IMG/VR virus record: IMGVR_UViG_3300020385_000005
Coordinates: 64,001 to 128,000 of that record
Source of the DNA: a virus
Length of the DNA stretch: 64,000 nt
Reading direction: 5' to 3' (one strand)
The translations under genes were made by a program, and so were the position numbers. How positions within the stretch are numbered: position 1 is the stretch's first letter; each line of letters begins with the position of its first letter. The notes beneath the pieces were generated by a model. The model was not told the DNA's origin, did not search any database, and saw only the letters and a program-made list of their open reading frames with translations. This document shows, piece by piece, positions 1-64,000 of the stretch.

Positions 1-1
1 C

Positions 2-3000
2 TTGAGAAAAGGTGACAGCAATTTAGGTGATAAGCAAATAGACGATTATGTAAATGCTATAGATAAAATGTCTAAACGTGCAGTTGTTATTGGAGCGACG
101 CATGCTTCAGTAGGTACCCCACACACAGACCTTGGAAGGAATATTGCAAAAGTAGAGCCTCGTTTTGCAAACTTTTTATACAGCTCATTAAGATCATTTT
201 GGGAAATGGATGCAAAAGAAGCTACTGGATATGTTTCCTCAATGATAAATCGAATGGAAGGATTCGAATCAAGAGCTTCTGGATTCCTTGGAATGAAAAT
301 CACACAAGATTCTTTAGGAAAATTAGGAACTAAAGAAATACAAGCGCAAATATCTGGGTTGGAAGATGTTGGTAAACTAACGAAAGAAGAAGCTGATGAG
401 TTACTTTCGTTTGGGCAGGGAAGAGAGCGTGAAGTTGTAGAAAAATTGTCTGAAAGAAAAAGCGGTAATATTCTAAACTTAGAAGAAATGGGCTTTAGCA
501 AAAAAGCAATGGAGGCTTTAACAGAATTTACTGGAGGTAAAAAAGAAATCTTCCTTCCAGGAGAAGATACTTTTAAAGGTTTTATTGGGCACGAAATCAG
601 ATCTGCTGATGAAATAATTAAAGTTGAAGCAGAGTATGGAAGATCAGTGACAGACTTACTTTCATCGCTTTCGTCATTGAAAGATGCTGAAAGTGATACT
701 GATCAAATCAGTAGTGCAATAAAGGGTTTTAAAAAAGTAAGATCCACAATGAGTAAAACTAGTGCAACAGCAATTAGGCATGCTTTAAGTGGAAGAGTAC
801 TAGGATCTGGAAGCTACATGGGTGGTGGCTTCAGTACAGGAAAAGGAGCAGGCCATATTGGAGCAACCGTATTTAATGATGATGCAATGATTCAAGCAAA
901 GATGGCTGCCGGCTTGTCAGATGTAATGAATAAAGAAATGGGTTATGTAGCTTTTATGGACCAGCAAGCGTTCTTAGATGGGATGACAAAATATGAGGCT
1001 GCGGTAGAAAAACACTTGATGGCAACTCGAAAAAGCACTTCTGTAAAAGCAGAAGTGAGGAAGGTGATGCAAGAGACGTTGGAAGCATTTTTTACTGGCA
1101 TGCATCGCCCTGATAAAGAAGGAGTATCTGCAGCGATACAAAGAAACCCAGTAATCGGTTTCTCTCACATTTGGGCAGGTATGGGGATTTATCAATATGA
1201 TTTTACTGAAGACTTAAAGCCATTAGCAATGCTTAGAAGTGTAGATCAAGGGACTGAGTGGACAGGTCAATATAAAGATCACTTAAAAGAAATGCGGCGT
1301 GCATTAAACCAACCTGAACTAGATGCCTTATTAAAAAAGGCAACTATAGAGGATGTAAAAGACGAAAAAGGGCGAACTCAATTATTTGAAAAAGCTGAGA
1401 AATTAAAAGAAGCTCAAGAAAAAAAATACCAAGAGTACGTTAAGCAAAAAGAACTGCCAAGTGTACAAAAAGCTCAAGCTGAGAAAAATACATTAATAAA
1501 TGAAAAAAACAAAATAAAAAGCGATCCTGCTTATGCGAGTCCAGAAGAACGCAGACTTAAACTTTTCAAAGGCGAATATAATAGCAGTAGAGATGCAAGA
1601 GGGAGATTAGGTGTACTGGGTGATGAGATTGGGGAAGCACATAAGCATCGATTACATTACGAAACAGTTTTAAAGGAGGAAGAAAAAAGCCTGCAGTTAG
1701 CTATAGAAGAAGCTGATAGGAAAAATATGGGAAATGCCGCTGAAGATAGCAAAACTCCTACTTCAGCACAAAACAAATTAAAAAGACAAAAAAAGAAGTT
1801 AAAGAAAGTTCAAAAGAAATTAGAAGGTGTAAGATCCCAAATAAGCTATGATGTGAGCAACGAAAAGTGGTATGGAAGACCTGTACTTGGAGGAGAAGAT
1901 GTCTCTAATAAAAATGTAGAGAGAGCAATTTCAACTATATTTTCAGAGAGCTTAGAGGATGTAGGATACGCACTTAGAACGGGCAGATCTTTTGAAGATG
2001 TGCAACTTAGACATTTCCAAGGTAACGCTCAGCAAGGCAAGGAATTCCTCAATCAAATGGGAAGCTTCTTTGGGTTTGAGAAACAAGGAGGAAGCATCTT
2101 TACTGATGAATTGCTAGACTCTAATAATACTGTAACTTTCAAACCGCAGGGTAGTGATGATAGTATAACTCAACATGCATTAGAAACTAAAAAATACAAG
2201 ACGATGCCAGGAATGGCATATAACGAGGGTTCAGGAAGCCAACAGTTTGGAAATTACATGCATGAGGCTATGTACGCTCGTGATCCCTACAGTACGTTTG
2301 AAGGAGGGAAAAGACAATTTGTAATTCCCACAGATGTAAATAGGGCTAATAAAGAGAGTCTTATGGAATTATATGGAGTTGGTTCAAAAAAAGCTGACGC
2401 TATCATAAGAGAAAGAAGCCAAAGTAACTTCAAAAGTCTTGAAGATTTTAAAGCTAGGGTTCCTGGTGTGGGGGATCAGATCCTAACAAAAAATGAGCTA
2501 GCCGTCGCGCCAATACGTAGCAAAGTTGATGTATTCGAAACATTAGTAGGAGACAGGAGTAAAGAAGATGCTATGTGGGTAGAAGGGATTAAACGAGAAG
2601 AATATTATGCTAATAAAGCCAGAATGAAAGAAATCAATCAGGAGCTCAATACCTTAGACAACAGTGAAGCTGGAAAACATTTAAAGAAAAAAAATGACCT
2701 TTTTGAGGAGATGAAAGCTATAGAAACTGAGCAAGCTAAAATAAAAGAAGGCACTGACTTAATTAAAGAAGCGCAAGACGAATTATATCAGGGTGACAAG
2801 AGCCTATCTTTAGCAGACGTTGATAAAAAAATAATAGAGGATCAAAATGTATTTAAAACTCTCGGAGTAGGTGGAGGTGGAGTTGATCCTAACTTTACTG
2901 GTAAAAAAATACAGCCCAAAGATCCTGGGGTGCATCGTGACTTAGCCACACTAGATGCTGCATTAGGAGGAGAAGTGAAAACTGGTGGACATTTAGCTCA

Positions 3001-4543
3001 GTTACGTGAAATGAAAGAAACCGGAAGCTTAAATGATGAACAGGTAAAAGCCTATGATAATATCTATCGGCGAATGGTTGGCATGCACAAAGAATTTGGA
3101 GAGCATGGTGGCGGTACAATAAGATTTCCACAAATTGAAATGAGCATGAAGCTGGTTAATGAAGCTACAGGGGCAACAAGTAATTTTTCAGGAAGAATGG
3201 ATTTTGTACGTTTTGGTATAGGTGACTTCGATGCAGACACATTTCAAGTATTCTTTGATACTGATAAAGCACTTAGAAATAAAATAAAAGCTAAAGAAGT
3301 CGATCCAACTAAACTGTATACTTACGGAGCTCAGTTCTTAACTAACATGCATCTTCTAGGAGAAGGTGTAGGAAAGTTAGGGGAGAGAATGGGAGCATCT
3401 AAAATGACAGTCGCTCAAAGCCTTGTAGACGAATATCAGAAAGAGCAAATTGTTAAAGGTATCGGTGGATTAGATGTTCAAGTTAAAGCAGGCATGCTAG
3501 GTTTGGCTCAAGCTGCTGCTGATGATACTAGCGGTGATTTTGCAAATCAGTTTAAAAGAATGCAGGCTGGAGCCAGTTTGATCTCTGTAGCGCAGGAAGT
3601 TCTAGGTATCAAAGGTAAAAAGCTTCCTATTGCTGCAAATATATCTCGAGAGTATATGGGTGCATTAAAAACCTCTTATGAAACAGGAAGCGGAGATGCG
3701 CTCAAAGCATTTTTCAAAGAAAAGGTGCTTAAAGGTACATTGCTAGAAACAGGTAGTGGTAACATCAAAGTAGAAAAAGGAAGTGTAAAATTTCACAATT
3801 TAGACAAAGGTGATGCAGCAACAAAATTTACACAAGCATTAACAGACATGAACATGAGTGTTGATGAAATGTTTGAAACTTTTGATATCATGGCTAAAAA
3901 TGTAAAAAAGCATGGATTGAACAGATTCACATCTAATGCTGCTCTAGGTAAGATGCTAGAAGGTTCAAGTAAAATGAATTCACAACAATTGTTTGGTTTG
4001 CTAAATAGAGGTTACTCTATGGAAGGCGGAACGATTACAGGCAACATGAAAGAGCTTGAAGATATATTCGGAAAAATAGACGCTGTAAAAGAAACATTTG
4101 CTAGTTCTGTTAGTAGAACTAAAGGACTAGCAGGTATAGTAGCGGGAGGACTATTAGGGTCTTATGCTATTGGAGCTAATTCAGATATTGGTAGTTTAGA
4201 GCCAGGTGGAAAGTTTTCTGATTCACGCTCTAAAGAAGCATTGAAAGCTGGTCAGAGTTTAAGCAATCGTGCGCTGCAGCAAAGCTTCAGTAGAGAACAT
4301 GGTAATATAAATCCAGGACGAATAAGCCCAATGGAGAATTTTTATGAAAGACCTATTAATAGTGGTGTAGCTACTGTATCATTGAATCGATCAGTCAAAA
4401 TGTACGGAGAAGCCCCAAGTCTATCTGCTGCCCAAAGTATGGGTAAACACTTCGTTTCATCTGGAGGGCAGGCATCATTAACAATCAATGATAACAGAAG
4501 ACCTATCGGACCTGCTTATATGAACAAGCTTATGAGAGATTAA
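2..4543 (+). CDS. Large virion-type protein, 5'-truncated, with HhH and DFDAD motifs
   Basis: The reading frame is open to the window edge, so the true start lies upstream; 1513 residues are visible. I cannot name the family. Residues about 470-620 are charged and coiled-coil-like. Residues about 776-833 form a ComEA-type helix-hairpin-helix pair (GVGSKKADAII, then GVGDQIL), a fold that usually binds DNA. Residues 1041-1079 contain RFP followed 32 residues later by DFDAD (D1075, D1077, D1079) and a hydrophobic strand, which resembles the metal-binding DxDGD signature of two-barrel RNA polymerases. A glycine-rich hydrophobic stretch follows near residue 1380. Its place just before the hub gene would also suit a tape-measure or tail-tip protein. 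The stop is three bases before the next ATG, so the two are co-transcribed. A virion role is inferred from context; the RNA polymerase idea is tentative. Confidence 0.6.
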   Translation: MRKGDSNLGDKQIDDYVNAIDKMSKRAVVIGATHASVGTPHTDLGRNIAKVEPRFANFLYSSLRSFWEMDAKEATGYVSSMINRMEGFESRASGFLGMKITQDSLGKLGTKEIQAQISGLEDVGKLTKEEADELLSFGQGREREVVEKLSERKSGNILNLEEMGFSKKAMEALTEFTGGKKEIFLPGEDTFKGFIGHEIRSADEIIKVEAEYGRSVTDLLSSLSSLKDAESDTDQISSAIKGFKKVRSTMSKTSATAIRHALSGRVLGSGSYMGGGFSTGKGAGHIGATVFNDDAMIQAKMAAGLSDVMNKEMGYVAFMDQQAFLDGMTKYEAAVEKHLMATRKSTSVKAEVRKVMQETLEAFFTGMHRPDKEGVSAAIQRNPVIGFSHIWAGMGIYQYDFTEDLKPLAMLRSVDQGTEWTGQYKDHLKEMRRALNQPELDALLKKATIEDVKDEKGRTQLFEKAEKLKEAQEKKYQEYVKQKELPSVQKAQAEKNTLINEKNKIKSDPAYASPEERRLKLFKGEYNSSRDARGRLGVLGDEIGEAHKHRLHYETVLKEEEKSLQLAIEEADRKNMGNAAEDSKTPTSAQNKLKRQKKKLKKVQKKLEGVRSQISYDVSNEKWYGRPVLGGEDVSNKNVERAISTIFSESLEDVGYALRTGRSFEDVQLRHFQGNAQQGKEFLNQMGSFFGFEKQGGSIFTDELLDSNNTVTFKPQGSDDSITQHALETKKYKTMPGMAYNEGSGSQQFGNYMHEAMYARDPYSTFEGGKRQFVIPTDVNRANKESLMELYGVGSKKADAIIRERSQSNFKSLEDFKARVPGVGDQILTKNELAVAPIRSKVDVFETLVGDRSKEDAMWVEGIKREEYYANKARMKEINQELNTLDNSEAGKHLKKKNDLFEEMKAIETEQAKIKEGTDLIKEAQDELYQGDKSLSLADVDKKIIEDQNVFKTLGVGGGGVDPNFTGKKIQPKDPGVHRDLATLDAALGGEVKTGGHLAQLREMKETGSLNDEQVKAYDNIYRRMVGMHKEFGEHGGGTIRFPQIEMSMKLVNEATGATSNFSGRMDFVRFGIGDFDADTFQVFFDTDKALRNKIKAKEVDPTKLYTYGAQFLTNMHLLGEGVGKLGERMGASKMTVAQSLVDEYQKEQIVKGIGGLDVQVKAGMLGLAQAAADDTSGDFANQFKRMQAGASLISVAQEVLGIKGKKLPIAANISREYMGALKTSYETGSGDALKAFFKEKVLKGTLLETGSGNIKVEKGSVKFHNLDKGDAATKFTQALTDMNMSVDEMFETFDIMAKNVKKHGLNRFTSNAALGKMLEGSSKMNSQQLFGLLNRGYSMEGGTITGNMKELEDIFGKIDAVKETFASSVSRTKGLAGIVAGGLLGSYAIGANSDIGSLEPGGKFSDSRSKEALKAGQSLSNRALQQSFSREHGNINPGRISPMENFYERPINSGVATVSLNRSVKMYGEAPSLSAAQSMGKHFVSSGGQASLTINDNRRPIGPAYMNKLMRD

Positions 4544-4546
4544 AAT

Positions 4547-7500
4547 ATGCGCCAATTGAATAATATACCTAATTTGTTTAATGATGAAGCTCCGAATTTT
4601 ACATTAAATGACATTGAACTGCATGTGCCTCCAACTGCGATTTCAGTACATAAAGAAGGTCTTGAATATTCTTGGAAAACATTGCGGTCTAAAGTTTCAA
4701 CTAAAGTAGCTTCAGGAAATGGAACTTATCATGTTCAGGTAAGCATTACTTTCGCTCCTGATTCTTTAGTTTTGCTACATAGATTAATTGCTCAAGTGAG
4801 AAATAATCCATTTATAATGGTGAAAAATAATTTCATAACTGCGAGTTTATCTGAAACGCATGCAATAAAAACTCAACCTAATTATTTCACGTTGTTTGGA
4901 ATGAATATAGCTAATCATCCTAGTTCACCAGGCGCATTTTTAGTTGAACTAGACTTAAGGTATTTTAATTACAAACCTTTTGGAAGGTCGCTACTTTTCA
5001 AGAACGATTACGTAACCAAGGTAGAAACAAGCAGGGATATTCGAGAGTATGTGCATTCTGTCTTCCCTAATTATGGGTCAAATAAATCAGAGTTAAAGCC
5101 AATATTAAGAAGAACTCAAAATATCCCATGGGTTAAATCCAGTGTACGGAGGATACAAATTAAAAATGGCTTCTGGTTCTTAAAAGACGTAAGCAATCCT
5201 AGCAATAGAATATCTGGTGGGTTAATAAATGAAGCTACAAAATCCAATGCATATAAACGATATGCTAATTTCTTGCAGCTAAAGTATCTTTATGAAAATT
5301 TTGGAATTTCAATCATTAAAAAAGATGCAATAAGAGAATCTGAAGACATCCATAATGTTATTAAAATTAGTGACAAGTTGTACAAGCTATTTCAAGGGAT
5401 TGAAATAAACTCAGACACTCCCATCAGAGTAGTAGGCCTTCATGAAATGAAAGATGGTGAAGGTAATATAGATGAAGAGTTGGTTAATTTTAGAAGAGAT
5501 CTAATACATGCAATGCTAGTTAGTGGCATGAATACTAAGATAGTAGTGAAAGAGTTTAAATCTTTAAACCTGGGTGGAAACTTCATGTTCAGGTATAGGA
5601 AGACTCTTCGAAGAGGTATAGGAAAAGGCAAGAACGAGCAAGAGCAAGATAAGAAAATCCAAGAGAATAGAAAAAAGATTTTTGAAATGTTCTCTTCATA
5701 TGAGGCTCACGAAGCTCATAAAGCAAAAACTACAAGCGAGTTGCAAAGGGAAGCTGGTGGGGAAGTAGTATTAGAGTTGGATTCAAACCGAAACTTAAAC
5801 TTTGCGGTTCCATTGTTTCCGAATAAGAATTTTTATTCTCAATATGCAGCTGTAGATCAAAAGTATTCTGCACCAGGTAAGAAAGTTACCATAAATAACG
5901 GCAATGCTGAAAGATACATCATTAGAAACGTTGCAGCTTGGGATCCGTTAGATAGCACTAATTTAGCTTTTCCAGTTTTAACAATTGCTAAAGGGTATAT
6001 TGAACATGTTGGAAGTGATACTGTCAAAATTACAACAGCAATCTCTCGTGGAGAAACTGTAATTTACACTGGTTTGCAAATCAATGACGATATAAAAGAT
6101 TGGATTAGGCAGCAGGGTGAAGTTGAATTCCCCGCAGGGACAATGATTGGCTTCTTTACACAAAGTAATAAATTCGATTTGCAGATTAGCTCACAACTAA
6201 TGAATGAGATTGGAATTAGCTTAACAGGCAAGGCGATTGATGTAGATTATGATGTAACTAAATCGAAGAAATATAAAGAAAAAGTGGGAACGCATAAGCT
6301 TGACCCTGATGGAAAAAGCTTTCTAACGAAAAAAGATGCTCCATTTATTAATAACATCAAGCGCTTAATTGATGTAGAGGGATTTTCGCAATACATCTAT
6401 AGATCTGGATTGGAAAATGTATTTCAAAAAGCTTTAATACTAAGCTTTGATTCTAACTTCCAAGAACGAGACATAGAGAATATAACTGGGAAATCAGTGG
6501 GAGATTTAAACGCCGATTCAATACCTAAGTTTGAGCAAGAAATAACTAATGCTTCTTGTTCACTAAGAAATATAATTAGTTCAATCCCAATTCTTGGGTA
6601 TGCTTATCCAACGCATCAATTTTTAGGTAGCGTAGAACCTGTATATCAATTCAACTTCATTGGTCATACTGGGACAGATGGACTACCACATAAAATCAAA
6701 GAGCTTGAAAACATTCGAGCACACACAGCATATATGGCTAAGAACTTTCCTCAGATACCTGATGCCGCAAATATTATAGTTGAATGCCTACTTACTAAGC
6801 TGGTTGGTTCTTTTAAATATTCCAATAGTGACGAAAAAGTAATAGAGCATAAAGATGGAACTGCAGTATTAAGAGAGGTTAAACCTAATTTCCTAATTTC
6901 CTCAACAGATACTTTTACAATAGAAGGCTCTCCAGGAGCCGTTGGGTTGAACTTCAGATTCAGTGAAAGCAAATCATATGATGAAGAAGAGATGGGCCTG
7001 ATAAAAACATCAGAGGTTGATGAGAATTATCTAGGCAGGTACGCTTCTGTAATACAGAACCAGGGAGTTCCAATTGGGAATTACAGTGGAATGCAAGGAG
7101 TTAAGCGTAGTTATTCTACCGCAAAGTATGTTCCAAAATTCTGGAATACGATCCACTTTAAATCAGCATCTTATTATGCCTTATCAAAGCGTCATATAAG
7201 AAAAACTTACCAAGACCATCTAATAGGTGACATTGATACGAATGCATTTGATTTCTGTAAAGATTACTTGGACCCCATTCAAGGGTTTTTAGATATATAT
7301 ACAAGTAAATATAGAAAAATTAAAGGTGGCAAAATTGCACTATTCTCAACCCTGGATAAACAGGGTGGTGGAAGATCAACAAAGAGCAACCACTTTACAG
7401 GTGCAGGTGTAGATTTTCGTATTGAGCACATGCACGTCGTAGAAGCTGCGGCAATTTTAGAGCTGTTAGAAGAACATCGTTTCTTTCATGATAGTATTGG

Positions 7501-10500
7501 AATAAGAAAAGGTGTCAAAAATCGTAAACGTATATTAGGAATAGGCGTATACGGATCTGTTGCATACAGTAGTACGGAAAACTTAACAAAAGATATTCTT
7601 ATAGACAGTGCGCTTCATGACAATTGGTTCGACCCAGATAAAAACGAAGCATTTGTAATGAGGAAGCAGGATAAGCATTGGGTAAGATCAAATGGTTTTA
7701 TTCATCTAGATGCAAATATGAAAGTCACTGATGAAGGTATAAGAACAGGAGTATACCCTGTAAATACAACACGTAGACGTTGGGGTGGGAAAGACGGTCT
7801 AGATAAGTTTGATAACTATAGAAATTTTTGGAGCGATAAAATAGAGTCTGTAAAAAAGAAAATCTTACCTTTTTTCCGAAACGCATTAGACGAATATTTA
7901 AGAAAGAAAGAGGCAGATGATCAGGCCGCTGGAGAGGCTAGTACTGATGGACTTATTGTTAATGGAGTTGGGCATCAGATCAATACTCGAGGCTTATTTA
8001 AGTTTGAAAATTTTAAATCTAATAGAGATATTGATATTGAAAATGATACGAGTAGACTCCCAAACCAAGTAGGGCCAGAAAGGGAGTTAGTTAATATAAA
8101 ATATATTGTATTGCATCATGGTGGGCACAATACTGAGATGTTAAAACAAGTGTGGGCGGGAACTACAACTAGTAGTAACATTGGAGTAGCATTAGAAAAA
8201 GATGGAACAATTAGAATAAGCCAAATGGTAGATTTAGCTAACCGAACGCACCATGCTCAGGGCCATAATGGTAATTCAATAGGAATTGATTTTGCCTTAT
8301 CTCCAGTAGTAACAAACAGCAAGCGATATGGATTAAGAGTTATAGATAATCCTGTGGGTGCTGGCCCTAAAAAAATAGTAGAGCTACCCGATAGTATCAT
8401 AAACGCAATGGCGCAATTAATTGCAGAGATACACCGTATAATGGAATGGGGAACTCCTGTTGTAATTCCAAAAGAAGACCATGAGACAAGAGAATATACT
8501 ACACAACAAATTATAAATAATGGATGGACTGTAGTGAGTCATGGAAACGTTGCTGGCGCACACCAACCTGGAAGATGGGATCCACAATATGCTTTAGGTA
8601 GACTTGATACTGCATTAGGTAATTTAACGTTACTGGAAGTAGAGGCAGCAGATAGCGAGCAAAACGAAGAAGAAGAAGGAGAAGTTGCAAACCAGACTGC
8701 GGGAACCGTGCCTGATTCAAGAGAAACTGCTTCAGAAGAAAATTATAAATTTGCTTCTAGTAAACCAGAAGATTTAATTAAGTTTTTGGAAGATAATCAA
8801 GGTGCAATGGGTCTTAGTGAAATAGATATAAGAAAAGCGCTAACTTATGAAGTCCGTATGGGTGCTAAATATCGACGTTCGGTAACAAAGTACAATTTTG
8901 AAATAGACAGCAATGCAGGAAAGTATGAGCTTAAATTTTTACCTCCCAGAGGGACTGCTGCCCTAACCGATGGGCAAAAGAAGATAATCGAGGCAATACA
9001 AAAGTATTATGCCAGAGAACTATCAGTACAAACTAAAACTAGTAGTGAACATGATACAAAAGTAACAACTTCTGTAAAAGGAAATAAAAGTGCTGGATAT
9101 GGATTTACAGAAGTAAAGACCAGTCAAGGAGACTTTAAATCCAAATCGATACACTTCATTGAATCAGAATTGCAAGCTAAAACGGCACAAAGAGATGCTT
9201 TAGGTAAGGCAAGAAAGACTAATAATAAATTATTAAAATCTTTCACAGAGTTAGCATCTGTAATGTTAACTGAACCGTATCTGTATACTGATACCAAAGA
9301 AGAATTTATTGCAGAGATGAAGTTCATTCAAAAAGAACTATACAACTTTGCAGTATTACCTGTGTACTACAATAGTATAGAGAAGTTATTCACTGGACAT
9401 TCTACTATTGATGAAGCTCAAAAAGAAATCACCAGAAGTAGGCATTGGGGAACAGCAACTGGAAGTACAATTGGAGCAGGCGTAGGTGGCAAAGCATTGT
9501 ATAATCGTCATGTGCAAAAGAAGCTGGGGACAGCAGTAGCGGCTAAGGGATTAGCAAAATTAGGAGGAAGACTGGTGCCTTATGTAGGGTGGGGGTTGCT
9601 TCTACTTGACTTGATTTATTTAACTGAAGCGCTTACTACAGGGTTAGATTCGGACTCCAAAGAGCAGTTGAGGCGCTATAAATTAGCAAAAAAAGAACAT
9701 AATGAGCGTCTAAATGAAAAGGGTAGCTTCCTAGAATACATTAAATATTATGCTGACAATAAGGAAGCTATCTTAGGGAAGAAAACCAGCATCAGTAAGC
9801 AGGGAATAAAAAAAATAGGAAACTTCCTAGATGAAATAGGTGACTCAGATGGTGTTAGTCCTGCAATTAATAATTATGTTAAGCCCATTTATACAGAGCT
9901 AAGTATATTCGAAACATTCAACAAGCTTGCATTAAATTTGGAGACTGATAGTCGAGCACGTGATTTAATTAAAACTTCAATACGGAACAATTCAAAACTA
10001 GTAGATGATGAAGGAAAGATAGATAAAAATTTATCTAACTTCGCTTTAGCTGATGAACTAACCATGAAGGGGATAAAGCATTACTTGAATTTTATATTCA
10101 AGATACCGGCGGTTAATGTTAACTGGAGTAGTTTTGATGAAGAAAATGCTGGAGATATTTTCAAAACAAGGGTTGAGAATTATGGTCATGCGGGCGGTAT
10201 GAAGGGTAGTGATTTTGTAGATTATCGAATTTCTTTTAGTAGCAATGAGAATGATACAGTTTACTGGCCGCACACACAATTGCCTCGAACGACAATAAGA
10301 GAATGGGCCGATATTTTGACATTCAAAGATGTAAAAAAGTTTCCATATCTATTGAATTATCAAGTAAGCGATATTAGCCGCACAGAAAAAATAAGTGGCC
10401 TAGATAAATACTTTGAAGAAGTAGTGACAAAAGAAGGATTGAAAAAACAAAATAGAGTGAAATTGGCTTATTTAAAAAGTCTCTTGAAGGTGCTCTTGGA

Positions 10501-13500
10501 AGAGAATATGCATTTAAATCCAAGCATTGTAGAGAAGTCAAAAGATCCAGTTTTGTTACGAGTTCTAGATGGCAGTACCGTTTTTGATTTATTAGAAGCT
10601 AATGCATACCCTGATATTGATTTACCTCAAGATCCAGAAAACCCTTATAACAATTCTAATTTGTCTCCATGCTTTTATTATAACGATCCAAACGATTTTC
10701 AAGAAGATCAATTGAAAGCTATTCGAAATAATAAAAACATGACCCATGCAGCAAAAAAGATCTTAGCAAGTTCAGTTCAATTTCAAAAGGGGCTGAGAGC
10801 TGGAATATTTACAGGCGCTGAAAGCAAATTAGAAGTTGATGGGGAGCAGGGGAGCATAATTAAAGAGCTAGTAGACAGTACTGAAATTATGCGGTCCACT
10901 TCAGATTTCTTATTAAGCGGTCCAGAAGACAGCCAAAGAGCAGCTTACGTAGCACCTACGAAAATAGGGTTATTTGATGGTGATACTAAAAGCGCTAATG
11001 ATGATTGGGAAAAAGCTCCTATCGAAGTCAGTACATCTACAGAGTCACTTAAAAGTGAAAATGTGATAAAGCATTTATATACAAGCATTGATAATACTAT
11101 TACTGATGCCAACGAAAGAATTGATACTGTTTATAATGATAGTTCACGAGAATTTCAAAGAATCAATAGTGCTTTTGGTAGCAGCTTGGGATTTAAACTA
11201 AAATCAAGTTTAATTGAGGAAATCAAAAAGTCTGGTGATGATGAAACAAAGCGTAGCTTTGGTACAGAAATGCAGCAAGATTATAGTGAAAATGCTCTTT
11301 TAGGATTATCGGAAGATAGCAGTAAGAACATTTATAGATTAAAAACTATTAAAAATGCATTCCCTACTTTTAGATTATATCTAATAGAAGAAGACGAAGT
11401 TTATAGCGATAGATTAACAGCTTTTGATGACTTCTTTTATTACAACTCTGTAATTAGTTTTAATGTGCACAACTCAAGAGAGTTAGCAGCTTCTACTGCC
11501 ACTATACAATTACAAAATATTTCAGGAATCCTAGATGGAACGAAAAAGAAAGTTTTGCGTGATGTTGACTTAGATCCAAATGTCAAAGAAGAAAACATGA
11601 GGAAAGAAGGAAATTTCATTGATAGCATTGTTTTGCGTCCTGGTGTAACAGTACAGCTTCGAGCAGGTTACGAAAGTAACACTAATAATTTAGACATACT
11701 TATTTCTGGAAAAATAACAGACATTAATTATGCTCAAAATAATACTATTTGCAACATAACAGTACAAAGCTTTGGGAATGAATTAACTGCGCTGAGAAAA
11801 GGAAACGGAAACAAAGATAATAACCAAGCAAGTGTTTTTTATAGTACACATCAACTACTAGGTAGCATGATGATGAGTGATGAATTAAAACATTTTGGAA
11901 GATCTAAAGTTGGAGCTGTATTTCAAACAGGAGAATATAAAGACTATTCTTTAGATTTAGATCTATATAAAAAAGAATCTAGTTTTAACTTTAGTTTGAG
12001 TCGAAATTTCTTTGATTGGGTGAGGGATAATACATTTGGGATTGGTATAGGTGTAGGTTTGCTTACTCTAGGTGGACCAGCGCTTAGAATGGGAATGAAT
12101 TTAAAGTACATAAAAAGTATTAGAAGCTGGTATACAACTGCTGCAAGAGCACCAGGGGCATCACGAGCTTTTACATGGAGTTATGCAGCAGGTAAATTTA
12201 CACATGCAGTTGTATCAAAACCTGTAAGTTGGCTGAATCCATTTGGGATAAGTGGTACAGCTAAAAAATTAATCATAAAGCGGGCTCAATTTTTGCAGAG
12301 CAACTTATATTCCATGGCGGCAAGAACTCCAACTACAGTGACCCGCACCAAAGTAATATCTACCCTTGATGATGCGCTTGAATTTTTATTTCAAGCGAAT
12401 CAAACGGGTGCGATCCAGAGCTTACCAGCACTAAGTGGCGGTATGGCAAGCTTACTCAGTGCAACACCATTTAGATCAAGTGTGGCAGCACATGGATATT
12501 TGCAAGGGTCAGTTGTTCATGTATTTAAAAAGATGGCAAATCTTCTACCATTTGGATCTGTAAAGCCAGGAAGCGAACTTGGAGAAGCTTTTTTGAAACA
12601 AATGATACTGAAGCAGAAAGGGTTTACTGCTTTAGGTTTAAATGGGTTAGCACCTTCTGCTTTGAGCAAAGGTTGGTTAGCAACTAGAATGGGTGCTGAT
12701 GTAGCGATCAGAAGCTATGCTTCAGTACGCTTACCCTTAATGATAGGTGGAGGTGGATTAGCTATTGCAGGACTTCTAGCAGGGATAGATGTTGCTGTAG
12801 ATTCACTGAAGTATCTTTACTACTCAATAGTAGGTAGCTTTTCTGAAGACAAGAACAAATTGAAGAAAAAGAAATATTTATCTCCACAGGATGACAACAT
12901 ATTCGCTCCGCATCCAGCTCAGTATATGAAGAATATCCCTAAGAAGAATCCCAGTTATGGGACGTCGTTTCTTAATGCTAGTTCAGAACATTTAGAAGAT
13001 ATTTGGATGACTAGTAAAGATATTATTAATAAGGCAAGTTGGGGTGTAATAAATATTACCAATTCAGATAAATTGAAAAAACTGAAGCTGAATCCATTCA
13101 AATTGATGGATAAGCGATTAGATGTAAAAACATTTGAAAACCCATTCGTAGTAAGCGGGCAAACAATTTGGGAGATATTACATGAATGTACCTTAAGGCA
13201 TCCGGGGTATATTTATGGAGTGCGACCTTATGGAAATAGTCTGGAATATAGAGTTTTCTTTGGAGTGCCTAGCCAAAGATACTGGGGTAAGAAAATATCT
13301 AATAATGAAATTAGAAAATTAAATAAAATCCACAGTGAGCTAAGATTGCTTAATCTCGATAAAAAGAAAAGTCTAACTATAGACACTATAAAACAAATCT
13401 TTCCGAAAGAATATGCATTATATAAAGATTCGTATAATGATACTGAAACAGAGAGCTTAAAAAAACATTTTACAATAAGAGCGTTTGATTATTATTTAAA

Positions 13501-15022
13501 GAAAACAAAAGAACGTTTTATGCCTTTCAGGCAATTTCACTTAGTTTCGTCAAAGCGAAACTTGATGTCTAATAATATAATTATTTCCTCTCATAATATG
13601 ATAAATGCAGTAAGCGTAAACTTTATCAACAATATGAAGGACCAAAAAGATAAAGCAAAAAAGAAAGGAAGTAAAGACGGATTGGCCGAGACAGATGGAT
13701 CTTGGTCTCCACATCTATCCAAGTATGGAGATAGAATCGAAACTTTAAGATTTAGAGCCAATAGAAACATCGGGATGGGGTCGTTAAAAGAGAAGACGGT
13801 TTCTTCTCGTAATATTATTGGTCCAAGTAATGCATTGCGATATGGGTTGGGAGAGCTTCTTTATGGCACAAGGAAAATGTATGAAGGGTCTTTAACAATA
13901 TTGGGTGATACAAAAATCAATCCATGGGATGTAATAATCTTACATGATGACATAACGAATATGTATGGCCCTGTCGAAGTTTGCTCTGTAACACATATGC
14001 TTTCTTTTGAGACTGGTTTTATCACTGATGTTGAAGTAAATGCACTAGTAACTTCAAATGAAGAATTGACTCATCCAATGATAAGTCAAAGCTTAGTTTA
14101 TGAAACTAGAGCAAAGATATTTGATGAGTACAACAATTTGAATGCGCTGGGCTCTGATAGCCAGCAGAGAGAAAACACAGTAAGAGGGATCGTAGAAGAA
14201 GAAGTTACGAAACTAATTAACGATACTTTAAAAGAAGGTGCAGGAGGAATCAGAAGAAATATAGGCGTTGGATTCTCAACAGACGCAGGTGGCGTTTCGC
14301 CTGAAAAACGGGAAAAGTTGATTAAACATATTACTCAAAGAACTTTAGATTCCTATAAACGCAGTGGCAATGATTTTAGAGCAGGATTTATAAATGATAT
14401 AGTTCCTGCAGACGCAACTATTCCGGCAGAGTTAACTGAGATATTAAGCGATGCTGGAGCAGGTAGCGCGTTGTTCTCGGGAACGTATCTGGTAGGTGAA
14501 GCTATTCGAAGGCTTTCAACGGGTGGAGGGTTATCACTTTATGGCGGTGGCCCATGGAAAATGGGAATATTTTTTGCAAGCTCCCTACTTCTTTCACAGT
14601 CTGGAGACACTATAAACAGAGTATTAAGCAATTCATATAATAGTGGTAGCCTTGGAAAGAATATCTTTAGACAACATATTCTCTCAAGAATGGAAAATGG
14701 GAATCTAATTCAACTCTACCCTTTAGTTAAAGATGGATTGCCATTAGTAACAGGTGGATTTGAAGAAGTAGATGAAACTGAAAAATGGAATAATATGTTA
14801 GGATATATTTATCATGGTTCTTCTAGTGCTATTAAAGGTTACCTGAAACGACAGCAAGAATTAAAGTCGTATGGAGATCGAGTTTTAGAAGCATATGATG
14901 CAAGTGAATTGGATTCACTTAAATCAACAGTTGTGATAAATTTCAGTAAAGCAATATCACCGTTTGTAGGTAAGAAACCAGCTAGCCGACTTTTAGGCTA
15001 CGTATTCATGGATGAAGACTAA
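4547..15022 (+). CDS. Giant tail hub / baseplate protein with M15 peptidase and amidase domains
   Basis: A 3491-residue protein that appears to join the tail hub to two cell-wall hydrolases. Residues about 1-160 resemble phage tail/baseplate proteins. Residues about 915-1060 look like a peptidase M15 (VanY/endolysin) domain: SNHFTGAGVD gives H949 and D956, and FIHLD gives H1053 and D1055. Residues about 1175-1355 look like an amidase_2 domain (N-acetylmuramoyl-L-alanine amidase): IVLHHGG (H1190/H1191), HHAQGHNG (1235-1242), SHGNVAGAH and WDP (H1332, D1345). Residues about 2340-2430 (VQLRAGY, then SGKITDI, then VQSFGNEL) and 3085-3170 resemble gpD/gp27-like hub domains. Hydrophobic stretches lie near 1670-1700, 2494-2515, 2728-2765 and 3309-3350. 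It probably sits at the tail tip and cuts peptidoglycan during DNA entry. Hydrolase calls are firm from motifs; the hub call rests on similarity and on gp25 and J genes nearby. Confidence 0.8.
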   Translation: MRQLNNIPNLFNDEAPNFTLNDIELHVPPTAISVHKEGLEYSWKTLRSKVSTKVASGNGTYHVQVSITFAPDSLVLLHRLIAQVRNNPFIMVKNNFITASLSETHAIKTQPNYFTLFGMNIANHPSSPGAFLVELDLRYFNYKPFGRSLLFKNDYVTKVETSRDIREYVHSVFPNYGSNKSELKPILRRTQNIPWVKSSVRRIQIKNGFWFLKDVSNPSNRISGGLINEATKSNAYKRYANFLQLKYLYENFGISIIKKDAIRESEDIHNVIKISDKLYKLFQGIEINSDTPIRVVGLHEMKDGEGNIDEELVNFRRDLIHAMLVSGMNTKIVVKEFKSLNLGGNFMFRYRKTLRRGIGKGKNEQEQDKKIQENRKKIFEMFSSYEAHEAHKAKTTSELQREAGGEVVLELDSNRNLNFAVPLFPNKNFYSQYAAVDQKYSAPGKKVTINNGNAERYIIRNVAAWDPLDSTNLAFPVLTIAKGYIEHVGSDTVKITTAISRGETVIYTGLQINDDIKDWIRQQGEVEFPAGTMIGFFTQSNKFDLQISSQLMNEIGISLTGKAIDVDYDVTKSKKYKEKVGTHKLDPDGKSFLTKKDAPFINNIKRLIDVEGFSQYIYRSGLENVFQKALILSFDSNFQERDIENITGKSVGDLNADSIPKFEQEITNASCSLRNIISSIPILGYAYPTHQFLGSVEPVYQFNFIGHTGTDGLPHKIKELENIRAHTAYMAKNFPQIPDAANIIVECLLTKLVGSFKYSNSDEKVIEHKDGTAVLREVKPNFLISSTDTFTIEGSPGAVGLNFRFSESKSYDEEEMGLIKTSEVDENYLGRYASVIQNQGVPIGNYSGMQGVKRSYSTAKYVPKFWNTIHFKSASYYALSKRHIRKTYQDHLIGDIDTNAFDFCKDYLDPIQGFLDIYTSKYRKIKGGKIALFSTLDKQGGGRSTKSNHFTGAGVDFRIEHMHVVEAAAILELLEEHRFFHDSIGIRKGVKNRKRILGIGVYGSVAYSSTENLTKDILIDSALHDNWFDPDKNEAFVMRKQDKHWVRSNGFIHLDANMKVTDEGIRTGVYPVNTTRRRWGGKDGLDKFDNYRNFWSDKIESVKKKILPFFRNALDEYLRKKEADDQAAGEASTDGLIVNGVGHQINTRGLFKFENFKSNRDIDIENDTSRLPNQVGPERELVNIKYIVLHHGGHNTEMLKQVWAGTTTSSNIGVALEKDGTIRISQMVDLANRTHHAQGHNGNSIGIDFALSPVVTNSKRYGLRVIDNPVGAGPKKIVELPDSIINAMAQLIAEIHRIMEWGTPVVIPKEDHETREYTTQQIINNGWTVVSHGNVAGAHQPGRWDPQYALGRLDTALGNLTLLEVEAADSEQNEEEEGEVANQTAGTVPDSRETASEENYKFASSKPEDLIKFLEDNQGAMGLSEIDIRKALTYEVRMGAKYRRSVTKYNFEIDSNAGKYELKFLPPRGTAALTDGQKKIIEAIQKYYARELSVQTKTSSEHDTKVTTSVKGNKSAGYGFTEVKTSQGDFKSKSIHFIESELQAKTAQRDALGKARKTNNKLLKSFTELASVMLTEPYLYTDTKEEFIAEMKFIQKELYNFAVLPVYYNSIEKLFTGHSTIDEAQKEITRSRHWGTATGSTIGAGVGGKALYNRHVQKKLGTAVAAKGLAKLGGRLVPYVGWGLLLLDLIYLTEALTTGLDSDSKEQLRRYKLAKKEHNERLNEKGSFLEYIKYYADNKEAILGKKTSISKQGIKKIGNFLDEIGDSDGVSPAINNYVKPIYTELSIFETFNKLALNLETDSRARDLIKTSIRNNSKLVDDEGKIDKNLSNFALADELTMKGIKHYLNFIFKIPAVNVNWSSFDEENAGDIFKTRVENYGHAGGMKGSDFVDYRISFSSNENDTVYWPHTQLPRTTIREWADILTFKDVKKFPYLLNYQVSDISRTEKISGLDKYFEEVVTKEGLKKQNRVKLAYLKSLLKVLLEENMHLNPSIVEKSKDPVLLRVLDGSTVFDLLEANAYPDIDLPQDPENPYNNSNLSPCFYYNDPNDFQEDQLKAIRNNKNMTHAAKKILASSVQFQKGLRAGIFTGAESKLEVDGEQGSIIKELVDSTEIMRSTSDFLLSGPEDSQRAAYVAPTKIGLFDGDTKSANDDWEKAPIEVSTSTESLKSENVIKHLYTSIDNTITDANERIDTVYNDSSREFQRINSAFGSSLGFKLKSSLIEEIKKSGDDETKRSFGTEMQQDYSENALLGLSEDSSKNIYRLKTIKNAFPTFRLYLIEEDEVYSDRLTAFDDFFYYNSVISFNVHNSRELAASTATIQLQNISGILDGTKKKVLRDVDLDPNVKEENMRKEGNFIDSIVLRPGVTVQLRAGYESNTNNLDILISGKITDINYAQNNTICNITVQSFGNELTALRKGNGNKDNNQASVFYSTHQLLGSMMMSDELKHFGRSKVGAVFQTGEYKDYSLDLDLYKKESSFNFSLSRNFFDWVRDNTFGIGIGVGLLTLGGPALRMGMNLKYIKSIRSWYTTAARAPGASRAFTWSYAAGKFTHAVVSKPVSWLNPFGISGTAKKLIIKRAQFLQSNLYSMAARTPTTVTRTKVISTLDDALEFLFQANQTGAIQSLPALSGGMASLLSATPFRSSVAAHGYLQGSVVHVFKKMANLLPFGSVKPGSELGEAFLKQMILKQKGFTALGLNGLAPSALSKGWLATRMGADVAIRSYASVRLPLMIGGGGLAIAGLLAGIDVAVDSLKYLYYSIVGSFSEDKNKLKKKKYLSPQDDNIFAPHPAQYMKNIPKKNPSYGTSFLNASSEHLEDIWMTSKDIINKASWGVINITNSDKLKKLKLNPFKLMDKRLDVKTFENPFVVSGQTIWEILHECTLRHPGYIYGVRPYGNSLEYRVFFGVPSQRYWGKKISNNEIRKLNKIHSELRLLNLDKKKSLTIDTIKQIFPKEYALYKDSYNDTETESLKKHFTIRAFDYYLKKTKERFMPFRQFHLVSSKRNLMSNNIIISSHNMINAVSVNFINNMKDQKDKAKKKGSKDGLAETDGSWSPHLSKYGDRIETLRFRANRNIGMGSLKEKTVSSRNIIGPSNALRYGLGELLYGTRKMYEGSLTILGDTKINPWDVIILHDDITNMYGPVEVCSVTHMLSFETGFITDVEVNALVTSNEELTHPMISQSLVYETRAKIFDEYNNLNALGSDSQQRENTVRGIVEEEVTKLINDTLKEGAGGIRRNIGVGFSTDAGGVSPEKREKLIKHITQRTLDSYKRSGNDFRAGFINDIVPADATIPAELTEILSDAGAGSALFSGTYLVGEAIRRLSTGGGLSLYGGGPWKMGIFFASSLLLSQSGDTINRVLSNSYNSGSLGKNIFRQHILSRMENGNLIQLYPLVKDGLPLVTGGFEEVDETEKWNNMLGYIYHGSSSAIKGYLKRQQELKSYGDRVLEAYDASELDSLKSTVVINFSKAISPFVGKKPASRLLGYVFMDED

Positions 15023-15540
15023 TGTCTAGACGAACCACATTCTCAGCCGAAAGGCAAAAGAACGATTACGAATCTCTAAATAATATGAACACAGGGATTG
15101 TAATAAAATGTACAATCTTAGATATATGCGGAGCACATAATCCTGTTACCCCATACATAGATGTTGAACTAGATGAAGAGGGAATCCCTATGGAGGGGTT
15201 CTTTGGAAGCGGGATTCATTTTATAGTTTTCGATCACATCAATAAAGAAATGACCAATGTTATATGGAAGAAATCAAACGATGAATTGAGGACTTGTTAT
15301 GGAACAGATTCCAATATTGTTGGACGAGAAATATCGCTTCATTGCTTAGCTAACAATAAGCAATCAATTGAAAACGCTATTATAGAGTGGGAAAGAGAAG
15401 ATGACATCCTTTTTGAAAGAGAGACCTGCTATATATCCTTGTCAGGAATATCTGGTGCAACCGTTAATGATTGGGAAGCGCAAATGAAAGCTTTTGAACA
15501 AGCAGGTATTGGCAAAGGAAGAAGGTGGAATAGACCATGA
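15022..15540 (+). CDS. Hypothetical baseplate-region protein
   Basis: 172 residues; not recognised. Its ATG shares one base with the stop of the giant hub gene (TAATG), and its own stop overlaps the next ATG (ATGA), so it is translationally coupled on both sides. The protein is soluble-looking, with no signal peptide or membrane segment, beta-rich in the middle, and basic at the C-terminus (GKGRRWNRP). Lying between the hub and the gp25-like wedge gene, it is likely a small hub, spike or wedge component. That role is inferred from position only. Confidence 0.6.
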   Translation: MSRRTTFSAERQKNDYESLNNMNTGIVIKCTILDICGAHNPVTPYIDVELDEEGIPMEGFFGSGIHFIVFDHINKEMTNVIWKKSNDELRTCYGTDSNIVGREISLHCLANNKQSIENAIIEWEREDDILFERETCYISLSGISGATVNDWEAQMKAFEQAGIGKGRRWNRP

Positions 15541-15890
15541 GTAGTAAAATCATAAAATCACAATTTAACGATTCTTGTATTTCAGGACTGCACCTTTCAT
15601 TAGAAAGTAGTGCGTTGTTTGCTAATCGAAACAAATTGGTTTGTTTAGAGGTTGGTCGAGATGGAATCAACTTGCAGCCAGGGCCTGGTGGAACTCTTTT
15701 TTTGAATACTTGGAATGTTGAAGGGCCGTTGTATCGTCAAAGTATGCCCCCAATGGATTTTCTTCCAAATATACCTTATATAAATATGACGCCAAGAAAA
15801 CGTTTCAACCTCCCCGCAGGAGGAGCAGTTGAATGTGGAATTTGCGTTGGTGCTTTTGCAGCAGTTTTAGGAGGAATCCCAAATGCGTAA
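15537..15890 (+). CDS. Hypothetical small baseplate-region protein
   Basis: 117 residues; not recognised. It overlaps the previous gene by four bases (ATGA) and the next by eight. The centre is rich in Gly and Pro (LQPGPGGTLFLNTWN) and carries several aromatic residues, and the C-terminus is small-residue rich and hydrophobic (CGICVGAFAAVLGGIPNA). It looks compact and beta-rich, which would suit a spike-tip or hub-cap protein. No PAAR zinc-binding pattern could be seen, so I do not call it one. Role inferred from position. Confidence 0.55.
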   Translation: MSSKIIKSQFNDSCISGLHLSLESSALFANRNKLVCLEVGRDGINLQPGPGGTLFLNTWNVEGPLYRQSMPPMDFLPNIPYINMTPRKRFNLPAGGAVECGICVGAFAAVLGGIPNA

Positions 15891-16338
15891 TGAAAAATTT
15901 GATTTAATCTGGTCTGAAGATGGAGAGATCTTATTCGATGAAAGTATTAATGATTTTAAAAAGGGTTACGAAAGTGAATATGAACCACTTACACAAACCA
16001 TCTTGAAGCGAATACAATCTGCAGACGAGGATTGGGGGTTAGAGGGAAGCATTGCTTCGAACTTGAATTATCTTCGAGGGAGCAATTTAAATCCAGAGAT
16101 AGTAGAAGAAGCAAAAGGGATGATATTTTCATGCTTAACGAAGGATGGATTTGTTGACCCAGAGAAAATAAGAATAGAAGCTGAATCTTTTAGAAAAGAT
16201 ATTCTACTTTTTAACATATCAATATATGTTAATGAAAATGATTTTTATAACGTGTATAATTTAGGGGTGTCTTACGATATGCGAGACAATCGTTGCATAC
16301 CTCGATACATACAAGGAAAGAGTGCAAGAAATGGCTAG
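15883..16338 (+). CDS. Baseplate wedge protein, gp25-like
   Basis: 151 residues, the usual size for the T4 gp25/P2 gpW family of baseplate wedge proteins, which connect the hub to the outer baseplate and start sheath assembly. The family features visible are an N-terminal segment with a helix ending in DWGL, then SIASNLNYLRG, a helix leading to LTKDGFVDPEKIRI, and a beta strand LLFNISIYVN. The start has a strong ribosome binding site (taggagga, eight bases before the ATG). The stop lies inside the J-like gene that follows, the normal order of gp25 then J (gp6) in contractile-tailed phages. Confidence 0.82.
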   Translation: MRNEKFDLIWSEDGEILFDESINDFKKGYESEYEPLTQTILKRIQSADEDWGLEGSIASNLNYLRGSNLNPEIVEEAKGMIFSCLTKDGFVDPEKIRIEAESFRKDILLFNISIYVNENDFYNVYNLGVSYDMRDNRCIPRYIQGKSARNG

Positions 16339-17575
16339 ACCTGCTTTTACAATAGAAGAAAGAAGAATAAAAAATAATTTGTTTGGAAATATGCAAAATA
16401 GATTTGGCAATATTTCTGAGAATAGAGATTCTACTTTTAGCACTTTTTCTGAAACAATTGGAGATGAATTAAATCTTATCCGAAGAGAGATTGTCCAAGA
16501 GTTTGAAGGCATGCAAGTTTCTAACGCTACGGGAGAAATGTTAGATAACGTCGCAATGGAGCAATACGGGTTGCTTAGAAAGCCGGCAACATATGCAGAA
16601 ACCTATGTTGATGAAGCTAATGTATACTTTTATGTAGAGGAAGGAAATTTTGGAGACATCAACGGGGGTGGCGATATTACAATTCCAGCAGGAACGTTAA
16701 TATCAGCAAGACCTAGTAATATAGATTCAAATTTAGTTTATGAAGTATTATATGATTATATTTTAGACGCAGAAGCAAAAGTGCAATACTGCACAGTAAG
16801 AAGCGTTAATACAGGGTACAGCCAAAATATAGATAAAGATTCTCTAGTTTTTCATAATTTTGATGCATATACATTGGCAAATCAAAATAAACTTAAAGTA
16901 AAGAATAGATTCGCAATACTCAATGGCAGTGATGTTGAATCAGATATTATATTTAGATCAAGATTAAATAATTTTCTGACTGCAGCAATAAATCTAAACG
17001 AAGATTGGGTGACATTAAAAGCAATAATGATTCCCGGTGTTACTGAAATCAAAATGCTACCAAATTATTTTGGTATCGGAAGTTTAGGTTTGATTGTTTT
17101 TGGGAGTGGCAGAGAGAGTAGCGATCAATTAATTGAATTAGTTCAAAATCGAGTAACAGAGATTGCGAGTCCAGGGACTACAATAGATGTAGTAGGGGGT
17201 ATAACGACTTATATTGATTTTGACATTCGAGTATACGTTAAAAGAAATTTGTCTATTATTGATCGAGATGCAATAGTAAATGATGTGAAACGATTCGTCT
17301 ATCAAGTAATTGAATCTGCAGAAAGCAAGGGTGCTGTTCGCTTAACGGAGATAAGTAATTTTATTATCTCTAGAATTCCCGGTGACAATATTATATCTTT
17401 TGGGGGGAAAAAAAATGGAAGTATTTTTGAAAAAGTATTTCAAAGAAAAACAGATCGATTTAATTCTCTACCTGAGTATAAAGAAGAAATAGTAGGGAAT
17501 GAGATCATATTGAATGATGATGAAAGAGTGTCTTTTGGAATCGTAAATGTCATTCTAGAAGAAGGTGAACTATGA
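16331..17575 (+). CDS. Baseplate J-like protein
   Basis: 414 residues from the ATG at 16331. A GTG nine bases upstream (16322) would add MQE; I prefer the ATG, since MARPAFTI is a sensible start and aaggaaagag lies ahead. J/gp6-like proteins form the inner ring of the baseplate wedge. Features seen are an N-terminal helical part ending in NATGEMLDNVAMEQYGLLR, the typical ITIPAGTLISA segment around residue 117, a middle region with sequence like ARVKNRF...D(I)FRSRL, and the C-terminal part with TEIASPGTTIDVVGG followed by YIDFDIRVYVKR. The stop overlaps the next start (ATGA). Together with the gp25-like gene, this is the strongest evidence for a contractile-type baseplate. Confidence 0.85.
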   Translation: MARPAFTIEERRIKNNLFGNMQNRFGNISENRDSTFSTFSETIGDELNLIRREIVQEFEGMQVSNATGEMLDNVAMEQYGLLRKPATYAETYVDEANVYFYVEEGNFGDINGGGDITIPAGTLISARPSNIDSNLVYEVLYDYILDAEAKVQYCTVRSVNTGYSQNIDKDSLVFHNFDAYTLANQNKLKVKNRFAILNGSDVESDIIFRSRLNNFLTAAINLNEDWVTLKAIMIPGVTEIKMLPNYFGIGSLGLIVFGSGRESSDQLIELVQNRVTEIASPGTTIDVVGGITTYIDFDIRVYVKRNLSIIDRDAIVNDVKRFVYQVIESAESKGAVRLTEISNFIISRIPGDNIISFGGKKNGSIFEKVFQRKTDRFNSLPEYKEEIVGNEIILNDDERVSFGIVNVILEEGEL

Positions 17576-20460
17576 GCTATATGGGCCGAAGCCTAAGAAA
17601 TAGGTTCCCATTGTGGAGTGAAACTAGACGCAATGAATCTTCAAACAGCGCAATGCTTCTTGACGCTATTGGAGAAAGCATCGATGAAGAAAGATATTCT
17701 TTTCTTCAAACAAAAGTGGCACAATATAGTTTGACAGGAAACGCTACACCTGAGTTCGGACATTTTTTTAAATTTGAACCGTTAAAACTAGATGAATACC
17801 TTAACTATGTAAAGGAGAGTAGTTTATTTGAAAACTTGAGATGTACAGCAATTATGAATGGACAAGAAGTATTTTTGGCGCCTAAATACTCATATAGAGA
17901 TATGATTCTAAGTGCACCGACAAGACAAAGCAGTCATTTTTTAAAAAAAGAAAATGTTAGATTACTATCGGTAGTAGAAGATGAGAACATTTTATTAAAT
18001 ACAGACAGTCATTTTCATTTTCAAAATCGTGCAACAAACATGAATATGAAATATACATTTAACGGAATGTTTGATTTTAAAAATGATTATAAAAAGATTT
18101 ATATAAAAATTGAAAATTCAAGTTTATATAATTCAATCAGAGATGATGAAAATTTCAACAATCATTATTCTATAATTTTAAGAGGCAAAGATGAAGCGGA
18201 TTACGAAGTAGAAGAAATTATCGAAGTGAAAGATGATGGAACTTATGTCAGTAAAACTTGGTTTAAGTCTTTGGAACCACTTATCGAGAATAATGAGCAT
18301 AGAGGTGGAGGAAGTGTAGAAACCTATGGTTTTAATGGAGATATAAAATTTTACACTGCGCCGATAGAAACTTTTTCACAAATAAATAATAGCTCGTTAA
18401 TTGTGAAGATCTCTAATGAAATTGGCTTTAATACTTTAAGTGAAAACAATATAGAATATGATTTGACACACAATACCATTAACCAGAAAGAAGTTTCTTT
18501 TTTGGAATATTCATTTAGGTCTTATGAAAGCGGAACTGATTACAAGCAGTCAGCAGCAGAAATGGATCCGTCAGATTTTAAAGAAACATTAAGTAAACGC
18601 GCAATTGTAAACGAAAATTTAGATCCAATTAAAATTGAAAGCTTTGCTATAGATAAAAATCGAAATAAGATATTAACAATTGATAAGAGCTTTAAATTAC
18701 GAGAATACAATGCGGCAAGAGAAGCCTTTAAGAGAAAGCGAATTTCAAGAACCCAAAGCATAGATTTTGCATTTGAAGCAGAGAATCAGCGAATCTTTTT
18801 AAACGAAACTATAAAACTGAACCTTCTTCTGGAGCGAGCAAAAGGGGGAATTCAATCTGTTTTTATCGGAAGGCATACGCCTGAAAGGCGATTGTCTTAT
18901 GTGGAGGACTCAGATTTTAATTTTGAATTCTTGCAAGAAGACATGAGTTGGAATGATAACTTTTATTATTTCAGTAGTAAGCTTAGCGATGATAGCTATC
19001 AAGAATTTAATTCTATGGAATTTTTATGTGACCATTCAGAGTTGGGTCAGTACGATTATTATGTTTTTACTTTAAAAAACTATATAGCTGATGAAAGTTA
19101 TTTAAATAAAGTAAAAACAGGCGTAATTCCAGAGAATGAATTCAAAGCACTTCTAGAGGAAAAACGTAGAGAATTCAATCAGAAAGACTTATTGATTAAC
19201 AATTATTCAGTTTTATGTGAAGAGATGAGCCCTGAGTTTTTCATACAGTTAGATGAAACTGGGATACTGAATGAAATTAAGGTACTCGAAGGTATAGAGT
19301 TAGGCGGAATACCAAGTTTGCCAATACATGGTAGTGATACAAGTGACATTCCAGAAGCAACGAATTTTATAGATGCTGAAGATTATAGCCTAGCTATTTG
19401 GTTCGAAAACACAGAAAATGATTTATATTTATCGATAAACCATGAAGATAAAAATTATATTTTTAAAATTAAAAGATTTTATGATTATATTTTCTATGAT
19501 TATTTAAGTGGACATGGAATATCGATAGAGGATTATGATCAACTTAATATAGTGGTAAATGAAGCATATGATTTCAGAATCTTTGGAGCTAATAGTGAAG
19601 AGCCAAATAGGCTAATAAAGACACGGAATAGCACCTGGATAGATGAAATAGGTTTTCGTTATGGAGTTAGTAGGGAGGTAAACGAAAGTTTAAATGATTA
19701 CAGGCATCGAATTTACAAAGTAGTAAAAGGAACTTTAAAAAGAGAAAAAGATTCTTTTTATAAATCACTAGGGTATATTACTGCAATGTCTGATGTTAAT
19801 ATCTTTAGAATAACCAAAGTAAATTCAGAAGATGATATAGAAATCAATATTACATCCAATAGAATTCATATCAAAGTGGACGGTGCATTAGTTTATGAAA
19901 ATAGATTTGAAAATCTAAAATTTTTAATAGATGTCTTTAATTTATTTGATGGGCTAAACTATCTTGATATTGAAACATTAGAAGAAGGAGATGCTTGGTG
20001 GTATAAGCGATCAAGCAACTTAATGCCAGCATCTACTAAGCGACAAAAAATAAATCTAGCGATTAATACTCAATCTAAAAAATTGCCTGATGAAAATGTA
20101 TTCGCAATAAAAGACTTGAATGGCGATTTTTTAAATTCAGTTTCTGAAGAGCAAATTGTTTCGCCATATAATTATTCATTAGAAAACAATGTATTGCATA
20201 AGTATAAATTAGCTGAAGAATCAGTAACATATACTTATCAAAAATTCCCTTTAGATTTGAAATGGTTACCGATAAAAGCGTGCAGCGTAACAGATGTTAA
20301 TTTTGAAGATATAATAAAAACTACAATATATGATAATGAGAATTACGGAACACTAACAGGGCTAGAAGAAGAAAAAGAAACAGAAAGATTACTATCTCAA
20401 GATGGATCTGTTATTGTTAATCAAATCTTATCTAAGCAAAACACTTACTGGGGTAAATAG
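17572..20460 (+). CDS. Large baseplate/tail structural protein
   Basis: 962 residues, no signal peptide or membrane segment; family not recognised. Its ATG overlaps the J-like gene stop by four bases. The N-terminus (residues 1-80) is a short helical region of the type seen in gpI-like or gp7-like proteins that follow J in baseplate operons. The rest is rich in Asp, Asn, Tyr and Phe and appears to be a chain of beta domains. From gene order it is likely a wedge or fibre-attachment component. The role is inferred. Confidence 0.6.
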   Translation: MSYMGRSLRNRFPLWSETRRNESSNSAMLLDAIGESIDEERYSFLQTKVAQYSLTGNATPEFGHFFKFEPLKLDEYLNYVKESSLFENLRCTAIMNGQEVFLAPKYSYRDMILSAPTRQSSHFLKKENVRLLSVVEDENILLNTDSHFHFQNRATNMNMKYTFNGMFDFKNDYKKIYIKIENSSLYNSIRDDENFNNHYSIILRGKDEADYEVEEIIEVKDDGTYVSKTWFKSLEPLIENNEHRGGGSVETYGFNGDIKFYTAPIETFSQINNSSLIVKISNEIGFNTLSENNIEYDLTHNTINQKEVSFLEYSFRSYESGTDYKQSAAEMDPSDFKETLSKRAIVNENLDPIKIESFAIDKNRNKILTIDKSFKLREYNAAREAFKRKRISRTQSIDFAFEAENQRIFLNETIKLNLLLERAKGGIQSVFIGRHTPERRLSYVEDSDFNFEFLQEDMSWNDNFYYFSSKLSDDSYQEFNSMEFLCDHSELGQYDYYVFTLKNYIADESYLNKVKTGVIPENEFKALLEEKRREFNQKDLLINNYSVLCEEMSPEFFIQLDETGILNEIKVLEGIELGGIPSLPIHGSDTSDIPEATNFIDAEDYSLAIWFENTENDLYLSINHEDKNYIFKIKRFYDYIFYDYLSGHGISIEDYDQLNIVVNEAYDFRIFGANSEEPNRLIKTRNSTWIDEIGFRYGVSREVNESLNDYRHRIYKVVKGTLKREKDSFYKSLGYITAMSDVNIFRITKVNSEDDIEINITSNRIHIKVDGALVYENRFENLKFLIDVFNLFDGLNYLDIETLEEGDAWWYKRSSNLMPASTKRQKINLAINTQSKKLPDENVFAIKDLNGDFLNSVSEEQIVSPYNYSLENNVLHKYKLAEESVTYTYQKFPLDLKWLPIKACSVTDVNFEDIIKTTIYDNENYGTLTGLEEEKETERLLSQDGSVIVNQILSKQNTYWGK

Positions 20461-20462
20461 TT

Positions 20463-20960
20463 ATGGCAATAAATGACAAGGCTACAGTTACATATTCATT
20501 CTATGTGGAAAGTAACAATCAAAGTGCAGCGGAGCTGAGCCCAGTGATAGAGAACTTTATCAGCATTGATGATGGTTTAGATTTAGTTGGAGAGCCAACT
20601 GCAACAGTTCCAGTAATTGAAGAAGTGGGCGCGGGATTTTATAAATTCTCATTCGAATGGGACAGAAGTAGTTCTCCAGAAGCGTATCTAATTAAAATAG
20701 ATACAACACTAAGTGAAGCTCCTGAAAGAATGATTACAATGAGAATTGAGCGGGCTGACTATGTTTCGGATGCAATCAAGAGAATTGTAGATATTGAACA
20801 AGGAACATGGGAGTTAGACTCTACAACCAATGAGCTGACAATTAAGCATGCAGGAACAGATACTGTATTGGGCCGTTGGGACCTTAAAGATTCTAGTGGA
20901 ATTACAGGTACGACAAGGAATCCGTTCTACAGGATTGCTAAAGATATTTCTCCGTATTAA
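20463..20960 (+). CDS. Small virion protein with a tail-appendage-like C-terminus
   Basis: 165 residues; start two bases after the previous stop. The N-terminal 95 residues look like an Ig-type beta sandwich (strands such as VTYSFYVES, AGFYKFSFEW, AYLIKIDTTL). The C-terminus has a pattern that recurs in phage tail-appendage proteins: a helix IKRIVDIEQ, GTWELD, a beta hairpin TNELTIKHAGTDTVL, then RWDLKDSSG. This segment usually serves as an assembly or adaptor module. I infer a small connector between baseplate and fibres; no enzyme motif is present. Confidence 0.55.
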   Translation: MAINDKATVTYSFYVESNNQSAAELSPVIENFISIDDGLDLVGEPTATVPVIEEVGAGFYKFSFEWDRSSSPEAYLIKIDTTLSEAPERMITMRIERADYVSDAIKRIVDIEQGTWELDSTTNELTIKHAGTDTVLGRWDLKDSSGITGTTRNPFYRIAKDISPY

Positions 20961-20978
20961 AAGAAGGAGAGTTTAACT

Positions 20979-23489
20979 ATGTCTTTAATTTTAAATAGAC
21001 TAGGGGACCGCTTCATAACTAGAGGCTTGGGTTCTACTGAAATTGATTTAACGGAACAGTGTGAAGTTATCAATATCGGCGTTATTAATGAAGTAATCGT
21101 TAATAAGCGAAGTTATCCATTAACAGGTACTTATAAAAATGTTTCTGGATGGCACTGGAATAAAACCAAGCCCCAGGAATTAAGCAATGTAAGAAAGCGA
21201 ATTGAACATACCTTAGGAGGACATACTTCAAATTTGGAGGAAGGGTCCATAAACAGTGATTGGTTTGGATCCGTTTTATCTGGTTTGGCTTTAAGTCAAA
21301 TAAGCGAAATACAATCAGGTACTAAAAGAAAAATCTGGGTGCCAAAATACGATACAGGGGTATACTCTATATTTAATTTTGATAAGCGCTTATATTCAAA
21401 CAGTAGCACTTGTGAAATTTTGAAAATTGAATCCAGTAGCGTTGAGCTTGGTATTCATAGTTATGAGCCTAAGAATAAATATCTAGAAGGAACAATTGGA
21501 ATCTGCCTCTTTATGAGGGATTCTAACTTCAATAATATACCTGCTTATAAATATAAATATGATGCTTCTTTAACAGAAGAATTAAGCTACCATATATATG
21601 ACGGAAGAATTGAATTCAAGAACTTGAAAGAGATCCAGGTGGGTAGGCCTACCTCTAATACAGTAGAGGAAATCCAATGTCATTTTGAACATTTAGGTTT
21701 AGGAAATGTTAACAGAGGGGTTTGCTATACTCAATACTTTCCTATCGAAGATGTAATATTAAAAACTATTAAAAACAATACAGTACGGTCATGGACTTCT
21801 GTAGAGAATTTTGAAGATTCAAACCCAGATGATCGACATTATTTAATGGACCATGAGACTGGTAAAGTAATATTTAATACTAAAAAAGTAGAGACCTTGA
21901 CGGTTAAGGAAGATAAAGGGAGCTGGATTGAAGTTAATGAATTGATCGAAGGTTTAAGTAATAGAGGTTTTTTAATTGTCAATAATCAGGAATATTTTTA
22001 TTACGATCGAAGTAAATATAAATTCTATATAGGGGACAAAACTGATCCATCTATAGAGAGGCTAGTCGAATATAATCCTGGGGAGATAGTAGTTAATAAA
22101 TCCGGTGGAAAGAGATTAGAAAATATGGAGCAGATCTATATTTCTTATACTGCCAGACCGAGAATTGATTTTGAGTGTTTACCCAACAAAACATTTTACT
22201 CTGACTTAAACATCAAACCTTACACAAAGGTTGATTCAAATGGAATCATCGAGTTATGTCCGCAAGAAAAACACGTAACAAAGCTTATACTAGAGTGTGA
22301 TAAAACATTAATAGGCAGGAATCTATATGGGCCTTTGTTTATGCAGGGGGATTCTACTGTACTAACAGCAACCGCCTTAAATGAAAATGACAAAGGTGTC
22401 TCTGAAGTAGACATCAGATTCTTTGGAGAAGAAGGTTCATTTGAAGGAGATGTTGCAGCAACACAAGGAATTAAAAAAGTAAGCAATAAGCGAGGTGAAG
22501 CGCGAACTGTTTATTTTTACCCGTATTCAAACCATGCATTAAGTCAGTACAGCAATGTATATACAGAGGGCAGCGATAGCTACTTGGTCTATAACAACTT
22601 AGGTATTGGTGCTACAGTAGATGATATCGCAGTCTTTCAAGTATATAAAACTGACCCATTTAAGGGTAGCTTAGGAAGAAAACTAAATGTCGCTTCAAAA
22701 AAACAATCGAATCCCTTTGGGGATGATTTCATTCTAGAATTAGAAGGGACAATGGGGGAAGACTATATTGAATACGAACGTCATCAAGTGAATCGAAAAG
22801 CAGATATCGACAGATATGTTAAAAGAGATCTAGGAATATGTGACGCACTTGAATGGAATACTGGAATGTGCATCGTTAAATTCAAGTATATGGATTATAC
22901 TATTGGGCCTGTTAGAATTGAAAAAGTTTTCAATAATAAAACTATAAAAATAGTAAGTTCTTCACGAGCTCAACAAAGGGTATTGTCAAATTTAGAAATT
23001 GAATATATTACAATTTACAAAAGAGCGGAATTAAATTGGGCTGGGCTTGGCGAACCAGGAGAGCTAACAGAAATTGACAAATTGAATAGAAGTCTAAATA
23101 AGATTCTTTATAAGGTTGATTCTGAAACAGGCCTATATAAAAAAGTAATTCCTACTAAAATAGAAAACAGTCGAGTTTATTTTGAAGGAGTACACTTGCC
23201 TGTCAATAGTATGAGTGATGATAATAATATGATTGCTATGTATAAAATCATGGCGCCAAAAGATGTTAAATTACATGCAAGGTGTGTTGACCCTGCAACT
23301 GGGTATGAAATAAGATCTAATGAAATTAGACTAAAAGTAGATTTTCCTAACTATCTTAAATCTGAAAATGGATTTAGATTTAAAGATGAGCAATCACAAG
23401 AAAGCGGTGGTTTTGGAGGAGCTAATTTTATAGCTATAAATCCAGACAATTATACCAATCAGCTTAACTTACATATAATCAACGACTGA
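20979..23489 (+). CDS. Large structural protein with an Ig-like (Big_1-type) segment
   Basis: 836 residues with a clear ribosome binding site (agaaggagag) before the ATG. Mostly beta-rich sequence with no catalytic motif recognised. Residues about 456-515 fit the bacterial Ig-like/invasin pattern: VLTATALNEN, GVSEVDIRFFG, then NKRGEARTVYFYP. The segment before it (about residues 380-455) also looks like a beta sandwich. Such domains are common in phage tail and fibre proteins, where they lengthen the structure or touch cell-surface sugars. A baseplate or fibre role is inferred from position and domain type. Confidence 0.6.
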   Translation: MSLILNRLGDRFITRGLGSTEIDLTEQCEVINIGVINEVIVNKRSYPLTGTYKNVSGWHWNKTKPQELSNVRKRIEHTLGGHTSNLEEGSINSDWFGSVLSGLALSQISEIQSGTKRKIWVPKYDTGVYSIFNFDKRLYSNSSTCEILKIESSSVELGIHSYEPKNKYLEGTIGICLFMRDSNFNNIPAYKYKYDASLTEELSYHIYDGRIEFKNLKEIQVGRPTSNTVEEIQCHFEHLGLGNVNRGVCYTQYFPIEDVILKTIKNNTVRSWTSVENFEDSNPDDRHYLMDHETGKVIFNTKKVETLTVKEDKGSWIEVNELIEGLSNRGFLIVNNQEYFYYDRSKYKFYIGDKTDPSIERLVEYNPGEIVVNKSGGKRLENMEQIYISYTARPRIDFECLPNKTFYSDLNIKPYTKVDSNGIIELCPQEKHVTKLILECDKTLIGRNLYGPLFMQGDSTVLTATALNENDKGVSEVDIRFFGEEGSFEGDVAATQGIKKVSNKRGEARTVYFYPYSNHALSQYSNVYTEGSDSYLVYNNLGIGATVDDIAVFQVYKTDPFKGSLGRKLNVASKKQSNPFGDDFILELEGTMGEDYIEYERHQVNRKADIDRYVKRDLGICDALEWNTGMCIVKFKYMDYTIGPVRIEKVFNNKTIKIVSSSRAQQRVLSNLEIEYITIYKRAELNWAGLGEPGELTEIDKLNRSLNKILYKVDSETGLYKKVIPTKIENSRVYFEGVHLPVNSMSDDNNMIAMYKIMAPKDVKLHARCVDPATGYEIRSNEIRLKVDFPNYLKSENGFRFKDEQSQESGGFGGANFIAINPDNYTNQLNLHIIND

Positions 23490-23497
23490 GGGCCACA

Positions 23498-26353
23498 ATG
23501 AGTAACGATATTTTTTACACTAATCTTTCAAACTTAGTTACTTTCTATATGGGAGAAAGACCTTCAGCAGATAAGTTTAATGCTGTGAATAAATATTTTT
23601 CCCGTGGTATGCGGGAGCTGGCCACTGCAATTGGAGATGTATATGATGATGGGTTTCCATATATTGGAGAAGCAGGAGGGCTAGGTCCATCGTGGAATGT
23701 TTACGAAACTGGCGATGGAGGGAATAAAAGTAGGCCATTAGATATAGTGTCTTTAGCAAGAATCATAGGTCCGACTTCCAATTTGAATGCAAGGATGCAC
23801 AATTCTTATAATGGAACTGGAATAACTGAAATTCAAGAATTTATTCCAAGTGGGAATATGGGTTTTGAACTTCAACATCCAATCTATAACGATGGAATTA
23901 ATATGCCTAGTGTTCAGTCTGCTAGTGGAGGTTATGTAAGCTATAACGAAACTGCAGGATTTCAAACCTTACCAGACCCTTGGGGTAACGATTTTTTTAA
24001 GATAATCAATAACAGGCATGTTCTTTTTAATAAAGAAACAACTGAAGATGTTACCATAACATACAGAACGAAAAGTAGTGATTATTATGGAGGAATTGAT
24101 TATGAGGAGGCAGGGTTCAATACCATCCCTGATCCAAACCAAACGGACGGAGTATCGATAGAGCTTTTAGGTGATGGAAGATACAAAATTGATTTTCCAC
24201 AAATTGAAGCTCAACAATCAGGATTGATTAATTTAAAGAGTAGCGCTATTAATACTGCTGATGAATTTAATAATAATAAATATTATGAATTGCCAAAATG
24301 GTTAATTAGATCCATAGCAAATGAAGAGGATCAAATTATACCTGGGAATTTTATTCATTTAAAAAACAGAGTAACGCAAGAGGTTTATAAAGATGCTGTC
24401 TACAAATACGAAAGCCCAACAAGCTTAATAGTCAGCAACATAAATCTATGTACAGAAGATGATGGAATAAGTTACTCTTCAACCGACTACTGTATAATCT
24501 TAACAGGAACTAACATTACAAACGTATTAGATGATTTACGTTTAAAATGGTTTAAGCATAGCCATGATGGAACGTTTGGAGAAAGTCCAATACATTTCAA
24601 AAGTTTAGTAGGTAAGTTTGTTGATATTCCGCCAAGCGGTCTTTATGGGCCGTCATCTCACGAATGGAATCAAATGCCGATGTACCTGCATAGAGATGGG
24701 TACGTAGTGGATGGTAATACAAATAACGGTGACAATGCTATGCGAGGAGACTTGATGCTAGGGGATCTAAGTTTCGATCCTTTAACTTCGGGCACCACCT
24801 CTATGGGGGACCTTAATAGCGGAAATAGCCACAAGATTTTACTTTCAAGATCTGATGCTTTTATGCGACTTTACAATAATCAGATTCAAATTATTAATGA
24901 CATTCCTCTCGAAGAGGATCCTGGAGCAGGTATATACATACAAAGCCAGGGGGATTCTTATCGCACCTCGGCAGAATCTATAATTGATATAGGAAAATAT
25001 ATCAAAATGCAGGCAGCAACAAGAATAGATCTTTTTGCGAATTGGGTTTCTATTCAAGCAGATGTAACAGAAATTCTTAACTATAAAACTTGGCAAGATA
25101 TGAATGCTAACCCATCATATCAAATGTGGAACTTATTGTCGGTTGCATATGGATTCGATCCTAATACAGCTAGATTTCCGGAAACTTCTGGAAGGAAAGA
25201 GCTTAATGATAATTGCTTAGAAGGAAGGTTACTTTCATTAGCAAAAGTGAATTTTTCTTTTAAAGAAGAATGGGTAAGTGATTTCGAAACTAAATGGCAG
25301 GGTTTAGAAACTGCACATATATCGCCACCATTTGAGTTTTCACCTTATGATTCAGGTATGGTATCATGGTCAGGGTTTTTTGCAAATCTTCCTGGTGCTG
25401 ATGGTCCTCCTTTTAATTCAGTTGATTCTACTTATACAAATTTCCTAGAGGAAGAATGTGCGATTACCGATGGTACTAAAATAGAAAAACTAATAATTGA
25501 AACTTTTTATTCTTCTAGCAGAAATCAATCAGCTTCAGGAAGGTGGTTATTTGAAGTAAGCCATGAAGATCCAAATTGCATTTATGATATTGGATTTGGA
25601 GATCACACAAAAACTCTCAATGGGTATCAAAATGACGAAGAAGCCGAATGGTGCGTTCATCCCTTATATAACATAAATTGGAATGCACCTAACTGGACTG
25701 CGAAACACGTTGGTATAGTAATTAACAGGTTTAAAAACTATTACAGCGCACTTGGTAACTCTATGGAAGAAATTAGATCTACATTTTATATAAAAGTAGA
25801 TACTAAAATGCATGGACGTGTTAGAGGGCAAGGTGGTAATGGTCCTAAAGATACCTGGAAAGATGGATGGCGCTTAAAAATTTCCTTCAATTACAATGGA
25901 ATCTTAAACGATTCCGGAGAATATGTAAGTATTTTAACAAGAGAAGGAAAGCTTGACAACGATGCAGATAATGGTATCGGCCAATGGAAGACGCGTGCCT
26001 CTAGTTCTACTCCTTATAATCACAATGTAGGCGCAGATAATTTTGATGACAAAAAAGCTTTTATTTTAGCAGATAACGTTTTTATAAAAATTGAAGACAG
26101 TTCTTCTTCATATTCCTCTTCTCTTTGGGAAAATGGTGGAGATGGTTTGGATAATAGCATAATATTAAACATAGATGAAAATTGGAGAGATGAAGTCTTT
26201 TTAAAAGTAGAAGAATCCTATATAAACAGAAAGGTATTCTTAACTATTAGCGAGTCTGGACCTTATGTAGCAACAAATGCGGCACCCCAAATACTTGATT
26301 GGCCCAGTAATGATATTATAAATAACCAAAATTTTAAAAGAGACTTAGTGTAA
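23498..26353 (+). CDS. Large tail-appendage structural protein
   Basis: 951 residues, with gaggg ahead of the ATG; not recognised at family level. The N-terminal 60 residues are helical. The centre (about residues 340-440) has the pattern WFKHSHDGT followed by a Gly/Asp-rich turn region (NAMRGDLMLGDLSFDP) of the kind found in phage fibre-attachment proteins where successive beta layers are built. The second half has long beta-rich stretches with aromatic residues, reminiscent of sugar-binding jelly rolls. No enzyme motif is seen. It is likely part of the distal tail or fibre network; inferred. Confidence 0.58.
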   Translation: MSNDIFYTNLSNLVTFYMGERPSADKFNAVNKYFSRGMRELATAIGDVYDDGFPYIGEAGGLGPSWNVYETGDGGNKSRPLDIVSLARIIGPTSNLNARMHNSYNGTGITEIQEFIPSGNMGFELQHPIYNDGINMPSVQSASGGYVSYNETAGFQTLPDPWGNDFFKIINNRHVLFNKETTEDVTITYRTKSSDYYGGIDYEEAGFNTIPDPNQTDGVSIELLGDGRYKIDFPQIEAQQSGLINLKSSAINTADEFNNNKYYELPKWLIRSIANEEDQIIPGNFIHLKNRVTQEVYKDAVYKYESPTSLIVSNINLCTEDDGISYSSTDYCIILTGTNITNVLDDLRLKWFKHSHDGTFGESPIHFKSLVGKFVDIPPSGLYGPSSHEWNQMPMYLHRDGYVVDGNTNNGDNAMRGDLMLGDLSFDPLTSGTTSMGDLNSGNSHKILLSRSDAFMRLYNNQIQIINDIPLEEDPGAGIYIQSQGDSYRTSAESIIDIGKYIKMQAATRIDLFANWVSIQADVTEILNYKTWQDMNANPSYQMWNLLSVAYGFDPNTARFPETSGRKELNDNCLEGRLLSLAKVNFSFKEEWVSDFETKWQGLETAHISPPFEFSPYDSGMVSWSGFFANLPGADGPPFNSVDSTYTNFLEEECAITDGTKIEKLIIETFYSSSRNQSASGRWLFEVSHEDPNCIYDIGFGDHTKTLNGYQNDEEAEWCVHPLYNINWNAPNWTAKHVGIVINRFKNYYSALGNSMEEIRSTFYIKVDTKMHGRVRGQGGNGPKDTWKDGWRLKISFNYNGILNDSGEYVSILTREGKLDNDADNGIGQWKTRASSSTPYNHNVGADNFDDKKAFILADNVFIKIEDSSSSYSSSLWENGGDGLDNSIILNIDENWRDEVFLKVEESYINRKVFLTISESGPYVATNAAPQILDWPSNDIINNQNFKRDLV

Positions 26354-26357
26354 CTCA

Positions 26358-28406
26358 ATGATTAATTTAGAAATTTTAAATCAAATTGAAGAAGTAGTAA
26401 CAAGAGTTGAACTTAATCAAGTTATATGCAAGCCGCTTGAAACTTTACGTTATTCTAAATTTATTGATGACCGTTCGGTAGCATTAGATTATTTCGAGTC
26501 TGTAGAGATCAATTCTGAAGATCATTTAGAGTTGAATGACCTTTCATGGAAAGCGCCCCAGAATAATCTAAATTTTTTCAATGATATCAAAGAAGGAAAA
26601 ACAACTAATAATATCATCAATTCACCTTATCGTGACTTGTTAATAACGAATACGGTTGCACGTGACACCAAAGAGAACATAGAGGTTCCTTTATGGTGGA
26701 GGCACAAACGTAAGAATATTAAGGAAATCAATTTCCATGTTCTTAAAAAAGGATCCTTAATTGAGGTTGAAGAAGGGTTTATTTTAAAAGCCGGCCGCTT
26801 ATACACTAACTATAAAAATGACTTTGATTTTAAATCTTCGAACTATAGAGTGTATTTCGTAACAGGAGTCACAGAAACAGGTGAGAGTTTTAATGAACTT
26901 TTAAATGTAGTGCCTGCTATTCAAGAAATAAGTTTTGAAGACATATCTTTAGAAGATGGAAGTCTACTGGTAGATTCTTTTGAAAGGAGCCCTGATAGTG
27001 CAGGTGGTTTACATACTTACAGAATAAGAATAAAAAACGAGATTTGTGAAAACGAAAGTACGTCAAAGTATTTTTATTACAAAGCACATGAAAGTAACTT
27101 TATAAAGCTACTAAAACCTGAAAGCTATAGAATGGATAACTCGTGGTTCCTTCGAGTTACTAATGGTCACTTTGTAAGAGAAGGAAGAACTTATTGGGTA
27201 CCTGAATTCTTTACTCAACCCTTTGACGGGCAGTTTGGAACTATAAGACTTTTAAATAAAACTTGCACTTATGTAACAGAAAGTGTGATTAAGCTGCCTG
27301 TAGCAAATATATTAATAGATCCTGAACAGTTAGTGCATATAGATTTGCATGTACGTAATGAAAGTGATGAAGTTGTATTTGCAATTACAACAGACCCATT
27401 AAAAATAGGATTAAAATATTCAGATACAGATGTAACCTTCCAAGAAGGAATAGTTTCTTGGGATGAAGAATATGGGTTCATTGAGTTGAACCAATCGCTG
27501 GATGTCTCATACTTAATTAAAGCAGATTTTTATTATCGTGCTGATGCTTACATAGAGAAAGCATTAAACGTTAATTTTTATGAAAATGAAGAATTAATAA
27601 ATTTAAAAACATTCTTCTACTTGATCCCAAATATGGGCGTAGAACAAAAAAGTGTTTTCTACTTTCTGTATGATGAGAACGATCGAATCGTTCGTTCATC
27701 GAACCCATTGTTTAAATCAGTTGAAAATGGAGTATATAATGGCGAATCTTATATCGGAAAATCATTAAGCACTTTTAAAAATGAGAGATGCTTAGGATTC
27801 GTTAATGATCATCAATATTTAGAGTTAGGTGAGTTAAGTTTTAAGGAAGATTATCATTTAGATGAATGTTTTAAAATTGATATTAAAGAAGAAGGATACT
27901 TAAATGAAGGCAGTATTGAATCTTATTTCAATAGGCAGCACAAGGGGCTTCAATCTAAACTGGGGTATGGTGAATTTGGGCAAGTTATACAAAAGAATAA
28001 TTTGATTTATATTCAGTATCCAATCGATCTTTTGGAAAACTATGGCGGCCAATATAAAGAGCGTGACTTGATTAGGTATAGCAGGAGAAAGATTCAACCT
28101 GGAGTAGATTTTGTTGTAGATTACACATACCCTAAGTCAACGTTAAAGATAAGCACAAACCCAGGGTCGGTTAACATAGATATAAGCTGGGAGGGTCCTG
28201 GCACTTATAAGCTATATAGAGCTTTAAATGAATTTTCTGAAACCTTTATAGATGAAGAATCGGTATCGATTCTTGAAATTGAATCTTTAAATGAAGAAAT
28301 GTTAAACTATATTGATAGCGATGTAGAAAGTGGCCGTACATATTGGTATTGCGTTAGAATTAATGAATACCCTAAAAGTAACAAATATGCAGTGAGTACA
28401 AGATGA
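26358..28406 (+). CDS. Structural protein with C-terminal fibronectin-III-like domain
   Basis: 682 residues, five bases after the previous stop. The last 90 residues (about 593-682) read like a fibronectin type III domain: VNIDISWEGPGTYKLYRA, a loop, then a strand pair ending in RTYWYCVRINEYPKSN. The earlier 590 residues look like several beta domains with no known motif (for example TYRIRIKNEI near 220). FnIII domains in phage structural proteins usually mediate protein or sugar contacts. Its stop overlaps the next gene by four bases. Confidence 0.6.
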   Translation: MINLEILNQIEEVVTRVELNQVICKPLETLRYSKFIDDRSVALDYFESVEINSEDHLELNDLSWKAPQNNLNFFNDIKEGKTTNNIINSPYRDLLITNTVARDTKENIEVPLWWRHKRKNIKEINFHVLKKGSLIEVEEGFILKAGRLYTNYKNDFDFKSSNYRVYFVTGVTETGESFNELLNVVPAIQEISFEDISLEDGSLLVDSFERSPDSAGGLHTYRIRIKNEICENESTSKYFYYKAHESNFIKLLKPESYRMDNSWFLRVTNGHFVREGRTYWVPEFFTQPFDGQFGTIRLLNKTCTYVTESVIKLPVANILIDPEQLVHIDLHVRNESDEVVFAITTDPLKIGLKYSDTDVTFQEGIVSWDEEYGFIELNQSLDVSYLIKADFYYRADAYIEKALNVNFYENEELINLKTFFYLIPNMGVEQKSVFYFLYDENDRIVRSSNPLFKSVENGVYNGESYIGKSLSTFKNERCLGFVNDHQYLELGELSFKEDYHLDECFKIDIKEEGYLNEGSIESYFNRQHKGLQSKLGYGEFGQVIQKNNLIYIQYPIDLLENYGGQYKERDLIRYSRRKIQPGVDFVVDYTYPKSTLKISTNPGSVNIDISWEGPGTYKLYRALNEFSETFIDEESVSILEIESLNEEMLNYIDSDVESGRTYWYCVRINEYPKSNKYAVSTR

Positions 28407-28879
28407 GTTTTATTTTTTTAAATGATGCAGGTCAGAAACTTTCGGCCAATGATTTTCTACAGTTAACATCAGGATTGAATGAACCTGATAATGAAATCAC
28501 CATAAAGGTGAGAAACAACAGTACAGTAGATGCTAATGAGCCTGTAATATTCTTAATGCCGTCAAGTGATTTGGGCACCGTGGATTACCCATCAAAGTAT
28601 CCTACACGTACAGATTGGAATGATCTGCTCCTATGGGGTAGTACTTTAGATGATCAAGGTGCAAATACAGCAGGATTATATTATAAGGATATTGATAGTG
28701 AAATTACTTATTTTAGTCTAAATGCTGGATCAAATTATCAAAATGGTATACCGTTAGGGTTGCCAATAAGTGCTGATGGCAGTATTGACATCACACTTGG
28801 ATTCACTCCTAAAGCGGGTGACAACACTAGAAGGCTTTATGTAGGAGTTGAGATATATGATTCAAGGACAAATATTTAA
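28403..28879 (+). CDS. Small beta-rich virion protein
   Basis: 158 residues; the ATG overlaps the previous stop (ATGA). The sequence is acidic, beta-rich and free of membrane segments, with a pattern like a small Ig or jelly-roll fold (ITIKVRNNSTVDANEPV near the start; RLYVGVEIYD at the end). Not recognised. It is probably an adaptor or decoration protein, judging by its place between large appendage proteins. The last 23 bases overlap the next gene. Confidence 0.5.
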   Translation: MSFIFLNDAGQKLSANDFLQLTSGLNEPDNEITIKVRNNSTVDANEPVIFLMPSSDLGTVDYPSKYPTRTDWNDLLLWGSTLDDQGANTAGLYYKDIDSEITYFSLNAGSNYQNGIPLGLPISADGSIDITLGFTPKAGDNTRRLYVGVEIYDSRTNI

Positions 28880-30770
28880 TTTTGAATCCAATAAATTAGA
28901 AGCTTCCAAATATCGGAATAGCCTTCAAAACCTTGGAAAGGGCTCCTCAAATCAAATGGAGTCCTTTTTAATTAATAGGCGGCTTAACTTTAAAAGAATA
29001 AGATTTCCGTTCTTACTTAAAAGAGGCATAATTGATGCACAATTAATTGATTCTAATTTTAGAAATTTGAACTCTTATCTTTATTATGTAAATACAAATA
29101 TAAATAGCATCGAAAAGATAACAGAGAGTTTCAAAAGAAAAACTAAGGATTTTTTCAAAGTTTTGAATAAAGAACTAGAGCTTCTACTTAGTTCAATTGA
29201 AGAAACTAATATTAGGTTAAATAGCAAATTTAACAAAGTAGTTAATTTTAGAATTTTTCAAGAAAAAGATTTTGAAGAGCAATATGACTTAATGGACGTG
29301 AAGAGAGATTTGCGATTACGTAAAGCAGAGCAATGCTCTTATAAGCGAGGCTATATCGAGTGCAAAGAAACCAATATTAACTTGGTGGACATTGTATCGG
29401 TAGAAGTAGTAAAAGAAGAAAGTTTTTATTCTGACTCTTTAAAGGCACTAAATATAAGTGAGGACAATTCTCTAATATATAGGCCGAATAAGTTTTGGCA
29501 TTATATAGTAGCTGCTAAAGATTCATTAATTGATTTGCAAAAATTGCCACATAAAAATGTTAGTGTATCTCTAATTTTTAATTTTGACGGATACGAAGAT
29601 TTAAACAATATCTTTATTGAATTTGGAAGCAGCCTGCCGGTGCTAATTGATAAAAATCAATTAGAATATTTTGACCTAGAAACAGAAAGCTACATCAAAT
29701 TAGATGATGCATCTGTTCAAAAAAACAACAATAGGGTTGAAATAAGTTTTAGAACAAAAAGAACAAACAAGCTAAAGATTAAATTATTTCAAAAAAAATA
29801 TCATGATACAAGTTTTGTATATGATGATGATCTAGATGAAATTAAAAAAGACAATATTTTAAATGGATCGTTTTTGAATTACAGTTCGAAAATAAAAGAG
29901 TTCGAATTAAAAAGAGTTTACGATCTATCGATACTCAATTTTGAATGTAGGCGAAAGACCAACAAAGGTTTGGGTTTTTATCGTGAAGCAAATCCCGTAG
30001 TAATAAACAAGCCTTTAAGTTTACAAATAAAACCGAAGATTTTCTTTGAGAGTGAATACAGCTTTATAGAAAAGTATGCACATATAGTCCTGTATGGAGA
30101 GAAGAATTTTAAAGCGCACAAGAAAATAAGTGAAAACTATACTAATACGAAACGAGTAAATATAAAAATCCCTATACCTAATTCTCCTTATAAGGAGCAG
30201 GAGCTTTTGATTTTGCAGAACAAAATAGGGCGTCTAAATTTCTTCCCTAATATGAAGATGAGCTTGAAAGATTCGGTTAAAATAGAGGCAGTGAGCATGA
30301 GTACTGGTGAGAAGCGTATTCTGAATGAAAATGAATTTAGTATTTCGCTAGATGGTGGCTCGAAATATACGGATGATGAAAATCCTGCTATTGATATGGA
30401 TACTGTTTTAAATGAAATGAACAGATCAGTAATTGAAAGTAAAATATATAATTTTTACATTAAAATAAATGCGCCAAGTAAATCTCATTTCTATATAGCA
30501 GAATATGCTCTAAACAAAAATATCAGGTGCGGTCATGGAGATGAGCTTTTGATAAGTCAAGGCGAAATAGTTTTTAATAAAAACTTTCAAAGCAGTGTAG
30601 GTTTCGTACGACCTTCATTCATTATCAGGAACAAATCAAGAGATAACCAGAGTTCAAAAATCAGCTCTTACAACGTGCTAGTTGAAGAGATGGAAACTAA
30701 TGAAAAATCATATATAGAATATGAGACATTTGTTGAGCTGGAAAGAAGAGGGTCAAGTAATGTCGTTTAA
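28857..30770 (+). CDS. Structural protein: N-terminal helical region plus discoidin-like segment (copy 1 of 3)
   Basis: 637 residues from the ATG at 28857, which has ggag nine bases upstream; an earlier TTG at 28848 lacks such spacing. The N-terminal 150 residues are helical and likely coiled-coil (NINSIEKITESFKRKTKDF). Residues about 180-315 have the layout of a galactose-binding (F5/8 type C, discoidin) domain: a KFWHYIVAAKD strand, then VSLIFNFDGYEDLNNIFIEF. The next two genes show the same order of parts, so the three may be paralogues. The function is likely appendage structure or sugar binding; inferred. Confidence 0.55.
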   Translation: MIQGQIFNFESNKLEASKYRNSLQNLGKGSSNQMESFLINRRLNFKRIRFPFLLKRGIIDAQLIDSNFRNLNSYLYYVNTNINSIEKITESFKRKTKDFFKVLNKELELLLSSIEETNIRLNSKFNKVVNFRIFQEKDFEEQYDLMDVKRDLRLRKAEQCSYKRGYIECKETNINLVDIVSVEVVKEESFYSDSLKALNISEDNSLIYRPNKFWHYIVAAKDSLIDLQKLPHKNVSVSLIFNFDGYEDLNNIFIEFGSSLPVLIDKNQLEYFDLETESYIKLDDASVQKNNNRVEISFRTKRTNKLKIKLFQKKYHDTSFVYDDDLDEIKKDNILNGSFLNYSSKIKEFELKRVYDLSILNFECRRKTNKGLGFYREANPVVINKPLSLQIKPKIFFESEYSFIEKYAHIVLYGEKNFKAHKKISENYTNTKRVNIKIPIPNSPYKEQELLILQNKIGRLNFFPNMKMSLKDSVKIEAVSMSTGEKRILNENEFSISLDGGSKYTDDENPAIDMDTVLNEMNRSVIESKIYNFYIKINAPSKSHFYIAEYALNKNIRCGHGDELLISQGEIVFNKNFQSSVGFVRPSFIIRNKSRDNQSSKISSYNVLVEEMETNEKSYIEYETFVELERRGSSNVV

Positions 30771-33582
30771 TCAACTTCTTCAAAATAATAAAAGTTTAAA
30801 TTTAAGTTTTTTAAAAGAGAATCTTCAGAGAAATAAAGAGATATTCAAAGTAGCTCAAACTTTAAAAGAGCAGCTACTTAATGAACAAGAGTTGATGCAT
30901 CCAGAAGAACGTGAAAAAACATTAAAGAATAATATAGTTCCTGCTTCGGAGTTCAATCAGGTAAATGTAGAACAACTCAATAATTTAAGAAGCTACATGG
31001 AAATGCTTCATGAGAAGAATATAAACCATGAACTAGAGTTAATTAAAAATCTTAAAGAACGAATGAATCATATTGAATCTAAAAAGATTGAAGTTAGCAG
31101 CAAGATAAGCGGGCTTTTACAAAAGTTAAATCATTTAAGTGGATTCACTGAAGGGTTTAAATTTGTCTTTAAAGAAGACTTCTATAACTTAGTTAATATT
31201 AGCAAAGACTTAATAACCAAAAGCGGCCTAGAAGTAAATGTTGAAGCAAATGTAGCAACACTGCCTGTTAAATCCAAAGTAAAGAATGAAGTATCAAGCA
31301 TAGTTATTAGCAATGAGTCTAAAGGGATTCCTGGCAACTACATGACGGGTCAGAATAAGATGATCTATTCTTTAATCGATGGAAACCCTAATACTTACTT
31401 TGAGTTTTTTAAAATGAACACAGGTCCAGCAAGACTTGTGGTCAATATGCGATTTGCAAAAACTGAAATTGTAAACCAAATAAAGATTAAGCGAGCATTT
31501 ACAACTGGATCAGCTTCATTTGTAATTAAAGATGTGATTTTCAATACAAACAAGAATAGGTCTATCAAAAGATTAATTGATATTAATGAACAAAAGATGG
31601 AAGTGTCAGCAACCAAAAATGGAGGAGAGCTGACTATTAATCATTTACCTATGGCGTGCAATTCCGTATCTGTTTATATAGAATCGAACGAATATACAAC
31701 GACTAAAGATGGAATGAAAATCTTTAGTTTAGGGTTGCAGCAAGTTGAACTCAATAAGATTGAGTATGACGTTGAGGGAGAATTTAATTCAACAACAATC
31801 ATAACGCCAGAAAATCTATTTGTCTTCAGTAGTGAATCAAAAGTATTTCCTGCTGATTCAGTAACATACACTGAAGAGCTTTCCCTATCTAAAGATGGAG
31901 GAGCGAAGAGAGAGCTTTTAGTTTATGATAGTAATAAGACTAAGAACTTATTGCTATCATCTGGGCAAAATTTTATCAATTACATATACTCATTAAAAAG
32001 AAATGATGAGTTAATCTCAAGTGGAGAAAGTATATCTACAGATGATTATTTTGTTAAATCCAGAAATTTACTTAAAACTGTAAATCGAAATATCAGCCCA
32101 ATCAATTATTCCTTAGGGAACAATCGAATAAATAAAACTTTAAAAGTAATGCAAGGAGAAGTATTCAAGCGAAGTGCTTCAAGAGAAGATGCATTATATG
32201 TAGGACGGGTGTCTCTGGCCGGAGAGAATAAACTTGTATTGCCATTTTCTTTAAAGAGCTATGGTATAGATGAGGCTGATATACGGATTTATGGCAATAA
32301 TTATGAGTTGGAACAAGCTGAAACATATAATGAGATTCAAGGAAATGAGAGAAAATTCTTTTTAAATTATGAAGAGAATTCAATCAGCATGCATCTGGGC
32401 AGTAACAAAAATATTAAACTAAAAATGCTTCTTGCGCCTTATAAAGGCAAAATACTCTTTAAAAATGAGGGGTATTACATTAAAATAAACGAACCCTTCG
32501 AATACGATAAAGGTTTAATAACTGTTCGAACTAAAGCAGCAAAAGGTGAAGAATTCGAACAAATAATTCCAAAAGGATCAAGGAAACATTTTTTACCGCA
32601 CCAGAATATTTCTGAAGATCATTTCAAAGTTGAGGTAGAAAATGAAAACAAGACAGCGTGGGTAGAAGCAACCGATCAAATTGACTTAAAGTCCTCTAGT
32701 GCAGGAATATTGTCGATTAAAGGCGAAGGCCAATATAGAGTAAGGTATAAATACAATAAGATAAAATCATTAACTAGTAGGGAGTTTGAAATCTGGGGCC
32801 AAGGGTCAGAAATTAAAGGGGTGTATTTATATCCTGAAGCAGTATCATTTAATGATGGAGCAAAAGAAGTGTCAGGATTTTTAAGTGATGGCGAAACATT
32901 GATGCTTGAACACAGCAACATCATTGAAGGAACTATAAAATTTGAATCCCCCCTTTATGAGGGGCCTTGCAAAGAAATAGAATACATAGATGGTTACAGT
33001 GAGTTTTTAAATGTAAAAAAAATGAAAAAGGATTTTGTTCCACGTATTGAGTGGTCCACTGAAAATTTCATTCTTTTTACCGTGTCCAAACTTCCATATG
33101 AAGGAAGAAGCTATGGAAATTCTATGAAGCTATACAAGGATGGCGTAGAAGTACAAGGGGGTGACTCTAGAATTGAGGGAGATGGAATTGTCTATAAATT
33201 AGAACGCGGTAATGATGAAAGTCGATATGCAGAGAACTATTATTTAGAATATTATTATTTGGATGAAACTCCAGAACCAATAGAGCGATACTCAATTGAT
33301 TATGAAAATGGTATCATCCATTTTACAAAAAAGCCCGATAACGCTCCAATGGTCTACTATAAGTATGGTGACATAGAGATTGAATACAATCTTTACCATG
33401 AGATTAAAAATTACATAGTAGATGAGCAGAGCGATACAGTATCTGTAAAAACGGAAGAATTTGGTGAAGGCAACAATAAGATAAAATTCTTTTGGCATGA
33501 AATTGAAAATCAAACCTCTTTAGAAGGTTTAGAAAAATACTATTCACCGATAGTATATAGCCTGAAGATGGGGATGAATTAA
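30760..33582 (+). CDS. Structural protein with discoidin-like segment (copy 2 of 3)
   Basis: 940 residues from the ATG at 30760, with gaagaggg about eight bases ahead; an earlier in-frame ATG (30721) would add 13 residues deep inside the previous gene and has no better site. Residues 1-145 are coiled-coil-like. Residues about 180-340 fit a discoidin/galactose-binding fold: MIYSLIDGNPNTYFEF, RLVVNMRFAKTEIVNQIKIK, ending in IFSLGLQQVEL. The C-terminal half is repeated beta hairpins (for example YYKYGDIEIEYNL near the end). Same domain order as the genes on either side. Likely a distal tail or fibre component. Confidence 0.57.
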   Translation: MSFNQLLQNNKSLNLSFLKENLQRNKEIFKVAQTLKEQLLNEQELMHPEEREKTLKNNIVPASEFNQVNVEQLNNLRSYMEMLHEKNINHELELIKNLKERMNHIESKKIEVSSKISGLLQKLNHLSGFTEGFKFVFKEDFYNLVNISKDLITKSGLEVNVEANVATLPVKSKVKNEVSSIVISNESKGIPGNYMTGQNKMIYSLIDGNPNTYFEFFKMNTGPARLVVNMRFAKTEIVNQIKIKRAFTTGSASFVIKDVIFNTNKNRSIKRLIDINEQKMEVSATKNGGELTINHLPMACNSVSVYIESNEYTTTKDGMKIFSLGLQQVELNKIEYDVEGEFNSTTIITPENLFVFSSESKVFPADSVTYTEELSLSKDGGAKRELLVYDSNKTKNLLLSSGQNFINYIYSLKRNDELISSGESISTDDYFVKSRNLLKTVNRNISPINYSLGNNRINKTLKVMQGEVFKRSASREDALYVGRVSLAGENKLVLPFSLKSYGIDEADIRIYGNNYELEQAETYNEIQGNERKFFLNYEENSISMHLGSNKNIKLKMLLAPYKGKILFKNEGYYIKINEPFEYDKGLITVRTKAAKGEEFEQIIPKGSRKHFLPHQNISEDHFKVEVENENKTAWVEATDQIDLKSSSAGILSIKGEGQYRVRYKYNKIKSLTSREFEIWGQGSEIKGVYLYPEAVSFNDGAKEVSGFLSDGETLMLEHSNIIEGTIKFESPLYEGPCKEIEYIDGYSEFLNVKKMKKDFVPRIEWSTENFILFTVSKLPYEGRSYGNSMKLYKDGVEVQGGDSRIEGDGIVYKLERGNDESRYAENYYLEYYYLDETPEPIERYSIDYENGIIHFTKKPDNAPMVYYKYGDIEIEYNLYHEIKNYIVDEQSDTVSVKTEEFGEGNNKIKFFWHEIENQTSLEGLEKYYSPIVYSLKMGMN

Positions 33583-33583
33583 C

Positions 33584-35647
33584 ATGAATAAAAAACAATT
33601 ATTAATGAGCCATCTAATCAAGGACTTCATAAAGGATAAGAAAAGATCCCCCTCTCAGAGGGAATTGGACTTCATGTACAATGAATATTTAATAGCTCAT
33701 CCTAAATTTAACAAAGTAGGGCTCAATGGAAGCAAAAGACCAGAATTCAAACAAATGGTGAATAGTGAATCCTCTGCTAGTAATTTCAACAAAACAATAG
33801 ATCACTGCTTGTCGGAACAAAATTTTGTAAATAACAAGTTAAGTAAAATTGATAACGAAACTGAAAAAGAGTTTCGAATGTATGCAAACAAATTTAATGA
33901 AAGTTTAAAGCATATTAAAAAAATGGAAAGGGAAATTAATAAAAACCTTTTGCTGCATGCTAAGGATGATATCTACACTCATGGATTAGTAGAAACATTT
34001 GAAGACTATGAGAATATTAATTTTGATCAAAGCAACATCTATATGTTTAACGGTAAAGTTACTTTGGGTTACACAAAGGTAACAGGAGAAAGATTCAATT
34101 CAGCAAATTTGTCATATTCTGTTTCTTCTCGAAGTGGTAGAAGCGTTATGCAGCGTAATATAAATGATATTTCAAACGCAGTTAACGAAGACGGAAACTT
34201 TTTTAAAGTATTGGTGTTTTCGAAAGTGCCTGATGATAGTATCGATTTTTATATTGACTTAACATTTAGTGAAGCAAGGCACATTGACACTTTAAAATTC
34301 ACCACACAAGCAATTGAATCAAATTCTAAAATATTTTATAATTGTTATTATAGTGAAGATGATACAACATTGAATGAGGTTTTTGAAAGCAACCTAGCTA
34401 TTGATAACAATGAGAACTATGTTGAGATCAATAAAGACTCTATTAAAAGTATACGTTTAGTTTTAAACAAACGAGGATACGATTATTTAGATGGTGAAGA
34501 TTATGTTTATATTTTTGATTTAGATTTTATGGGTGGAACAACTAAAAAATTCAAAATAAACGAAGAGTCTGTTTTAAATCTAGGTCCCTACAAGATAAAA
34601 GATGCGGATGAGGAAGAAGTAAACTTTTCGATGGCGACTATAAAAGGTGGAACATGTTGTATCGTTCCAGATCGAACGAGTATCGACTTTTATTTATCAA
34701 AAGATAATGAAACCTGGATTAAAGCAGACTACAATAATACAGGTAGAGAGGTCATCCAATTTGAAGAGTCCAAAGAGCCTTTTGATGGGAGTGGCCTTTT
34801 TAAACGATATGATACGATATTAAGTAGCTTGCCTCTACAAGATGTAATAGAGGATGATTCTAAGATAGCGTTAGATCTGCTTCCTCATCAACGATTGCTT
34901 AACCTTTACATATTGAAAGAAAACTTTAAAAATATTGTAAAAGAGTCCATGGTTATAAAGCGCAACGTTTGCAACAAAGGCAATAAGGAAACTTATGGTG
35001 CCAAAGAGGGTTGGTATAGAGATGCAAATGGGTACTATTGCTGCTTAATAAATATTAAAGAAGCGGAAGGTAGGTATCTGAATTTTGGTGAAAAGTCATG
35101 TTTTATAAATGATAAGCAAGTAAGCGGAAAACATTTTTTAACTTTTGGAGAACATAAATTCAAAACCAGTGAAGAGAACTGGTATGACTTAGATATGAAT
35201 AATGAAAGCGAGTTAAATAATGAAGCGCAGTTAAGAGAAGAAGATATCCTGTACCCGTATAATCATAAATACATTATAGAAGGGTTCAACTATTCCAATA
35301 TTTTCAATGGCAAAAAAGTTTACTTAGCCAAAAGTGAAGTGTATAGTTTCTCTTTAAATGAAGTTTCAAACCAACGATTTTTAATCGGTAGGGATTTAAA
35401 CAATTTCACTTTTATAAATAGTGAGTTCACAAACGATGATGGAGATATTATCGAAGCTGTATTCATAATGGTTAATGCAAAAGAAGACTCTAGCGAAATT
35501 AAAATGGAAGATTACAAATTAGAGTGCATTAAACGAAACTCGACTAATGGTGATTCAAGCAATGAGTTGTATATTAAAGCGATATTGAAATCTTCTGATC
35601 CTAGTGTCACACCTAAAATAGATCAAATACAAGTTAGGGTAATATAA
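33584..35647 (+). CDS. Structural protein with discoidin-like segment (copy 3 of 3)
   Basis: 687 residues. The first 120 residues are highly charged and helical (DNETEKEFRMYANKFNESLK). Residues about 199-325 look discoidin-like: FFKVLVFSKVPDDSIDFYIDL, then EARHIDTLKFTTQ, and SIKSIRLVLNKRG. Four Cys lie between about residues 360 and 510, including CNKG and YYCC. Its last base is the first base of the next ATG (TAATG), showing tight coupling to the fibre gene. Not recognised as a named family; a structural role is inferred from neighbours and domain type. Confidence 0.57.
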   Translation: MNKKQLLMSHLIKDFIKDKKRSPSQRELDFMYNEYLIAHPKFNKVGLNGSKRPEFKQMVNSESSASNFNKTIDHCLSEQNFVNNKLSKIDNETEKEFRMYANKFNESLKHIKKMEREINKNLLLHAKDDIYTHGLVETFEDYENINFDQSNIYMFNGKVTLGYTKVTGERFNSANLSYSVSSRSGRSVMQRNINDISNAVNEDGNFFKVLVFSKVPDDSIDFYIDLTFSEARHIDTLKFTTQAIESNSKIFYNCYYSEDDTTLNEVFESNLAIDNNENYVEINKDSIKSIRLVLNKRGYDYLDGEDYVYIFDLDFMGGTTKKFKINEESVLNLGPYKIKDADEEEVNFSMATIKGGTCCIVPDRTSIDFYLSKDNETWIKADYNNTGREVIQFEESKEPFDGSGLFKRYDTILSSLPLQDVIEDDSKIALDLLPHQRLLNLYILKENFKNIVKESMVIKRNVCNKGNKETYGAKEGWYRDANGYYCCLINIKEAEGRYLNFGEKSCFINDKQVSGKHFLTFGEHKFKTSEENWYDLDMNNESELNNEAQLREEDILYPYNHKYIIEGFNYSNIFNGKKVYLAKSEVYSFSLNEVSNQRFLIGRDLNNFTFINSEFTNDDGDIIEAVFIMVNAKEDSSEIKMEDYKLECIKRNSTNGDSSNELYIKAILKSSDPSVTPKIDQIQVRVI

Positions 35648-38328
35648 TGCTTGATCCAACAAATCATTTAAATAATTTAAATAAAAGAATAGAAATAAGT
35701 TCTTCTGAGATTGCAAATGTTCAATTGAAAGAAAGTTTTGTTTTAAATAGTCGTCGAAATGCTAGTGATTTAGTTAGCATAGGAGACTATATCAATGAGG
35801 TGATTGTAAGAAGTTACTCTACTTTATGTTCAAACCCTAGGTATCCTAAAGACGCATTAGCTAATGGACTGTCTGGCTCAACTATAGTGACGTGGTTAGA
35901 GGAAGATGGGAATAACAAATACAATTCACCCATTTTTTGGTTCAGTTCAGAGAACCCTGATAATGATGGACGCCCTTGCACAATTAAAGAATCTTTTCAG
36001 TATATTTGGGAAAATTTAAATCAACGTGTAATAGAAAATCGAGCAGACCCTACAGATTTAAGTGAGATAGAAAACAGTTTAAGTTGTCTTGATAGTATGT
36101 TGGATCGGCTCAAGATTGATACGTTTGGGAATTCTTTTATACTTACATGCAATGATGAGTGGACCAAGCAAACTTGGCCAATCTCTAAACATGTATTTGA
36201 AATATTAAATCAACTAACAACAGGACACTTAATTGATAATATCAATGGCTTGAATAAGGTTTCTGAGCCAGCCTATCCCGATTTAAGCTGGAGCATAGAG
36301 TTAAATGATTTGTTAGATGTAGATCTTGAAAGTGTGCCCCCCAATCACGGAGACGCCTTAATATATGATGGAACTACTGAGAAGTGGCAGCCAGGTAGCG
36401 CAGACGTAAAGTGGATCGATGAGCTATATGATGTTGATACATCCTCTACTCAGCCTGTAGAAAATGATATTTTAGTTTGGGATCCAAACCATAAAGATTC
36501 TCAAGGAAGCAGTGATCCAGAACATGATGGAGCTTGGGTGCCTGTATCGCCAGATACTTTGTTTAGTGATTCTACTTTAGAATACGCATATGAATTAAAA
36601 GATGTAGATTACGGTGACGGAGCAACAAAAGCAGGTAATGGGCAAATCTTAGTTTGGCGAACAGATGAAGACCCTGACAATGATGGAGGTATACAAGGAG
36701 CTTGGGTACCAGAGTATCCTGATACTTCATCAAGCTCTAGTGATCTATTTGGTACTGGTTTATGTCCTGGGGAGACATTAGATAATAAAGACTTTTTAGT
36801 TTACACTAACAATTGTGGAGATAATCAGAGTGTAAGCAGTCCTGGGTGGGTTGCTCAAAACAAATACAACCCCATGCTTACCACTAAACTGCCTTATGCT
36901 TCACCTGCTAGAAATACACTCTGGAATAAAGATACAGAAGATAATCTAAATATTGATTGGGACGACAATACTATATTCCCAGGGTTGGTAGGGGTTGCAA
37001 GTGATTACGAGATTTCTAAATTGTGGTCATTTAATTTAGATGTCTACAATACTGAAAATTTGATTGATGGAAGTTTAAAAAGTGGAAGCTTAATATCTTA
37101 TGTACTTACTGCTGACAGGTTTATAACAAGCTTAATTGGAAAGACAATAAGCGGTGTGCCTGGAGCTTTACAGACAGAAAATAGCGCAAGTGAAGGAGTA
37201 GCTTTCTATGATCCCAGCTATCATACTGCAAGTGAAGTATCAGCTCTACAAGCTGATGTTACCCATATGCACGTAGAGGTAAACTTGTTGCAGCAAAATG
37301 TAACAAATTTCTTCTTATCAAGATTAAACCGAAGTTCAATAACAGAACTTGCAGATGTAAATACGTCTGGTGGCGGAGTAAAAGCGAACGACCTATTAGT
37401 TTGGGAGCCTAATGAAATTGACGATAGTGGGTTGCAAAATACAGGATGCTGGAAGCCTAAAGAATTAAGTACAATAATGAGCGAATTGGGGATATCCACT
37501 GGGAGTGGATCGTCAACAACAGCACTAGATCAAATAGTAGAACAAGGAAGTATAGTCGAAGTAATTGATGACGGAAGTACCCAAGCAATCGTATTAATGA
37601 CTGACAGTACTAAAAGATGGATAGTAAATGCTAATGGGCATATGTTGCCATATGCAAATGCAAGCTACGACATAGGTAGTGCTGAAAAGAAAGTTAGGCA
37701 TTTATTTTTAAGCGACAATTCTCTACATATTGGTGTCAACACGTTGGGTGCAGCAGGCGGGATTCCTAAATGGAACAGCACTTTCAGTATTCCTGTATAC
37801 TCTGGAGCACCTGAGAACAATGATGTATTGAAGTGGGACGGAGCAGGATGGAGCCCAAGTCCTGAAAGTGTTAGTAGTCCTTCAGGAAGTGGCATTGAAG
37901 GGTCATTTGAAAATGGAATTAGTAATGAATTTTCAATTGAAGTTAATTATGATTCAAATGGATATAATTTAGGAACCGGTAAGTCGCATCATATGTTTCA
38001 GTTCAAGAATCAACAATCTGCAGCCATTACGATTAAGGGCTTTAGCATCTTGTGCAAAGAGATGTACAGTTCGACAATTGAACTATCTTTTGCAAAATGC
38101 CAAACAGCAGAACTGTTGGGGAATGTTTTCACAACAGCATCTGATGTGAAAACAATGAATAGAGTTAATACTGACCCGCAAGCTAATAACGTGGGGGTTG
38201 GATTAGTAGAAGGGTCTGTTGAAGTTTCACTGAATTCAGGAGAATGGATTGTAGTTTTCTTGAACTTTTATGAAAAAGTAACTGACAGCAATAAAGATTG
38301 GTACATTCAGTTAAAATATACAGAATAG
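35647..38328 (+). CDS. Tail fibre protein with LxDLxDVD repeats
   Basis: 893 residues. A repeat of the form L-x-DL-x-DVD...P-x-N-x-D-x-L-x-W...W-x-P occurs about four times: LNDLLDVD (near nt 36303), IDELYDVD (36418), YELKDVD (36588) and ITELADVN (37338). Near residue 661 it has GHMLPYANASYDIGSAEKKV followed by RHLFLSDNSLHIG, a segment that recurs in fibres of marine and other large phages. The C-terminal 130 residues form a beta-rich, possibly receptor-binding domain. It is the last gene of the late operon, the usual place for a fibre. Family call is firm; the receptor is unknown. Confidence 0.75.
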   Translation: MLDPTNHLNNLNKRIEISSSEIANVQLKESFVLNSRRNASDLVSIGDYINEVIVRSYSTLCSNPRYPKDALANGLSGSTIVTWLEEDGNNKYNSPIFWFSSENPDNDGRPCTIKESFQYIWENLNQRVIENRADPTDLSEIENSLSCLDSMLDRLKIDTFGNSFILTCNDEWTKQTWPISKHVFEILNQLTTGHLIDNINGLNKVSEPAYPDLSWSIELNDLLDVDLESVPPNHGDALIYDGTTEKWQPGSADVKWIDELYDVDTSSTQPVENDILVWDPNHKDSQGSSDPEHDGAWVPVSPDTLFSDSTLEYAYELKDVDYGDGATKAGNGQILVWRTDEDPDNDGGIQGAWVPEYPDTSSSSSDLFGTGLCPGETLDNKDFLVYTNNCGDNQSVSSPGWVAQNKYNPMLTTKLPYASPARNTLWNKDTEDNLNIDWDDNTIFPGLVGVASDYEISKLWSFNLDVYNTENLIDGSLKSGSLISYVLTADRFITSLIGKTISGVPGALQTENSASEGVAFYDPSYHTASEVSALQADVTHMHVEVNLLQQNVTNFFLSRLNRSSITELADVNTSGGGVKANDLLVWEPNEIDDSGLQNTGCWKPKELSTIMSELGISTGSGSSTTALDQIVEQGSIVEVIDDGSTQAIVLMTDSTKRWIVNANGHMLPYANASYDIGSAEKKVRHLFLSDNSLHIGVNTLGAAGGIPKWNSTFSIPVYSGAPENNDVLKWDGAGWSPSPESVSSPSGSGIEGSFENGISNEFSIEVNYDSNGYNLGTGKSHHMFQFKNQQSAAITIKGFSILCKEMYSSTIELSFAKCQTAELLGNVFTTASDVKTMNRVNTDPQANNVGVGLVEGSVEVSLNSGEWIVVFLNFYEKVTDSNKDWYIQLKYTE
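36303..37460 (+). repeat. Divergent LxDLxDVD fibre repeats within the fibre gene
   Basis: Four protein-level repeats, three close together (nt about 36303-36720) and one apart (about 37338-37460). Each has a DVD or DVN turn, a Leu-Val/Ile-Trp strand and a Trp-x-Pro or Trp-Lys-Pro end. DNA identity is low, so they are old repeats kept by protein structure rather than recent duplications. Confidence 0.6.
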
Positions 38329-38330
38329 AT

Positions 38331-38347
38331 TTGAAAAGTTGTTTCAA
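38331..38347. repeat. Short inverted repeat upstream of the promoter
   Basis: TTGAAA and TTTCAA (6 bp arms, 5-base loop) lie just after the fibre gene stop and six bases before the -35 box of the next promoter. There is no T-run after it, so it is not a good terminator. It could be an operator, or chance in AT-rich DNA. Confidence 0.35.
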
Positions 38348-38353
38348 GGCTAA

Positions 38354-38383
38354 TTGATATAAATGTATTATCTGCTATATAAT
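38354..38383 (+). promoter_or_regulatory. Sigma70-type promoter for the holin-like gene pair
   Basis: TTGATA at 38354-38359 and a perfect TATAAT at 38378-38383, 18 bases apart, in the only sizeable gap (81 bases) on the + strand. The start point would be near 38390, just ahead of the gene at 38410. This suggests the last two + genes can be made apart from the late operon by host RNA polymerase. Confidence 0.6.
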
Positions 38384-38409
38384 AGTATTATTTACAGAAA
38401 GACCTAGTC

Positions 38410-38745
38410 ATGCCTCCACAAAACACACCCGCACCTGATATAAATCTAGTTAGTTACAGATTAAAAGAAATAGAAAATAGCTTAGAAAAAAATATTGAAA
38501 AGCTTGCAGACAAAATTGATCTGCTGCTAGCAGAGTTAAATAAAACGACAATTGCTCAGTCAGAGACGAAAGTCAAAGTAGACAAATTGGAAGTTGAAGT
38601 AGCTGCATTAATTAAAGCAGACTTATCTATTAGAAGTGAATTGTCTCAAGTTAAGGTTAGCATAGCTGAAAAATTAACTTGGGGAGCGGCGGGTGGGGGA
38701 CTTGTTAATCTAATAATTAGCTTCTTCCAGAATGGAGGTCAGTGA
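38410..38745 (+). CDS. Holin-like protein (coiled coil plus C-terminal membrane segment)
   Basis: 111 residues. About residues 15-88 are a long helix of coiled-coil type, followed by a C-terminal hydrophobic segment (WGAAGGGLVNLIISFF) and a short polar end. This layout matches XhlA-type haemolysin/holin-associated proteins, which sit in the inner membrane and help lysis. A strong promoter precedes it and a small coiled-coil gene follows with one base of overlap. No lysin lies beside it in this window. The holin role is inferred; it could also be a membrane anchor of another kind. Confidence 0.5.
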   Translation: MPPQNTPAPDINLVSYRLKEIENSLEKNIEKLADKIDLLLAELNKTTIAQSETKVKVDKLEVEVAALIKADLSIRSELSQVKVSIAEKLTWGAAGGGLVNLIISFFQNGGQ

Positions 38746-38972
38746 TGCCAATAGATATTAACGAAGAATTTGACCAGCAAACACTAAGGCGCATAAGTAA
38801 TTTAGAAGAGCGTATTCGTGATATCTTTACTGCTCAAAATAATTTTGTATCATTAAACCAAATCCAGCAGTTACTCTCGGTAATAAGCACAGATCTTGCT
38901 GTTTTAAATGAGACTATAAGATCTTTAGAAAGAAGAATTAGTATACTGGAAGATATACCTCCAATAAACTAA
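38745..38972 (+). CDS. Small coiled-coil protein
   Basis: 75 residues from the ATG at 38745, with a perfect GGAGGT five bases upstream; a GTG immediately before it would be only two bases from that site. The start overlaps the previous stop (TGATG). The protein is almost all helix, with heptad-like Leu/Ile spacing (LSVISTDLAVLNETIRSLER) and no membrane segment. It may partner the holin-like protein, whose helix has similar spacing. Function unknown. Its stop overlaps the stop of a - strand gene, marking the convergent border between late and early genes. Confidence 0.6.
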   Translation: MPIDINEEFDQQTLRRISNLEERIRDIFTAQNNFVSLNQIQQLLSVISTDLAVLNETIRSLERRISILEDIPPIN

Positions 38973-39058
38973 TTGGTTTTCTTGTTCTTCTCAAGATGCT
39001 TTTTTAAAGCTTCTTGTGCAGCTTTTTTAGCTTTTTCTTTACATTTAGAGCAGGCCAT
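38969..39058 (-). CDS. Very small CxxC protein (29 residues)
   Basis: An ATG-started frame coding for 29 residues, beginning MACSKCKEK, very rich in Lys and Ala, with a CxxC pair at residues 3-6 and an amphipathic helix after it. It fills exactly the gap between the convergent + gene and the - gene that starts the next frame: four bases separate it from the upstream stop and its stop overlaps the + strand stop. The CxxC could bind a metal. A match of length, codon look and placement supports it being real, but it is short, so confidence is moderate. Confidence 0.45.
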   Translation of the reverse strand: MACSKCKEKAKKAAQEALKKHLEKNKKTN

Positions 39059-39062
39059 AATG

Positions 39063-39407
39063 TTATTCTTGGTCTTCTTGGTCGACAGACTGCTTTTCAA
39101 GCTTCTTTTTTAACCGAGTGTTTTCAGAACGCACTTTTTTTAAGTCTGCTTTTAAAACTGAAAGTTCTTCTTGAGATGCAAGGAAAAGAGCTTCTGCATC
39201 AGAAAGTTTTTGTTGATTTTCTTTCTGAGATTGTTCTTTTTGGTTTAAGATTTTTTGGATTCTAGATTGAAGTTCATCACAATCGCAGTCTGGTGCGCAA
39301 TCTTCTTGAGGCTTCTGCATCGATAATTTCTGCTTGAGATTTATAATTTCATTCTCTAATGCAATAATTTTTCTAGAGCTCGCGACTCTTTCTTTAAATA
39401 AACTCAT
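39063..39407 (-). CDS. Coiled-coil protein with a cysteine cluster
   Basis: 114 residues, nearly all charged helix, with a break at residues 36-44 holding three Cys (CAPDCDC). Two coiled-coil halves flank this break. Not recognised. The Cys cluster could bind a metal or form disulphides; the tiny CxxC gene just downstream is a possible partner. Placed last but one in the - strand operon. Confidence 0.55.
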   Translation of the reverse strand: MSLFKERVASSRKIIALENEIINLKQKLSMQKPQEDCAPDCDCDELQSRIQKILNQKEQSQKENQQKLSDAEALFLASQEELSVLKADLKKVRSENTRLKKKLEKQSVDQEDQE

Positions 39408-39409
39408 AA

Positions 39410-39904
39410 TTAAAATCCTCCATTAGGTTTATGAGGTGTAAACAATACGTGAGGCAACCAGTTAGTTGATTCAGAATTAAACTTTGACTCCGAATCTAAG
39501 ATTGCATGTATACCAACTTTATCTACTTTAACACCTACTATATTGTCCATTGCAAGTACTTCTGCAACTCTTTCAGAAAGCCAGCGCTTACCTTGAACTT
39601 CCCATTCTGGAAGTTTATTGTTTTGATTAAAATCAACGACACAACTAGAGTGAGTTTTAACTTCTGTCATATCAGAAGCGAATGATATTAAAACATCTTT
39701 GAAGTGTCGGCAACGACGGAGCCAAGTAAAGATTGCACCAGAAAGTTGCTCTTTAGAAATGTTTTCTGTTAAATTAGCTCCACCTGGAATGATTAGTTTG
39801 ATTTGTTTATTAATCTTCGGTCCTGAAAGTTTCTGTACCAAAGATTGTTGATGAGCAACAGAAGGATTGTTGCCGAGTTGTTTTATAGCACTGTGTCTAT
39901 CCAT
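39410..39904 (-). CDS. Hypothetical protein
   Basis: 164 residues; no membrane segment or known motif. Mixed alpha/beta sequence with a strand-rich start (KLIIPGGANL) and an Ile/Val-rich region (NIVGVKVDKVGIHAIL). Its start overlaps the end of the gene upstream by 22 bases, and two bases separate it from the gene downstream. I cannot assign a role. Confidence 0.55.
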   Translation of the reverse strand: MDRHSAIKQLGNNPSVAHQQSLVQKLSGPKINKQIKLIIPGGANLTENISKEQLSGAIFTWLRRCRHFKDVLISFASDMTEVKTHSSCVVDFNQNNKLPEWEVQGKRWLSERVAEVLAMDNIVGVKVDKVGIHAILDSESKFNSESTNWLPHVLFTPHKPNGGF

Positions 39905-40563
39905 GAATTAGCCTCTTCTTTTAAAAGAATATAATCTGAGTTGTTTAATTTATATTTTAATTTTATATTTTTCCAAGTATCATTTTCATGAAGCAAAGAT
40001 ATTATTATAGAATATAATAACTTGTTTCTTAAAAAAAGAAAATACAATTCTAAAGACAGATCAGAATTCAAAGTGAATTGAGTTGAGAAAAAAAGATCAA
40101 CAGGGTTCGTAAAGAAGTCCCGTTTGAATTGTTGTAAGATTCTTCTGATAATTTTAAACAAAGAATATTTTATTTCTTGAGATATATAAAATAAAAACTT
40201 ATATCGCTTAGGGTAATTATCATAAAGGATGGTTTCTTTATACATGTGCATAAGGAACGCTTCAATTAAATGATCTTTGAAAGTTAAAGAATTATCTTTT
40301 AAGTATCTTTTATAAGTATCTAACTTCCAAGCAAAAGATGCTTTTGGTTTATCATCTTTGGAAAGCAATGAAAACAAAGTAACAATATTAATATTATTGT
40401 TGAAATTGATTTTTAAAAAATCATTAGCCCAAATATCAAAGCAAGAGTTAATTTGTTTTATGCAAGACTCCAAAGAGTCAACAGATTTCGCCTGCTTGAA
40501 ATCTCGATAGTTGAGCATAAAAAAATCGAAATCAGAAATAAAAAAACTATTTGTCTGTTTCAT
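39883..40563 (-). CDS. Hypothetical helical protein with a possible C-terminal HTH
   Basis: 226 residues from the ATG at 40563. The frame is open for 24 more codons inside the nuclease gene, but that stretch is a shadow of the nuclease frame. The protein is Lys/Leu/Ile/Phe-rich and all-helical. The C-terminus (WKNIKLKYKLNNSDYILLKEEANSWI) resembles a sigma region 4-like helix-turn-helix, and a middle stretch (FLFYISQEIKYSLFKIIRR) recalls a sigma region 2 helix. This suggests a divergent sigma-like or transcription factor. The similarity is weak and it is also possible that it is simply an unknown helical protein. Confidence 0.45.
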   Translation of the reverse strand: MKQTNSFFISDFDFFMLNYRDFKQAKSVDSLESCIKQINSCFDIWANDFLKINFNNNINIVTLFSLLSKDDKPKASFAWKLDTYKRYLKDNSLTFKDHLIEAFLMHMYKETILYDNYPKRYKFLFYISQEIKYSLFKIIRRILQQFKRDFFTNPVDLFFSTQFTLNSDLSLELYFLFLRNKLLYSIIISLLHENDTWKNIKLKYKLNNSDYILLKEEANSWIDTVL

Positions 40564-40900
40564 TTTTAATATAAGCGTTAAAGAAATGTATCCAGTCATC
40601 AAGACGCATAGTGCATAATATTTCAGCTCTGTCATCTTTGGTTATAGCAACGGGAATCTTTCCATTAACATTGGCGTCTTCTATAGCTTGTTTAAGAGCT
40701 GCCTTTATATGACAGCGTTTATGTCTTTTAGCTTCGACATGTATAACTGGCATGTCGACATCAGAAACTTCAGCCCCACCACTTCTTGACTGACCAATAC
40801 CTCTCTTAGCTTCGAATACAGTATTGTCAGTAAAGTACTTTGCAAGTTGTCTTTCAAATGATGCGCCCTTGATACGGGCGCCTTTTCCACGAGAAGCCAT
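40547..40900 (-). CDS. PD-(D/E)XK nuclease, Holliday-junction-resolvase-like
   Basis: 117 residues. The catalytic pattern is complete: E16 in the first helix (GASFERQLAKYF), then GIGQSRSGGAEVSDVDMP with D47/D49, then HVEAKRH with E56 and K58, and a C-terminal strand-helix (AITKDDRAEILCTMRLDDW). This is the core of small phage nucleases annotated as Holliday junction resolvases, which cut branched DNA before packaging or after recombination. It sits with other nuclease genes and RecA. The exact substrate is inferred. Confidence 0.72.
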   Translation of the reverse strand: MASRGKGARIKGASFERQLAKYFTDNTVFEAKRGIGQSRSGGAEVSDVDMPVIHVEAKRHKRCHIKAALKQAIEDANVNGKIPVAITKDDRAEILCTMRLDDWIHFFNAYIKNETDK

Positions 40901-40902
40901 AT

Positions 40903-41535
40903 TTAACTCTTTTCTATTTCAAAATCTAATTTGTTGCTTTCAGTAATTGCATCAATTAGATTAAAGCCTAAAGCTTCTTCTGAATCAAAATAAAAATTAG
41001 TTTTGCCTTCGAAATGTTTATTCCAAATGTTCTTTTTAATTTTTGCTCTAGCTCTAATTATACCATCTGTAAGATCTTTACAATTAGAGTAGTAATCATT
41101 AAGTTGATTCATGTTTTGAACAGAATTAACCATAGAGTCTTGGATGACAGGTTGGTGATAATAGAAAGTAGTATTAGGAGAGCTGACTCTGTAATCTCCT
41201 GAGCTCAGTATTAATAGTCCAGCTGATGCACACAAGCCTAAAGCGTGTATGATTACAGGACAGGAAATTTGAGCAATTACATCGTATATAGCTAAACCAT
41301 CAGTGAGGGATCCTCCAGGAGTATTCATTAATATGGTGATAGGTTTTTCAGGATCAAGCTCTTCAAGGTGCTTTAACTGACTAATGAGCAGCAGAGCAGT
41401 TTCTTTTGTAACGTCATTGAAGAAAGGTAATACTCTAGTGTCGGCACCAAAGTATTTTGGTTCAAAGCAGTTCCATGATTCAAAATCAGAATTCATTAGA
41501 AGCTGTGAAATTAAATTTTGTTTCAATTCGTTCAT
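40903..41535 (-). CDS. clpP: ClpP-like serine protease
   Basis: 210 residues, the size of ClpP. The nucleophile motif ASAG gives S104, and YYHQP gives H127. The glycine-rich loop NTPGGSLTDGLAIYDVI (residues 71-87) and the C-terminal EEALGFNLIDAI follow the family pattern. The third catalytic residue, Asp in the bacterial enzyme (ERDRFLSA), aligns with N180 here. ClpP is a barrel-shaped protease that degrades proteins with a Clp ATPase; some phages use relatives as capsid maturation proteases, but this gene is among early genes far from any head gene in view. No Clp ATPase is in the window, so it may borrow the host one. Confidence 0.8.
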   Translation of the reverse strand: MNELKQNLISQLLMNSDFESWNCFEPKYFGADTRVLPFFNDVTKETALLLISQLKHLEELDPEKPITILMNTPGGSLTDGLAIYDVIAQISCPVIIHALGLCASAGLLILSSGDYRVSSPNTTFYYHQPVIQDSMVNSVQNMNQLNDYYSNCKDLTDGIIRARAKIKKNIWNKHFEGKTNFYFDSEEALGFNLIDAITESNKLDFEIEKS

Positions 41536-41538
41536 AAA

Positions 41539-41961
41539 TTAGCTTTCGTAAAATATTTTTTGTTTTAAAAAATCTGAATCAATCTTATCATAATGCTTAT
41601 AAGAGATCTCTAGATAGCTATACCCTGCATTTAGTAATGCAGTTTTTTTGCGGTTATCTCGATACTGAATATTATGAAAATTTTTCTTTTGATTAAAGTA
41701 AGAGTCGGTAGAACCGAAAGATTGCATTTTGTAATGTTGCACGCCATGTAGCTCAAGAATAATATTGTATTCGTCAATATACCAGTCTACAGCATCTAAA
41801 TAGTGCAGATAAGTAGGAGCAAGATCCCGTACTGGAACTTCTTGATAACATTGAAGCTGCTTGAAAAAGGGGTCGGTAGAGAAGATATGTTTAACTTTTT
41901 GATGCAAATTAGAAGCGGATTCATAAGTGTAGAATTGATTTTTCCAAGAAGATCTAGGCAT
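41539..41961 (-). CDS. Small PD-(D/E)XK endonuclease, Vsr/DUF559-like
   Basis: 140 residues from the ATG at 41961 (aggag and aagga upstream; a TTG one codon before is less likely). The core is YLHYLDAVDWYIDEY then NIILELHGVQHY: D59, E70 and the following H72/H76 match the nuclease pattern of very-short-patch-repair-like endonucleases (strand ending in Asp, then ExxGxQH). The N-terminal 45 residues could bind DNA. It may act as a DNA-nicking or host-DNA-degrading enzyme. Family call is good; role is inferred. Confidence 0.65.
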   Translation of the reverse strand: MPRSSWKNQFYTYESASNLHQKVKHIFSTDPFFKQLQCYQEVPVRDLAPTYLHYLDAVDWYIDEYNIILELHGVQHYKMQSFGSTDSYFNQKKNFHNIQYRDNRKKTALLNAGYSYLEISYKHYDKIDSDFLKQKIFYES

Positions 41962-42256
41962 CAAATCCTTCTCCTATAATAATCTCTTTATCTTTATCAA
42001 AACCAAGTACACCTTGGTCTACAAGAAAATTTAAGAGGTCCACCCATAATTGATCATCTTCTATTTGGTAGAATTGACCAGTTGCACTTATTTGTTCTAA
42101 GTAAATCTTACCCGTTGGTTCGTGAAGTAATGCGACATATTCAGATAAAGATCTTTTGGCAGTAGCCATGTGGACCCAAGGTCCGCCATTGAAGATGTTA
42201 ATGGGAAGGTTAACTCTTGCTCGTGAAGCAAGTTTGAAATCACCATATTCAGCCAT
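41954..42256 (-). CDS. Hypothetical protein
   Basis: 100 residues from the ATG at 42256, which has an excellent ribosome binding site (ggaaggagtg, eight bases before it). A longer open frame to 42331 overlaps the gene upstream and is not needed. The protein is acidic and mixed alpha/beta, with several aromatic residues (GGPWVHMATAKRSLSEYVALL). Not recognised. It overlaps both neighbours by eight bases, so it is part of the same operon. Confidence 0.58.
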   Translation of the reverse strand: MAEYGDFKLASRARVNLPINIFNGGPWVHMATAKRSLSEYVALLHEPTGKIYLEQISATGQFYQIEDDQLWVDLLNFLVDQGVLGFDKDKEIIIGEGFDA

Positions 42257-42992
42257 AAGTACACTCCTTCCGTTTGGTGCAATTTGTATTTGGGCAATAA
42301 GGTATTGTATGTAATGAATCGCAAGATTCAAGATACTTTTTTTGTGCGTTAAGAAAATTAACTTTATGTTGTTTTTTAACCTTGCCTGAGCTTACATGAG
42401 AAAAAGAATAATTTTTTTGACTCTTGTTTCTAAAAGTAGCAGAAGGCACAGAAAGATAATGTATCTTAACTGGAATGTTAGAAGAAATATGAGAGTAAAT
42501 TTCTTTTAAACATTGTATTTTAATAGATATTAAAAAATCATTTTCTTTAATATGCTTTGTTACCATAGGGTAAAAATTAACAGTATGTATTTTAGATGGA
42601 TTAGCATCCTCAACTAAAATTAAATCTAACTCAAGTTTAAGTGAAATAAATTCAGTAGATACTGTAGGTGAAAAATTAGTAGCTAACGGAGTGTAAATTG
42701 TTATAGGAAAGATTTTAAAGTAACAATTGATAATATTAATCGCCCAACTGACAAGATATTGTATATCATCAATTGTGGATAAAGAAGGGTGATAATTCGC
42801 AATATTGGTTTTGATTATTTTAATAAGATCTTTATTAAAATCAAAGAGATTGTTTTTAAGAAAAAGCAAATATACTTCTTTTATAGATTCATATATTATA
42901 TTTTGTGAAGCTGAAACTTCTAGTATGTTACCGTCAAGCCTATATAGTTCAGGGCAATATAAAGAAGTTTTAAATTGAGCTTCAGTTAGCAT
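42249..42992 (-). CDS. Cas4/RecB-like protein with a cysteine cluster, probably degenerate nuclease
   Basis: 247 residues. The start resembles RecB/Cas4 nucleases (FKTSLYCPELYRLDGN, C13), and the end holds three more Cys (C233, C238, C244), the pattern by which Cas4 and AddB bind an iron-sulphur cluster. The region where the nuclease core should be (about residues 120-150, LELDLILVEDANP then HTVNF) has the first Asp but lacks a clear ExK. The better-preserved Cas4-like gene at 47983 has both. It may be an inactive partner or a diverged nuclease. Fold call is moderate; activity is doubtful. Confidence 0.5.
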   Translation of the reverse strand: MLTEAQFKTSLYCPELYRLDGNILEVSASQNIIYESIKEVYLLFLKNNLFDFNKDLIKIIKTNIANYHPSLSTIDDIQYLVSWAINIINCYFKIFPITIYTPLATNFSPTVSTEFISLKLELDLILVEDANPSKIHTVNFYPMVTKHIKENDFLISIKIQCLKEIYSHISSNIPVKIHYLSVPSATFRNKSQKNYSFSHVSSGKVKKQHKVNFLNAQKKYLESCDSLHTIPYCPNTNCTKRKECTYG

Positions 42993-43459
42993 TAGTAAAT
43001 CGTTTTAACAATTAGAAAAGAAGTCAAACCTGTAGCGGCTATAGCTGTAATAGAATAGAAAATAGTTTTAGTTTTTTGCTCTTTGTACAATTCAACCTGG
43101 AGATTTAGTCGTTGAGTTAAAGATTCGTTCTCTTTGACAATAGAAACAAAGCGAGAGTTTGCGTCATCTTGACATTTGTTAAGAGTCTTTTTGCATTGTT
43201 TAGAAAGCAAATCTAAATTCAAGCTCATAGTGTCTGCAAAAGAGTCAAATTCAACTTTAATTAAAGCTAAATCAGCAACTGAAAGTAAATAGCCTTCAGT
43301 AATGATTTTATCACCTGCAAAATAATATGGTAAAAAGAATTGGTGAGGACCTAATTTTAGATCAAAGTCTAAAGATTCTTTAGGTTTTTTGATTGGTTCA
43401 GCAATTACAGGCGGAACAATAAAAAACAATAATAGACAAAATGATAATATTTTTTTCAT
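42992..43459 (-). CDS. Exported protein with signal peptide and C-terminal membrane anchor
   Basis: 155 residues. Residues 1-20 are a clear signal peptide (KKILSFCLLLFFIVPPVIA, cut before E21). Then comes a periplasmic region with a coiled-coil part and two Cys, and a C-terminal membrane segment (IFYSITAIAATGLTSFLIV). There is no lipoprotein Cys, so it is not a classic Rz1 or u-spanin. It directly follows the Rz-like gene with an ATGA overlap, so the two may work together in disrupting or bridging the envelope. Role inferred. Confidence 0.6.
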   Translation of the reverse strand: MKKILSFCLLLFFIVPPVIAEPIKKPKESLDFDLKLGPHQFFLPYYFAGDKIITEGYLLSVADLALIKVEFDSFADTMSLNLDLLSKQCKKTLNKCQDDANSRFVSIVKENESLTQRLNLQVELYKEQKTKTIFYSITAIAATGLTSFLIVKTIY

Positions 43460-43776
43460 CGACTTGCCTTACAAACTTCGCATTTAAGCTCAAGGCAAGC
43501 TGCACGATACCTTAGAACCTTTTGAGAACAAATAGATTCTTGTTGCTTTATGCATTCGGCTTGAAATTGTTGAGTTTCTGATAAATGATCATTTCTTAAA
43601 GTTTTTATTTGATGACCAAGTAGAGTTACTTGGTCTATTTCTTTTTTGCAAAGAATATCTTTTGGAACTGGTTTTGGAGAAATGGCATAGCCAACAACCA
43701 TACCGATAAGAATAAGTGCAAAAATAATTGCGAGGAAGATTTTTAAATCTTCCATCTTTTGTAAAAGAAAATTCAT
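43456..43776 (-). CDS. Rz-like (i-spanin-like) protein
   Basis: 106 residues. One N-terminal membrane segment (FLAIIFALILIGMVVGYAI, about residues 13-32) is followed by a periplasmic helical domain with six Cys. This matches the layout of inner-membrane spanins, which link to an outer-membrane partner and fuse the membranes at lysis. The next gene, overlapping by four bases, codes for an exported membrane protein. An unusual point is that the pair lies in an early/replication operon, far from the holin-like gene at 38410. The assignment is by topology, not by sequence family. Confidence 0.5.
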   Translation of the reverse strand: MNFLLQKMEDLKIFLAIIFALILIGMVVGYAISPKPVPKDILCKKEIDQVTLLGHQIKTLRNDHLSETQQFQAECIKQQESICSQKVLRYRAACLELKCEVCKASR

Positions 43777-44066
43777 TTAAAGTTACCTTCTTCTGGCTGG
43801 TTGTTTTTGTAATATAAATCTTTTATATGTTTAGATAAAAATATTGGCTTTACTTCATAATCGTTCTTATGAGCTTCGTCATAAGATATGATTTGATAAG
43901 GAGATTTGGAATAATTAGTATTTATTTCAGGAAGGATTAAGCTCCTTTGAATTAAAGCTTTTTTAATCCTATCAATAGAGTTGCCTATATAGTTGTCGCC
44001 TGCTTCTAAGTAGTAGAATGTTTTATTTTTAGGAACTAATATTCCTAATGTTTTCGAATCAAGCAT
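43773..44066 (-). CDS. Hypothetical protein
   Basis: 97 residues from the ATG at 44066, with aaggag seven bases upstream (a TTG one codon earlier is not needed). Soluble, with a beta-rich start (GILVPKNKTFYYLEAGDNYIG) and a helical, basic end. Not recognised. Its start overlaps the end of the gene upstream and its stop overlaps the Rz-like gene. Confidence 0.5.
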   Translation of the reverse strand: MLDSKTLGILVPKNKTFYYLEAGDNYIGNSIDRIKKALIQRSLILPEINTNYSKSPYQIISYDEAHKNDYEVKPIFLSKHIKDLYYKNNQPEEGNFK

Positions 44067-44373
44067 CAATCTGCTCCTTATATGTTAATTTAATTAGTTT
44101 AAGATCTTCATCAAAAGTCCCTAATGATTCTATCAGAATTGCTGTCGCTTTATTAGGTACTGTAAAAGTTTGACCGGGAAGACGTGGAACGCTATCTAGT
44201 AAAGACAGGTGCTTATCAAGCGGATAGAAGATAGCTGAACCGCACAGTAAGTATAAGAAACAAGCGGTATTTGGTTGAATTTTCAAATGTAGGCTTTGCT
44301 GTTGACTTAAAACGATTTCATCGAATTCAAAATTAGAAGTTTTCAATAAGTTTTTAGTAAGACAATTAAGCAT
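44059..44373 (-). CDS. Hypothetical protein
   Basis: 104 residues, hydrophobic and beta-rich in the middle (LKIQPNTACFLYLLCGSAIFYPL), with a possible cupin-like strand pattern but no metal-binding residues that I can place. Its start overlaps the primase-helicase stop by eight bases, showing co-translation. Function unknown. Confidence 0.5.
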   Translation of the reverse strand: MLNCLTKNLLKTSNFEFDEIVLSQQQSLHLKIQPNTACFLYLLCGSAIFYPLDKHLSLLDSVPRLPGQTFTVPNKATAILIESLGTFDEDLKLIKLTYKEQIDA

Positions 44374-46855
44374 TGTAGTCCTCCGATTGGCTTACAATAA
44401 CTTTTTTACCATTCGTACTTACATAACCTGAAGATTTTAAATCTTTAAAATTCTCGGCTTCTTGCAAGCAGGAAGTGGTATCAACATGCTTCAAAGAAAC
44501 TGTTGTTGGGTCAAGATCCAATACTAGTTTATCTTTAAACCCACTAATCTTATTTTTAGTAAAATGAAGCAGCAAGCGAGGGAAAATATTACCTTCTTGA
44601 TCTTTCCAGAAAATTTCACAATGCTCTTTACGATCATGCATATCGTTGTAAACATGAAAAATAACATTAGGTCGATACATTAATGCGCGTGCATCTGCTA
44701 GATCATCATCAACTGGAAGCTTAAGCCTACTATGATCCATAGGCATATTCTTCCTATACTCGGCAGTAGCAATCATGCAAGCATGATATTTAATAGTAAG
44801 ATTTTTTTGTTGATTTGATATAGAAGTCATTCGACTAGATTGTTCCATATTCATAAAGTCCATGTAATTGTGCGTATTGTCACAAATCATCATAAGCTTT
44901 CTGTCAGGATATCTATTTCTATAGTAACGTAGATTTCTTTCTAGAGTGCTGAGAGTCGCGCCATCTTCGCTATCAATAATGACTAAACGTTCGGATTCAA
45001 TTAGTTCTCGAAAACATTCATTGGCTTTTTCAAAAGCATGAGTGTATTCAACTGGATAATCTTTCAAGGTTGTTTTGGGCTGAACTACCATACCAATACT
45101 CAAAGGAACCCCTTCAGGGTAAAGCATTCGGTAAAGATTAGTTTTTATTCTTGGTTCGATTTGTTCGTAACTGTCGTCAGTGCTGTGTATTAGCACAGTC
45201 GCATTCTCATCAGAAAGTGCGACATCAGTTCCGATCATTAAACATGTTGCAGTTTTACCTGAATTAGCACGACCACCTACATACATTAAAGCACCAGAAG
45301 ACCAACTCATCCCACCATTCATGTTGTCTGCAAAAGTTTTAAAATAATTCATTTTAAAGCCTGCTGCAGATGCATCAGCTGAAGCAGATGCACGAAGTTC
45401 CTGTATAGCATCAAATCTATTTATCTGATAATTGATGCCAATTGAATCAGTTTTAAACTCTTTCTCAATGAGTTCCAGCATCTGTTCATGTGAAGCCATA
45501 TGAGCTCTAATATTATTAGGATCTTGCTCAACAGCTCGCATGTAAGCTTCAGCAGCAGTCTTACTCTTTTCTAATTTTTGAGAAAATTTATTAGATCGAA
45601 TTGCATTTACATCGGCCAATATAGAAGACGTAGATACTGTTGTGAATTGTGCTAGCTCTTTAATAAGTAGTTCACGCTTCACTTCAGTCTCTTCAGCAGC
45701 AATGATAGGAACCATCTTCTGGCAAATAACATCAGGCGTATGATTTTCTGAAAAAGAATTAAGCTGCCATTCAAATGCAGACATCTTAACTAGATTTAAA
45801 TAATCTTCTGCAGCATCTGAGTTTTGAAGAAATTCGTCGGTATCTTTGTATTCTTGACCTTTAGGGGGCATCACTATATAAGTGCTAATGCCAGAAGTAG
45901 CTTTTAGAATATTCTCTAGTACACGCTGAGTAGCTGCATAGCCTGCAGCGTCCCAATCGAAATTTAAGAAAAGCTTTCTGATGCCAATTTGCTTAAGGTA
46001 AAGCAAATGAGTTTCTGTAAAAGCAGTACCACAAACAGATACAGCATTTTTAATGCCCAGTCTGTAAAGTTGCATCAAGTCACCAGGACCCTCAACTACA
46101 TATAGTCCATACTTTTTAGCATCACGATAAGCTACATCAATACCCATTAAAGCTTTATTCTTTTTATAGATAGCTGATTCAGGGCTATTAGTATACTTGG
46201 GAATGCTTTGGGCTTCGAAATCTTGATTCCGACAAATAAAGCCTACAGTTCTTTTAGCATGATCTTTGATTGAAAAGGTTATTTTACTATCACCAAAATA
46301 ATCAACGAATCTTGTGCTAATTAAATTAGTGCTAGCAATGTAACTAGAATCCCAACCCTTTTCGACTAACTTTGCTACAAGAGAATCCTTATCTAAAGAT
46401 GCAGCAGGAATAAAACTTTGAATCCAGTTTCGCTCCACCATATACTCATTATCTTTAGGATTGACAGTTGCAATAGTGTCAGAGATATCTTGAGCTAATT
46501 TGTATAATTTTATTCTCTCTTTATCTTGCTCTGAGAGAACGCCAGGCGAATAAGGGATGTCTAGCATATCACAGAGAGTGGGAATGGTAAGAGTGAGCCA
46601 TTCTGAACCGCTAAGCGGCAACTGGTCGAAATGCTCAGCGCAAGTAAATATGTCACCATAAAAACCACAACTAAAACATTTAACAGTTTCGTTGTTGGTT
46701 CTAGGGTTTAGCCCCATACTAGGATGCTGGTCATCATGTGCAAAGCATTGGAATTTTTTTGTTAGATCAATATCAGATGAAAGTTTTAGCTGTAAATATT
46801 CTGGCAGTTTGCTGCGCAAAAGAGCAATTACTTCATCAGTATCAGTAATATACAT
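44366..46855 (-). CDS. DNA primase-helicase (T7 gp4-like fusion)
   Basis: 829 residues with both parts of a replicative primase-helicase. The zinc finger has C37, H40, C60, C63 (CFAH...VKCFSCG). The TOPRIM domain follows: VVEGPGDL near residue 249 and FDWDAAG near 298. A linker (residues about 350-450) leads to a DnaB/RecA-type helicase: Walker A GGRANSGKT near 526-534, HSTDDSYEQIEPR, then ICDNTHNY as Walker B-like. The protein would unwind DNA at the fork and make primers for the DnaE polymerase coded nearby. One polypeptide for both tasks is typical of T7-type and many other phages; no separate primase is needed. Confidence 0.9.
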   Translation of the reverse strand: MYITDTDEVIALLRSKLPEYLQLKLSSDIDLTKKFQCFAHDDQHPSMGLNPRTNNETVKCFSCGFYGDIFTCAEHFDQLPLSGSEWLTLTIPTLCDMLDIPYSPGVLSEQDKERIKLYKLAQDISDTIATVNPKDNEYMVERNWIQSFIPAASLDKDSLVAKLVEKGWDSSYIASTNLISTRFVDYFGDSKITFSIKDHAKRTVGFICRNQDFEAQSIPKYTNSPESAIYKKNKALMGIDVAYRDAKKYGLYVVEGPGDLMQLYRLGIKNAVSVCGTAFTETHLLYLKQIGIRKLFLNFDWDAAGYAATQRVLENILKATSGISTYIVMPPKGQEYKDTDEFLQNSDAAEDYLNLVKMSAFEWQLNSFSENHTPDVICQKMVPIIAAEETEVKRELLIKELAQFTTVSTSSILADVNAIRSNKFSQKLEKSKTAAEAYMRAVEQDPNNIRAHMASHEQMLELIEKEFKTDSIGINYQINRFDAIQELRASASADASAAGFKMNYFKTFADNMNGGMSWSSGALMYVGGRANSGKTATCLMIGTDVALSDENATVLIHSTDDSYEQIEPRIKTNLYRMLYPEGVPLSIGMVVQPKTTLKDYPVEYTHAFEKANECFRELIESERLVIIDSEDGATLSTLERNLRYYRNRYPDRKLMMICDNTHNYMDFMNMEQSSRMTSISNQQKNLTIKYHACMIATAEYRKNMPMDHSRLKLPVDDDLADARALMYRPNVIFHVYNDMHDRKEHCEIFWKDQEGNIFPRLLLHFTKNKISGFKDKLVLDLDPTTVSLKHVDTTSCLQEAENFKDLKSSGYVSTNGKKVIVSQSEDYNA

Positions 46856-46873
46856 TTATAATCCTTTTACATT

Positions 46874-47986
46874 TTATGTTTTTAACATATGTGGAGTGCT
46901 CTCATGAGATGCACTGTTTGAAATTTGAAGAAATTTTACATTTATAGGAGACAATTGGCTTACAGAAGATAAGCCTAAATAAGAAATAGCAGATGCTATA
47001 GAAGCATTAAAATTTAAAATAAAATCAGCAGTAGTGTAGCTTGGATGTTGCAAGGGACCTTGCACTCCTTCTACATGTAAAGGAAGTTTTCGAGAATATG
47101 TTTTCTGAAATTCTTTCGAAGCTTGCCCTCTGTAATACTTATAAAGGTATTTGTTTTGGAACAAGTAACCAAATGAAATAATATTTAAAAACTTTAAAAG
47201 TTTAGATTGTTTCCAGCCATGACTTTCGATAGCTTTACTGAATAAATTGCCTATCATTACTGCATCTGCGCCTGCAGCTAAATATTTTATTGCATCTCCG
47301 GTACTTCTAATACCTCCATCAGCGATTATAGTGACTTTATCATTCAAGTTATAAGAAAAGAAGCCTGACCAAACATCGTAAACTGCTGATAAATTAGGAA
47401 CGCCACAACCTGTAACAATCCTAGTAGAACAGGCAGAGCCTGGGCCAATACCCACTCTTATATGAGTGCAACCAGCTTCATGGACATTTAAAGCTGATTG
47501 AAAGGTAGCTACAGTGCCGGACATTAAAGCTTTACACCAGGATGCATTAGCATACTTATTATAAAGAGGATAGGTATCTATCATGTCGCCGTGAGCGACA
47601 TCTACAGATATGTTTAAAGAAACTTTAGACTTATGATTTTCAACCCATTCTTTTAAGAATTGGAATGTTTCATTATTGGCTCCTACAGAAAACCAATAAT
47701 TTTTATGTGCGTGATATTTTTCTAAAGACTGAATGAGTTCTTTTTCTGAAAGATATCTACAAAAAACAGTAGCTTGGTTTAAAGGTAGCAAAGCGTCGCA
47801 TAGATTGGTCCCAGTTACGGTATCCATAGGACTGCTATAGATATAAGTGCTACGCACATCGGCATTAGAGCGGCTTCTTAATAGCCCGGTTGCAGGCTCT
47901 AAAAGTACATCATCGGTAGATAACTTTACATTTGTTCGAAGAACGGTTTCATTATGAGAGAGAAAATCAGCTTGTTTATCGTTCAT
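46874..47986 (-). CDS. IMP dehydrogenase / GMP reductase-like enzyme
   Basis: 370 residues forming a single TIM-barrel enzyme without CBS domains, so in length closer to GMP reductase than to full IMP dehydrogenase. Key motifs are LSTDDVLLEP near the start, GIGPGSACSTR with the catalytic Cys186, TGCGVPNLSAV, ADGGIRSTGDAIKYLAAGADAV (phosphate binding, 222-243), YYRGQAS (residues 284-290) and EGVQGP. These act on purine nucleotides at the IMP-GMP step with NAD(P). The TxR of the Cys loop is S-T-R. Whether it oxidises IMP or reduces GMP cannot be told from motifs. Its ATG overlaps the Cas4-like gene stop (ATGA). No intein is present in it. Unusual in a phage. Confidence 0.8.
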   Translation of the reverse strand: MNDKQADFLSHNETVLRTNVKLSTDDVLLEPATGLLRSRSNADVRSTYIYSSPMDTVTGTNLCDALLPLNQATVFCRYLSEKELIQSLEKYHAHKNYWFSVGANNETFQFLKEWVENHKSKVSLNISVDVAHGDMIDTYPLYNKYANASWCKALMSGTVATFQSALNVHEAGCTHIRVGIGPGSACSTRIVTGCGVPNLSAVYDVWSGFFSYNLNDKVTIIADGGIRSTGDAIKYLAAGADAVMIGNLFSKAIESHGWKQSKLLKFLNIISFGYLFQNKYLYKYYRGQASKEFQKTYSRKLPLHVEGVQGPLQHPSYTTADFILNFNASIASAISYLGLSSVSQLSPINVKFLQISNSASHESTPHMLKT

Positions 47987-48996
47987 TGGAATTCTTTCAA
48001 AACATCTTGGCCATTACAAATCGTTTTATAGTCACAGAAACGACACTGCCAATCACCTTTTTCTACAGCTTTGACAATGCGCTTTTTACCTTCTTCAATT
48101 TGCTTTTGACGTTTTTCAAATTGTGTCTTGTCTGTTTTACTCAATAAACCCTGGTCATAAAGTGATTGGATTTTTGCTTGTGAATAACTAAGTTCGTAAT
48201 CAGGAGGAGGGATAGTTATTTTTTCAGCATTAACTGAATCAGATATTTGCTTGTAGTTTTCAAGTATGCTTTGAATAGTTATATTAGAATTTACTTTAGA
48301 AGTTGTTATAGGAGTGTGGCCTTGATAAAAAATATAATCAAGATCATCGTCACCTTTTTCTACGGTGACCATATACTCAGCGTAACGGCCAGTATCCCTA
48401 GCGCCATAAGTAAGTAGAGCAGGACCAAAATCACTATTACTGTTACCATACCACCACTGATAAAATCCTATTTGCATAAGGTTTGAATCTCTAGGAGTAC
48501 CTAGAAGATTCTTTTTATGTTGAGCTTCTGTTCCAAGAACACTGTTGGCATTGAAACCATAAACAGATTTAACTTCTACAATGTGAAATTTTGTTGTTTC
48601 AGGATTAATAACAATCAAGTCTAATTTTCCTGATATATTATATCCAGGTACATAAACACTTATTTGATCCCCAATGTAAACTCCAGATTCTTTTGCTAGA
48701 TTGATGCAATAATCCTCATAGAGAGAGCCTTGAATCCAAATCCACTGAAGGTATTTGCTAGGTGGGGCTTTATGTTCATTAATAATATTAACTAAAGGTT
48801 TTAAATGATCGTATTTTGGATCAAAATGATAACTGTCTTTAGCGAATCTAAAATAAGACTGACGCCTACACTTACCAATGACCTCTTCGTTTATGATTGC
48901 AGTAGCAGATGAAGGCCACAAGGTAGGTGCTTTTTGCTCTCCTAATTTTGGCCTTTCAAGATGCTTAGAAATGTGCTTTATGAAAGACCAAGTCAT
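47983..48996 (-). CDS. Cas4-like RecB-family nuclease with iron-sulphur cluster
   Basis: 337 residues. The nuclease core is intact: GKLDLIVIN with D126, then FHIVEVKSVYGF with E141 and K143, then a QIGFYQWWY helix. Four Cys in the Cas4/AddB arrangement (C43, C318, C321, C327; QCRFCDYKTICN at the end) should bind a 4Fe-4S cluster. Such proteins are 5'-end-processing exonucleases used in recombination. It is adjacent to DNA metabolism genes, with RecA further upstream. No cas1 or cas2 gene or repeat array is in the window, so a CRISPR role is not supported. Confidence 0.82.
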   Translation of the reverse strand: MTWSFIKHISKHLERPKLGEQKAPTLWPSSATAIINEEVIGKCRRQSYFRFAKDSYHFDPKYDHLKPLVNIINEHKAPPSKYLQWIWIQGSLYEDYCINLAKESGVYIGDQISVYVPGYNISGKLDLIVINPETTKFHIVEVKSVYGFNANSVLGTEAQHKKNLLGTPRDSNLMQIGFYQWWYGNSNSDFGPALLTYGARDTGRYAEYMVTVEKGDDDLDYIFYQGHTPITTSKVNSNITIQSILENYKQISDSVNAEKITIPPPDYELSYSQAKIQSLYDQGLLSKTDKTQFEKRQKQIEEGKKRIVKAVEKGDWQCRFCDYKTICNGQDVLKEFQ

Positions 48997-49307
48997 TAAT
49001 CATCCTTTAAGTTGATTTGAGAATCTTCGACTTCAACCTGAGATTCGGTTTCGGCTTTTTGCATTTCAAATTGTTTCTTTATTTCGACTATTCTTTCATC
49101 TTGGAAAGCTTGAAATTTTTCTCCCATTTCAATTCCAATTTCTTTATCTTCTAGTTCTGAATAAAGATATTCAACTAATAGGGAAAGTTGAATCATAGAA
49201 TTAAAATTATAATCTATTCTTGCTTCTAAAGCTTGGGTTAAAGGGATGAGAAAGCCAAAGGGAACTGGTTGTTCTTGCACTTCTGGGTTAAGTTGTTCTT
49301 CTGACAT
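48996..49307 (-). CDS. Hypothetical acidic helical protein
   Basis: 103 residues, acidic, with a helical middle (LIPLTQALEARIDYNFNSMI) and a long charged helix at the end. No known motif. It overlaps the Cas4-like gene by one base and follows the phosphoesterase gene by one base, so it is part of the same transcription unit. Function unknown. Confidence 0.52.
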   Translation of the reverse strand: MSEEQLNPEVQEQPVPFGFLIPLTQALEARIDYNFNSMIQLSLLVEYLYSELEDKEIGIEMGEKFQAFQDERIVEIKKQFEMQKAETESQVEVEDSQINLKDD

Positions 49308-49308
49308 A

Positions 49309-50376
49309 TTAAATTACACCTTTTTTGGTGGGTAAATGAGAACCTAAATAAATAGGATGGGAATCGTTAAAATTAGTATTGCCGTTAGCATCTTGGTAGA
49401 TAACAGCATAACCATTCATAGCATTTTTAAATCTTAAATCTGCTCTGAACTGGTAGGGGAGTTTATGCGCCATAGCGCCTTGTTCGATGAGCAGTTTTCC
49501 TGAAACTACTCCCTTATAAACCTTGTGGGTGTGGCCGACAACTATAGAATCAAAATCAGTTTGATCCATTCTGTGTGCAAAATGGTCAAGTAACTTAACT
49601 ACAGTTGCTCCAGGGTAACGGCTGGCAAAACCACTTGGGTGTGTAAAGATTGTTTGACCTATCCTAACGTACCAAGAGTCGGCTTTTTGATAATGAACGT
49701 TTTCAAATTCATGTACTTTTTCTAAATCTCCAAACGCATTAAGTCTTTCACCATTAGCAATTCTTGAAAGAAGATCTGGGCGATAAACTTTCTCTATATC
49801 TGAAGATATGCCACTCATTTTAAGAGCTCGAGTAGTTCTGTAATCATGATTTCCTGAAACAAGAACGACCATAGGGAAGTTATCTGAAAGGTATTTGACT
49901 AAATCAAAAGCAGCTCGATATTCTTTTATTGCAGCAACGTTTTTGCTTTTACTAAAAGTACTAAACATATAGGCGTCAAGTATATCACCATTCAAAACAA
50001 TAACATCTGCATCGTGGTGTTGAGCAAGAGCTATTTTCATATCTTCCCAAAGAAAAAATGGTATGTGAAGATCACTAAAAGAAACAATTTTCCTTTCTTT
50101 ACTGGTCGTAAGGCCTAAGTCTAGATGTTCACTTTCAGATCTAAATTCCTTTGCAGCATCAATGATTGTTGCCCAAGCGTGATCATATTCAGGTACTGCG
50201 GCTTCAGTAATATTTTCACGAGCAACTTTAGTTCTTACAGCATGAAAAGTTCTTTTAACTGGAAAACCCGGAGTTCCATTGTCATGTTTCAAACAAATTA
50301 ATTCAGCAATTTCTTTAAAAGTTTTTTCGCCAGTAAAAAGTTGGAGTAGGTATTCTTCTTCAGGAGTCCATCTCAT
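49309..50376 (-). CDS. Metallophosphoesterase with N-terminal Myb-like DNA-binding segment
   Basis: 355 residues from the ATG at 50376 (gagga about six bases upstream; the ATG at 50388 has no site). The calcineurin-like core is complete: SDLH (D102, H104), LNGDILD (D131), SGNHD (N176, H177), and GHTH near residue 290. Residues 1-60 look like a Myb/SANT-type helix-turn-helix: MRWTPEEEYLLQLF, KEIAELI, then RTFHAVRTKVARENI. Such a fused domain would target the phosphatase or nuclease to DNA. It overlaps the dnaE C-terminal gene by 17 bases. It could be a phosphatase, a phosphodiesterase or a nuclease; the substrate is unknown. Confidence 0.8.
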   Translation of the reverse strand: MRWTPEEEYLLQLFTGEKTFKEIAELICLKHDNGTPGFPVKRTFHAVRTKVARENITEAAVPEYDHAWATIIDAAKEFRSESEHLDLGLTTSKERKIVSFSDLHIPFFLWEDMKIALAQHHDADVIVLNGDILDAYMFSTFSKSKNVAAIKEYRAAFDLVKYLSDNFPMVVLVSGNHDYRTTRALKMSGISSDIEKVYRPDLLSRIANGERLNAFGDLEKVHEFENVHYQKADSWYVRIGQTIFTHPSGFASRYPGATVVKLLDHFAHRMDQTDFDSIVVGHTHKVYKGVVSGKLLIEQGAMAHKLPYQFRADLRFKNAMNGYAVIYQDANGNTNFNDSHPIYLGSHLPTKKGVI

Positions 50377-51622
50377 AATCGTCCTCATATAAATGTATGG
50401 AATTTAAAATTAATTTTATATCAGGTTCTATTCTTTCTACTTTAACTTTGCAACAAACAATATCGGTCTCTTTAAGCTCAAGCTTTGAAACTTTTGGCCA
50501 CAACTGTGGGAAAACAACAATCTCCGCACTACTGGTCTTATCATTGATTTCAATGAAAGCCATTTGTTTGCCTTTGCGAGTTACAATAGTCTTTATAGAC
50601 AGGATAACACCTGCGACATTAGCATATTCAGATTCAGTTAGGGAAGATAATTTATCCCTACGTATATCAATTAAATCTAAAGGGTGGCCGCCAATATAAC
50701 ATCCAATGTAATTGGCTTGATCTAGAATTTCTTTCATACCTAGTTCTACAAATGAATTTTTAAGTAGTTCAGGAAATTCAGGTTTTTCTTTTTCCTTTAA
50801 GGATACTTTTTTCTTTAGCTCTTGATCTTCAATTGGTTGAAGTTCTTCAGACATAAGGTGAAAGTTATCCATATCGTTCTCTTTTATTTTATCTTTATCA
50901 ATTCTATTTTGGATCTTTTTGATTTCTTTTCTAAGAAAATTACGACGCTCAATTAGCGGAATCACTCTTCCGTTATACGCATTTCGTTCAATAACGTCTA
51001 ATTGTCTCTGCTTGTATGCTTCGACGTCTCTTATATAAGCATATATAAGTGGGCACTTTTCAAGTAAATCGGCTCTATCATAACCTAATTTATCAAAAGC
51101 ACCAGCTTTAACTAAGGCTTCAAAGGTTTTTGTGTTTACTTTCTGCAAGTTCACTCTAGAAACAAAGTCTTTGACAGATTGGAAAGGAGTTTTTTGACGA
51201 GCTTTAATTATCATACGAGCTGCAGTTCTACCAACATCTCGAATTGCATTTAGTCCAAAAAAAATCTCGCCATTAGCAATTGTAAATTCAAAACTTGATT
51301 GATTAACATAAGGCGGGTTCACAATTACACTAAACTTTTTTGCTTCTGCAATGTATTCTGGAGCTTTAAATGCCCAGCTTTTAGGTTGCAAAGTTTTACT
51401 TCTAGTAGACATGAGAGCTGTAAAGAATTCTACAGGGTAGTGTGTTTTCATATATGCACTTACATAAGTGAGTATAGAGTAACTAACACTATGTGCTTTA
51501 TTAAAACAGTTAGAAGCGATTGCGCCATTTTCTAGAACAAAGTTATGGTTACCTTCTAAAGAAGCCACACCTATATCGTATACCTCTTGTTCTCCGAGAT
51601 ATTCTTTCGAAATTATTTTCAT
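50360..51622 (-). CDS. dnaE: DNA polymerase III alpha, C-terminal piece with C-terminal split intein
   Basis: 420 residues. The first 38 are a C-terminal split intein and the rest, starting at C39, is the C-terminal part of DnaE: CFNKAHSVSYSILTYVSAY, the helix-hairpin-helix region (GLNAIRDVGRTAARMI, FVSRVNLQKVNTKTFEALVKAGAF, residues about 120-190), a charged helical linker (residues 220-290), and an OB domain (ANVAGVILSIKTIVTRKGKQ, then FIEINDKTSSAEIVVFP). After trans-splicing, this 382-residue extein would be joined to the 443-residue extein of the gene at 59306. A hairpin terminator lies just upstream, so its own transcription may be weak or come from a promoter overlapping the hairpin. 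The start has aaggaaa upstream. Confidence 0.9.
   Translation of the reverse strand: MKIISKEYLGEQEVYDIGVASLEGNHNFVLENGAIASNCFNKAHSVSYSILTYVSAYMKTHYPVEFFTALMSTRSKTLQPKSWAFKAPEYIAEAKKFSVIVNPPYVNQSSFEFTIANGEIFFGLNAIRDVGRTAARMIIKARQKTPFQSVKDFVSRVNLQKVNTKTFEALVKAGAFDKLGYDRADLLEKCPLIYAYIRDVEAYKQRQLDVIERNAYNGRVIPLIERRNFLRKEIKKIQNRIDKDKIKENDMDNFHLMSEELQPIEDQELKKKVSLKEKEKPEFPELLKNSFVELGMKEILDQANYIGCYIGGHPLDLIDIRRDKLSSLTESEYANVAGVILSIKTIVTRKGKQMAFIEINDKTSSAEIVVFPQLWPKVSKLELKETDIVCCKVKVERIEPDIKLILNSIHLYEDDYEMDS
51509..51622 (-). other. C-terminal split intein (IntC), residues 1-38
   Basis: MKIISKEYLGEQEVYDIGV is almost the same as the start of cyanobacterial DnaE IntC proteins such as Npu and Ssp. Block F (VYDIGV, then NHNFVLENG; D16, H26) and block G (AIASN, N38) precede C39, the +1 Cys of CFN. 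A three-residue insertion lies in the block F loop. The penultimate Ser rather than His is also seen in DnaE split inteins. Splicing residues all look intact. Confidence 0.9.
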
Positions 51623-51637
51623 TAGTTTCCTTTATAT

Positions 51638-51677
51638 ATAAAAAAAGGGCAGCCCGCATTGTAGCGGACCACCCTTT
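51638..51677 (-). terminator. Rho-independent terminator after the fibre cassette
   Basis: On the - strand, a 14 bp stem (AAAGGGTGGTCCGC / GCGGGCTGCCCTTT, with three G-T pairs), loop TACAAT, then T-rich sequence. The arms are 51644-51657 and 51664-51677. It sits between the stop of the repeat-rich fibre gene and the start of the dnaE C-terminal gene, so it would end the fibre transcript. Confidence 0.75.
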
Positions 51678-51713
51678 AAAAACAAGAGATTACTTTATGT
51701 GTTAAACTATATA

Positions 51714-54700
51714 TTAAATTGTATACCAACCACTTGAGCCTGCAGAAATGAGAGTTCTCGATGCACCAGGAGCCAATGTGATCTTTTTATTGGTTGCATC
51801 TGATACGCCATCAATATTACTAGTAGAGTCTATTACCAGATCATTTGAAGTAGTACTGATATTCTTGACCTTAACCTCTCTATTGACCATTTGACTATCA
51901 TTGGCGGAAGGAAGAACAAATTCGATACCAGTATTACTTGGATTGATTAACATGATATGGTCATCAGCAAAAGATTCGTCATCATCAAAATTATAACTAC
52001 CATTTTGGGTAGATATGTTTTTGACTTTTACACGTCTTTGGATAGCGTCAGTAGTCAATTTGCCTTGTATATCTACATTACCACCAGTATCATCTGAAGA
52101 GTCAGATCTAATAGTAAGGCTATCGCCGTAATCGATGTAAATGTTACCATTTGTTGCATCAAGTGTTAAATCTGAAGATGAAGCTATTTTGGCTCCATTA
52201 AGAGTAAGATTATCTATAACTGCTTCATCAGCAGTAAGACCAGTTGATTCAAGCTTATTGTCATCGTCAACTTTAAGAGTAGTAGCAGTTACAGTACCTA
52301 AGTTACCAATATCTTGATTAGTACCAGCAACAAGAGCTTTATCAGTTGCAGCAGTACCGTTGGTAATGCCATCAATTTTTGCAGCATCTGTAGCATCAAT
52401 TTCTACACTATCAATAGTAATTTTATCTACAGCCAAATCAGCAAAAGTAACATTATCAGTAGTAGCTACAGCTTGAGCGATAGCAATACTGCCATTAGTG
52501 ATAGTTACGCCAGTTCCACCAGCAATATGGGCTCTTACTTCAGCAGCACTTGGACCAGTATAAGTGAATACACCAGTAGAGGCATCATAAGCAAGACTTC
52601 CATCTCCGCCTGCGTCAGTAGCTGATACGGCTCCTCGTGAGTATGTCTTTAATACTGAAGCTTCCAACCGACTATTGGTTCCATCAGCTCCATCGTCCAC
52701 AATGAAGAGGTCATCATCCATTAAAGTGGTGCAATTATTAGATTCGCTATTGATTTCAAGAGCACTAAGAGCAACCTTACCTGCGGTAGAGATTTGACTT
52801 AGTTTACTGTCAGCGATAGAACCAGTTAACTGTGTATTACTAACACCTCCAGAAGCTATTTGAACCATACCATCAGTAAGAGTAAAGTCGCTTGAATGGA
52901 AAGATGCTACACCTTTACTTGAGCCAGTAGCGTCATCAGCATTTATTGTAATTGTATTGTCTGTGACAGCAGTACTAATACTGGCGCCGCCAGCAAACGT
53001 AAATGATTCACCGAGAGCAAGAGTATCAGCACTGCCAGAATCAGCGACTAAACCAACAGTACTATTTTGCAACTTAGCATTAGTAATAGAGCCTGCAAGT
53101 TGTGTATTAGTGATGGTTCCAGTAAGACTTGTGGTAGGGTAATTGGTTGCATTTGTAAGGTCAAATTCTGGCGTGGCATCAGAAGCACCAAGCGCCAATG
53201 AAACACCACCAAAACTTACAGTACTGTTGGAGAGTTTATCATTACCAATACTTCCGTTTAACATAGTATTGGTAATACCACTATCTTTAACTGAGATAGT
53301 AAGCCCTGTACTACCATTATAAGTTGTACCAGAACTAAGCTTAATACTACTGTTATCAACAGTAAGATTGCTTAGATTGGCTCCTAAAGAAATTCCAGAA
53401 ATAGTACTATTCGCAAGTTTTGCATTGGCAATACTGCCAGCTAGTTGCGCATTTGTAACCGTACCTGTCAATGAGGTGGTAGGTAAGTCTGTAGCATCAG
53501 CAAGATTAAAAGCAGGTGTAGCGTCAGAAGCACCCAAGGCGAGTTGAACACCACCGAAAGAAATAGTGCTGTTAGCTAACTTAGCGTTCTCAATGGAACC
53601 TGCTAACATTGCATTTGTAATGCCAGCGGCTTTAACTTGTAACTCGTTAGAAGTAGAATCAACTTCTATTGAGCTATCGTCGACTTTAGCATTAACAGTA
53701 ACAGAGCTTCCTAAAGATACAGAGCCACCAGCTTGCAACCCACTTCCAGCAGTAATTGTTACTGCTGAATTTAACAACTTAGCATTCGCAATGCTGCCAG
53801 CAAGCATTGCATTTGTAACGCCTTCAGCCTTTACTCTTAAAATATCAGAGTCAGTTTCAATAGAAGAGTCATCAACATTAACAGAAAGTACTTGACTTGT
53901 TAGTGCAAGACCATCGCCTGCTAAAGCAGCTTTAAGTCTCAGACCAGTACTGTCTTCAATAGCAGAATGTGTTGAATTTAATTGAATAGCTGAGCCAGAA
54001 ACTTTATTTGAAGTAGCAATTGTATCAAGTTTTGAATCTTCAATAGAACCAGCTAATTGCGCGTTAGTAACTGTGCCAATTAAACTAGAAGTTGGGTAGT
54101 TAGTTGCGTCACTTAAATCAAACGCAGGGGTTGCGTCAGATTGACCAAGATCTAAAGATACGCCACCAAAGCTTACACTATCGTTAGCAAGTGAAACGTT
54201 AGCAATTTGACCTGCGGCAAAAGTAATCGTACCAGCTGAAACATCGAGAGTCTTACCGCTACCAACAGTGATATTAGAAGTTGCAATTGTAGAACCATCG
54301 ATTGCACCACTATTTATATCTACATTGGTCATTGCTTGGTTAGCAAAATCGATAGCACCAGCTGCTTCAAAAGCACCAATCTTGGTAGCTGTCAAAGTGT
54401 CAGTTGCAAAAGTGAGATTTGCATTATCTGAAAGCACACCATCAGTACCCGCAAACACAACTCGAGTGTTTGTTAAATCATCTGCAGTTAGAGTTTTGGC
54501 TCTTAAATCAAAACCACCGACATCTACATCTGAAACAGCACCTTGCAGAATAGCAAGCTTTTGTGCTGCTGAAGTAGAAAAAGTACCTGCAGAAACGTCC
54601 AAGGTTTTACCAGCACCAACAGTAATATTTGATGTTGCAATAGTAGTACCATCAATAGTGCCGCCATTGATATCAACAGAAGAGAAGGAGGGAGCGCCAC

Positions 54701-55355
54701 CACTTACGGTAATATCATTGCCAGCGATAGTAACGTTACCAGCAAGCAAGGTGCCAGCAGTAATAGTGTTGATGCCTGTTATATCTTTATTAGTATCAAG
54801 CACAACTGCTTTACTAGCGGAAGCAGTACCAGCAGTAACGCCATCGAGTACATTCAATTCGGCTGCATCTGCACCTACTACAACTCCAGCGATCTTAAGG
54901 TCGCCAGCAGCTGGAAGGTTTAGTTTAGCTTGCAAGGTGCCGTCAACGCTGCCACTTCCACTAAAATCGACAGTAGTGTCTCCGGGTGCGTCTTGGTTGC
55001 CTTCAAAAAGCTTCCAGGTTGCATCATCAGCGTCACGAACAAGACCGTGGTATTTAGGCGTACCGTCAGTGTCTTCTACACCATATAAGCCAATATCTGC
55101 ACTGGAGGTACCAGCACCAGTATTAATTTTAGCAAGCTTAACCATCGGTTCTTCAACGCTAAGCTTGTCTACGGTAACTTCTGTAGCATTTCCAGTAACG
55201 GTCAAGTTGCCTTCAATTACAACATTGCCTTTAGCAGTCATATTGACGGTTTGGACGTCTTTCCATGGTACTGTTGAGGTACCTAAGGTATCTTGTCCGC
55301 CTGCTGAGAAGTCCCCCCCATTAGGGGCGTCTTTTTGTCTTAAGCTAGAAGCCAT
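51714..55355 (-). CDS. Repeat-rich tail fibre / virion structural protein
   Basis: 1213 residues. The N-terminus (MASSLRQKDAPNGG, then GNVVIEGNLTVTGNATEV) is of a kind found in marine phage fibre proteins. The body is repeats of the forms LAGSIxNAKL, FGGVxLALGASDATP, TSLTGTVTNAQ and IATSNITVGAGKTLDVSAGT, predicted to form a long beta-helical or trimeric shaft. The C-terminus (residues about 1080-1213) is different and may be the tip. It is the last gene of the four-gene fibre cassette, ended by a terminator. A long + strand frame lies opposite but is a shadow of the repeats. Fibre role is well supported by repeats and neighbours. Confidence 0.75.
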   Translation of the reverse strand: MASSLRQKDAPNGGDFSAGGQDTLGTSTVPWKDVQTVNMTAKGNVVIEGNLTVTGNATEVTVDKLSVEEPMVKLAKINTGAGTSSADIGLYGVEDTDGTPKYHGLVRDADDATWKLFEGNQDAPGDTTVDFSGSGSVDGTLQAKLNLPAAGDLKIAGVVVGADAAELNVLDGVTAGTASASKAVVLDTNKDITGINTITAGTLLAGNVTIAGNDITVSGGAPSFSSVDINGGTIDGTTIATSNITVGAGKTLDVSAGTFSTSAAQKLAILQGAVSDVDVGGFDLRAKTLTADDLTNTRVVFAGTDGVLSDNANLTFATDTLTATKIGAFEAAGAIDFANQAMTNVDINSGAIDGSTIATSNITVGSGKTLDVSAGTITFAAGQIANVSLANDSVSFGGVSLDLGQSDATPAFDLSDATNYPTSSLIGTVTNAQLAGSIEDSKLDTIATSNKVSGSAIQLNSTHSAIEDSTGLRLKAALAGDGLALTSQVLSVNVDDSSIETDSDILRVKAEGVTNAMLAGSIANAKLLNSAVTITAGSGLQAGGSVSLGSSVTVNAKVDDSSIEVDSTSNELQVKAAGITNAMLAGSIENAKLANSTISFGGVQLALGASDATPAFNLADATDLPTTSLTGTVTNAQLAGSIANAKLANSTISGISLGANLSNLTVDNSSIKLSSGTTYNGSTGLTISVKDSGITNTMLNGSIGNDKLSNSTVSFGGVSLALGASDATPEFDLTNATNYPTTSLTGTITNTQLAGSITNAKLQNSTVGLVADSGSADTLALGESFTFAGGASISTAVTDNTITINADDATGSSKGVASFHSSDFTLTDGMVQIASGGVSNTQLTGSIADSKLSQISTAGKVALSALEINSESNNCTTLMDDDLFIVDDGADGTNSRLEASVLKTYSRGAVSATDAGGDGSLAYDASTGVFTYTGPSAAEVRAHIAGGTGVTITNGSIAIAQAVATTDNVTFADLAVDKITIDSVEIDATDAAKIDGITNGTAATDKALVAGTNQDIGNLGTVTATTLKVDDDNKLESTGLTADEAVIDNLTLNGAKIASSSDLTLDATNGNIYIDYGDSLTIRSDSSDDTGGNVDIQGKLTTDAIQRRVKVKNISTQNGSYNFDDDESFADDHIMLINPSNTGIEFVLPSANDSQMVNREVKVKNISTTSNDLVIDSTSNIDGVSDATNKKITLAPGASRTLISAGSSGWYTI
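53050..54310 (-). repeat. Protein repeats in the fibre shaft
   Basis: A unit of about 50-60 residues built on FGGVxLxLGxSDATPxF, a DATN/DATD turn, PTxSLxGTVTNAQLAGSI occurs at about 53050-53215, 53395-53570 and 54000-54180. A second unit with IATSNITVGxGKTLDVSAGT occurs near 54230-54300 and again near 54590-54650. Copies are similar in DNA as well, so recombination between them could change fibre length. Confidence 0.7.
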
Positions 55356-55380
55356 AATTTAATCTCCTGTGTAAAATTTT

Positions 55381-58300
55381 TTAGTTTCGATATCCTGTAA
55401 AGATTGAATCACCATTAGTGGTATCTACTTCGAAATGGGCGTCTTCGTGTGTCTTGGCTTTGCAGCCGTAAAAAATGATGTCACCTGCGCCACTATTGGT
55501 TATAATATCGGCCATGTCAATTTCGAACGGACCGAGATGTGAGCTAATTTTTATGGTTGAAGGCATGATGACAGAATAAACACTAGAACCATGATCTTGC
55601 TGCTCAAATAGTCCACCGTCTCTTACTTCTAGGAGGTCAATATTGTCAGCATTGTTTTTGGCTTGTGTATCAAGTTGAGTGACTGCAGTTTTTAAATTGG
55701 TTCCATCAGCATAGTTAGCATCAGCTATAACAGTGTAAGTGCCATCACTATTAAGTCCAATTGCGGTTTCATGCGTGTCGGATAATGCTTGAAGAGCTGT
55801 GATATCAGTATCATTCGAACTGATGTTGCTCGCATTGGAGGATATACCAGAAGTATTCGTGCTGATTTCGCCATCGTTACTTGTAATCTGACTCTGTAGA
55901 CTCGTAAGCGTTGAAGCGTGAGAAGACTGAGTAGAGGTAAGACTGTTAATACTCGTTGTGTGAGATCCGATACTGCTAGTATTGGAGGCTACATCTGTTT
56001 CAAGATTATCAATGTCGCTCTCAGCAGCAGTCATCCTGGTACCGAGATTTGATATATCAGTATCGTTTGAACTGATGTTGCTTTCAGCAGAACCTATACG
56101 AGTCGTAAGACCTGCAATGTCAGTGTCATTACTTTGAATGGCGGCCAAGTTAGAGGTTATATCAGAGTCATTCGTACTAATGTTACTAGCATTAGTGCTG
56201 ATTGAACTGGCGTTGGTACTGATACTCGATGTATTAGTGGCCACATCAGACTCTAGGTCATCTATATCACCTTCAGCCGCTGTCATCCTGGTACCAAGAC
56301 CTGAGATGTCAGTATCGTTACTCTGGATTGCCGCTAAGTTGCTAGTGATGTCTCCATCATTTGCTGTAATTTGGGTTTGCAATCCAGTAATTGCAGAGGA
56401 GGTGCCTAATTCAGAAGCAACATTAGTTGCTAAAGTTGAATCTGAAGAAACAGAAGAGATGAAACCAGCGTTTGTGCTTAATGAACTAGCAATAACGCTG
56501 TTAACTGCATCTGCTCCAGCAGCTCCAGTTGGGCCTTGAATACCTTGAGGACCAGTTTGACCCTGGATGCCTTGAATTCCGTTAACGCCATTGGCGCCAG
56601 CAGGTCCGGTGTCACCAGTATCGCCTTTAAGTCCAGTTGCGCCTTGTGAACCTTGAGGTCCAGTGTCACCTTGGGGGCCTTGAATTCCCTGAGTTCCATT
56701 CGAACCAGCAGTTCCTGTAACTCCTGCGGGACCAGTAGCGCCCGTTTGACCCTTAGGGCCTGTAGCGCCGGTTTCTCCTTGAACTCCAGTTGCGCCTGTA
56801 GTCCCTTGAGCTCCAGTAACTCCTTGAGTTCCTTGGGTTCCCTGAAGTCCGGTTGGACCTCTAGCGCCTTCGATACCTTGACTACCAGTCGTTCCTTGAA
56901 CCCCGGTAGGGCCAGTAATGCCTACAGCGCCAGTCAAACCTGCTGGACCTGTAGCACCCTGAAGACCAGTTGCACCTGTTTCGCCTTTGACGCCAGCTGT
57001 TCCAGTGACACCAGCGATACCTTGTGGTCCTGTTGCACCTTGAATTCCTGCGGCTCCTGTTTCACCTTTAGCGCCTGTTGTACCAGTTGAGCCCTGGGCA
57101 CCAGTCACCCCTATGGGACCTTGAGCTCCAGTTGCGCCCTGGAGACCAGTAGAGCCTGTATTACCTTTAGCACCAGTCACCCCTTGAATTCCTTGAGAGC
57201 CTGTGGTGCCTTGAGGTCCTACAGCGCCTGTATCGCCTGTATCACCTTTAACACCAGTAAACTGACCGAGATCAGACCAATCATTGCCATCATACATGAC
57301 TATATGTAAATCAAGATTCGTACTTGAAAGAATACTGCCTGCGTTAGCATTTCTTGTATCTGAAGTTACAACAAAGAAATAAACATCAGTGCTTGAAGCA
57401 TTAGAGTTATTTTGGACAGCCAAAACTTTTGCATCGCTTAAGACACCAGAATCATCAACGCTAAAGGCTTGACCTCTAGGTCCTTGCGAACCAGCGATAC
57501 CGTTTGTTCCTGCAGTACCTTGAGGGCCTGTAATACCTTGCGCACCTTGAGGGCCTGTAGCGCCTGTTGGCCCAGCCACTCCTTCAGCACCTTGAGGGCC
57601 TGTAACGCCGCGAGAACCTACAGAGCCTTCAACTCCAGTTGCGCCGGTAGCGCCTTGAAGACCTGTGGTTCCTGGAGTACCTGGGACACCTTGCGGTCCG
57701 GTAGGACCGGTAGCACCATCTGAACCTTGAAGCCCAGTAAGGCCAATGACGCCTTGCGGACCAGTGACGCCTTGAGCTCCTGTTGCTCCATTGGTTCCTG
57801 GATATCCAGTTGCACCACGAAGACCTGTTAGTCCAGTAATTCCTTGGGGCCCTGTTGGGCCTGCAGGGCCGGAAACACCAGGAACTCCAGTTGTTCCTGT
57901 GGGACCTTGAAAGCCTTGAGGGCCGGTTGCTCCGGCAGGACCAGTTGTTCCAGCGACTCCAGTCGGACCTTGAGGACCTTGGTCACCAGCTTGGCCTGTG
58001 GCACCAGTGGGTCCAACTTGACCCTGAACGCCGTCAGGTCCTGTAACGCCAGGGATTCCTTGTGGACCTGTCGGTCCGACTAATCCATCAAGACCGGGGT
58101 TCCCTGAAGGGCCTGTTGCGCCTCTAAGACCAGTTACTCCAGCAATACCTTGATCACCAGTCTGGCCTTTTACTCCGGTTACCCCAGCTACACCAGTAGG
58201 TCCAGCTGCCCCTTGGGGGCCTTCAGGTCCTGTAACACCAATAATACCTTGCGGACCGGTTTGTCCCGCTGCTCCTGTCGCTCCAACAGGGCCTGCTGCG

Positions 58301-58449
58301 CCTGTGGGACCTTGTGGCCCTGTGGGACCTTGACCGCCAGTACCTCCAGTGGAACCACCAATTTGTTCAATTACTTTATTTGTAATTTCGTTTATAAGAG
58401 AGTCGTCGATAGCGCCTCTACGTAAGTCGGTACGTCTTTTTGTAGCCAT
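55381..58449 (-). CDS. Collagen-like fibre protein with coiled-coil segment
   Basis: 1022 residues. Gly-X-Y triplets ([18 protein letters not shown] and the like) run at about residues 37-326 and 396-650, with a globular, non-collagen insert between ([13 protein letters not shown] to [13 protein letters not shown]). Residues about 680-870 are short heptad-like repeats rich in Asn, Ser, Thr and Ile ([19 protein letters not shown]), which should form a trimeric coiled coil. A C-terminal domain of about 120 residues (ending FTGYRN) may be the tip. Phage collagen-like proteins form trimeric shafts in fibres. The many + strand frames opposite are mirror images of the triplets, not genes. Confidence 0.85.
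56500..57262 (-). repeat. Collagen-like Gly-X-Y repeat block 2
   Basis: About 84 Gly-X-Y triplets (residues about 396-650), starting [13 protein letters not shown] and ending [12 protein letters not shown]. It is separated from block 1 by a globular insert of about 70 residues. Confidence 0.82.
57470..58341 (-). repeat. Collagen-like Gly-X-Y repeat block 1
   Basis: About 97 Gly-X-Y triplets (residues about 37-326), with X often Pro, Ala, Val or Gln and Y often Thr or Gln. The block is richer in G and C than its surroundings because of the Gly/Pro codons. It ends at GPRGQAFSV. Confidence 0.85.
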
Positions 58450-58461
58450 TTTAAATTCCTT

Positions 58462-58884
58462 TTAAGCTAGAGTGTAACGAGCAAGTAGTACGGGAGTGTC
58501 AATGTCACTATGCCGCCTAGGCAAATCTTCGAGTCGCCACATGAGCTCGACTTTAGTACTATCGATAACTTTGTAATCGCCCTTAGAATTAGGATCTGCT
58601 GGATTGAGATTTGGAGACAAAGTTAATCCATCAAGGATAATCATAAGCGTATTTACTCGAGCAGGAGATGGTAGAGTAATATCTTTTAAAGCTGTTTGAA
58701 GCTCAATCAGTTCTTGACCTGTTGGAATGCTACTGTCTGAATTCAGAAGCGTTCCATCCCAAGCTGGGAATTGATCACTTAAATCATAAGTATGCGTTCT
58801 TTGATTATCATCGTAAACATTAACTGTATTAACTTCTATCTGAGAATTGTCTATATTAACTAGACCTGGATACACGACGGCCAT
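58462..58884 (-). CDS. Small structural protein of the fibre cassette
   Basis: 140 residues, beta-rich, no membrane segment (VVYPGLVNIDNSQIEVN at the start; VELMWRLEDLPRRHSDIDTP near the end). Its ATG has taggaga upstream. It lies between the collagen-like gene and the 123-residue gene, each a few to 37 bases away. Not recognised; an adaptor or capping role in fibre assembly is likely from context. Confidence 0.6.
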   Translation of the reverse strand: MAVVYPGLVNIDNSQIEVNTVNVYDDNQRTHTYDLSDQFPAWDGTLLNSDSSIPTGQELIELQTALKDITLPSPARVNTLMIILDGLTLSPNLNPADPNSKGDYKVIDSTKVELMWRLEDLPRRHSDIDTPVLLARYTLA

Positions 58885-58921
58885 GAGTTCTCTCCTATTG
58901 ATTATTGGTATTTATAAAAAA

Positions 58922-59293
58922 TTATTGATTCCTACTAGTATACAGTGCATGAATCTCTTTTGTCGATAAGTCTGAAACGTTTACAATAGTAAGTTCATTG
59001 CCATCGGCACTTATAAAATATCCAGGGCCAGAATCCTCAAGAGAGGATAATTTTGATAAAGATGTTCCATCAACAAATATCATTGTATTTGTAAGAAAAT
59101 CTACATTGATAGGATGATCTAAAGAAACTGTTGTATTATCTGCAAATTTATTAGGATCTATAGAATAATAAGCAGGAAGTGCTTTGATAATTTCTTCATG
59201 AGTGCTCGTTTTGTTAACATTCAAAGTGTCTATTACGATATCGCTATCTTTTATTAAAGTAGAATGAGAAGAATTGTTTGAATGTGTCGCCAT
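58922..59293 (-). CDS. Small structural protein of the fibre cassette
   Basis: 123 residues, Ser/Thr/Asn-rich at the N-terminus (THSNNSSHSTLIKDSDIVID) and beta-rich afterwards (NTMIFVDGTSLSKLSSLED). It is the first gene of the fibre cassette and starts just 12 bases after the dnaE middle gene ends. The stretch up to its ATG has aaagga. Not recognised; it may pair with the 140-residue neighbour. Confidence 0.58.
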   Translation of the reverse strand: MATHSNNSSHSTLIKDSDIVIDTLNVNKTSTHEEIIKALPAYYSIDPNKFADNTTVSLDHPINVDFLTNTMIFVDGTSLSKLSSLEDSGPGYFISADGNELTIVNVSDLSTKEIHALYTSRNQ

Positions 59294-59305
59294 AAAAAAA
59301 TCCTT

Positions 59306-60925
59306 TTAGCTTTTTAATTTTAAGTTTCGTTGATATATAGCATCAATTTCAAGCATTTTGTTATTTAAAGTTAAAAAATTATGATCGATAGTGCAATCAA
59401 CGTAAGAGTGGTTATCGAAGGTGTATCTAAAAACTTTTTTGACCCCTTGAGTGTGCCACTGAGTTACTGTTTGAAAATGATATTTATCACTTTTTGTATT
59501 GTACGATAGCACGTTAACAGGTTTTTTTTCTGCAACAATATCTTTTATCGCAAAAAGACCTTGATCTGTTTGAATTTGAGTGTTTGCAGCTAAACAATAA
59601 TCAGCAAAGCCAACAAGATTGTCCCACAGCTCTTTACTGTAAGTTTCAGAAAGTCCTCCAATTGAAATGCACCCATCAACAAATTGTTCTTTATAGGTGT
59701 TTAAAACATCTACTTTTTTCTTGCCCATAGCACGTCTAATATCGTCAGCTTCTTTAGGAGTGAAGCCTGCTATCTTAGAGCAAATATCCATTACTTGCTC
59801 TTGATAAACCAAAGTCCAATAAGAACTTTTTAAAATTTCTGCAATATTTTCTGGAAGTTCATCAGGTGGGCAATCATTATATTTATTTATAATGTACTGC
59901 TTATCAAGTCCTGCTTGAAGTGGGCCAGGACGATTCAATGCAGAAATAGCAGATAAATCTTCTATAGATTTTGGTTTAATTTTTATAATTAACTCTTTAG
60001 CCATACCCGATGTTTCCATTTGGAAGACACCAGTAAGCAATCCTTTTTCTAAAGTATTGTAAGTTTGATTATCAAAATCAGGAATTGCATATGGATTTAT
60101 TTCAATGTCATGATTATCTTTTATTAAAGAAACGCATTCTTTTATAATAGAAAGAGTATCTATTCCTAAGAAATCAAATTTAATCAAACCTAATTCTTCA
60201 CACTCATCTTTATCAAATTGAGTTATGCGGTCTGCTTTTTTATTTTTCCATAAAGGTACAATATCATCTATGTCGGAATCACTAATGATTATACCAGCAG
60301 CATGAATCCCAAAGTTAGCCACCATACCTTCTATTCTATCTGCGAATTCTAAAAACTCTAGATAGCGAGGATCTTCTTGAACTTCAGGGTTCATTTCTAG
60401 AACTTCATCTAATGTTGCTTCTTTTCCAAATTTAGGTGGAGGAATTTTTTTAAGTAATTCACTTAAATCTTCTGATTCTTTTTCAGTTATACGATAATAA
60501 GAGCGCGCAAGACTTTTAGGTTTAAAAGTTCCGTGCGTAATGATATTAGCGACTTTGTCTTCACCCCAGTAGTCTATACACCACTGGATAGCAGTTTCAC
60601 GATCCAAAGCATCGTGATCGATATCTATGTCCGGAGGAGAGCCATTAATAGTATTGGATCTGGCTTTTTCAAAATCAAACTGATTAGTAAGGCCAGTTAT
60701 ATAAAGTATAATACTGTTGTGCGGGTTGTCTTCGAAGAAGGGAAGTTCTGGTGGGTTTTTATTAAAGTTAGCAATAGCCCAGAGACAATCGTTAATCTTT
60801 TGAAGATCATCTAGGGCTGACATTTTAATTTCAAACTCCAGATAATCTGGATCAACTTGAATATATCTTGTATCTATTATATAAGGGTCTATACCCTCTA
60901 GTATTTCTTTTCTTTTTTGATCCAT
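59306..60925 (-). CDS. dnaE: DNA polymerase III alpha, middle piece with N-terminal split intein
   Basis: 539 residues. Residues 1-95 have no clear match to DnaE. The palm active site follows: SPPDIDIDHD with D99 and D101, and KFDFLGIDTL with D251, the three metal-binding Asp residues. Then come GIHAAGIIISD, ALNRPGPLQAG, LVYQEQVMDICSKIAGF, EADDIRRAMGKKK and ELWDNLVGFADY, all DnaE motifs. The last 96 residues (C444 to the stop) are an N-terminal split intein. The extein ends in ADY. It lies 7.7 kb upstream of the matching C-terminal piece, with the fibre genes between, and about 1 kb downstream of the N-terminal piece. The start has a weak site (gagg, 11-14 bases ahead). Confidence 0.9.
   Translation of the reverse strand: MDQKRKEILEGIDPYIIDTRYIQVDPDYLEFEIKMSALDDLQKINDCLWAIANFNKNPPELPFFEDNPHNSIILYITGLTNQFDFEKARSNTINGSPPDIDIDHDALDRETAIQWCIDYWGEDKVANIITHGTFKPKSLARSYYRITEKESEDLSELLKKIPPPKFGKEATLDEVLEMNPEVQEDPRYLEFLEFADRIEGMVANFGIHAAGIIISDSDIDDIVPLWKNKKADRITQFDKDECEELGLIKFDFLGIDTLSIIKECVSLIKDNHDIEINPYAIPDFDNQTYNTLEKGLLTGVFQMETSGMAKELIIKIKPKSIEDLSAISALNRPGPLQAGLDKQYIINKYNDCPPDELPENIAEILKSSYWTLVYQEQVMDICSKIAGFTPKEADDIRRAMGKKKVDVLNTYKEQFVDGCISIGGLSETYSKELWDNLVGFADYCLAANTQIQTDQGLFAIKDIVAEKKPVNVLSYNTKSDKYHFQTVTQWHTQGVKKVFRYTFDNHSYVDCTIDHNFLTLNNKMLEIDAIYQRNLKLKS
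59309..59596 (-). other. N-terminal split intein (IntN), last 96 residues of the dnaE middle piece
   Basis: Starts at C444 with CLAANTQIQTDQGLFAIKDI, like the CLSYETEIL start of cyanobacterial DnaE IntN. Later blocks are VLSYNTKSDKY, TVTQWHTQGVKKVFRY and block B (TIDHNFLT, with T69 and H72 of the intein), ending MLEIDAIYQRNLKLKS and a stop. It has 96 residues, against about 102 for Npu and 123 for Ssp. No homing endonuclease is present. Confidence 0.92.
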
Positions 60926-60958
60926 AAATAAGGAGTCCTCATGTTTAAAAGATGGATG

Positions 60959-61363
60959 TTACCTAGTGTTCGTAGGTGTAAGAACGGGTGTCAAGTAAGA
61001 GTGATAAACTTCTAAGAAAGTGTTATCGTCAGATATAGCTATGCTACACGTTTCTCGGCCCCATATATAAAACCCCCAATGGTTTGTAACTAGCTGGTTT
61101 CGAAATTGAAGCTGCTTTCCAAACCAATCTGAAACAATCCAGAATTGCATTGGAGATCTATAACTAGGGTCAGCTGAAGGGTTGTTGTAAAAATCTGAAG
61201 AATACAGCTCTTCAGAAATCATAAATAAATCTGCATACCAAGAGTATTCAAGAAGATTCCAGTCACGTTGCGATTTGTCTAGTAGATCTCTAATTAGTTG
61301 CCCACAGGGGGCTAATATATGTTTGCTTTTAAAATCTGCAATCTTTAAAGATGTGTCATTCAT
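60959..61363 (-). CDS. Hypothetical protein
   Basis: 134 residues, rich in Trp, Phe and Tyr (WNLLEYSWYADLFMISEELY, QFWIVSDWFGKQL, HWGFYIWGRETC), with no signal peptide. Not recognised. It is the last of the small genes between the first and second dnaE pieces and overlaps the gene upstream by eight bases. A stop followed by 33 bases precedes the dnaE middle gene. Confidence 0.55.
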   Translation of the reverse strand: MNDTSLKIADFKSKHILAPCGQLIRDLLDKSQRDWNLLEYSWYADLFMISEELYSSDFYNNPSADPSYRSPMQFWIVSDWFGKQLQFRNQLVTNHWGFYIWGRETCSIAISDDNTFLEVYHSYLTPVLTPTNTR

Positions 61364-61646
61364 TATCCGGCACCATTAATTCCAGATTCGAACACATGGG
61401 TTTTCCTGGATTTAATCTAACATCCATATAAAAAGCAGCTAAGTTGACATGTCTGCTAGTAGTTGCAGATATAAAACTATTATTAGCAACTGTATAATCG
61501 TATAGTATTTTTTGGCCATCAGAAGTTGTAGTTCCAATAAGGAGCTTATAGCTATAAAGATTATGGCCATCAGTCCAATAGTTGTTGGTGTAACTTTTAG
61601 CGGGAGCGTTGTTTCGCCAAAACTTTGGAACAAGATCAAGCTTCAT
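61356..61646 (-). CDS. Hypothetical phage protein
   Basis: 96 residues. The sequence has a pattern I recall in short unnamed phage proteins: a WTDGHNLYSYKLLIG strand pair, LYDYTVANNSFIS, then TTSRHVNLA. It may be a small beta-rich protein of early genes. No function can be given. Its start overlaps the end of the 34-residue membrane gene by 11 bases. Confidence 0.5.
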   Translation of the reverse strand: MKLDLVPKFWRNNAPAKSYTNNYWTDGHNLYSYKLLIGTTTSDGQKILYDYTVANNSFISATTSRHVNLAAFYMDVRLNPGKPMCSNLELMVPDNE

Positions 61647-61740
61647 GTTGTTTCCTAAATATCTTTTTAAATATTGCTAATAATGGTGCAAGAAGCAAAA
61701 GCTCTAATCCGCAAGCTTTAAAATAAGTGGAACAAATCAT
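61636..61740 (-). CDS. Very small membrane protein (34 residues)
   Basis: An ATG-started frame of 34 residues with one membrane helix (LELLLLAPLLAIF, about residues 12-24) and a basic end (KKIFRKQHEA). The start overlaps the previous stop (ATGA) and the stop lies inside the next gene's start, the normal packing of this operon. That fit is the main support. It could be a small membrane regulator; function unknown. Confidence 0.5.
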   Translation of the reverse strand: MICSTYFKACGLELLLLAPLLAIFKKIFRKQHEA

Positions 61741-61934
61741 TTAGCAGTTTTCCAATCAGTGTAATTGGTAAAATCGCCTTTAACAATTCGAACATCTTGT
61801 CGGTTAGTAAGACGTCTGTACTCTCTTGCATCAGAACGAGTTGCATGCAAAGTTCTGTTTTTTACAGTAATAAGTGTGCCGTTATTATCCATAATAGCAT
61901 AAAGGGTAGTAGCACATGTATTTAATACATTCAT
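61737..61934 (-). CDS. Small hypothetical protein
   Basis: 65 residues, basic (RTLHATRSDAREYRRLTNRQ), with a beta-rich start (LYAIMDNNGTLITVKNR). The start has aaggaaaa about six bases before it and lies 18 bases after the end of the dnaE N-terminal piece. It resembles small nucleic-acid-binding phage proteins in size and charge only; not recognised. Confidence 0.5.
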   Translation of the reverse strand: MNVLNTCATTLYAIMDNNGTLITVKNRTLHATRSDAREYRRLTNRQDVRIVKGDFTNYTDWKTAK

Positions 61935-61952
61935 TATATTTTCCTTGCTCCG

Positions 61953-63281
61953 TCAAAACGGAATTGAATATTTGTCGGCTTTATAAGCCATCTCTTTATC
62001 AAAAATAAGCGGTGTGGCACCACGACCTTCATTCAAAAATCTCTCAAAGATTAATCCGTATTTTATAGGATCCACTTCGGTTATTCCAAGCGCATACGCT
62101 ATAAGAGATCCAGCAGCAGACCCTCTTCCAGGACCATGTAAGACGCCTCGTTCTCTAGCGCCGTTCATAAATTGTGCGACGATAAGTAAGTAGTCAGCAA
62201 AGCCCATTTTTTTAATGACGTTTAATTCATAATTCAAACGGTCCCTATATTCTTGTGTTGGCATTTGACCAAACCTATTAAACAATCCATGTTGACTTTC
62301 AATCTCTAGAAAAGAGATATCAGTATATCCTTCTGGAATGTCTTTATATTTAGGGTACCTATTCATTCTGTCCATAAAATATGAATCGGAGTCAATCATG
62401 TCAGCAAGCGTTACTGTGTTAGAGATAACATCATAAGGCATACCTTGAGCAGATGCTTCATTCCACATCCAGTCATGATCTGCCATATGAACTTTTATTT
62501 CACCGAAAGTAAATCTTTTAGGATTCGATAAAGTAGTTTTGGTTTGCATACATAAAGCAGCTTCATGATGCATTTTATCGTGTTCGTAGGCATAATGACA
62601 ATCATTCGTCACGATCATAGGGAAATTATTTTTTAAAGCAATTTGTTGCAAAACTTTATTAACAGCTTGCTGTTCTTCTTCTCTATGAAGTTGCAATTCG
62701 ACAATAAAGCGATCCTTAAAGATTGATCTGTGATGATGGATTAATTTTTCTGCTTGGGTTATCTCATTGTTAAGAATCAATTGAGAAGCGCGACTACCTA
62801 AGCAAGTAGTCGTAGCTATGATTCCTTCAGAATGATCAGCTAATAGAGCGTCATCTATACGAGGTTTTCTATAGAAACCAGTAGTATAAGCTTTAGAAGA
62901 AAGTTTAATTAAATTGTGCAGTCCAATGTTATTTTGAGCTAAAAGTATTAAGTGGTAATAGCTTTTACCCATTTCATCTGGTTCTTTTACTGTACGGTCA
63001 TTTACAGAGTAATAAGCTTCCATACCAATAATAGGTTTGATATTAGCTTTGTTACATTCTTTATAAAATCTGTAGCATCCAGAAATGTTACCATGATCAG
63101 TCATTGCAACAGCAGGTTGATTCATAGACTTTACGAAATTTGGAAGTCTAGAGACCTTGTTGATACCGTCAAGTAGAGAATATTCAGTATGTACGTGCAA
63201 ATGTACATACTTAGATTCATTATAATTAGAAGTTACATTTTCGTGGTGCGAATGTTTGTGAGTAGAGCAATCATGTGTCAT
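61953..63281 (-). CDS. dnaE: DNA polymerase III alpha, N-terminal piece (PHP domain and start of palm)
   Basis: 442 residues from the ATG at 63281, overlapping the recA stop by 11 bases; a longer frame runs back inside recA but is a shadow. A His-rich start (THKHSHHEN) leads into the PHP domain: YVHLHVHTEYSLLDG (H27, H29), AVAMTDHGNISG, IGMEAYY, TTTCLGS and TNDCHYA. The polymerase part begins YELNVIKKMGFADYLLIVAQF, then GVLHGPGRGSAAGSLIAYAL and GLIFERFLNEGRG. It stops 22 residues later, before the PDxDxD active site, which lies in the gene at 59306. No intein block is seen at this end. The PHP metal residues look present, so proofreading-type activity is possible. Confidence 0.88.
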   Translation of the reverse strand: MTHDCSTHKHSHHENVTSNYNESKYVHLHVHTEYSLLDGINKVSRLPNFVKSMNQPAVAMTDHGNISGCYRFYKECNKANIKPIIGMEAYYSVNDRTVKEPDEMGKSYYHLILLAQNNIGLHNLIKLSSKAYTTGFYRKPRIDDALLADHSEGIIATTTCLGSRASQLILNNEITQAEKLIHHHRSIFKDRFIVELQLHREEEQQAVNKVLQQIALKNNFPMIVTNDCHYAYEHDKMHHEAALCMQTKTTLSNPKRFTFGEIKVHMADHDWMWNEASAQGMPYDVISNTVTLADMIDSDSYFMDRMNRYPKYKDIPEGYTDISFLEIESQHGLFNRFGQMPTQEYRDRLNYELNVIKKMGFADYLLIVAQFMNGARERGVLHGPGRGSAAGSLIAYALGITEVDPIKYGLIFERFLNEGRGATPLIFDKEMAYKADKYSIPF

Positions 63282-64000
63282 CTTCTTTAGTGTCTTCTTG
63301 GTCTGGGTTGAGAATAAAATCATACAGAAGTTGGTAATCTTCAGGGTTTTCGATAAAGTGACTTTTAGCGCCAAGTTTACCGCCAGTACAAAGAGACTCT
63401 TCCTCACCGGTAGCTGGATTAATCCATTTTACAGAAGAACCTGCGAAACGCATTATGCCAGTATCTTTAGCATAACCAATAATATCTAAATATGGATCAG
63501 TGCCTTTTCCACAGATGAAATCAAACTCTGCGGTTTTATTTAAAGCAGGAGCGACTTTGTTTTTAACTACTTTAACTTTCATAGTTATTGCACCATCTTG
63601 ATCTTTAGATGGCTTGCTACTTACACGAAGTCTAACTGAACAGTAAAAAGGTATTGCATTTCCACCACTAGTCGTTTCTGGATTACCATACATAACGCCA
63701 ATTTTCATACGCACTTGGTTGATAAATAAATATAAACATTCATTATCTACGCTTATTTTTGAAATAGAACGCAATGCTTTAGATAGAAGTCTTGGTAAAT
63801 CGCCAACGCCGGTTTCATTCATTAATCTTTTAGTATCTTTTTCTGACTGAGCAGCATCGATACTATCGAATACAATTACACCAACTTTGCCAGTTTTTCC
63901 TAAATCCTGACACAACTGAAGTGCTTCTTCAGCAGTGTCAGGGTAACAAAAGATCATTTTTTCGGGTTGGAGTCCCATAGATTGGACAAGGTCCAGACCA
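63271..64000 (-). CDS. recA: RecA recombinase, 5' end outside the window
   Basis: The frame is open to the window edge: translation continues above the first ATG in view with GLDLVQSMGLQPEKMIF, which fits the RecA middle domain. Visible parts: CYPDTAEEALQLCQ, VGVIVFDSIDAA (Walker B), then the L1/L2 region with NQVRMKIGVMYGNPET and SGGNAIPFYCSVRLRV. The end is acidic (DQEDTKEDDT), as in bacterial RecA. It catalyses strand exchange in recombination and repair, and would work with the Cas4-like and resolvase-like nucleases in this operon. The Walker A part is beyond the edge. Confidence 0.93.
   Translation of the reverse strand, partial: GLDLVQSMGLQPEKMIFCYPDTAEEALQLCQDLGKTGKVGVIVFDSIDAAQSEKDTKRLMNETGVGDLPRLLSKALRSISKISVDNECLYLFINQVRMKIGVMYGNPETTSGGNAIPFYCSVRLRVSSKPSKDQDGAITMKVKVVKNKVAPALNKTAEFDFICGKGTDPYLDIIGYAKDTGIMRFAGSSVKWINPATGEEESLCTGGKLGAKSHFIENPEDYQLLYDFILNPDQEDTKEDDT

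Follow-up and report, generated by a model that had tools for sequence, protein, structure and literature searches.

A giant predicted baseplate hub with two candidate cell-wall hydrolase domains in a phage genome

Is the product of a giant gene among phage baseplate genes a tail hub that brings its own enzymes for cutting the host cell wall, and would these enzymes serve entry? This question was addressed in a window of 64,000 nucleotides (i.e., the whole stretch of DNA that was analysed), which corresponds to bases 64001-128000 within a 161,781-bp virus record. An earlier sequence-only reading had proposed that a single chain of 3491 residues combines hub-like domains with two different cell-wall hydrolases, that two such enzymes in one hub are unusual, and that hydrophobic segments of the chain may help to form a membrane channel. 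Our analysis points with good confidence to a central baseplate hub of the hyperplastic T4-gp27 type, equipped with exchangeable wall-cutting domains for entry, in a phage that is probably contractile-tailed.

Results

A single giant gene in a baseplate cluster

The gene occupies one open frame of 3491 codons on the forward strand (4547-15022), with an ATG start and zero internal stops. Relatives at other loci have single ORFs of similar length (3464 aa in L006 and L007, 3287 aa in L008, and 2929 aa in L011) and share 27-54% identity with the window's protein over the aligned stretches. Because of these relatives, we regard the frame as a real gene and rejected the possibility of an ORF artefact; the single chain proposed earlier was thus upheld. 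All eight residues that had been named in it (H949, D956, H1053, D1055, H1190/H1191, H1332, and D1345) were found at those positions. The features of the locus are listed in Table 1.

Table 1. Features of the giant hub gene and its neighbours (positions within the window; aa, residues of the encoded chain).
Feature	Position	Strand	Evidence
Upstream gene, 3' part (whole product 2420 aa); by its position a large structural protein	2..4543	+	HHH_3 E 1.1e-8
Giant baseplate hub gene, 3491 aa, single frame	4547..15022	+	ORF and one-ORF relatives L006/L007/L008
N-terminal domain, aa 13-161, common to distant hubs	4583..5029	+	blastp, E 1e-6 to 6e-4
Second shared domain before the enzymes, aa 616-816, possibly DUF6046-like (weak)	6392..6994	+	Similarity, weak profile matches
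Predicted M15-type peptidase domain, aa 870-1062; H949, D956, H1053, D1055	7154..7732	+	Motif, weak profiles, hhalign
Predicted Amidase_2 domain, aa 1165-1365; H1190, H1332, D1345; D1248 at AmpD E116 place	8039..8641	+	Profile, alignment
Hydrophobic stretch, aa 1672-1690, peak 1.37	9560..9616	+	Kyte-Doolittle
Predicted gp27-like hub fold, first half, aa 2267-2447	11345..11887	+	AlphaFold2 model, VIA-align to T4 gp27 and others
Helix-rich low-confidence insert within hub fold, aa 2448-2864	11888..13138	+	Model, alignment
Predicted gp27-like hub fold, second half, aa 2865-3171	13139..14059	+	Model, VIA-align
C-terminal helical tail, aa 3172-3491, weak hydrophobic peak in window	14060..15019	+	Model, hydropathy
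Baseplate wedge protein, gpJ/Baseplate_J	16322..17575	+	PF04865 E 2e-18; phrog_6 E 7.9e-25

The gene sits in a baseplate cluster, near the gpJ-like wedge protein. Searches with tblastn retrieved relatives in Bacillus phage KLEB27-3 (gp035, annotated as 'putative baseplate protein'), Acinetobacter phage ME3 (gp037, annotated as 'baseplate hub protein'), and Moorella phage MTATph1 (CDS0032). Local blastp against these three hubs gave collinear segments at residues 13-161 (the N-terminal domain of Table 1, for which the same three hubs were compared), 2199-2451, and 2867-3182. The chain also matched phrog_20474 (E 3.5e-46) and phrog_8809 (E 6.9e-13). Within the second shared domain, residues 667-816 are 39% identical to the product of the ORF that precedes the L009 hub, and weak DUF6046 matches were observed in L018, L019, and L033. 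As for the neighbouring genes, the one adjoining the hub gene (15022-15540) was unmatched in KLEB27-3, ME3, and MTATph1, and the upstream gene (2-4543), an apparent tail protein gene by its position, encodes a helix-hairpin-helix (HHH_3) motif.

Predicted hub fold and its insert

Residues 2190-3389 were modelled with AlphaFold2 from an alignment of 13 sequences. Its pLDDT averaged 49; most of the hub stretches scored between the 60s and the 80s, and the values were low across model positions 259-675. Structural comparison with VIA-align 2 matched T4 gp27 (1k28_D) with Z 18.0 over 309 aligned residues at 4.0 A, covering model positions 78-982, i.e., residues 2267-3171 of the chain. The Milano hub was the best structural match among those listed (Z 22.5, 307 aligned residues, 3.6 A), the hubs of VgrG, pyocin R2, and PVC scored Z 17-21, and nearly all of the 50 matches listed were hubs, spikes, or tail-tip proteins. 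Foldseek against the PDB gave 40 matches to the same model at E <= 0.001. In view of the VIA-align 2 matches to T4 gp27 and the Milano hub, the assignment of residues 2267-3171 to the gp27/gpD/VgrG hub fold is well supported as a predicted structure, one that they would share with the T4 gp27/VgrG hub family. T4 gp27 itself has about 390 aa and no enzyme of its own, the lysozyme of T4 being carried on gp5. A sequence search of solved structures with the hub and enzyme profiles returned nothing relevant; matches of the profiles to ribosomal protein L17/uL22, ABL1, and GFP (E 0.026-0.83) were dismissed as chance.

The low-confidence block of the model corresponds to an insert (2448-2864, about 410 residues long) that is present in the window's hub and in L007, L008, L011, and L009, and is missing from eight distant members of the alignment. 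It is structurally odd for a gp27 ring to be broken in this way, and such a long helical block inside it looks like a new feature. Natural splits of the giant hub were also observed. In L009 (L009:2-11254) the break separates the enzymes from the hub fold; since the two parts are here encoded by adjacent ORFs, they are separable modules. In L026 (L026:9464-13445) the split lies within the hub fold itself, yielding products of 663 and 649 aa.

The predicted M15-type and amidase domains

The first candidate enzyme carries the motif series of M15 peptidases, i.e., SNHFTGAGVDF (H949, D956), a GxGxY block, and FIHLD (H1053, D1055). The series SxHxxGxxxD ... GxGxY ... HxD is kept in the window's hub and in L007, L008, L011, and L009, where it lies in the ORF upstream of the hub; all four motif residues are present in these five close-clade members (5/5), which have 23-52% identity to the window's domain. 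E. coli MepK has the identical series. MepK also lacks an acid three residues ahead of the last motif His, and its absence from the window's domain is therefore normal for the subclass. Among 2000 shuffles of the protein, none contained the two-part motif (H-x6-D plus HxD) and 21 contained its first half, for a pattern that was defined post hoc. Profile evidence was weaker. Pfam gave no M15 match in the window's own sequence. When the five domain sequences were scanned singly, M15_3 was matched in two (best E 0.0063), M15_2 in one (0.01), M15_4 in one (0.067), and Hedgehog, which we take to be a fold relative of M15, in one (0.077), along with three unrelated weak matches. Record-wide scans added matches below the cut-off in L009 (M15_3 0.0015, M15_2 6.9e-4) and L008 (M15_3 0.0049). 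With hhalign, the M15 profile reached P 0.0029 against MepK at the H-x6-D motif versus 0.42 against the AmpD control, at a probability of just 10.7%. Judged from these motifs and profiles, the M15 identity of the domain is very likely.

The second candidate matched Amidase_2 (PF01510) at residues 1183-1299 with E 3.2e-5 and 24.7 bits, slightly below the 26-bit cut-off, in the whole-protein scan, and the identical stretch scored 29.9 bits, above the cut-off, in the genome search. The L007 domain also passed, with 26.5 bits. A hub-borne Amidase_2 was found in three of the 23 records searched (the window, L006, and L007), and alignment showed the segment to be missing from the hubs of L008, L010, and L011. 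H1190, H1332, and D1345, presumably the zinc ligands, are kept in both the window and L007 (2/2), at 47% identity. In the hhalign alignment, AmpD Glu116, which we take to be the catalytic Glu, is replaced by Asp (D1248) in both proteins, so that no Glu was found at this place. The amidase profile gave P 0.0078 against AmpD and 0.68 against MepK, with a probability of 5.0% for AmpD.

Other searches with the enzyme region were negative: tblastn against 50,697 phage records gave no match up to E 1, the single sequence found none in viral_contigs, both enzyme profiles retrieved from viral_contigs no records beyond those known from the hub, and no M15 or amidase entry of the PDB matched by sequence. 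An AlphaFold2 model of residues 601-1400, built from an alignment of four sequences, had a mean pLDDT of 33.6, too low to show a zinc site. The domain search and segment-wise structure prediction suggested by the sequence-only reading were each productive in part, the former matching Amidase_2 and leaving the window's M15 domain unmatched by Pfam, the latter giving the hub fold at residues 2267-3171 and only the low-scoring model of the enzyme region. Together, the predicted fold, motifs, and profiles back the proposal of a hub with two different putative hydrolases, and the two would probably cut different bonds of the wall.

Hydrolase content of related hubs

We compared 19 distinct hubs by Pfam and motif, one of which (L025) is partial and another (the split L026) was scanned with Pfam on its large upstream ORF only. 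Nine records (L006, L010, L014-L016, L022-L024, and L028) were left out, judging by their contig names, starts, and lengths, as near-copies or same records of L007, L011, L013, L019, and ME3, full identity being presumed for L010 and L014-L016. Two hydrolase classes were detected in five of the 19 hubs: amidase and M15 in the window and L007, M23 (E 8.8e-7) and M15 in the ORF immediately upstream of the split L009 hub, glucosaminidase (E 1.2e-13) and the M15 motif in L017, and NLPC and M23 in L020. Six of the 19 had one class (M15 in L008 and L011, M15/VanY in MTATph1, and M23 in ME3, L027, and L021); a weak SLT match in L021 (E 0.0029) was under the cut-off and would, if counted, move this hub to the two-class group. 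Neither Pfam nor motif revealed a hydrolase in the remaining eight (KLEB27-3, L012, L013, L018, L019, L025, L026, and L033). Within the close clade, the sequences indicate that the amidase is an optional module and the M15 domain a constant one. This shows how a tail hub is rebuilt by swapping wall-cutting domains: close relatives with 27-54% identity differ in whether the amidase is there, yet keep the M15 domain. The protein also offers divergent versions of both domains. With a cargo that varies, across the 19 hubs, between no hydrolase found and two classes, a link between cargo and the wall chemistry of the host becomes testable.

Some of the hubs in this comparison had further peculiarities. 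In L018 (about 12380) and L019 (about 11585), an M15-type ORF lies directly downstream of a hub with no fused hydrolase. The 2313-aa hub of L033 (L033:4634-11575), in which no hydrolase was found, derives from a contig of an Acholeplasmataceae MAG bin (binning as recorded), and it has the strongest hydrophobic stretch among all hubs (2.56). Acholeplasmataceae are wall-less hosts.

Hydrophobic stretches

Hydropathy was calculated with a 19-residue Kyte-Doolittle window, for which 1.6 is the usual threshold of transmembrane-like segments. The peaks in the chain were 1.88 at 2729, 1.37 at 1672, and 1.35 at 2497, and 0.99 in the C-terminal tail; those at 2497 and 2729 fall inside the insert. Hence, of the four hydrophobic segments named earlier, the one at 2729 is transmembrane-like, as the sole peak above 1.6, and the other three are below it. 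Across 15 hub chains (36,408 residues), 22 segments with a peak of at least 1.6 were counted, in 11 of the 15 chains, compared with eight segments in 58,627 residues of 77 other ORFs of at least 300 aa (8/77), taken from the window and the loci of these hubs; one of these eight belongs to an ORF that encodes the second half of L026's split hub. This amounts to a four- to fivefold enrichment in hubs. Peaks occur at matching places in L007, L008, and L011, and in L007-L011, L013, L017-L019, and KLEB27-3 a tail peak follows the conserved hub block at a distance of 155-173 residues. When tails were shuffled (500 times each), just three of 19 had at most 14 shuffles that reached the native peak; composition thus accounts for much of the tail peaks, since shuffled tails often equal them. 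At most, these findings are suggestive of membrane contact.

Discussion

Proposed role in entry and its alternatives

By analogy with T4, three copies of the hub would assemble into a ring beneath the tail tube, and each tail tip would therefore carry three copies of each enzyme. Contraction of the tail would bring the tip and its enzymes to the wall, where the M15 domain may cleave stem-peptide or cross-link bonds in the manner of MepK and the amidase may cleave the sugar-peptide bond, so that both cuts would open a local hole for the tube. Lysis at the end of infection would be handled by a separate amidase gene. Such an ORF, of about 305-310 aa, is present in the genomes of the window and L007 (302 aa in the former); the 302-aa ORF is likely the endolysin, and its stretch ahead of the amidase resembles, by eye, a peptidoglycan-binding domain. 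The baseplate neighbourhood and this separate gene favour an entry role for the predicted hydrolases of the hub.

It is conceivable, albeit unlikely, that both enzyme folds are present and catalytically weak or dead, acting as wall-binding or structural modules. The Asp at the place of AmpD Glu116 in the window and L007 would agree with a loss of activity, as would an M15 domain too divergent for Pfam and the eight of 19 hubs without any hydrolase by Pfam or motif. However, four M15 residues kept in all five close-clade members at 23-52% identity, and three amidase ligands kept in both carriers, speak for preserved function, and the M15 acid that is missing three positions ahead of the last motif His is likewise missing from MepK. 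We consider it very improbable that the hydrolases act instead in lysis at the end of the cycle, a role to which the name 'endolysin' of the phrog_20474 family and the like annotation of the MTATph1 hub would lend themselves. This label follows a domain, whereas the chain as a whole has a predicted hub fold and lies in a baseplate cluster, and a second, separate amidase ORF exists in the genomes of the window and L007. For the same reasons (i.e., hub fold, baseplate cluster, and separate amidase ORF), the PHROG name was rejected as a statement of function.

A hub that cuts the wall could also insert in the membrane, with helices of the insert (2448-2864) and the tail forming or lining an inner-membrane channel. 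If so, giant hubs would be complete entry machines, with wall-cutting domains and membrane-inserting helices of their own, and would take the channel role usually assigned to the tape measure protein. The enrichment of segments of at least 1.6 in hub chains over other large ORFs, and the recurrence of peaks in L007, L008, and L011 and of the tail peak at +155 to +173, are in line with such a channel, although only a single stretch of the window's hub exceeds 1.6, its tail peak of 0.99 is low, tail peaks are mostly matched by shuffling, the helices may merely pack as bundles, and the insert is missing from distant hubs. We judge the channel to be rather improbable. The channel claim of the sequence-only reading was not sustained: the stretches, though enriched in hubs, are weak in the window and lie partly within a clade-specific insert. 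The reading that we prefer remains a gp27-type baseplate hub with wall-cutting domains for entry.

Relation to known hubs

The hyperplastic T4-gp27 hub type was first described in Bacillus phage 0305phi8-36, whose gp147 was reported to combine a gp27-type hub with three wall-cutting domains, namely a transglycosylase, NLPC, and M23 (Hardies et al. 2007, PMC2147016). Like the window's protein, gp147 is a very long chain in which a gp27-type core is joined to several peptidoglycan-cutting domains that are exchangeable. The hub of L020, presumed to be that of 0305phi8-36, matches residues 2254-2413 and 2974-3170 of the chain. In gp147 the transglycosylase is N-terminal (PMC2147016) and the NLPC and M23 domains are C-terminal, with 1926 aa in L020 (presumed the same phage). 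The window's hub instead has predicted M15 and amidase domains, which both precede the hub part, and a hub fold that is interrupted by the insert of about 410 residues. A further precedent is HydH5 of Staphylococcus phage phiIPLA88, a component of the virion whose two wall-cutting domains were each shown to be active alone (PMC3150257). These domains are CHAP and LYZ2, and a gp27-type hub is not described in the part of the source consulted. Because of gp147 and HydH5, the multi-enzyme hub belongs to a known kind. The view that two enzymes in one hub are unusual was therefore overstated, given the three domains reported for gp147 in 2007 (PMC2147016) and the five two-class hubs among our 19. 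Literature searches brought up no account of the pairing of M15 and Amidase_2 or of the interrupted hub fold, which may nonetheless be in print; the M15 and amidase pair in one hub looks new.

Among the phages recovered by tblastn, gp037 of Acinetobacter phage vB_AbaM_ME3 (2329 aa, 'baseplate hub protein'/'peptidase') has N-terminal and hub segments collinear with those of the window's protein and differs in its SNase and M23 domains, M15 and amidase not being found in it. CDS0032 of Moorella phage MTATph1 (2225 aa, 'endolysin') shares the collinear hub segments and the M15 motif; it differs in the C-terminal position of its M15/VanY domain (2130-2183, a weak Pfam match), and no amidase was found in it. 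The phrog_20474 label 'endolysin', applied to whole giant hubs such as that of MTATph1 (L004:6946-13623), misleads about function. Finally, an SNase domain stands beside M23 in ME3 (L003:7648-14637), L021:4112-11419, and L027:892-8628, and a weak one was seen in L025; in 2007, the presence of a nuclease in such a hub had already been termed not obvious (PMC2147016).

What the first reader, a model, noticed from the sequence alone, without database searches (positions are those of the whole stretch)
50360..60925. Phage DNA polymerase III alpha joined by a split intein at the cyanobacterial DnaE site
The dnaE piece at 59306-60925 ends in a complete N-terminal split intein (C444, block B T-x-x-H), and the piece at 50360-51622 begins with a matching C-terminal split intein (block F, then ASN before C39). 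The junction residues ADY/CFN equal the AEY/CFN junction of cyanobacterial DnaE. Seen in sequence: all splicing residues. Known: the DnaE split-intein family of cyanobacteria, which splices quickly. Inferred: the phage gained its dnaE from, or shared it with, cyanobacteria or another carrier, and splices it in infected cells. A phage-borne DnaE split intein would be a useful and possibly new member of the family.
Basis: partly seen in the sequence, partly recalled or inferred. Interest (0 to 1): 0.92.

Follow-up and report, generated by a model that had tools for sequence, protein, structure and literature searches.

The report
Phage DNA polymerase stitched by split intein
A large uncultured virus encodes its DNA-copying enzyme in three separate genes, two of which end in matching halves of a self-splicing element of the same family as the famous cyanobacterial DnaE split intein, with the virus's tail-fibre genes wedged between the halves; relatives found here, some still carrying the element's mobility enzyme, make the origin of that widely used splicing tool testable.

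Summary
ORF 59306-60925 (-) ends in a complete DnaE-type N-intein (C444, T512-x-x-H515). ORF 50360-51622 (-) starts with the matching 38-residue C-intein (SN|C39FN). They are the only intein halves in the 161.8-kb virus record, and they recur on 13 related viral contigs. Both are under purifying selection, and the nearest solved structures are the Npu and Ssp DnaE inteins.

(1) The polymerase is in three genes: PHP plus the nucleotide-binding palm lie at 61953-63407 and join without an intein. (2) What separates the halves is a tail-fibre/adhesin-type cassette, in every related contig examined and in a second DnaE lineage. (3) The dnaE was not taken from cyanobacteria: exteins are about 39% identical and fall outside the cyanobacterial clade, but the intein allele is shared. 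Other phages (L196, L249, L290) have inteins about 56% identical to cyanobacterial ones in exteins of about 39%, so the intein moved horizontally. L196 keeps a LAGLIDADG endonuclease in the intein; four of 386 cyanobacteria sampled keep its homologue between their dnaE halves.

Splicing itself is inferred. The direction of transfer and the host are unresolved. I rate it a new variant of a known kind.

The parts
61953..63407 (-). dnaE piece 1: PHP domain plus nucleotide-binding part of the palm (GPGRGSAAGS...ERFLNEGRG), ending in a short conserved tail ATPLIFDKEM...IPF. True start probably internal (homology begins near residue 67)
   Evidence: Pfam PHP 1.9e-48; DNA_pol3_alpha profile 3-102; tail conserved in relatives
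60959..61934 (-). three small ORFs between pieces 1 and 2 (61737-61934, 61356-61646, 60959-61363), no known family
   Evidence: variable presence in relatives
59306..60925 (-). dnaE piece 2: catalytic palm and fingers, then N-intein
60641..60925 (-). head of piece 2 (residues 1-95): its later part aligns to the same region of a one-piece DnaE as the end of piece 1, a diverged second copy; no intein signature
   Evidence: codon changes show coding selection
59597..60640 (-). N-extein of the splice (PPDIDID catalytic aspartates, fingers, up to FADY)
   Evidence: Pfam DNA_pol3_alpha 99-260 and DNA_pol3_finger
59309..59596 (-). N-terminal split intein, 96 residues: C1 at 59594-59596, block B T-I-D-H at 59381-59392
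   Evidence: TIGR01445 over cut-off; PDB match Npu DnaE 5.5e-14; C444, T512, H515 invariant in the 7 aligned family members
51714..59293 (-). tail-fibre/adhesin-type cassette between the intein halves: 58922-59293, 58462-58884, collagen-like tail fibre 55381-58449, fibre-like 51714-55355
   Evidence: Collagen Pfam 1.7e-81; PHROG tail fibre; homologous or similar-looking cassettes in relatives
51644..51677 (-). terminator-like hairpin (14 pairs, then U-run) between the fibre cassette and the C-half
   Evidence: a similar hairpin in L024 but not in most relatives
51509..51622 (-). C-terminal split intein, 38 residues, MKIISKEYLGEQEVYDIGVASLEGNHNFVLENGAIASN; N38 at 51509-51511
   Evidence: TIGR01443 over cut-off; PDB match Npu DnaE 3.3e-9
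50360..51508 (-). dnaE piece 3, C-extein starting C39-FNKAHS (C39 at 51506-51508): HHH and OB-fold domains
   Evidence: Pfam HHH_6 5e-27, tRNA_anti-codon OB 2.4e-7

Best explanation
The phage makes its own replicative DNA polymerase (DnaE type) from three genes. Piece 2 (palm and fingers, with the N-intein) and piece 3 (C-intein, with the helix-hairpin-helix and OB part) are joined by protein trans-splicing at ADY/CFN into one 825-residue chain. Piece 1 (PHP and the nucleotide-binding half of the palm) joins it without a peptide bond. The intein is a phage member of the cyanobacterial DnaE split-intein family. That family descends from a mobile LAGLIDADG intein that moved between phage and cyanobacterial dnaE genes. 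In this phage family the place between the halves, where the endonuclease once lay, is occupied by a variable tail-fibre cassette. Shown: anatomy, conservation, selection, family, three pieces, cassette, shared endonuclease in relatives, and horizontal sharing of the intein. Inferred: that splicing happens, that piece 1 complements, that the endonuclease was lost from this lineage, and that the cassette took its place.
For: All residues of a class 1 intein are present, and the halves are a unique pair in the genome. The nearest solved structures are the Npu and Ssp DnaE inteins, and the predicted fold of piece 2 matches bacterial Pol III alpha and Npu DnaE intein in PDB (modest model, pLDDT 71, pTM 0.37). 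Both halves recur on 13 contigs. C1, block B T and H, and the S-N|C junction never vary in the aligned family members. dN/dS is below 1 in both halves (N about 0.25-0.45, C about 0.05-0.27 where dS is computable). Piece 1/2: the Pfam domain is split at profile position 102|99; a published precedent is the split Pol III alpha of jumbo phages (PMC7824862). Mobile origin: the L196 N-half is fused to LAGLIDADG. The homologue in cyanobacterium G044 (42% identity, E 1e-67) sits between dnaE-N and dnaE-C, as in G341, G359 and G291. Horizontal sharing: intein 56% against extein 39-40% between L196/L249/L290 and cyanobacteria, whereas inside cyanobacteria intein is 64% and extein 73%.
Against: No splicing was observed. 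The window's own intein is only 40% identical on average to cyanobacterial ones, no more than its extein (39%), so its own transfer event is old or blurred. Rooting is weak: forcing all phage inteins into one clade is not rejected (AU p 0.34 and 0.25). No endonuclease remnant was seen between the halves in this family, so 'cassette in the endonuclease slot' is an inference from position. The fast intein divergence within the family (42.9% against 67.4% for exteins) would also fit relaxed constraint.
Confidence: 0.8

Rival explanations
1. Assembly or sequencing artefact: one intact dnaE gene broken by a stop, frameshift or mis-join.
Against: The halves lie 7.7 kb apart with conserved genes between them, each half has its own start and splicing motif, and the order is the same in 13 separately named contigs of 49-87% identity.
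Confidence: 0.02
2. The intein halves are worn-out relics: pieces 2 and 3 work as an unspliced complex, as pieces 1 and 2 must.
For: The intein diverges fast in the family; piece 1/2 shows that these phages tolerate a polymerase in separate chains; some members (L011, L194, L259) are far from the consensus.
Against: Catalytic residues are kept in the aligned members; dN/dS is below 1; the C-intein is almost unchanged between close relatives (dN 0.03).
Confidence: 0.1
3. The phage captured a ready-made split dnaE from a cyanobacterial host.
For: Same intein family, same insertion site, same split point.
Against: The extein tree separates the window family from cyanobacteria, both at 100; the extra piece 1/2 split was not seen in the cyanobacterial loci examined; no photosystem gene in 13 related records.
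Confidence: 0.04
4. The pieces are joined at the RNA level (split or trans-spliced introns).
For: Group I introns do occur in this family: one in dnaE of L012 by Rfam, and a likely one in recA of L009/L012 from its conserved non-coding part.
Against: No Rfam match anywhere in the window; each intein half is an open, selected reading frame with its own start.
Confidence: 0.02

Closest known systems
Cyanobacterial DnaE split inteins (Ssp, Npu; PDB 1zd7, 4qfq)
   Same: Same insertion site before CFNK, C1, block B T-x-x-H, split of about 96-102 + 36-38 residues, S/A-N|C end, two separate genes
   Different: In a phage; about 40% identical; exteins not of cyanobacterial descent; polymerase has a further piece; virion-type genes between the halves; C-half 2-3 residues longer
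'Fractured genes' of phages (Dassa et al. 2009, NAR 37:2560; paper not held, known from citing papers and memory) and the PolB split intein of phage MIJ3 (PMC6892783)
   Same: Phage DNA-metabolism gene broken by a split intein with a gene inserted between the halves
   Different: The interposed genes are tail-fibre type, not a homing endonuclease; the allele is the DnaE one
Split Pol III alpha of jumbo phages (Iyer et al. 2021, PMC7824862)
   Same: Break between the nucleotide-binding and metal-binding subdomains, in separate genes without an intein, like piece 1/piece 2
   Different: That version is minimal and lacks the other domains; here PHP, fingers, HHH and OB are kept and a second break is healed by an intein
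Phage L196 and cyanobacteria G044/G341/G359/G291 (found here)
   Same: DnaE intein at the same site
   Different: They keep a LAGLIDADG endonuclease: fused to the N-half in L196, as a separate ORF between the halves in the cyanobacteria

Membership tests
DnaE split intein (cyanobacterial allele) | Insertion site directly before C-F-N-K in DnaE | tested here: met
   ADY|C...SN|CFNK
DnaE split intein (cyanobacterial allele) | Class 1 residues: C1, block B T-x-x-H, C-terminal N and +1 C | tested here: met
   C444, T512, H515, N38, C39; invariant in aligned family members
DnaE split intein (cyanobacterial allele) | Sequence nearest to DnaE inteins rather than to other inteins | tested here: met
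   phmmer: 14 DnaE intein chains before the first non-DnaE one; tree
DnaE split intein (cyanobacterial allele) | N and C halves on separate genes, no endonuclease | tested here: met
DnaE split intein (cyanobacterial allele) | Protein trans-splicing activity | not testable with these tools
   Needs co-expression of the two pieces
Fractured gene (split intein with a free endonuclease between the halves) | Split intein breaks a phage DNA-synthesis gene in two nearby genes | tested here: met
Fractured gene (split intein with a free endonuclease between the halves) | Homing endonuclease gene between the halves | tested here: not met
   Collagen-like tail fibre and fibre-like genes instead; so not filed here
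Split Pol III alpha of jumbo phages (pieces 1/2) | Break between the NTP-binding and metal-binding palm subdomains | tested here: met
   PF07733 split at 102|99; no intein signature in the tail or head
Split Pol III alpha of jumbo phages (pieces 1/2) | Minimal enzyme lacking the other Pol III domains | tested here: not met
   PHP, fingers, HHH, OB present; works like it, not filed as it

The most novel reading that the evidence does not exclude
Large phages were the donors of the cyanobacterial DnaE split intein. In these phages the gap left by the endonuclease became an insertion site for receptor-binding (tail-fibre) genes, so that dnaE halves serve as conserved arms for swapping host-range cassettes while the split intein keeps the polymerase whole.
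Probability: 0.3. Interest if true: 0.92.

Novelty: new variant of a known kind. Interest (0 to 1): 0.77.

Why it matters
Npu/Ssp-type DnaE split inteins are standard tools, and I found no account of where they came from in the papers I could search. The loci found here offer apparent intermediates: an intein with its endonuclease in a phage, N|endonuclease|C in a few cyanobacteria, and endonuclease-free halves in both. The question can now be tested by splicing and cleavage assays and by a denser tree. The phage set is also a pool of about 15 diverged DnaE inteins for engineering. And a polymerase gene whose halves flank tail-fibre-type genes, in two separate DnaE lineages, is an unusual genome design worth explaining.

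Tried and rejected
(a) A second split intein, or an atypically split one, at the piece 1/2 junction: rejected; no intein signature, and the head of piece 2 is a diverged second copy of the palm segment. (b) An intron at that junction: no Rfam match. (c) RecA as another broken gene: only the window edge; complete in the record. (d) Phage-to-cyanobacterium direction from the tree: suggested by the first tree but not significant. (e) Cyanobacterial host from psbA: none in 13 records, inconclusive. (f) A conserved terminator before the C-half as a regulatory device: present in the window and L024, not in most relatives. (g) AlphaFold of piece 2: low confidence around the head/palm join (residues 87-107), so it could not show how piece 1 docks. 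(i) Dassa et al. 2009 is not held, so whether a phage DnaE locus was among its 26 loci (number from memory of its abstract) could not be checked.

Full report
WHAT IS THERE. ORF 59306-60925 (-) is the catalytic palm and fingers of a DnaE-type Pol III alpha, followed at residue 444 by a 96-residue N-intein. ORF 50360-51622 (-) is a 38-residue C-intein followed by the HHH and OB part, starting C39-FNKAHS. Across the whole 161,781-base virus record each intein profile finds exactly one place, these two.

A THIRD PIECE. The PHP domain and the start of the palm are in a separate upstream ORF, 61953-63407. The Pfam palm domain is cut at profile position 102 in piece 1 and resumes at 99 in piece 2. 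There is no intein at this join. Against a one-piece phage DnaE (L021) the end of piece 1 and the head of piece 2 align to the same stretch. Piece 1 keeps GPGRGSAAGS and has lost the catalytic aspartates in its tail; piece 2 keeps PPDIDID behind a diverged copy of the preceding segment. This looks like duplication followed by complementary loss (inference). The head is under coding selection. The same break occurs in the distant L017, L019 and L249. A break between nucleotide-binding and metal-binding subdomains has been described for jumbo phages (PMC7824862), so this part is a known kind of split.

IS IT CONSERVED. Scans of IMG/VR gave 19 loci with the C-terminal piece at 49-87% identity. 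13 contigs hold both halves in the same order. C1, block B T and H, and SN|C do not vary in the aligned members, and dN/dS is below 1 in both halves although dS is near saturation.

WHAT SEPARATES THE HALVES. In the window, two small ORFs, a 1022-residue collagen-like tail fibre (Pfam Collagen 1.7e-81; many PHROG tail-fibre matches) and a 1213-residue fibre-like protein. In relatives the content changes but not the kind: fibre-like repeats, a LamG domain (L258), and several small structural-type ORFs (L011, L014, L188). In a second DnaE lineage (L249 and L290, sisters at 100) the halves again flank structural-type genes. In L290 this is a single LamG-domain gene with 19 and 11 bases to the halves; in L249 it is a tail protein with a carbohydrate-binding domain plus one small ORF. 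'Adhesin' is an inference from domains and PHROG matches; many of these ORFs have no annotated family.

FAMILY. The best solved relatives of both halves are Npu and Ssp DnaE inteins. A search of 50,697 deposited phage records with the L249 N-intein found no DnaE intein. I take the window's intein as a member of the DnaE split-intein family, with activity untested.

ORIGIN. Two phage contigs with identical sequence here (L196/L197) carry a DnaE intein whose N-half continues into a LAGLIDADG endonuclease. The C-half ORF starts 29 bases before that ORF ends, in another frame. In four of 386 cyanobacterial genomes sampled a homologous endonuclease (42% identity to the L196 one, E 1e-67 for G044) lies directly between dnaE-N and dnaE-C. 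That is what one would expect of a once contiguous, mobile intein that has broken up.

HORIZONTAL SHARING. Between L196/L249/L290 and cyanobacteria the intein is 56% identical on average and the extein 39-40%. Inside cyanobacteria the intein (64%) is less conserved than the extein (73%), and inside the window family likewise (43% against 67%). So for those three phages the intein travelled separately from dnaE. For the window the two values are alike (40% and 39%); given that inteins change faster this still points to sharing after extein divergence, but only weakly. The extein tree puts the window family and the cyanobacteria in separate supported groups (quick method, midpoint root). The intein tree places L290, L249 and L196 nearer to cyanobacteria than the window family, but a single phage clade is not rejected (AU p 0.34, 0.25), so the direction is open.

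MECHANISM. Most likely pieces 2 and 3 are translated separately, the halves associate, and trans-splicing gives an 825-residue chain that binds piece 1. Steps shown: residues, conservation, selection, fold match (from a modest model). Steps inferred: splicing, its timing, and complementation. That tail fibres sit inside a replication gene's span is odd, because fibres are normally late genes (general knowledge); I found no conserved regulatory signal.

PRIOR WORK. Searches of the held open-access library found no report of a phage DnaE split intein or of an endonuclease in a DnaE intein. The key paper on fractured genes is not held, so novelty is provisional.

VERDICT. Observation confirmed; interpretation partly right.

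Noticed in passing
L307 3017-3796; L315 3573-4331; L316 3459-4238; L317 3238-4017: Four cyanobacterial genomes (G044, G291, G341, G359) have a LAGLIDADG endonuclease ORF directly between dnaE-N and dnaE-C.
   Followed up: yes
L249 2887-5739 and 9215-11317: A 198-kb phage has a further cis intein in the same dnaE (YGVM|CLPAG...HN|CFQEQ) and an apparently HNH-type cis intein only four residues after the split DnaE site; five N-intein matches in its record.
   Followed up: partly
L267 5570-7318: A C-intein half in front of SAGGSLLAYVL: apparently a split or broken intein at the GPGRG|SAGGS site of another phage DnaE.
   Followed up: no
L017 and L019 about 9820-13890: Distant phages with the same piece 1/2 break and a long cis intein at FNK|SHA, three residues after the cyanobacterial site.
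   Followed up: partly
L012 10897-11219: Group I intron (Rfam 66.8 bits) in dnaE piece 2 of a relative; L010 has a shorter non-coding insert at another dnaE site.
   Followed up: partly
L009 6680-7680; L012 6600-6960: recA of relatives is interrupted after VMYGN by a likely group I intron, in L009 with an endonuclease-like ORF.
   Followed up: no
window 46874-47986: IMP dehydrogenase/GMP reductase-like gene conserved in most of the phage family.
   Followed up: no
window 56000-58000: G+C rises to about 0.49-0.53 in the collagen-like fibre gene against about 0.35 in the dnaE genes around it.
   Followed up: no
L306 2777-3451: In cyanobacterium G016 an unrelated-looking ORF (resembles Uma2-type nucleases by eye) lies between adjacent dnaE-N and dnaE-C.
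   Followed up: no
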